DNA of 29,738 nucleotides. Source: a virus. Location: positions 1 to 29,738 of IMG/VR virus record IMGVR_UViG_3300046011_004799. The stretch is one strand, 5' to 3'. The notes beneath the pieces are model-generated. The model did not search any database. It was given only the letters and a program-made list of their open reading frames with translations, and was not told where the DNA came from. The translations under genes were made by a program, and so were the position numbers. Below are positions 1-29,738 of this stretch, in pieces (positions within the stretch are counted from its first letter, which is position 1; every line of letters begins with the position of its first letter).

Positions 1-1
1 T

Positions 2-121
2 AATATAAATTTAACGGGTACAATCGATATGACACAACATGATTTAGATAGTGGTGGTATTAAAGAGGCAACGAACATTGTATCCAAACAAATAATAAAC
101 CAAATGGTCTATTATTCATAA
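2..121 (+). CDS. 3' end of an unidentified phage gene (partial)
   Basis: An open frame enters from the left edge and ends at TAA (119-121), followed at once by a second TAA (122-124). The last 39 residues are visible, from NINLTGTIDM to the C-terminal MVYYS. No motif is recognisable. It lies directly before the probable tape measure gene, so a tail protein or tail assembly factor is the likeliest class, but that is inferred from position only. The A/T-rich codon use matches the following genes, which supports it being real coding sequence. Confidence 0.6.
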   Translation, partial: NINLTGTIDMTQHDLDSGGIKEATNIVSKQIINQMVYYS

Positions 122-174
122 TAAAATATAATGTTTAATATTTATAGTTAAGCAATAATCATTAAATTTAATAT

Positions 175-2934
175 ATGGCACAAGGGGATATTTTTGGTAA
201 TTTAGATGGGGCGTTAAAGAAACTTGATGCCGCAAAAAAAGCCAATATCATAACAGCACAACAAGAAGAGGAGCACATCAATAAGATGTTGTCGATGTAT
301 GATGCTATAAACGCAAAAAAAGCAGCTGGTAGAGAATGGGATTTAAAAACACAATCAGTTTACCAAAACCTAAAAAGGTTTGGTAAAGAAATGGCTGAAG
401 ACGCTGAAAATCTTAAAAAAGCTAAAAAAGGTCTTAAGAAAACCGAAGTTGAAATCAAAACCATGGCTGAGGTTGCTGAGCAACTCGAAAAAAAAGGTAA
501 TAAAGCGGCCGCTGATTTAGTTAAAAAGAAAAAAGCCCAGTTAGAACTTGAAAAAGAAATACAGGAAGTAAATTACGAAATGGCAAAATCTTCCGTTAGT
601 AAATTGGGTCAAGCGCTTAACATCTTTGGTAAAGTTGGTGGTTTTTTATCATCAAGTTTTGGTGGTTTATTCAGTATGTTTGGTAATATATTAGGTGCTG
701 CGTTTGATATCGGTAAAGCTATTTTTAAAATTATTTTCCCTATTGAAAAAGCTTGGAAGTTATTCCTTGAAATGCAAAAAGTTGTCGGTGCATTGTCAGC
801 GGATATCGGTATGACCAATAAAGAATATTATCGACTATTAGATGCGATGCCAACAATATATAATGAAATACTTGAATATGGTGGTAAAATAGAAGATGTT
901 GGTAAAATCATAAAAGGATTTAGTGAGGATACGGGTAAAAACCGAATTTTTAGTACGAAAGAAATTACTGATATTGTTAATCTTGGTAATAGCACTGGGT
1001 TAGCTGTTGAAGGTGTAACTAAAATGGTTGCTGAATTTGATAATTTAGGTTACTCTTTAGGTACAACACTCAAAGTTGCTCAAAAAGGTAGAAACGAAGC
1101 CGCTAGGTTTAATATTAATCAAACAAAATTATTACAAACAACTACAGAAGTTGTTAAAGCTTTAACAGGATCTGGTTTTGGTAGAAGTGTTGAGGGTTTA
1201 ACAAAATTAGCCGCTAAAGCTGAATCGTTAAGATTTAACTTAGCTGAATCAATAAAATCATTTAAAGATGCTTTCTTTAGTCCAGAAAAAGCTGTAGAAG
1301 CTGCTGCTAAGATACAAGTACTTGGTGGTGAGTTTGCACAAATGTTTGGGGATCCATTCCAATTGATGTATGATTCAATGAACAATGCGGATGGAATGGC
1401 TGAAAAATTAATTAACGCAGCAAAAGGTTTAGCGATTAAAAACAAAAACGGTGATTTCATAATACCACCAGCACAACGTCAAATATTAAAAGAAGTTGCT
1501 GAATCTCTTGGTCAAAATTATGATAGTATTGTTAATGCTGCTATTGAACAAGCTAAAACAACTGATAAAATGAATGCTCTTAGTAAGAGAGCTGGTTCTT
1601 TAGTAGGTTTTAGTGATGATGATAAACAATCTCTGGCTAATTTAATGACCATAAATAAAAGTGGTCAATATGAGATTAAAATGCCAAACGGTGTTAGTAA
1701 ATTAGTTAGTTCGATTACAAGTAAAGATCAGTTACAAACAATATTAAATCAAAGAAAAGCTAATGATGAGGCCGCAAAACAAAGATTAACACTACAAGAT
1801 AGATTTAATAATATATTAGAAAGATTTGCAATTGGTTTAACACCATTATTTACAGAATTAAATAAGCTTTTAGCTGATAGTGGTTTGTTAAATGAAATTG
1901 AAAAATTAGGTAAAGATATCGCATCAACGTTGATACCACTTATAAAAGATGTTTTTAGTCCAGGTGGTAAATTTAGAACTGGTGTTGATATGTTTTTATC
2001 AGGTTTCACTGAATTTATTGGTGGTATAAGAAAGATAATGAATGGTGATGGTGCTTTCTTTGATAAGATGAAGGAAATATTTACTAGTATTATAAAATTT
2101 GTATTTGATAATGTCATACCTTACGTAAAAATTGCATTTGGTGAAATACTTAAATCAATGAAAAATATCACAGGTATTGGTGGGATGTTGGAAAACGCTG
2201 GTATTGCTATGCAGTCGAATGACGAAAACACAAGGGGTAAGGCGGCTGCAATGGGTATTGATAATAAATCAACTTTAACTGAAAAAGTAAAAAATGTTAG
2301 AAAGGAACAAAATGAAGCTGGATGGGGTAATGATTTATTAGGTGGTTTAGCGGCTGGGGTTAGTGGTGTTGTTGATTTTGTTGGTATGTTTGCAAGCGAT
2401 GCGTTAGGTATGCAAAGTGTTGGTACTTACATGAGTGATAGAATGGTGAATAATTTTAAAGTTTCTGGTGCTCAGTTTTCAGATCTTTTTACTGGTGGTA
2501 ATCAAGCTAAACAAGATTTAATAACAGAAGGATTAAAACGTGATGATAAAACTTTAAAAAGTTTCATGGGTCTCCCAGAAATTCCAGGTGTATATGGGTC
2601 TGAAATAGCAGAGGCAAGTAAAGTTAATGATTATCTAGCTTTATCAAATGGACAGGCAATGTCTGGAGCACCTGGATCAGCCATGGCTTTGATATCAGAA
2701 TTAAACGCTAATAAATATGCAAATTCTAATACAAACAATAGTCAACAAACAATAACAGTTGTTGTTAGTGGAGAGCTTGAAGCAAAAACTAAAAACGGTA
2801 CTCAAAAAATAAATGCAAAAGAATTTTATGATTCAGATCCTGTTATGATGGGTGAGTGGATTAAAAGAACGATGTCACAAAACAGCAATGGTAGTGCGAA
2901 TTATATTGTTGACTTTGGCGTTGCTCCGATATAA
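175..2934 (+). CDS. Probable tail tape measure protein (919 aa)
   Basis: Tape measure proteins run inside the tail tube, set its length and help pass DNA across the envelope. The N-terminal 150 residues are Lys/Glu/Ala-rich and predicted helical or coiled coil. Residues about 150-200 form a hydrophobic Gly/Phe-rich stretch (FGKVGGFLSSSFGGLFSMFG and onward) with membrane-active character. This is followed by a long Ala/Lys/Glu helical body and a second hydrophobic patch near 590-680. T4 gp29 has 590 residues; by the usual 0.15 nm per residue, 919 residues would suit a tail near 140 nm. The gene lies directly before baseplate genes, which fits. The start is the ATG at 175 after an A/T leader without Shine-Dalgarno. 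An alternative is another long helical tail or internal virion protein; no catalytic motif is visible. Confidence 0.65.
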   Translation: MAQGDIFGNLDGALKKLDAAKKANIITAQQEEEHINKMLSMYDAINAKKAAGREWDLKTQSVYQNLKRFGKEMAEDAENLKKAKKGLKKTEVEIKTMAEVAEQLEKKGNKAAADLVKKKKAQLELEKEIQEVNYEMAKSSVSKLGQALNIFGKVGGFLSSSFGGLFSMFGNILGAAFDIGKAIFKIIFPIEKAWKLFLEMQKVVGALSADIGMTNKEYYRLLDAMPTIYNEILEYGGKIEDVGKIIKGFSEDTGKNRIFSTKEITDIVNLGNSTGLAVEGVTKMVAEFDNLGYSLGTTLKVAQKGRNEAARFNINQTKLLQTTTEVVKALTGSGFGRSVEGLTKLAAKAESLRFNLAESIKSFKDAFFSPEKAVEAAAKIQVLGGEFAQMFGDPFQLMYDSMNNADGMAEKLINAAKGLAIKNKNGDFIIPPAQRQILKEVAESLGQNYDSIVNAAIEQAKTTDKMNALSKRAGSLVGFSDDDKQSLANLMTINKSGQYEIKMPNGVSKLVSSITSKDQLQTILNQRKANDEAAKQRLTLQDRFNNILERFAIGLTPLFTELNKLLADSGLLNEIEKLGKDIASTLIPLIKDVFSPGGKFRTGVDMFLSGFTEFIGGIRKIMNGDGAFFDKMKEIFTSIIKFVFDNVIPYVKIAFGEILKSMKNITGIGGMLENAGIAMQSNDENTRGKAAAMGIDNKSTLTEKVKNVRKEQNEAGWGNDLLGGLAAGVSGVVDFVGMFASDALGMQSVGTYMSDRMVNNFKVSGAQFSDLFTGGNQAKQDLITEGLKRDDKTLKSFMGLPEIPGVYGSEIAEASKVNDYLALSNGQAMSGAPGSAMALISELNANKYANSNTNNSQQTITVVVSGELEAKTKNGTQKINAKEFYDSDPVMMGEWIKRTMSQNSNGSANYIVDFGVAPI

Positions 2935-2971
2935 TTTAATAAAAAAACAGTTTAAATAATATTTATAACAT

Positions 2972-5900
2972 ATGAGCTTAAATAGTATATCGGGACAGTT
3001 TAGGAATGTGATCCTTAATTTAAATTTACAGGCCCCACCTGATGTTGTAACTGGTTTAGTTAATCTAACTAATTCGGTTACAGTTAATGCGTATTTAAGT
3101 TCATTGGGACAAGATACCGCAATACATTTTTATAACGTACAAAACCCTGGTGATGTTGATACTAATGGTATCCCAGCAAGAACAGCAAACCTTAATAAAA
3201 CATTAAATACACCAGCTGACATTAATGCTGGTTTACTTAACACAACTACAAGTGCTGCTTATGTAGCTTCTTTAGTTAATAGTAAAGGTCAATTAACAGT
3301 AATAAACGATTTTTCAAATACAAACCCAAGTGATGCGCTAACAGAATCTGTTGCGCCAAGAAATTTGGGTTTATCACATACATTAAATACACCTACAGAT
3401 ATTACTACTGGTGTAAATAACTTAACACCTAATGCAGCGATTGCGGCTCAGTATCTTTCAGGTAGAGGCGCTTTAACAATTGTTAATGATTTTATTAATA
3501 TTAACCCTGGTAATGTATTATCAGATGCCGTTGCACCAAGAAATTTGGATTTTGCTATGACATTAAACACACCAGCTGATATTACTGCTGGTGTACAAAA
3601 TTTAACGCCTAACGCAACATACGCAGCCCAATACCTTTCTGGTAAGGGTGCTTTTACGGTAATTAATAATTTCCAAAATACTAACTCTGGGGATGTAGTA
3701 ACCGATTCGGTTGCACCAAGGACATTAGACCTTGCAATGAACATCGGTACACCAACAGACATCACCGCTGGCGTAAACAACTTAACACCTAACGCATCGT
3801 TTGCTGCTCAATATTTATCAGGTCTTGGAACACCTAGTGTTATCAATACATTTAATGTTGTTAACTCTGGTGACGTTATATCACAAGCCATAACACCAAG
3901 AACACAAAACTTTGCTCAAACATTAAGTACACCTACGGATATCACTGTTGGTGTAAATAACTTAAGCCCTAGTGCTTCTTTAGCCGCACAATATCTTTCA
4001 GGTAAAGGTACATTTGTTGCTATCACAACTTTACCTAATGTAAATCCTGGTAATGTTATAACACAAGCTGTAGGACCAAGAACACAAAACTTTGCACAAA
4101 CATTAAGTACACCAGTTGATATAACAGCTGGATTAACAAATTTAAGTGGTGCCTACGCTGCACAATATCTTTCAGGTAAAGGTACATTTATTGCGATTAC
4201 AACTTTACCTAATGTAAATCCTGGTAATGTTGTTACAGACTCTGTAATACCAAGAAATTCAAACTTTGCACGAACATTAAATACACCTGCGGACATCACT
4301 GCTGGGGTTACATCATTAAGCGGTTCTTTGGCTGCACAATATTTAGCTGGTAGAGGTTTAAATAGTGTTATTAATGATTATATTAACATAAACCCTGGTA
4401 ATATTGTTACCGATTCATTTGCACCAAGAACATTGGATCTTGCGATGAATTTGAACACACCAGCTGATATCGCCGCTGGTATTGTTAATTTAACACCTTC
4501 AGGTTTAATCGCATCACAATACTTAGCTGGTAGAGGTTTAGATACAACAATTAATAACTTTAATGTTGTTAATCCTGGTGATGTTCTTACAGACTCTGTA
4601 ACACCAAGAGCTTTAAACATCTCAATGACATTAAACACACCAATTGATGTTGCTGCTGGTATTACAACATTATCACCAAGTGCGTCAGTTGCTGCTCAAT
4701 ATTTAGCTGGTAGAGGTACATTATCACAAATAAGTACATTTTCAAATGTTAACCCTGGTGATATTGGTACATTATCTGGTCCAATAATGATCAGTTTGTT
4801 TAATAAAAATATGGCAAAGGATCCAACAGATCCAACAGACGCTTTTGCTTTGTCTAACCCAGGTGCTATCCCAGTTGGTACAGCAACATTGATAAATGAT
4901 TTTATTGTACCTAATCAAGCACAATTATCATCGCTTACAACTGACTATACAAAAAACGTAGTAACCAATAAATATGGTGCTGAAAATACTATTGTTTATG
5001 AAATTTTAGAGAATTTATTATTAAATAATACACCAAATACACCACAAAATCCATATCTTACAGAAGATAAATTAAACAATTCCGACCCAGTTAATATAAA
5101 GATGGGTGATTTCTTAAACGTACCTACAGCATCAACTCCGTTGAGCGTTCTATTAGGTCCTAATTTAGATATCACTAATTTATTAACGGAACCTGGTTTA
5201 AAAAATGATACGTTATTAGCACAAATAGGTGCCTTGGAATTAAAATTTCATTTAAAAACAAGACTATTAACTAAAACAGCTCAAGAGGTGGCTGGTTTAA
5301 CAACTATTGATGATATGTTAAAAAACCCACTTAAAGTTATTGAATTTATTAAAGACCCATCATCAATAATTGAAAGAGGTAACGCTGATATCACAACATT
5401 TAAAGGTGGTTTAGGTAAATTAGCTAGTTTTATTTCAGATATCACTAATTTAGGTGGATTAACATCTGAATTCTTTGAAGACGATTCTATTGTTTTAAGA
5501 CCAACATGTTTTGGTGCAAATGATAGTGGTAACTCAAGAATAGAAGATAAATTAGAAAATAGAGTTATTGATAGACTAGATGAAACTGGTAGAGCGCAAA
5601 GATTTTTCTTATTTTCAAATCTTGGTAATAACAAGTACTCCCCAGACTATCAGAGTAAATTAAGAGGTGCTGATACTAGGTTATTTAAAAGAGCTGCAAA
5701 AGCTCAAAAAGGTACTGAAGATGTTGTTTTTACCCCATACATTACAGCTGGTAAAAATGTTAGTATATTTCATTTATTACAAGATGATAACGGTTTACAA
5801 GTTAGAGCTAATAGTGAGTTAACCAGAGCTATTAGAATAAAGAGAGAGGGTGGTATTGAAAATTATTATATTGAACCAGGTGTTGAAGATGTTTCAAAAT

Positions 5901-8900
5901 ATGGGTCAATTCAAACTTCATTTATTTGGAGAGGTGAGAGTAAAGAAACTTTTATGGATCCAGTCGCAATGACATCATATCCAGATAGTTGGGATGGTAA
6001 AATTAAGGATATCGGTAGCTTATCAGTAAATTCTGCTAGTAGATTTAGAGATTGTTCAATATTAGCTGTTACACAAAAATTATTGGAAGCTGGTGGAAGA
6101 AATGATGCGATCAATTCTATTGACCAAACAAAAACTAAATTTTTTGATGGATATACTTTTTCATCAAAAGGTTCTAATGTAATATCACCTTTTAAGGTTG
6201 AAAGAAAAAACAAAAAAGGTGAGGTTACTGGTTATAACTATCTGATACCAGGTTTAGATAGAGGTGGTAATAGAGATGGTAAAAAAATGTACAATGAGGT
6301 TTCTCTTTGTAGGTCTTGGACAAAAGCAAAACCATTCTCAAAAGTAACTGACCTTATTAGATGGAAAGAGTTAAATAGAAAAGAAAGAAACTCTGTATTG
6401 GATAGATACGGAAATTTAAATATACACCCATCAGCGCTTAATGTTAACGAAGGTTACGGTAGATTGGGTGATGGATTGGGTGATGCTGTTGTTGAAGCTT
6501 TTGGTGAAAAAAGAGCTAGAAAATACATGTTCTCACTTGAGAACTTAGCTTGGAGAGATTCAGCTCAGTTCAGAGACTTACCACCTTGTGAAAAAGGTTC
6601 TAATGGTGGTAGAATTATGTGGTTCCCACCATATAACATAAGATTTACAGATGATACGACAACAAACTGGACAACACATCAATTCTTAGGTAGACCAGAG
6701 GCAATATACACATATAACAACACCGAAAGAGCTGGAACATTATCATGGGATATTGTTGTTGATCACCCGACAATAATGAACTTATTGGTGGATAAAGAAT
6801 TTGCGGCTTTAACAGATGGTGAGGTTGATGAATTATTGGCGGCTTTCTGGGCTGGTTGTTTGGATTATGACATTTTTGAGTTGGCGAGAATTTGGGGTGT
6901 ATTCAGTGATAGTGATATCGAATATTTTAAAAAAGTTATAGCTGATTTAGATGTTAGATTACCAAATGATAAAATTAGATCTAAAGTTGAATCATCAGGT
7001 AGTTTCCAACAAGAAAGTATTAAAATTGAAACACCATCGCTTCAGACAATAATTAATGGTACATTTAATTTATTTTTTGAAAACGATATACCTCTATCTA
7101 AAAATATTTATAAAGAACCTAAAGATTTCAAGGTGGATGGGTATGATGTATATTACAATATATATTCAAATCTAGCTAATAATATAGATCTTGAAAAAAA
7201 CTCTGAATATCAAGAACAGACTGTAAGCGGTAAACCTCTTTCAGAAAGTGGGGAAAAGAAATGGATTCAATATGCCTATACTTTAGGTGAATCTGCGCCC
7301 GCAGGTAATGAATACTTCTTTGGGGACCCTTTAGACCCTAACCAATCACCAGCATATAACTATAAAAAACAAAAAGAAAGCGTTGCCACAACTTATTCAG
7401 CGGATAATTATACGTCTGTTAAAGATTATAATATAAGTATTGCTATGCTTGCTTACGCATCACCATCAGCTCCTGGTCAAAATCAAGATGCTTTACAGAA
7501 ATATAACGATAAATTAGCGTCAAGAAGATTTGTTTCGGTTACAAAATGGTTAATACTCAATGTAATGACTAGTAATAATATTAAATGCTTCACATTAGAA
7601 AACGAAGAGATAAGTGATGGAACCGTTGTTGATAAATTACATGGTGATTTAGAAACAACTAAAAATATCATAATTTATAGAGGTGAGGTTGGTACAGAAG
7701 AAAGACAATTGATTACGTTTAGCATCCAACAAGGTGGCGGTCAAACAGTGGCTGATTTATATCAAGACTCTATTGATGATCCTAATATAAAAATAGAAAA
7801 TGAATATACTAAACTATTTGGTAAACCATTAAAAACAGATGAAGGTATAGAGTATTTCGCTATTCCTTATGGTGAAAACAAAACATATTATATGGTTAGA
7901 ACATATGATGAGTTCGATGAAATAATTAAAAATCCGTTTATACCTTCATTACCAGAAGGAAACACGGAAACAAAAGGTAAGGAATTTATCGGTACGTGTG
8001 TATCTATACGTCAAAAGCCATCATTTCAACAAGTAACAAAAACAGAAGCGGATGTTGTTTGCGGTAACTTATCAGGAATAGCTTCATTCGCTAGAAGGGT
8101 TGAGGTTAAATCAACTTTAACCCCAAAAGAAATTCCTTTGAAAAGAGAAGAACCACCAGCTGAAACATCACCATTGTATGTTGAAGAAAAAGCCCCAACA
8201 ACCAATGTTACAAAAAGAGAGATTGCGCAAAGAATACTTAATAAATTATTAACAGAATGTGATTACTTCGAATATTTGTCAAAAGAATCACCGATTATTT
8301 TTGATAGTTTAAAAGAAAAATTAAAATATTTTAGCCCAGCATTCCATGCGATGACACCTGAAGGGTTAAACGCTAGATTAACCTTTTTACAGCAATGTAT
8401 GAGACCTGGTGATACAATCACCAAGGACATTGGTATTTCTGGTTGCGATGCTAAGAATACAGCGTTTGGTAGACCACCTGTATCTGTTTTAAGAATTGGT
8501 GATTTTTATCACACAAAAATTATTATTAATAGTTTAAATATTAATTATGATCCGTTATTATGGGATTTAAACCCTGAAGGTATTGGTGTACAACCGATGC
8601 TTGCAAAAGTCACTATGTCATTTAAATATATTGGTGGACAAGGTTTAAGAAGATATGTTGATCAATTACAAAACGCGTTAACATTTAACTATTACGCAAA
8701 TACAGATGTATATGATGAAAGAACGTTTGCTAATACAGATAGAAGAGAAAGAGATTTAATAAATCTTGAACAAGATTTTTTTGTTGAAAATTCATTGGAT
8801 TTAATCCCAATTGTTAAAGCAGCTGAGTTAATAATACCTTCAACAGAAGGTTTACCAATACCTTATGGTACGATTGGTGTTATTAGCGAAAGGTTATTAC

Positions 8901-11833
8901 CAAAATTGGCTGGTGGCACGTATTATAATCAATTAACTAGTGCGGTGGAATTTGATGCAACAAAAGAATATCAAACGGAAGCGTGTGTTACTTATCTTGG
9001 TCAATATTATGTTAGAACAGCTAACCAATACCCAATTGTTAATGGTGTTTACACAAAATTAAAACCAACCGACCCATTACCACAAGACGCGAAGAAAGTT
9101 TGGACCGCAATAGACCATTCTAATTTTGGTGAATACGCTTTTAGACAAGAATACGGTAGAAACTACATGCAAAGATATGATATACAATATTATGATTTAT
9201 TTAGTGAGTTGTATTATGGTTTTGGTGATTACGTAAATAATTTTGCTAATTACATCGGTAAAACAGAAGATAAAACAGTTGGTAAATACAAAGTACTTAA
9301 TAATGTATTAAGAAATAAAAATTATAAAAAACCTTTATCTGGTACTGATACTACTATAAGTGAGATAATTAGTAACATATCTGATACAACTATACCAACA
9401 GAGGTTAACGGAGAGGTAGTCCTTAATGGTTTAACATACTATCAAATCTTTAACACGGTCGCTGAAGAAAGAAGATATTTAGAACTTGGTGATGTGTTTA
9501 AACAACACCCATTTTTTTTAAGTAAAAATGGTAATAAACCAGAACCTTTTGAAGCTTTAAAATTAAATTTACACCCACAAGAGTACATGTTTAAAATTGG
9601 TGATGGTAAAGGTTTACCTTATAATTTCACAGCTTTAACAAGCGCACAAAATAACGGTAGAAGTGGTAAATATTTCCAAGGTAATTTTACGAATGGTTAT
9701 ACAAACAATGTAGATGGTAAATCTGAAACTGGTGGTATTTTCTTTAAAGATACGAATGGTATAAAAATATATAAAGATATTGAATCTAACTTTGTTGATG
9801 AGTTTAGAACAAAAATTGCGACAAACACTTTAGGTTTTTGGTTTGATACAACAGATGATTTAAAAGGGTTTAAAAACTTTTATAAAAATCTGGAAACTGG
9901 GCACATAAAAGATTTTACGAGTTATATTGATACGGAATTTACAAACTTTTATTCTAAGAGAGATTCAGATACCGACTTAACGATAACAGCGTTAAATGAT
10001 TCAATCGCAAAAATGTCAGTTATCTTAGCTGGTTTATCACTACCATTATACGGTTATGATGCAACATATTCAGAGGGTAGAGCCACATTATATGAAGTAA
10101 TACCTAACGCTAAAAAATTAAGTACCCCAATCAATGATAGTACAATGTTTGGTTACAATCCGTATGAAGAATATAAAAAATTATCAATAGACGGTGGTGA
10201 ATTAATTAATTTAAGTGGTGTTTATAATATTCTTACTACTGGTACTGGTACTGGTGCACCAACACCTAGTTTAATAAAAAAATACGCGTCACTTGGTAAC
10301 GGATTGTATTTCTTTAAACAACTTAAAAACGAACTGGATAATACAATATCTGATAGTGTTATTAAAGAGTATATAAGGAATATGACTTACATTAGTGAAG
10401 TGTTAGGTTATCCAACACTTACAGACTTACCAAATCAGTATGATTTTAATAATTTTTTACCATCAAATAATGTATTAAAAATCAATGGTACGGCAGCTAC
10501 GAACACTTTTAAGTTTGGTCAATTAACTTTACCATCGAATACTAGCCCAACAGATCAGAACTTCTCATTTAACCCTTATGAGTACGGTACCAGCGCTAGG
10601 TCTTTAGAAACCACGTCATATGCATTGGTTAGTAGGGATGATAGCACTAACGTAACTAATACGGCTAATAACATATATAATCAAGGTAAGTACCAAATGC
10701 AATATACATTTGAAAAAATTAATTATGAGTTGTTAGATTTTAGTAATAAAACGTTAGATTTTATGTTATCAGATGATTCTGAAACTAAAAACAATGACAT
10801 TGATTTAGTTTATACACCAGCCTATGAATTTGATTTACAGATTAATAATTTGAGTGGTATTTTATTAAACCCAGGGGCATCTGGAACCTCTGGTACCTCT
10901 GGGACATCTGGTACCTCTGGGACATCTGGTACCTCTGGGACATCTGGTATTTCAGGAACTTCAGGAACTTCTGGAACTTCTGGTGTTCCAACAAGCAAAT
11001 TAACGATTTCAGATGTTTTATTTTACTATGGTTTAAATAAGAAAACTAATTCTGGTAATAGTTTTATAAAAGAGATAAATTATTATTTATTTAATGATAA
11101 TAACCCAAATTTAACTGATACTGATTTAAAAACGCAATTAAAAAACCTTAATACTTTAATGGCTTATGATTATACCATAACAGAAGAGTATATTAATTCA
11201 TTACCAGACCAACAAAAACTTAAATTAAGTTATAATAGTGACGTATATGGTGAAACGGTAAAAATGTCAGCTATGCAAGATGTTTTATTCATAGAATTTT
11301 TATATAATCTTTATGTGAACAAATCAGTTCATATTGAAGCTATTATGGCTAAAATAGAAAATACTGGTATTAACCCCCCAGCGAGTATCAGAAATAACCC
11401 GATAAGGCTTATTGGGTATAAGAAAAAACAAATATCCAAAATTAAAAAATCGATTGAGGACACATTCAAACTTATCGAAACTTTTGTTAAAAAATATGAC
11501 TCTGATTTAACTGATGTTTTTAATTATGCGTCAAATATAAATGATAATACCATAAAAAAAATAAATAAAAACATTTTTGGTATTGACGATTCAAGTAAAG
11601 TGTTAGATAGAATAGAGACACAAAATAAATTAATTAAGGGTAGTTATGATGATTATAAAGTTACATTCAGGGAGACAAGTAAACCAGATAGTACGATCAT
11701 TAAAAACTTAAAACTCTTTACAAAATATAAAAATGAGTCTATTATTAATATATGTTCAGTAAACGAAGCTGAGTCGTTTAAAATAAACACCGAAACACAA
11801 TTGGCTAAACTTTACCCAGAGCTTTATAATTAA
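2972..11833 (+). CDS. Giant baseplate-like structural protein (2953 aa) with repeats, OmpA-like region and collagen-like tract
   Basis: Sections in order: (1) residues about 17-600 are ten tandem 58-60-residue units built on [10 protein letters not shown]...AAQYLSGKG...NPGDV...APR. (2) Residues about 1214-1270 carry the run [12 protein letters not shown], then [14 protein letters not shown] and a DHP motif, which look like a baseplate or tail-tube-initiator fold. (3) Residues about 1363-1707 look like an OmpA-type peptidoglycan-binding domain with insertions: FFENDIP, then [32 protein letters not shown] and a terminal FARRVEV strand. (4) Residues about 1870-1910 hold a motif rich in Gly and aromatics ([20 protein letters not shown], then [11 protein letters not shown]). 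(5) Residues 2635-2673 are thirteen Gly-X-Y triplets. The rest is unassigned. It lies between the tape measure and a gp53-like wedge gene, 37 nt after the former and 8 nt before the latter. The class (baseplate) is fairly safe; the exact role is not known. Confidence 0.7.
3020..4770 (+). repeat. Ten tandem coding repeats of 174-180 bp (58-60 aa each)
   Basis: Within the giant structural gene, ten consecutive units share the layout [11 protein letters not shown], then N-L-T-P-N-A, AAQYLSG, an I-N-x-F strand, NPGDV and a closing APR. Most units are 60 residues (180 bp); units 6 and 7 are 58. The first unit is the most diverged and the last ends near DIGTLSGP. Units 5 and 6 are the closest at DNA level: 3987-4057 and 4161-4231 differ at 3 of 71 positions by eye. 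The regular pattern of short strand-like segments suggests a repeated beta domain or solenoid. The function is unknown. Confidence 0.9.
10874..10990 (+). repeat. Collagen-like Gly-X-Y minisatellite (13 triplets, mostly Gly-Thr-Ser)
   Basis: The reading frame gives GAS, seven GTS, GIS, three GTS and GVP without interruption. At DNA level the core alternates GGTACCTCT and GGGACATCT, an 18-bp direct repeat of about three copies. Gly-X-Y runs in phage tail proteins often form trimeric collagen-like rods or flexible stalks. Here the tract separates the large body of the protein from a last domain of about 280 residues, so it may be a linker. The near-identical DNA units would allow copy-number change by slippage. 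Confidence 0.9.
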
Positions 11834-11841
11834 TTATTGAT

Positions 11842-12159
11842 ATGGCTAGATACTTTAATAGATATAAAACATTAGATAGTGACTCAAAACACATATCCCC
11901 ACCGTTTATTAAATTAATCGAAAAAACAACCGATTTATTTACTGTTTATAACACAGGTAAAAGTAGGTTGGATAAGATTAGTCAACAATATTATTCGGTA
12001 CCATATTACGGTTGGTTAATTTTAATGGCGAATCCAGAGGTGGCACCCAGTGAATGGGAAATACCTGATAACACAACGCTTAGGATACCATATCCTTTAC
12101 AAGATACTTTAAACGAATATGATATAAAATTAAAAAACAGGGTAGCGTATTATGGGTAA
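11842..12159 (+). CDS. Baseplate wedge protein, gp53/LysM-like (105 aa)
   Basis: The protein resembles the conserved core of T4 gp53, which joins wedges into the baseplate hexagon and carries a LysM-like fold. Visible matches are the segment from RLDKISQQYY through VPYYGWLILMANPEV, followed by W-E-I-P-D and LRIPYPLQD, the pattern seen in LysM-type baseplate proteins (aligned aspartate, Tyr-Tyr/Trp, Asn-Pro, then a strand with Ile-Pro). T4 gp53 has 196 residues, so this is a short version limited to that core. The gene starts 8 nt after the giant structural gene and its last 8 nt overlap the start of the next gene (ATGGGTAA), suggesting coupled translation. The identification rests on motif similarity seen by eye. 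Confidence 0.65.
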   Translation: MARYFNRYKTLDSDSKHISPPFIKLIEKTTDLFTVYNTGKSRLDKISQQYYSVPYYGWLILMANPEVAPSEWEIPDNTTLRIPYPLQDTLNEYDIKLKNRVAYYG

Positions 12160-15043
12160 CACATATGATGAAAAGATATTATCCAGTTTTGGTAAACTAC
12201 CAACAGAGGTAGGTAAACCTGAAAAAAAAGGGATTTTTGTTGTTGATCCGAATAAAGTAATTAACAGCGATAACAATATTATTCCTAGATATATTAAACA
12301 GGAAGATCTTGTGATGTACGCAAATCTTACCGCTCGTTTAAATCCTGATAGTGCTATTGTAGATAGTGGTGATAGGAATGGATCTAAAGTTTTTACTATT
12401 GGCCAAATAGGGGTTAATTTTATGAACCCTTTAGAAAAAGCGGATAAAAATAATGATGGTACCATAAATTTTGCTAAAAAAAGAAATAAGGGTGTTTTTA
12501 CAACAGACTGGAGTGATTTTTTTACAACAAATAATGAACAAGATGGTTTTTTTGACCCAGAAACATTTGGTATAACAAGTATTGACGTTTCTCATAATGC
12601 GGCGATGACACCCATCATAAAGATAGAATTTGTTGATGTACAGGGTAGAACGTTGCTTGAGAGAGGTAATGACCCAACAAACCCATATAATATTTTTTAT
12701 AGATTTCCATATCCTTTGTTTAGTTTAACAATAAAGGGTTACTATGGTAAAGGTATTGAATACCCTTTGTCAATGACAAAAACGTCAACAACATTTGATT
12801 CATCAACAGGTAATTACATTATTAGGGCTGAATTCTTATCAAGAACATTTTCAATATATAATAACTTTTTAATGGTATATGCTTACTTAGCACCTTATAT
12901 GTATAAAATTGGTGGTGAGAATAGTAAAGATTATCTTGGTAAAAGATTATTAAAAGCGTTATATCAGAAACAAAACAGAAAATACGCAAAAAAATACGGT
13001 GAAAATACAGACGAATACAAAAAACACGAATTTAAAAAATATCCATCAATAATGGATATGATTAGAACAGATACTGCTCTAGGTCGTGATGATTTATCTT
13101 TTAAAGATACACTTACTGCGATTAATAATGATAGATCAGAAGCTTTAAACGCATATTCTGCATTAGAGGGAATATTTGAAAGGTCTATAAAAACACAAAT
13201 ACCAGAATGGCGGAAAAAGTTAGTAGAAGATAACAGAAGTTTTAGTAAATATTACCTTAATGATAATCTTTTGAATAGATTAAAAAATGGGTCAATAGCT
13301 GGTTTATCTTCTGGTGCAATGGCTAAAGAGACTGGTGGTAATAAAATTAACCCATATCTTTTAATAGGAGAGTACTCTGAAAAGGTTGTGGAACAAATAG
13401 ATGGTTTATCGTTTTCATCTACCACTAATTCTAATATTAATAATAGAGATGCTTTAAAAAGTAATATTATTAAGAATATTATATCAGAATTGAGTAATAG
13501 TAAAGATTTCGATAACGAAAAATCATATATAGCTCAATTAAGTGATCGTGATTTAAAAACAATTTTTAATGATGATTTAATACTGTTTAATAACACCTCT
13601 TCGAAAGATATTAACACCCTTAAGAATGTATATTTTAGTGATGTATTTTTCATAAAAGTTCATAAAATCATAATAAAAAATCTTATTGGTTTCTTTGAAA
13701 AAGTGGATTCTAATACTGAAGATCAGTTATTTTTTAATTTAAAAGAAAAAATAGGTTTTGTGCCTAATATTGATAATGTTATCCGTATTTTAATGAATAA
13801 CATGCAAGTGTTCTTAACATTATTAAATTTATCAGCGTTAAATTCTTTTAGACAAATTGCTGATGATGAACACAGGGGAGAAATACAATCTCTTTTTGGT
13901 GAATATGAAATTGATATTGATAATCCCGATATAAAAAAATTCTACCCCTTCCCCAACTATTTTAAAAAAGAACTAGATATTGCTAGTGATACATATGTTT
14001 TTAAAAAAACATATCCAGGAAATATAAATACAAACCAATGGTTTGAAGTTCAGTTTACCGAGGAAATTTTTCGTGCTTTAAAAGCCATGCAGAAACTCCC
14101 TAAAAATTCAACCGATACCAATGATGATATATCAGAAGAGGTGGTGAATGTAAATTTAATAAATGAAAACAATCAAATTGTTAGTAATCAAATTCGTGGG
14201 TTAATATCATCGTTATTGGTTATAAATAATATAAACTCTTACGATATAAAACAAACCCCGATTGAAACTGTTTATGAGTTTGTTGATAAATTAATGTTAT
14301 TTTCTGGTTTTGCAAATACCACAACAGATAAAATAAACCCGAAATTAATCGATATGTTGACCACACACGAATTTTCGATGTTAGAAGATTCTGTTAGAAA
14401 AGCTGATAAGACAAGTCTTAGTGTTTTTTATGCTAATATAAATAATAAAATAAAAAAAATTAATGGAACGGGAACGCATTACGATGCGTTTGCAAGGACA
14501 ATGGCGGGTAGTGATACAAATTCAACTGGTCTTGTTAATAATATCAATAATATAATTTTACAAATAGAACAAACATTGGATAAACAACAATATACAATCT
14601 CTGAACTAAATATAGCTAAACAGCGAATAGAGGGGTATATTAACAGCGCAACAAATTTAGAAACATTTAAAGCGTTATATGATTACAATCCATTAGAATA
14701 TAAGAGTCGTAAAAACCTTAACACACGAAAAAGATTATATTCTGTTTTTTTTAATGGTTTAGATATACATGATCAAATTGAAGGTAATGACCCTAATTTA
14801 AGTACATTATCAACGGAAATTAGAGATAATCATACTGGACCAAATAAAAGTACAAATGGTTATTTGAGTGATAAATTTGATCTTGTTACATACCCATTAG
14901 AATTTAAAATTGATAATAAAGTTTCGGCTAATAAAGAATCAAATGCTTTAGCTATATCAGTTAAAACCGAAGGAATAAACCGATTACTTAAAGCTGATAA
15001 AAAAATTAAAAGTGAAATCAAATATAGTAAAATACTAATATAA
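12152..15043 (+). CDS. Probable baseplate structural protein (963 aa)
   Basis: I cannot assign a named family. Residues about 140-260 form a compact beta-rich section: ITSIDVSHNA, then KIEFVDVQGRTLLERG, NPYNIFYRFPYPLFSLTIKG and YYGKGIEYPL, which looks like a conserved virion fold. The middle and C-terminal parts are helical and rich in Asn, Lys and Ile. There is no signal peptide, membrane segment or catalytic motif. The gene overlaps the gp53-like gene by 8 nt and stops 3 nt before the hub/lysozyme gene, so it is almost certainly part of the baseplate operon. A role as a wedge or hub partner is inferred from position only. An EF-hand-like DKNNDGTINF at residue 98 lacks the final Glu. Confidence 0.6.
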   Translation: MGNTYDEKILSSFGKLPTEVGKPEKKGIFVVDPNKVINSDNNIIPRYIKQEDLVMYANLTARLNPDSAIVDSGDRNGSKVFTIGQIGVNFMNPLEKADKNNDGTINFAKKRNKGVFTTDWSDFFTTNNEQDGFFDPETFGITSIDVSHNAAMTPIIKIEFVDVQGRTLLERGNDPTNPYNIFYRFPYPLFSLTIKGYYGKGIEYPLSMTKTSTTFDSSTGNYIIRAEFLSRTFSIYNNFLMVYAYLAPYMYKIGGENSKDYLGKRLLKALYQKQNRKYAKKYGENTDEYKKHEFKKYPSIMDMIRTDTALGRDDLSFKDTLTAINNDRSEALNAYSALEGIFERSIKTQIPEWRKKLVEDNRSFSKYYLNDNLLNRLKNGSIAGLSSGAMAKETGGNKINPYLLIGEYSEKVVEQIDGLSFSSTTNSNINNRDALKSNIIKNIISELSNSKDFDNEKSYIAQLSDRDLKTIFNDDLILFNNTSSKDINTLKNVYFSDVFFIKVHKIIIKNLIGFFEKVDSNTEDQLFFNLKEKIGFVPNIDNVIRILMNNMQVFLTLLNLSALNSFRQIADDEHRGEIQSLFGEYEIDIDNPDIKKFYPFPNYFKKELDIASDTYVFKKTYPGNINTNQWFEVQFTEEIFRALKAMQKLPKNSTDTNDDISEEVVNVNLINENNQIVSNQIRGLISSLLVINNINSYDIKQTPIETVYEFVDKLMLFSGFANTTTDKINPKLIDMLTTHEFSMLEDSVRKADKTSLSVFYANINNKIKKINGTGTHYDAFARTMAGSDTNSTGLVNNINNIILQIEQTLDKQQYTISELNIAKQRIEGYINSATNLETFKALYDYNPLEYKSRKNLNTRKRLYSVFFNGLDIHDQIEGNDPNLSTLSTEIRDNHTGPNKSTNGYLSDKFDLVTYPLEFKIDNKVSANKESNALAISVKTEGINRLLKADKKIKSEIKYSKILI

Positions 15044-15046
15044 AAT

Positions 15047-18000
15047 ATGGCATCATATAATCAAAATTTTTTAGATAAAAGGTATATATCAAACAATGAT
15101 ATTGATGTAAACGCTATGATGATTAGTGTTATAGATGAAACTAAAAATGGTACCTTTGACACACTCAAAAAAGAATTGGAATCAACTCAAAATGATAATA
15201 TTTTAACAGCTGGTGTAAGTAATCACACTATTTTTGCACAAAATATGGTAAAAGAAACCACCACTGGTAAATTTTTTAAAAGCGGTCAAATGTTTTTAAA
15301 TAATATAGAATGTGAATCAAACCCTGGTTACTTAGATTTTAATTTTCTAACAACAGCTTTTAAAACAACACAAGGTTTAGTTGAATTACCTATACACACG
15401 ATATTAAAAATTGGTGGTATGTACGATTTTTATTATTATAATGATTATGAAAAAGACGATAAAATTGATCTTGGTATTGTAAATGGTTTAAAAACAAAAA
15501 ATGGTTATGATTTATTTGATGACCCTATCATAAGAAACAAACATTATGGTACTTATGTATTTGATGATAAGAACCTTATTTTAGCAACAGCACCATTTGT
15601 AAAACCAATAACACCAAAACATGTTGATGATTTGGTTGGTAATGGTAGTGATTCTTTTAGTAATACTAATTTTAGTAAAAACTATAAAGAAAAATACTAT
15701 GATTATGATCTTGAGGTTCAATTGTCTTTAAATAATAATATCGCATCACACATGCCATTTAGTGGTTATGGTGTTTTGAACAATTACATGAATGCAATGT
15801 CGCATTTCTTTTTTGGGCAAGGACTTGATGGTAGTACTGATATAACTGATACCACAAATAATGACGGTATTCCTTATCATATTATTGGTAATTTTAAGGG
15901 TAATTTAAAAACGTTTAAAACTTATAATGATACACAACTTAATTTTTTAGCATCATATAATAGTTTTGGCCCCAAAATTAAACATAATATTAATATTGAG
16001 GTTTTAAAAACAAGTTTAAATACATTAACAAAAACAATCACACTTGACGCTAAGTTTGTTTTTTCAAAAGATACTAAAAAAACTGAGTTTTTTTTATTGC
16101 TATCAAAAATTAAAGCTAATTACCTTGGCGGTTATATTTCAACAGATTATGTTTACACAATAATTAAAGGTTTATGTGAAGTTAATAATTTAAACGCAAA
16201 ACATGAAAATATTCCTTTATCCGATTTCACCGCATTATTAATACACTTACTTTTTTATCCAGATGGTACTGAAAGAGATTCCAGAAGACCTAATAAAACA
16301 CTTAGAATATTATCATTGTATGACGTGGACCCAAATTCATTCATGCCAATAATAACATATGACACAAAAACTATTTCACAACTTACCGATTTTTTAACAA
16401 ATATAATAATTGAGTCACCAGAAAAACAATATGAACAAGTCGCCTATTTATTATTATCTTTATGGTCAAAAGAATTTAACCGAAAAATAAGTGATAGGTT
16501 ATCAAAGATAGATGAAGAAGGTACATACGTTGTTTACCCAAGTTGTGGGGGTGAGATTAATATTAAAGAATTATTTTCAAATAAAAATTACACCTACAAT
16601 AAAACAAATAATGTATCAACACTTATAGAAAAAGCTGATTTAAGTGATTCTTATATCACAGGTCTAACAACATCATCATTTACTAATATTGGTACGAATG
16701 AAAAACGTTATGATAATATAAACAATGATGTGTTAAGTGCTTTAAATTTTGATTACAAAACTTTTTACAGCAACTTACCAAACAATATTTCGATTGATAA
16801 ACCACCTATTGCCGATTTTCTAGCTATAAAGGGTTTAGCTGGTACACTTAAATATTCACAAAAAGATACGAATCCAAAATCAATAGAAGATAACGACAAT
16901 TTCTTTTTATCAAAATATCAAGTTGTAACATCAAATCTTGATAGATATGATGATTTATATATTATCGCAAACACAACAAACCCGTCTGGAATTAAAGAAT
17001 TATATTTTGATAATAGAAATCTTATTAATAATACATCTAAATTATTTTGGTTTGATCAAACAAGAAATATTTTTCCGATAACCAAAGACTATGTTTCACA
17101 AAACGGTCAACATTTAGTGGATGGTAAAGTTTATGATAACTATGAGGTGTCACAATACGGTCATGATGGTAACGTAAGACAGTTGTATGATTGGGGTAAT
17201 CCGTTAAAGGATAAACTTAATATTACCGACTATTCAAAATTTGAAAAAGATAAATCTTTATATTTTAGTGCTAAATGGTTTACTATTGATAATAAAAAAG
17301 AAATAGTTACTACAGCTGAAATTGATGCGCTTATTGACATATTTGGTGTTGATAAGTTAGAAGATTTTAGGTCTTTATTTAAAAATTTTACTGATACAGA
17401 CACAGGGGATTATTTTACCGAAACTTTTAACACGTTTAACTTTCAGTCGTTAATCAAACATACAAATATTTTTGGTTATAAAGATTTACCAGATAGCGTA
17501 ACATTAGATAGAGCATACACAAAAGAAGAGATATCAGCTTTTTTATGTGGTTATTCTGGTTATTTTATTGAGTTTGCATCTAAAAATGATGTATCTAAAA
17601 TAATAAACTACGCTTTAACGATCGGTCAAGAAAATAAAGCTAAAATTGTTATTGATGAGTTTATGAACGATAAGATAACGATCAACAACTACTCAACAAC
17701 AGGACCTTTATATGTAGATAATACCTTAAACAACCCAAAAGGTCTTAGGTTAAACTCTAATATATTTAATCCAATAATAATGTATGCTACTGAAACAAGA
17801 ACACCTGATAATATTATAGCTAAACTTGACTATAGGTTATTATTTAGAACATTGTTATTCGGAGACCAACCTATTAAATCATATGACGTAAAAACAATAC
17901 CAGATAATTTTAACACTTTGGTTGATAAATATTTGGGATCTCGTGAATTATATAGCGTTGAACCAACACTGGGAAAAATATTATTACCAGAATTAACAAA

Positions 18001-21000
18001 GATATTCTTTAGTACATTAAACATTGAAATTACCGAAGGTAATTTAAAATTATTATTAGCGTACTTAAAAAGTTATATATATTATTATATTGGTTCAGAA
18101 GAAAAATCAATAATCTCATCCGATGGTTTTGACATAACAGGTTTAAAAATAATTAATAATAGAAACGCAACAATATATCCTTCATCTGATACAGCTAAAG
18201 ATGAAGAGATTGATTATACTATTGACCCTGATGCTAATAGTACTAACATTGTGATAAATCAGGTTACAAACGGTGTTTTAGAACCAGTTGGTGAAGTAAA
18301 ATACTTATTTAACACAATTGATGACCTTAAACCAAGGGAAAAACTTAAAGAGTATATCGATTATACTAATAAAAATATTTTAACAAACCAGATAGAAACT
18401 TTTAATATAGGTTTAGAGAAGTTTTCAGAACTAGCAAAATCAAAAATTGATACATTACCTACGTTAGAAGATTCTGGGTCAGAAGATGAAAAATGGGATG
18501 AAAAATTAAAAAAACAAGATATTGAATTAAGAACAGGTACTTACTATAGGATTAAAACGTTATATGATAGAAGTGTTTCATTTAATAATATAGATTTAAA
18601 CGATAGTAAATTAATTAGAAAAAGAAGTAAAGATTTAGCTAATATAAATGTAAATGACATATTAGATAATCCGTTATTTTTTAATTTTAATATTGAAACA
18701 GATGACACTGACTATGAAAATTGTGTTGATAAAAATATAATCGCGGATAAGACAGATCCAAAAATCAGTGATGGTAGGTTAAAAGATCTTTATGATTATG
18801 CCTTTGTTTTGGATAGAGGTAATAATGATTACGGTAGTAGGGTATTGGCGAATATTAACGCACTTAAAAAGGTTATTGCGGATGACATAACAAATGTTAC
18901 GCAAGTTGATAATACACTAAGATCAAAGTCAATGTGGTCCGTCTTATCAACCTTAGCGAGTGATCACGAATTTTTGTTATTACCTTTAACATCTTATATT
19001 AATTTAAACGGTGCTGTTAAGGATGCCACTGACCCTTTTGAATTGGCTCATGATATGTTTGGTGTTTTTAACAACCTTGAAATGTTCAAGTCAAACCCAG
19101 CGTTCATATTTCAATTGGGTTCATTAACATCAAACGTTTCCGCTGGTAATAAACAAAAGAGAAACAGTTTATCCGAATTTGATTTGAGTAATACATTTTG
19201 TATGGACATAGAAACAAACCAATTGGATTCAGATGGTAATGGTAAACTTTTAGATGAGGGTATACCAAATGATATTTTAAATTCAAACGTTTCTTCATTT
19301 ATTGTCGATTTTGGAAATAAAAACCAAAACATGTTTCAAAATATTCAACTATCAACAGATGAATTTGCTAACACGGAAGAAAGTATATTTACTCAGGTTA
19401 ATTTAACATCAGATAGTGGAAATATCGCTCAGTTATCAACAGGTAAATTATTTACCGCAATGGAAAACAGATCTTATTCTTGTACTGTTACAAGTTTAGG
19501 TAATGCTAGTATACAACCATTAACATATTTTTACGTTAAAAACGTACCATTATTTTACGGAACTTATTGGATTACGAATGTAAGTCATAAAATAACACCC
19601 AATAATATGACAACAACATTTAAAGGTGTTAGACAACCAATAGCAAAGAAACCAACAGCAAACACAACCGTATTACAACAATTATTTAAAAAAGCAGAAG
19701 CTGCTGTTGTAGCATCTGGTGGTATTTCAAACGATCAAAGAATTAACGGGGCCACATTTGGACCTGTTTTTGCCGCAAATAACAGAGATAGTCCAGCAGA
19801 TGCTACTGATAATGGTTTCGGTTTATTTGCACAAGAATCTGTTCAAAAACCAGGTCTTTTTGTTAATTATAGTGGGCAATGGATTGCGGCCGCATATCTT
19901 AAATTGATGACAAAAGGTGATAAAAGTAATATGTTATTAATAAAAGCTTTAATCGCTTATTTATATAGCAATGCGTCAACACTTATTAATGAGATTAATG
20001 CCACTACCAATAGTGCTAATGGTGTTATTGATCCACCATCGCCAGCGACTGCTGTTAAATATTTTGCTGATATCATTGTTTATGATCTATATAACAAAAT
20101 AGATACTAATAATATTGATATTAAAAAAAATGGTGCAACATCGGTATCAATATCGAAATTACTTGGTAATTACGATACGAAAAATAGTGATTATGAAGAG
20201 ATATTATCTGAATTTCAACAAAAAAATGATACTGAGGCGTTAGAATATTTAAAACATGATAAAGCAATAACAGGTGTTAAAACAACGTTAATTACCTCAG
20301 ATACTGGTGGTGTTGTCGCTAATGATGCGGCTAAAGCAAAAATAAGTTATCCCGATGATATTGAAGGTATACCAGCCACAGATACATCCAACTTTATTGG
20401 TGCGGCGTATTGGGTTTCAGGTAAAAAAGAAAATAACTTTATTGAGTTACAAGGTTTTAATAGATATCAGTTAACTAATGAGTTATATAATACAACTAAA
20501 CCAGGTAACTCAGCAAACCCTTTTATACCTGATTTTGAACTAACAAGTTTTACCCTTGACTCTGGCGTAAGTACGATTGACCTTAACTCAAAATATTTTA
20601 TTATTGTTAAATTTAGTAATAGTCCTAATGGAAACTATACACCCGAAATAGTTCAACCGAATAATAACCTAACTATTAACCCTAACATTAACCCTAACGC
20701 TAATTTAAACCCAGTTACAGCTAATTTAAATAATATTAACACTACTAATACTAGTCTTAGTACTCCATTACCTGGTAATCCTAATTATATAGATCCTTAT
20801 TTTAATAATAACCCATGGGGTAGTTCTATTTTTAACCCCGTTCCAACGAATTATACCGCTCCTACCCTTAAGTATGGTATACGTGAAAAATTCGTGGTAT
20901 TAACAACCACTACTACACAATCACTAGAATTTGTTATTGGTCAACAAAATTATGAAAAATATAAAAGTTATGGGCATATCGAGATTGAACTTTATACCCC

Positions 21001-22705
21001 TTATAAGACATCTGACGGTTACCCAAAACAAGTTATAACAGAGTGGAAGTATAAAAGAATAGGTACTAAAAAATATGATTTTAATCCTACAAATGCGACA
21101 TCACAAAATACGACTAACATACCTGTTGTACTCGGTTTTGGAGATGTAAATGGTGGGGGGGAATCGAAAACATATTCTACAAATAACGGTAAATTTACTT
21201 ACGGTAAATCATTTAGTAATAAATATAATAGGGGTGGAAATGATTATCTAGCGAATGTATTAGGTGCTATTAAAAACGGTAATAATTCATACGTTAGTTT
21301 TCTTTCTATAAGACTTTGGGACGAGAAAGCTAAATTCCTCAAAGATCGAACTGTTAGAAGTTATATTGACCTTAACGTTTTAGGTAATAATGTAGATAAA
21401 AAAGCTTGGACAATAGAAAATAAAAATATTGACCTAAGCAACCTTTATATTCAACAACCACCAGCAGGAAATAACGCAGCAGGAAATAACGCAGCAGGAA
21501 ATAACAGACGTAGTTCACAAAGACGGACTACGACTAGGACTAAAAATGTATCACAACTAACTGGCCAAGCACTCAACAATGCGATGTATATTAAAAATTA
21601 CCTAAAAGGTAAAGGTTTTTCAAAAGAAGAAGTTGCTGGTACTTTGGGTAACATGATGACAGAAACAGGGGGTTCATTTGACCCTGAAATAACAAATGGA
21701 AGGGATGTTAACCGTCTAATATCTGTAGGTTTAATACAATGGAATAGTATAAATTTTAATAAAACCAACAAACAGGGAGTACTTAATAAAATTGGGTATA
21801 CTGTACAAGCACAATTAGATTATTTAACTGCTGGTGGTTGGAAAAACAAGACCAATCAATTCCGTGAAGATTTTAAAAAAGAAATCCAAAACCAAAACCC
21901 CACATTAAAAATCTCCCAAACTAAGGGTAAAGCAGAAGGGTTATCGGAAGGGGAGTTTAATGCTTATAAAGCTGGATATTTTTTCGCCCAATCTGTTGAA
22001 ATTTGCAATAATTGTAATCAAGGCTTTGAAAGTTATCATGAGACAATTACTAAAACAGTTGGCACCGATAAATACACCATAAAAGCGTTTGAAAGAAGTG
22101 GATATGCAGTTGATTTTTATAAAAGAATGAATGACGTTAACGACCCTTTAAAATGGGAATCCACAGCATCATCAGCACAGCCAACATCATCATCAGCACA
22201 GCCAACATCATCATCAGCGCAGTCAACATCACAGGATGTAGTAACAATAGGGGATTCTATTTCAATACTTATTAATAAAATTTATCCAAATATAAAACTT
22301 ATACCTAATTTAAGCGAGAGTGGTAAACCAGCTAGTTGGTTATTGGGTCAATTAGAAAAAATTAATAACACAATTAGTGCTCCTTTATATGTAATCTTAT
22401 CTATTGGATCAAATAATCTTTGGAAATTAGATTCAGATGGTGTTGATAAAAAACTAATTGAAAAAATTAAAGAAGTTTTCCCTTCCGCTAATTTATATAT
22501 ACTAAATGGTAGTTATGGTTGGCTTAATCTAACAGGTGGGTCTGATAAAGATTGGGAAGATAAAATAAATAAGTATACCAGTTTTTATGAAGATAAAGGT
22601 TTTAATATTATTGGTGATGTGAGTAAACTAACTACCCACCCAAGACAGGATGATAATTTGCTTAAATCCTTTAATAGAAATATGAAAGCGCTTAAGATAA
22701 TATAG
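15047..22705 (+). CDS. Giant baseplate hub-like protein with C-terminal tail lysozyme and SGNH hydrolase domains (2552 aa)
   Basis: The large N-terminal part (to about residue 1540) is structural. Its end, with YSCTVTSLGNASIQPLTYFY, then VPLFYGTYWITNVSHKITPN and FKGVRQ, has the look of a baseplate hub (gp27/late control D class). An Asn/Pro-rich linker follows near 1868-1920, then a beta section. Residues about 2179-2360 match the phage tail lysozyme family: YLKGKGFSKEEVAGTLGNMM followed by TETGGSFDP, with Glu2206 as likely catalytic acid, and GLIQWN. A Ser/Ala/Gln/Thr linker (about 2370-2395) leads to an SGNH hydrolase-like domain with GDS (Ser2404), G-S-N-N (Gly2454, Asn2456) and T-H-P (His2531). 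T4 gp5 has 575 residues, so this fuses hub, lysozyme and esterase-like parts. It starts 3 nt after the previous gene and ends on TAG. Confidence 0.75.
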   Translation: MASYNQNFLDKRYISNNDIDVNAMMISVIDETKNGTFDTLKKELESTQNDNILTAGVSNHTIFAQNMVKETTTGKFFKSGQMFLNNIECESNPGYLDFNFLTTAFKTTQGLVELPIHTILKIGGMYDFYYYNDYEKDDKIDLGIVNGLKTKNGYDLFDDPIIRNKHYGTYVFDDKNLILATAPFVKPITPKHVDDLVGNGSDSFSNTNFSKNYKEKYYDYDLEVQLSLNNNIASHMPFSGYGVLNNYMNAMSHFFFGQGLDGSTDITDTTNNDGIPYHIIGNFKGNLKTFKTYNDTQLNFLASYNSFGPKIKHNINIEVLKTSLNTLTKTITLDAKFVFSKDTKKTEFFLLLSKIKANYLGGYISTDYVYTIIKGLCEVNNLNAKHENIPLSDFTALLIHLLFYPDGTERDSRRPNKTLRILSLYDVDPNSFMPIITYDTKTISQLTDFLTNIIIESPEKQYEQVAYLLLSLWSKEFNRKISDRLSKIDEEGTYVVYPSCGGEINIKELFSNKNYTYNKTNNVSTLIEKADLSDSYITGLTTSSFTNIGTNEKRYDNINNDVLSALNFDYKTFYSNLPNNISIDKPPIADFLAIKGLAGTLKYSQKDTNPKSIEDNDNFFLSKYQVVTSNLDRYDDLYIIANTTNPSGIKELYFDNRNLINNTSKLFWFDQTRNIFPITKDYVSQNGQHLVDGKVYDNYEVSQYGHDGNVRQLYDWGNPLKDKLNITDYSKFEKDKSLYFSAKWFTIDNKKEIVTTAEIDALIDIFGVDKLEDFRSLFKNFTDTDTGDYFTETFNTFNFQSLIKHTNIFGYKDLPDSVTLDRAYTKEEISAFLCGYSGYFIEFASKNDVSKIINYALTIGQENKAKIVIDEFMNDKITINNYSTTGPLYVDNTLNNPKGLRLNSNIFNPIIMYATETRTPDNIIAKLDYRLLFRTLLFGDQPIKSYDVKTIPDNFNTLVDKYLGSRELYSVEPTLGKILLPELTKIFFSTLNIEITEGNLKLLLAYLKSYIYYYIGSEEKSIISSDGFDITGLKIINNRNATIYPSSDTAKDEEIDYTIDPDANSTNIVINQVTNGVLEPVGEVKYLFNTIDDLKPREKLKEYIDYTNKNILTNQIETFNIGLEKFSELAKSKIDTLPTLEDSGSEDEKWDEKLKKQDIELRTGTYYRIKTLYDRSVSFNNIDLNDSKLIRKRSKDLANINVNDILDNPLFFNFNIETDDTDYENCVDKNIIADKTDPKISDGRLKDLYDYAFVLDRGNNDYGSRVLANINALKKVIADDITNVTQVDNTLRSKSMWSVLSTLASDHEFLLLPLTSYINLNGAVKDATDPFELAHDMFGVFNNLEMFKSNPAFIFQLGSLTSNVSAGNKQKRNSLSEFDLSNTFCMDIETNQLDSDGNGKLLDEGIPNDILNSNVSSFIVDFGNKNQNMFQNIQLSTDEFANTEESIFTQVNLTSDSGNIAQLSTGKLFTAMENRSYSCTVTSLGNASIQPLTYFYVKNVPLFYGTYWITNVSHKITPNNMTTTFKGVRQPIAKKPTANTTVLQQLFKKAEAAVVASGGISNDQRINGATFGPVFAANNRDSPADATDNGFGLFAQESVQKPGLFVNYSGQWIAAAYLKLMTKGDKSNMLLIKALIAYLYSNASTLINEINATTNSANGVIDPPSPATAVKYFADIIVYDLYNKIDTNNIDIKKNGATSVSISKLLGNYDTKNSDYEEILSEFQQKNDTEALEYLKHDKAITGVKTTLITSDTGGVVANDAAKAKISYPDDIEGIPATDTSNFIGAAYWVSGKKENNFIELQGFNRYQLTNELYNTTKPGNSANPFIPDFELTSFTLDSGVSTIDLNSKYFIIVKFSNSPNGNYTPEIVQPNNNLTINPNINPNANLNPVTANLNNINTTNTSLSTPLPGNPNYIDPYFNNNPWGSSIFNPVPTNYTAPTLKYGIREKFVVLTTTTTQSLEFVIGQQNYEKYKSYGHIEIELYTPYKTSDGYPKQVITEWKYKRIGTKKYDFNPTNATSQNTTNIPVVLGFGDVNGGGESKTYSTNNGKFTYGKSFSNKYNRGGNDYLANVLGAIKNGNNSYVSFLSIRLWDEKAKFLKDRTVRSYIDLNVLGNNVDKKAWTIENKNIDLSNLYIQQPPAGNNAAGNNAAGNNRRSSQRRTTTRTKNVSQLTGQALNNAMYIKNYLKGKGFSKEEVAGTLGNMMTETGGSFDPEITNGRDVNRLISVGLIQWNSINFNKTNKQGVLNKIGYTVQAQLDYLTAGGWKNKTNQFREDFKKEIQNQNPTLKISQTKGKAEGLSEGEFNAYKAGYFFAQSVEICNNCNQGFESYHETITKTVGTDKYTIKAFERSGYAVDFYKRMNDVNDPLKWESTASSAQPTSSSAQPTSSSAQSTSQDVVTIGDSISILINKIYPNIKLIPNLSESGKPASWLLGQLEKINNTISAPLYVILSIGSNNLWKLDSDGVDKKLIEKIKEVFPSANLYILNGSYGWLNLTGGSDKDWEDKINKYTSFYEDKGFNIIGDVSKLTTHPRQDDNLLKSFNRNMKALKII
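21464..21505 (+). repeat. Short direct repeat, 15 bp x 2.8, in the linker before the lysozyme domain
   Basis: GCAGGAAATAACGCA occurs at 21464-21478 and 21479-21493, with a partial third copy at 21494-21505. It encodes an A-G-N-N-A run followed by a basic RRSSQRR segment. The tract lies just before the tail lysozyme domain and is best read as a flexible linker that grew by slippage. Confidence 0.85.
22169..22231 (+). repeat. Three 21-bp direct repeats encoding the linker between lysozyme and SGNH domains
   Basis: Units at 22169-22189 and 22190-22210 are identical; the third (22211-22231) differs at two positions (22219 and 22223). Each encodes seven residues of the type S-S-A-Q-P-T-S. This is a typical low-complexity hinge between two folded domains, and its exact copies suggest recent slippage. 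Confidence 0.9.
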
Positions 22706-22710
22706 CAATT

Positions 22711-22732
22711 GATGTTGCTGCAAGCAATTATC
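22711..22732 (+). other. Small hairpin just downstream of the hub/lysozyme/SGNH stop codon
   Basis: TTGCT (22715-22719) pairs with AGCAA (22723-22727) around a GCA loop, and GAT (22711-22713) pairs with ATC (22730-22732) after a small internal loop. No T-run follows, so it is a poor intrinsic terminator. It could protect the 3' end, act as a processing signal, or influence termination at the TAG codon 5 nt upstream. Confidence 0.35.
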
Positions 22733-22785
22733 ATAATTATAATAACTTTAATAAAAACACAGATATTTATAATAAATAAAAGTAT

Positions 22786-23013
22786 ATGAATAATTTTAAC
22801 AGTAAACTGGACCAATTTTTAGGTAAAAAAATTGAAGAAGCACAAATGGGCGAAGAAGTTTGCGATATTAAAACTGGGGTTTGTTATATAAAAACAAAAG
22901 ACGGTTTAATTGAAAGAACATTAATTGAAAAAAAATTAATGATGGAAGATGGTAGAGAATTACTAAGAGAAGAATCACCAATAAGTCACAGTCGTAAAAC
23001 ATATTTAAGATGA
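22786..23013 (+). CDS. Small protein of unknown function (75 aa)
   Basis: I do not recognise this protein. It is charged, helical at the N-terminus (NNFNSKLDQFLGKKIEEAQM), and has a short Cys-x6-Cys segment (CDIKTGVC) inside a likely beta hairpin, then a Lys/Glu-rich helix and a basic C-terminus. The frame overlaps the next start by 4 nt (ATGA at 23010-23013), so the two are probably translated together. The leader before the ATG is A/T-rich without Shine-Dalgarno. The overlap and codon pattern support it as a real gene. Confidence 0.7.
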   Translation: MNNFNSKLDQFLGKKIEEAQMGEEVCDIKTGVCYIKTKDGLIERTLIEKKLMMEDGRELLREESPISHSRKTYLR

Positions 23014-23756
23014 ACAAGAATTTAGATAAAATATTATCCGAAGAGGTAAAAAGATTTAATAACATTATGGCTTACCAAGAAAAGTTGGGTGAGGGTCATC
23101 ACTATAAATTCTATGAAGCTGAGGGAGATGCTCCAGATGAAGAAGTTCCAGCGGATGCTGGTGTGGACACCGCTGTTCCAGACGCTGAATTAGGTGTTGA
23201 GGCTCCTGCTACAGATGCTGGTGTAGACACCGCTGTTCCAGATGCTGAAATGGGTGCTGAAGAAGCTCCTGTTGGTGATGTGGCACCAGAAGGTGGTGAA
23301 ATACCACCAGCTGAAGGTGATACTGAAATTGACGTGACTGATTTGGTTAATACAAGTAAAGAATTATCTGGTAAAACGGACAGCATTATTCAAAAAATCG
23401 CTGATTCTAGTTCTAAAATTGAAGCTATCATTAATAAAATTAATGGCGTTGAACAAGGTTTACAAAAAATGGACTCAGTCATTCAACAAATGAATGCTTT
23501 GACAAAACAAGTTGAGTTAATGAGACCACCAACTGAAGAAGAAAGAAGAAAAGCTTTAGCTAAAGATTCATATCCTTTTAGTGTCACACAAGACGAGTAT
23601 ATGAGTGGAAATGCACCAAAAACACAAACTGATCTTGAAAGTAGACCAGATAAATTAACTATGATGGACAGTCTTATGAATGATTATAATGAGGTTGACA
23701 TTAAAAATAGTTTTTACAATGCAAATAATAAAGAAAAACCAGTAAGTAATTATTAA
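23010..23756 (+). CDS. Acidic Ala/Pro-rich, coiled-coil protein of unknown function (248 aa)
   Basis: The function is not recognised. Residues 1-35 are a basic, helical head (KILSEEVKRFNNIMAYQ). Residues about 38-105 are acidic, low-complexity and Ala/Pro/Val-rich, with a 20-residue unit (DAGVDTAVPDAE...) present twice. Residues about 108-172 are a heptad-like helix (SIIQKIADSSSKIEAIINKI and onward), a likely coiled coil. The C-terminal 75 residues are polar. The layout (anchor helix, disordered acidic spacer, coiled coil) suits a virion accessory, scaffold-like or adaptor protein, but this is inference. It overlaps the 75-residue gene by 4 nt and stops 2 nt before the next gene. Confidence 0.75.
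   Translation: MNKNLDKILSEEVKRFNNIMAYQEKLGEGHHYKFYEAEGDAPDEEVPADAGVDTAVPDAELGVEAPATDAGVDTAVPDAEMGAEEAPVGDVAPEGGEIPPAEGDTEIDVTDLVNTSKELSGKTDSIIQKIADSSSKIEAIINKINGVEQGLQKMDSVIQQMNALTKQVELMRPPTEEERRKALAKDSYPFSVTQDEYMSGNAPKTQTDLESRPDKLTMMDSLMNDYNEVDIKNSFYNANNKEKPVSNY
23154..23249 (+). repeat. 60-bp tandem duplication in the 248-aa gene
   Basis: The segment 23154-23189 recurs at 23214-23249 with only a few base changes, giving a 60-bp (20-residue) period and two copies of DAGVDTAVPDAE. It lies in the acidic, probably disordered spacer. Confidence 0.85.
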
Positions 23757-23758
23757 TA

Positions 23759-24064
23759 ATGAGACATATACAACAAGAATTTATTACACAAAAATTAACA
23801 GTTGGTGACCCAGCAATTGGTTTTGTAAATACAGATGAACATACAATAGAATATTACGGTTTTATAACATTGGGTAATACGAATGATACAGTAGTTGCTA
23901 CTATTAATGGTATTAGCGGTATAACGCTTTCAATGATGGGTATGATTGAAATGCCGTTACAATCTTTAGTAGTTACAGCGGTAAACGCTAGTTTGAACGA
24001 AACAACTTCTGTTTATAGAGGTTTATTAGTGTTTGGTGTTAAGAAATACAAATCAATTTTTTAA
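23759..24064 (+). CDS. Beta-rich protein of unknown function (101 aa)
   Basis: No family is recognised. After a polar start (MRHIQQEFITQKLTVGDP) the chain alternates short hydrophobic and polar segments (YYGFITLGN, VVATINGISGITLSMMG, LQSLVVTAVNASL, YRGLLVFGVKKY), pointing to a small beta sandwich. There is no signal peptide or cysteine. It starts 2 nt after the stop of the 248-residue gene and is the last gene before the promoter of the replication module. It may be a small capsid-decoration or virion protein, but only its size, fold guess and position suggest this. Confidence 0.7.
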   Translation: MRHIQQEFITQKLTVGDPAIGFVNTDEHTIEYYGFITLGNTNDTVVATINGISGITLSMMGMIEMPLQSLVVTAVNASLNETTSVYRGLLVFGVKKYKSIF

Positions 24065-24090
24065 ATTTTTAAAAATATTTTACCAGAAAC

Positions 24091-24121
24091 TTGTTTTTTG
24101 TAGTTTTTGTTCTTACTTTTG
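24091..24121 (+). promoter_or_regulatory. Bacteroidota-type housekeeping promoter driving the ssDNA-binding protein gene
   Basis: TTG at 24091-24093 is followed by a 20-nt spacer and TACTTTTG at 24114-24121. This fits the Bacteroidota primary-sigma consensus TTG-N19-21-TAnnTTTG in every defined base. Transcription would start near 24128, giving a leader of about 15 nt before the ATG at 24143. It sits exactly at the border between the structural and replication modules, so it probably opens an early/middle transcript read by host RNA polymerase. Confidence 0.8.
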
Positions 24122-24142
24122 TAGCATAAAATTTATATTATT

Positions 24143-25084
24143 ATGATTGACTACAAGAAAATCGATTGGTCCAAGGCCGCAACAGACACACTGGCCGACT
24201 ACGAAAAAGCAAAGTCGAAAACAACACAGACTACCCAATCTAGTTCTGTCGACTTAACAAAGTATTTCACGATCGCACTTGATGAAGGTGCGCAAAGCGG
24301 TGAAAAATCAGTTAGGATTCTTCCTAACCAAGACGATCCAACTAAATGGTACAAAGTTGGTTATTTCCACAACCTAAAAATAGGTAAAAGATGGACAAAA
24401 CTTTATGATCCATCACAAGATGGCGATGATTCTCCTTTGAATGAGATGTACAAATTCTTAATGAAGAGTGCAGACAAAGAAGACAAGAAATTGGCTATCA
24501 ATTACAAATCACGCCAGTTCTTTATTGTTCGTGTTATCGAACGTGGTAAAGAGCATGAAGGTGTTAAATTCTGGAGATTTCCAGCAGTACAAGATGGTTC
24601 AGGTATTATGGACAAAATTGCACCACTTGTTAAAAAATACGGTGCGTTTTGGAACCCGTTTGAAGGCTTTGATATTACAATCTCTATGCTTAGAGATAAA
24701 TCAAAAGACAGTAAAGTTGGTTTCACTAAAGTTTCATCTGTCATTCCTGATAGAGAATCTAAATTGTCTGATGATGAAAACCAATCAGTTGAGTGGTTGA
24801 GTGATCCAATGGCATGGACTGATGTTTTCAAGAAAAAATCTATTGAATATTTAAACATTGTTGCTGAAGGTAGCGAACCAATTTGGGATGCTGAGCAAAA
24901 ATGCTTTATCGCTAAAGTTGAAGATGGAGTAAGTACATACACTGGAGCTTCCGCACCAACACCTAAAGCTAAGTACGAGACACCAGCACCAGTTGCTATG
25001 TCTGAAGAAGATACTGATGTAGATGGTGTTGTAGAAGAAAGCGCACCAGCTGGTCAGTTAAAGATTGACGATTTACCATTCTAA
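24143..25084 (+). CDS. gp32-like single-stranded DNA-binding protein (313 aa)
   Basis: This coats ssDNA during replication and recombination. The length is close to T4 gp32 (301 aa). The N-terminal basic/helical arm, the core (SVRILPNQDD, then WYKVGYFHNLKIGKRW) and the W-R-F...F-W-N-P-F-E-G-F-D segment follow the gp32 layout. His76 lines up with T4 zinc ligand His64, but the three Cys ligands are replaced (about Asp89, Ser97, Asn100); the only Cys is 254, so no zinc site should form. A Pro/Ala-rich acidic tail (about 265-313) ends in K-I-D-D-L-P-F, like the tip of bacterial SSB. The gene has its own promoter 21 nt upstream and a terminator immediately downstream, and its 5' codons are more C-rich than those of the structural genes, all suited to high expression. 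Confidence 0.85.
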   Translation: MIDYKKIDWSKAATDTLADYEKAKSKTTQTTQSSSVDLTKYFTIALDEGAQSGEKSVRILPNQDDPTKWYKVGYFHNLKIGKRWTKLYDPSQDGDDSPLNEMYKFLMKSADKEDKKLAINYKSRQFFIVRVIERGKEHEGVKFWRFPAVQDGSGIMDKIAPLVKKYGAFWNPFEGFDITISMLRDKSKDSKVGFTKVSSVIPDRESKLSDDENQSVEWLSDPMAWTDVFKKKSIEYLNIVAEGSEPIWDAEQKCFIAKVEDGVSTYTGASAPTPKAKYETPAPVAMSEEDTDVDGVVEESAPAGQLKIDDLPF

Positions 25085-25096
25085 AAATAACATATT

Positions 25097-25151
25097 AAGC
25101 ATGGATGTAAGTATGGATATGATGTCTATACAAGTGTCCATGCTTTTTTTT
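25097..25151 (+). terminator. Strong two-tier intrinsic terminator after the ssDNA-binding protein gene
   Basis: AAGCATGGA (25097-25105) pairs perfectly with TCCATGCTT (25137-25145), extended by three G-T pairs (25106-25108 with 25134-25136). After a 2x2 internal loop, GTATGGA (25111-25117) pairs with TCTATAC (25125-25131) with one wobble, leaving a 7-nt loop. The stem runs into eight T residues (25144-25151). This would end or weaken transcription between gp32 and uvsX, leaving gp32 mRNA in excess and with a structured 3' end. Confidence 0.85.
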
Positions 25152-25167
25152 AAACATTAAATATTAT

Positions 25168-26184
25168 ATGGCAGTAAAGAAAAAAGAATTTTCTTTTGAT
25201 GATCTCAAAAAGAAGATGAGTACAACAACTAAATACAAATCAGATTTATTTCTGAGTTGTGGTGAAGCCTTTTTAGAGGCATCTGGGGTTCCAGGTCCAT
25301 GTATGGGTCACATTAATATGTTACTTGGTCACACCAACACAGGTAAGACAAGTGCGTTAATTGCGGCATCAGTTGATGCGCAAAAAAAGGGTATCTTACC
25401 AGTTTATTTGGTAACAGAGAAAAAATGGAGTTTTGAACATTGCCAACTTATGGGTTTAGAGTGTTCAAGAAATGAAGAAACTGGTGAGTGGGATGGATTC
25501 TTCCTATACCGTGATGATTTTAATTACATTGAACAAGTTACTGATTACATCAATGAAGTTTTAGATATGCAAGCTAAAGGTGATTTACCTTATGATGTTT
25601 GTTTCTTCTGGGATTCAGTTGGTTCGGTGCCATGTAAAATGACATGGGAAGGTAAAGGTGGTAAACAACATACCGCAGGTGCGTTGGCTGAAAAGATTAA
25701 CATGGGTATTAACCAAAGAATCAATAACAGCCGTAAAGAAACATCACCATATTTAAATGGTCTTGTTGTGTGTAACTTACCATGGGTAAGACTTCCAGAT
25801 TCTCCAATGGGTCAACCTAAGATGAAACCAAAAGGTGGTGAGGCTATCTATCAAGCGGCTACATTAGTGTTCCGTTTTGGTAATGAAGCTGACGGTGGTA
25901 TAAACAAAATTGATGCAACAAGCAAAGGTAGAAAAATCAATTTTGCGACAAGAACCAAAGTTACTGTGGATAAAAACCATATCAACGGTCTTGGTTACGC
26001 TGACTCAAAAATTATTGTTACACCACACGGATTCATTACTGATGATAAACGTGACAATAAAGCGGCATTAGACTTGTACAAAAAACAAACTTTCGAGTAC
26101 TGGGCTAGTAAAATAGATGATGCTAACTTCGAGTTAGAGGAATATGAGGTTAACCAAAAAATCTCTTATTCCGATGAAGATTAA
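25168..26184 (+). CDS. uvsX: UvsX/RecA-like recombinase (338 aa)
   Basis: An ATP-dependent strand-exchange protein that forms filaments on ssDNA for recombination-dependent replication and repair, working with the gp32-like protein just upstream. The Walker A motif is GHTNTGKT (54-61), the likely catalytic Glu is Glu84 (LVTEKK), Walker B is CFFWDS ending at Asp149, and the L2-type loop with P-K-G-G-E-A-I-Y-Q lies near 221-229. T4 UvsX has 391 residues, so this is a compact form. The acidic C-terminus (SYSDED) is typical of RecA-type proteins. It begins 16 nt after the T-run of the terminator, with no visible promoter of its own, so it probably depends on read-through from the gp32 promoter. 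Its stop overlaps the next gene. Confidence 0.85.
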   Translation: MAVKKKEFSFDDLKKKMSTTTKYKSDLFLSCGEAFLEASGVPGPCMGHINMLLGHTNTGKTSALIAASVDAQKKGILPVYLVTEKKWSFEHCQLMGLECSRNEETGEWDGFFLYRDDFNYIEQVTDYINEVLDMQAKGDLPYDVCFFWDSVGSVPCKMTWEGKGGKQHTAGALAEKINMGINQRINNSRKETSPYLNGLVVCNLPWVRLPDSPMGQPKMKPKGGEAIYQAATLVFRFGNEADGGINKIDATSKGRKINFATRTKVTVDKNHINGLGYADSKIIVTPHGFITDDKRDNKAALDLYKKQTFEYWASKIDDANFELEEYEVNQKISYSDED

Positions 26185-27232
26185 TAAACCAATAAGACAT
26201 AATAAAGTTAATACAACTATTAACTCATTACTTATAGATGGTGAATATCTTTTAAAACAAGGGTTTCATGGTACCAAGCAGCTACAAGGTAAAGAAGGTA
26301 GCGTTGGTACCATATTCCATTTTATTAACACCATTAAGAGGTTCTATCAAGATTACGCAGTCACAAAGGTTGTTGTATTTTGGGAAGGTAAAGGGTCTAA
26401 AGATTATAGACAAGGTTACTATCCATACTACAAACAAAACCGTGACAACAAAGTAACGATTGATGAAAAACACGATTTGGATCGACAAAGAATCCGAATC
26501 AAACAATACCTAGAGGAATTATCAATTAGACAGGTTGAAATTGATGGATGTGAGGCCGATGATGGTATAGCATACTATTCAATGAACTCGGTTAATGAGA
26601 GTAAGATTGTTTATACAAATGATCGTGACTTATTACAATTATTGGATGAAAATACGAAAGTATGTTTGACAATAAAGGGTGCTAAGGTTATGATTAATAT
26701 GGATAATTTTGACAGCTATTTTGATTACCACTATTCAAATGTTGGTATTATTAAAATGATTGCTGGTGATACAAGCGACAACATATCTGGTTTACAAAAT
26801 ATTGGTGAACAAAAAGTGTTAAAATATTTCCCAGAAATAAAAAAACAAACCGTTAACCAGGATTGGGTTATCGATAGAACGAAAGAGTTATTGATTGAAA
26901 AACCGAATGATAAAACGTTGAATACTATCATTAACGGTGAAACCAAATGGGGTACATACGGAACGGATTATTTTTCAGTAATGAATAAAATAATTAATCT
27001 CAAAGAACCACATGTTACTGACGAATTAAAGGAAGCTATTAGTGAGATGGTTAATGAAACTTTGTCACCTGAAGGACGTGGTGGTATCAAAAAAATCATG
27101 GAAATGATGAAAGAAGATGAATTGTTAAATTTTTTACCAAGAAATGATGATAGTTTTTTTACCTTTTGGTCTTCATTTATAACAATAATAAAGAAGGAAG
27201 AAAGTTTATACCATAAAAAAAAGATGTTATAA
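26174..27232 (+). CDS. rnh: RNase H / FEN-type 5'-3' exonuclease, T4 Rnh-like (352 aa)
   Basis: This family removes RNA primers and 5' flaps from lagging-strand fragments. Metal-binding positions are visible in order: Asp22 (LLIDGEYLL), the segment VVVFWEG with Glu71 where an Asp is usual, the Y-x3-R type helix Y-Y-K-Q-N-R (85-90), E127/D129/D130 (CEADDGIAYY), D150/D152 (YTNDRDLLQLL) and D199/D202 with the helix-hairpin motif (AGDTSDNISG, then IGEQKVLKYF). T4 RNase H has 305 residues. I chose the ATG at 26174, which overlaps the uvsX stop by 11 nt. An in-frame ATG at 26144 would give 362 residues but a 41-nt overlap and a non-conserved extra arm. The protein may also act as a repair exonuclease. 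Confidence 0.85.
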   Translation: MKINKPIRHNKVNTTINSLLIDGEYLLKQGFHGTKQLQGKEGSVGTIFHFINTIKRFYQDYAVTKVVVFWEGKGSKDYRQGYYPYYKQNRDNKVTIDEKHDLDRQRIRIKQYLEELSIRQVEIDGCEADDGIAYYSMNSVNESKIVYTNDRDLLQLLDENTKVCLTIKGAKVMINMDNFDSYFDYHYSNVGIIKMIAGDTSDNISGLQNIGEQKVLKYFPEIKKQTVNQDWVIDRTKELLIEKPNDKTLNTIINGETKWGTYGTDYFSVMNKIINLKEPHVTDELKEAISEMVNETLSPEGRGGIKKIMEMMKEDELLNFLPRNDDSFFTFWSSFITIIKKEESLYHKKKML

Positions 27233-27267
27233 AACACAAAAAAATGATCAAAAAAAAGGTTCATAAT

Positions 27268-27298
27268 TTGGTTTTACGATCAACTTTTATTACTATTA
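27268..27298 (+). promoter_or_regulatory. Possible weak promoter before the 160-aa gene
   Basis: TTG (27268-27270), a 20-nt spacer and TACTATTA (27291-27298) repeat the spacing and first four bases of the strong promoter before the ssDNA-binding protein gene, but the TTTG end is not kept. The 81-nt gap is the longest within the replication module, which makes a promoter plausible here. Confidence 0.3.
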
Positions 27299-27313
27299 TA
27301 TAAAATATAAAAA

Positions 27314-27796
27314 ATGTATACAACACAAAAAACAAATAACATGGAAGAAAAAAGAGAGCAACGTAAATTTGAGTTTACGCTTTATCTAAACGACAACATT
27401 ATCGTACAAAGATTCTTTAACATTATCGGTTTTAATAACAAAGCGATAAACTCAATGAACTTTAAACATGCGATGGATGAAAACGTTTCGTTGATTAAAA
27501 GTATTTTAAAAGACAAAGCATCAGACTTTATGACTGAACACCACAGGCATTTCTTTGAAATACCAAATTATGAACAAAATGGTTCTAAAGACGCGATGAA
27601 AATTGTGATTAAACATGATGGTAATGTAATTTCTTACAGAGAATGGGATGCAACCATTTACCCTGTTAAAATTAGATACACAGTTGATATTCGTCAGCAC
27701 ATCTATGAATTGATTACACGTGTTCAAAAATGTTTATGCACACCAACAAGAGAGTTAGAGACAGAATACCTTGGATATAGTTTACGAACACAATAA
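27314..27796 (+). CDS. Replication-module protein of unknown function (160 aa)
   Basis: No family is recognised. The sequence has a beta-rich beginning (RKFEFTLYLNDNIIVQRFFN), a helical middle (AINSMNFKHAMDENVSLIKS and onward), a second beta part (MKIVIKHDGNVISYREWDAT) and a helical end with a Cys-Leu-Cys pair. An ATG at 27341 (MEEKREQ) is an alternative start that would remove a polar 9-residue arm. It lies between the 5'-3' exonuclease and the replicative helicase and ends 13 nt before the latter. A helicase-loader or other replication accessory role is possible from position alone; T4 gp59 is longer (217 aa) and no clear similarity is seen. Confidence 0.7.
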   Translation: MYTTQKTNNMEEKREQRKFEFTLYLNDNIIVQRFFNIIGFNNKAINSMNFKHAMDENVSLIKSILKDKASDFMTEHHRHFFEIPNYEQNGSKDAMKIVIKHDGNVISYREWDATIYPVKIRYTVDIRQHIYELITRVQKCLCTPTRELETEYLGYSLRTQ

Positions 27797-27809
27797 AATT
27801 AAAAATTAA

Positions 27810-29222
27810 ATGGCTAAAATAATAAGCAGCTTTGAAGATTTAGGTAAAGATTTTCAATTACAATTAATAAATGAAATAGTTACAGACCACAAATTTGGTG
27901 AATCAATAATAGATATTATTGAACCAAAATATTTTCCATCCGAGGCCTTCCAAAAGATTGCTCACATAATTAAGAACTACCATAAAGAACACGATGTGTT
28001 ATTAAATTTTCCATCGTTAAGACTTGAGGTTAAAAATGAAATTGGGCCAGAGTTTGAAGCTTTTAGAACGCAATTAGATGATACTATCAACGATATAGAA
28101 AATTGTAAAGTTGGTAACCTAAACACACAGAATAACGCTAAAAAATTCTGTAAATTACAATCAATACGTAGTGCTGTAAATGAGATAAAAACGAAATTAG
28201 ATCGTGGTGTTATTTCAGACTACGATGAAATCGAAAAAAAGATTAAAGATGCTATCACTTTTAAAGAAGAACAGGATCCCATCTTATTATTCGATAACAT
28301 AGACAAAGTCTTATCAGAAGACTATAGAGACCCAATGCCAACAGGTATTCAGGGTATCGATGACTGCACAAAAGGTGGGTTATCAAAAGGTGAGGTTGGT
28401 TTAGTTATTGCACCACTTGGTGTTGGTAAAACAACTTTCTTAACAAAAGTTGCTAGTAGCGCATTCCTTAGTGGAAGAACTGTATTACAAATATTTTTTG
28501 AGGATAAAGAAGAAGCTGTACAGAGAAAACATTTTTCAGCTTTAACAAAAATACCGCTTTCTGAGTTATCAGAAAATAAAGCTTTGATTCAAACAAAAAT
28601 CAAAGCTATTAAAGAGGAATACAAAAACAATTTGTATTTACAGAAATTACCAGCCGATGGTGTTACGATAAATAAAATCAAAAACATCATTAAAAAAATC
28701 AATTCTAAAGGTACTAAAGTTGATATGCTTGTTTTAGACTACATTGACTGTCTTTCCATGGAGAAAGAAACTTCAAATTCAGAGGAGTGGTCAAATGAAG
28801 GTAAAATCATGCGTGCGTTTGAAAGTATGGTAGATGAGATGAATGTTGCTGGTTGGACCGCAACCCAAGGTAATAGAAGTTCAACAAGTGTTGAGGTGGT
28901 TAAGACTGAAAATATGGGTGGTAACCTTAAAAAAGCGCAGATTGCTCACTTTATTATGAGTATTGGTAAAACTCTTGAACAAAAAGATCATAAGGTTGCA
29001 ACAATATCAATCCTTAAAAACCGTATGGGTGATGATGGTATGATATTTAAAGATTGTTTATTTGACAATTCAAGGATTTTAATCGATACAAATGATATGT
29101 TAACGGAAAAAGGTTTTGAGACTCAAAAACAACAGCAAAGTGTTGAGGTTAGAAGGAAATACTTAGAGGGGTTAAAAAAAGATAAAGAAGAAACAACAGA
29201 AATTAGTGAAGGTTTAGGATAA
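27810..29222 (+). CDS. Replicative DNA helicase, DnaB/gp41-type (470 aa)
   Basis: A hexameric 5'-3' helicase that unwinds the fork and works with primase. Residues 1-80 resemble the helical N-terminal domain of DnaB. A linker helix follows, then the RecA-fold motor: Walker A APLGVGKTT (201-209), catalytic Glu231 (FFEDKEE), Walker B DMLVLDY with Asp310, Gln353 in TATQGNR, and the Lys403/Arg405 pair (ILKNRMG) as the arginine-finger region. The length nearly equals T4 gp41 (475 aa). The C-terminal 35 residues are charged and perhaps disordered, a usual place for partner binding. No primase gene is seen in the window. The ATG at 27810 follows the preceding stop by 13 nt. Confidence 0.85.
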   Translation: MAKIISSFEDLGKDFQLQLINEIVTDHKFGESIIDIIEPKYFPSEAFQKIAHIIKNYHKEHDVLLNFPSLRLEVKNEIGPEFEAFRTQLDDTINDIENCKVGNLNTQNNAKKFCKLQSIRSAVNEIKTKLDRGVISDYDEIEKKIKDAITFKEEQDPILLFDNIDKVLSEDYRDPMPTGIQGIDDCTKGGLSKGEVGLVIAPLGVGKTTFLTKVASSAFLSGRTVLQIFFEDKEEAVQRKHFSALTKIPLSELSENKALIQTKIKAIKEEYKNNLYLQKLPADGVTINKIKNIIKKINSKGTKVDMLVLDYIDCLSMEKETSNSEEWSNEGKIMRAFESMVDEMNVAGWTATQGNRSSTSVEVVKTENMGGNLKKAQIAHFIMSIGKTLEQKDHKVATISILKNRMGDDGMIFKDCLFDNSRILIDTNDMLTEKGFETQKQQQSVEVRRKYLEGLKKDKEETTEISEGLG

Positions 29223-29263
29223 TAAACGTATCTTTACCCATATTTATTTAAACAATAAAAATT

Positions 29264-29738
29264 ATGCAAGAAAAAATTTTACAGGAAAATCCAAATAGAT
29301 TTGTTATTTTCCCTATTGAACACAACGACATTTGGGAGTTCTACAAACAACATCAGGCTGCGTTTTGGACAGCTGAAGAAGTCGATTTATCTAACGATAC
29401 CAGGGATTGGCAAAACTTAACGGATAATGAAAGGTATTTTATTAAAAACATTTTATCATTCTTTGCTTCATCGGATGGTATTGTTAATGAAAACCTTGCT
29501 GAGAATTTTTTAAAAGAAGTGCAATACCCAGAGGCTAAGTTCTTTTATGGGATTCAGATTGCCATGGAAAATATCCACAGCCTTATGTATTCTTTGTTGA
29601 TTGATACTTACATATCAAATGCACAAGAAAAACTAGAAAGTTTCAGGGCATTGGAACATTTACCAGCGGTACAGAAAAAAGCTAATTGGGCTTTGAACTG
29701 GATTGAAAACGCTTCTTTTCAAGAAAGATTGGTTGTCT
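29264..29738 (+). CDS. nrdB: Class I ribonucleotide reductase small (beta) subunit, 5' part
   Basis: This subunit houses the di-iron centre and tyrosyl radical needed to reduce ribonucleoside diphosphates, supplying dNTPs for phage replication. The visible 158 residues include [12 protein letters not shown] (about 34-45), Asp71 ([10 protein letters not shown]) as the first iron ligand, and the E-x2-H-x3-Y motif: Glu102, His105 and Tyr109 ([10 protein letters not shown]), matching E. coli Glu115, His118 and the radical Tyr122. Later ligands lie beyond the window; the frame is open to the edge. T4 NrdB has 388 residues. The ATG at 29264 is the only suitable start, 41 nt after the helicase stop. 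Confidence 0.93.

Follow-up and report, generated by a model that had tools for sequence, protein, structure and literature searches.

The stretch of viral DNA analyzed here, referred to as the window (29,738 nucleotides; IMG/VR record IMGVR_UViG_3300046011_004799), encodes a giant protein whose C-terminal part joins a lysozyme domain to an SGNH-fold domain, a fusion confirmed as a real feature by its recurrence in other contigs. Judged from conflicting identities between the domains of related chains, the enzyme set at this C terminus has been changed by recombination. We hold with about even confidence that the chain serves a contractile-tailed phage of the T4 superfamily as a penetration protein at the tail tip, carrying exchangeable wall enzymes among which the SGNH domain would act as a deacylase on behalf of the lysozyme.

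As the first-pass annotation had it, the protein is a single chain; it is read from an ATG start, and the repeat-coded linkers described there are likewise present as tandem repeats in the DNA. The relevant features of the window are as follows:

11842 to 12159, + strand: gp25-like gene (baseplate wedge; phrog_7145, E 6e-4), whose presence nearby points to a baseplate cluster
12152 to 15043, + strand: 963-residue open reading frame between the gp25-like gene and the giant open reading frame, likened to a gp6/J wedge by position only
15047 to 22705, + strand: giant tail-tip protein, plausibly hub-like, with C-terminal lysozyme and SGNH domains; ATG start, 2552 residues
18530 to 19672, + strand: conserved core of the body (residues 1162-1542), found in 44 IMG/VR loci
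19673 to 21461, + strand: variable middle region (residues ~1543-2138), with nothing above the Pfam cut-off
21462 to 21505, + strand: repeat-coded linker, 2.9 copies of a 15-bp unit (AGNNA)
21572 to 22156, + strand: PF18013 tail-lysozyme domain (residues 2176-2370), from Pfam and the fold model
22163 to 22231, + strand: repeat-coded linker, 3.3 copies of a 21-bp unit (TSSSAQP)
22235 to 22702, + strand: SGNH-fold domain (residues 2397-2552) with Ser2404, Gly2426, Asn2456, His2531, and Asp2536, from the model and the alignment

A base-for-base identical open reading frame is carried by a second record (L001, IMGVR_UViG_3300046003_003527), three further loci (L002, L004, and L011) match its C-terminal part at 100%, and an equal domain order occurs on a 320,934-bp contig (L022) at 38-44% identity per domain. 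A tblastn search of annotated phages with the whole chain gave no match.

The lysozyme domain is recognized directly by Pfam, with PF18013 (Phage_lysozyme2) matching residues 2177-2279 at 38.9 bits (cut-off, 28.2). The Glu that had been assigned to position 2206 stands there and is kept in 11 of 11 distinct aligned sequences, including that of the window. Bacteriophage phi29 gp13 is both a phmmer match of the lysozyme stretch (E 3.9e-7) and a match of our structural model by fold (Z 11.6, 135 residues aligned), which bears out the earlier assignment of this domain.

The SGNH domain is weak by sequence and, in the predicted structure, clear by fold. Lipase_GDSL_2 (PF13472) scores 12.4 bits on this part of the window, below the Pfam cut-off of 32.9, and is found at E <= 1 in all six family members scanned (best, 0.0013). 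For residues 2168-2552, an AlphaFold2 model was built from 10 sequences (pLDDT 74.7, pTM 0.56). Foldseek matched this model to PAF-acetylhydrolases, a Phocaeicola sialate O-acetylesterase, acetylxylan esterases, and others, and VIA-align placed SGNH structures at Z 9.7-11.2 over 134-155 residues among the 50 matches listed, including Staphylococcus aureus OatA (Z 10.8) and Campylobacter jejuni PatB (Z 9.7). The fold matches also include the carbohydrate esterases CE2, CE3, and Axe2, as well as TesA and PAF-acetylhydrolase at Z about 10. Because lipases and thioesterases score within about 1.5 Z of the O-acetyl enzymes, these matches do not tell the substrate; structure prediction of the C-terminal part, as proposed in the first-pass annotation, thus upheld the SGNH fold and left the O-acetyl enzymes tied with the lipases and thioesterases. 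The model places Ser2404 (model residue 237) at the start of helix 237-245, behind strand 231-235; Gly2426 and Asn2456 come after strands 249-256 and 281-285, respectively, and His2531 lies ahead of the last helix. The Ser, Gly, Asn, and His blocks are arranged likewise in SGNH proteins.

Ten SGNH sequences could be aligned (window, L009, L015, L016, L017, L018, L022, L055, L165, and L166), which amount to eight lineages given the near-identical pairs L015/L016 and L017/L018. The three residues originally named, Ser2404 (block I, GDS), Asn2456 (block III, GxN(D)), and His2531 (block V), are at their assigned positions and are each kept in all 10, even where identity to the window falls to 31%. 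The residue after the block III Asn is D in six sequences, N in three (the window included), and G in one. By alignment, the block II Gly (Gly2426 in the window) is present in nine and replaced by Ser in L166, an alignment that is uncertain here because the loop length varies. The canonical Asp three residues before the His is found in none of the 10, the window having Leu2528; Asp2536, five residues after the His, is invariant and would be a candidate alternative acid. The domain is likely to be catalytically competent. By tblastn, neither the SGNH domain of the window nor that of L009 matched an annotated phage, and a profile search of genome contigs with the SGNH alignment returned 18 stretches, none of them a relative.

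An IMG/VR scan with the core (residues 1162-1542) yielded the 44 loci, which form 26 clusters at 95% core identity. At their C termini, these relatives carry M23, DUF2272 (which we take to be a wall enzyme, and which Pfam lists as uncharacterised), VanY, SLT, cell-wall hydrolase, PF18013, and endolysin-like domains, with the SGNH domain present or absent. Using our own HMMs or Pfam, we recognized a wall enzyme or DUF2272 in 23 of the 26 clusters; among those 23, the enzyme is in the next gene, on another chain, in L039, L040/L041, and L048, and DUF2272 is alone in two (the L056 cluster and L063). The body (1618-1686 residues) and the wall enzymes of L039, L040, L041, and L048 are two adjacent, unfused open reading frames. 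For the cell-wall hydrolase family PF07486, the L042 match clears the Pfam threshold, and those of L039 and L040 narrowly miss it. The three clusters with no recognized enzyme are L064, where Pfam gave nothing above cut-off, and L066 and L067, which, like L012/L031/L032/L033, L034, and L036/L037, were typed by our own HMMs only. "Endolysin-like" (GH104L) is our own label for a domain of L009, L018, L055, L065, and L165, and it rests on tblastn matches to Synechococcus phage proteins annotated as endolysin or hypothetical (best 25 of 163 records); the L018 stretch has no Pfam family and no PDB match. When the L022 and L018 chains were compared with annotated phages by tblastn, only their lysozyme or endolysin-like stretches matched (for L018, among the best 25 of 163 records).

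The SGNH family occurs in six of the 26 clusters, always as the last domain, standing directly behind PF18013 in three (window, L022/L060, and L015/L049) and directly behind the endolysin-like domain in the other three (L009/L038, L018/L054, and L055). Its profile finds one copy in three of seven related records and none in four, all copies being on the body open reading frame. VanY is the last domain in L050, behind PF18013, and in L065, behind the endolysin-like domain, whereas M23 and DUF2272 precede the cutter in other relatives and are not seen at the SGNH place. The L017 contig has no body, its order being DUF2272-PF18013-SGNH. In a distant cluster (L062, 5451-6827), PF18013 is followed by a different GDSL-like domain (PF00657, E 3.7e-4, narrowly below cut-off), in which the block V His seems by eye to be missing.

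Domain identities within this set conflict in several directions. The window and L009 are 89% identical in the core and 34% in the SGNH domain; L009 and L018 are 41% identical in the core, 65% in the SGNH domain, and 68% in the endolysin-like domain. L018 and L056 share 88% of the core, with the SGNH domain in L018 only, and L017 and L018 share 98% of the SGNH domain behind differing domains. Correspondingly, L009 falls with L018 and L017 in the SGNH tree (100/100) but with the window, L003, and L005 in the core tree (100/99); the place of the window in the SGNH tree is poorly supported (62/68). By identity, the nearest SGNH domains to that of the window are those of L165 (50%) and L166 (49%), and the core HMM found no body on the SGNH-ending proteins of either contig. 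In L165, the SGNH domain ends a 692-residue protein without a Pfam family, and the adjoining 864-residue protein has an endolysin-like domain and CHAP; in L166, it ends a 1358-residue protein with PF18013 at 318-430. The two tandem open reading frames of L165 (3704-8450) have, by eye, similar spike-like middles and end in the endolysin-like domain plus CHAP and in the SGNH domain, respectively. As its presence on these body-less proteins shows, the module moves between tail proteins, sometimes without a cutter in the same chain, and since relatives carry other wall-cutting enzymes at the C terminus, these phages appear to swap their wall-opening tools.

The identity of the long N-terminal body is less clear. 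A hub-like body, as claimed in the first-pass annotation, is plausible by position and by eye: the gene lies two genes after the gp25-like gene, and related contigs have matches to sheath (5/7 related records at E <= 0.001; 1/7 over the Pfam cut-off) and to gp23-type capsid (3/7), several of these seven records being fragments. None of the known hub families tried was matched, and a structure model of residues 1060-1660 reached a pLDDT of only 34.5. When a profile of 31 distinct core sequences was compared by hhalign with 16 proteins from T4, phi11, and P2, no match was significant, those to T4 gp27, P2 D, and phi11 gp44 included; this is a weak test with single-sequence targets, and its best E value (0.087) fell on P2 FI and P2 U, neither of them a hub. 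A comparison of the core with 11 proteins from Flavobacterium phage immuto, L165, and L166 likewise gave no significant match (best, immuto gp111 at E 0.025 over 17 columns, then gp33 at E 0.074 over 115 columns). In six related records, PF05954/PF24032 had no significant match and PF04717 was not found, and a PDB search with the body found no relative. IMG/VR scans for relatives of P2 D and T4 gp27 kept 80 loci (98-100% identical) and 12 loci (59-99% identical), respectively; the L165 spike-like query and immuto gp33, run without a positive control, found nothing in eight records. That the body is instead a wedge, a spike, or some other non-hub part of the baseplate, or a protein akin to a tape measure, has an appreciable, though below even, probability. 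Besides the failure to match a known hub family, it is favored by the spike-like (by eye) proteins of L165 that bear the same SGNH family and by PHROG tape-measure matches to the chain, although the latter arise from the lysozyme stretch only; against it, the last segment of the core (residues ~1475-1530) looks by eye like hub barrels, a likeness that passed no test.

The surroundings of the gene offer some further observations. Upstream lies a 2953-residue tail-fibre-like open reading frame (2972-11833; phrog_5073, E 3e-5) that contains a 174-bp repeat array (3867-4342) as well as 9/18-bp repeats (10880-10984). Shortly past the tail gene, replication and recombination genes (24143-29738) encode a gp32-like SSB, a UvsX-like protein, an exonuclease (phrog_107) whose start overlaps the end of the UvsX-like open reading frame, a DnaB-like helicase, and a ribonucleotide reductase small subunit. 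The best match of the helicase is Microcystis phage Mel-JY01 (29%). The backbones of L165 and L166 resemble Flavobacterium phage immuto, and L165 is more strongly matched to Mel-JY01 (34%, E 4e-50). On the question of the host, the accessible part of a paper on gut Jug phages (PMC12363816) offers nothing.

For the role of the SGNH domain, peptidoglycan O-deacetylation is our leading guess, and the stepwise wall opening suggested in the first-pass annotation is compatible with the domains found beside it. Peptidoglycan is favored as the target because PF18013 or the endolysin-like domain precedes the SGNH domain in all six clusters and VanY takes the SGNH place in two. This assignment must be set against the 20 of 26 clusters that have no SGNH domain, the L165 SGNH chain with no recognized cutter of its own, and the unusual acid residue. 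A more specific version, in which a widespread group of giant tail-tip proteins forms a chassis for shuffled enzymes and the SGNH domain serves specifically as a peptidoglycan (O-acetyl) esterase, using the Asp at His+5 as its acid and making way for the lysozyme during entry, seems to us doubtful.

Deacetylation of a surface glycan (capsule, exopolysaccharide, or O-antigen) before wall contact, in the manner of tailspike esterases, is unlikely. As far as the accessible parts of the sources go, tailspike O-antigen deacetylation (PMC5380687) and a tail fibre with an SGNH domain (PMC10684548) are both known, and the CE2, CE3, and Axe2 fold matches are compatible with such a substrate. The location of the domain directly behind a lysozyme or endolysin-like domain, in a place that VanY holds in two relatives, argues against it, and the Pfam and PHROG scan of the chain found no tailspike or fibre family. 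We consider it still less likely that the domain is degraded or non-catalytic, for example, a glycan-binding module: the absent Asp at His-3, the weak Pfam scores, the block II Gly lost in L166, and the apparent lack of a block V His in the distant L062 domain point that way, but the invariance of Ser, Asn, and His across so divergent a set, together with an invariant alternative acid, speaks against loss of function. A lipid esterase of the lysophospholipase or thioesterase kind, helping to breach a membrane once the wall is open, would suit the TesA and PAF-acetylhydrolase matches and the place of the domain at the very end of the chain but is improbable given that the other C-terminal domains of the relatives are wall enzymes.

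In the penetration mechanism that we prefer, the long N-terminal body, probably hub-like, would anchor the chain in the baseplate, and the C-terminal part would bear, on flexible linkers, a set of exchangeable wall enzymes that sheath contraction would push into the envelope. There, the lysozyme domain, whose family is established, would cut the glycan strands of peptidoglycan, and the SGNH domain would remove an acyl group, most likely the peptidoglycan O-acetyl group, that otherwise blocks the lysozyme. The choice of enzymes by recombination would probably fit the wall chemistry of the host. The relatives constitute a natural series of tail-tip proteins in which core identity reaches 89% and the wall enzymes vary. 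Should the enzyme set follow the wall chemistry of the host, then peptidoglycan modification in the host could be read from phage sequence, and the series could show whether a virion must strip O-acetyl groups before its lysozyme works; if the stricter chassis and O-acetyl esterase version were true, then the presence of an SGNH domain would predict O-acetylated host walls.

Several known systems share parts of this architecture. Morphogenesis protein 1 of phi29 (gp13) has the same lysozyme family and fold but neither an SGNH domain nor a giant body, its second enzyme being a LytM-type peptidase. S. aureus OatA and C. jejuni PatB share the SGNH fold and act on the peptidoglycan O-acetyl group, and the OatA catalytic domain (155 residues) is similar in size to the SGNH domain of the window; both are transferases, however, and the likeness is by fold alone, with Z scores tied with those of many SGNH proteins. 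The precedent among tail-tip proteins is phi11 Gp44 and 80alpha Tal (gp59), which combine a gp27-like (Mu Tal-like) N terminus with a C-terminal SGNH/GDSL domain, and for which the accessible text describes the enzymatic activity of 80alpha Tal as not established (PMC4876445, PMC7048315). These are 633-residue proteins of S. aureus siphophages for which the same text does not mention PF18013, in contrast to the 2552 residues and PF18013 of the window, and their SGNH part matches our SGNH family profile weakly (E 0.027 over 41 columns). The statement of the first-pass annotation that no standard hub has this domain order holds for the triple of hub, lysozyme, and SGNH, of which we found no description in the full-text literature accessible outside subscription papers, but hub plus SGNH is known from these two proteins.

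Tail lysins with two enzymes are otherwise familiar. Like the window, enterococcal tail-associated lysins pair PF18013 with another wall enzyme, namely CHAP, M23, or amidase (PMC10194240); in the accessible text of that paper, SGNH, GDSL, and lipase are absent, and esterase appears in a reference only. For Staphylococcus phages, the available text lists five virion lysins with two lytic domains, Gp44 included (PMC5380687). Among viral structure models, Foldseek matched A0A6J5QC57 (SGNH-named, 438 alignment columns) and A0A6J5NSN6 (lysozyme-named, 385 columns), whose alignment lengths appear to span both domains, so that databases may already contain chains with both a lysozyme and an SGNH domain. 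Flavobacterium phage immuto gp033 ("carboxypeptidase") has a C terminus that looks VanY-like by eye, as L050 and L065 have VanY by Pfam, and its N-terminal part is 34% identical over 281 residues to the SGNH-bearing L166 protein; it differs in its length of 938 residues, with no SGNH domain seen and no significant match to the body of the window. What is new here is that the relatives of the body, in 44 loci and 26 clusters, carry exchangeable C-terminal domains.
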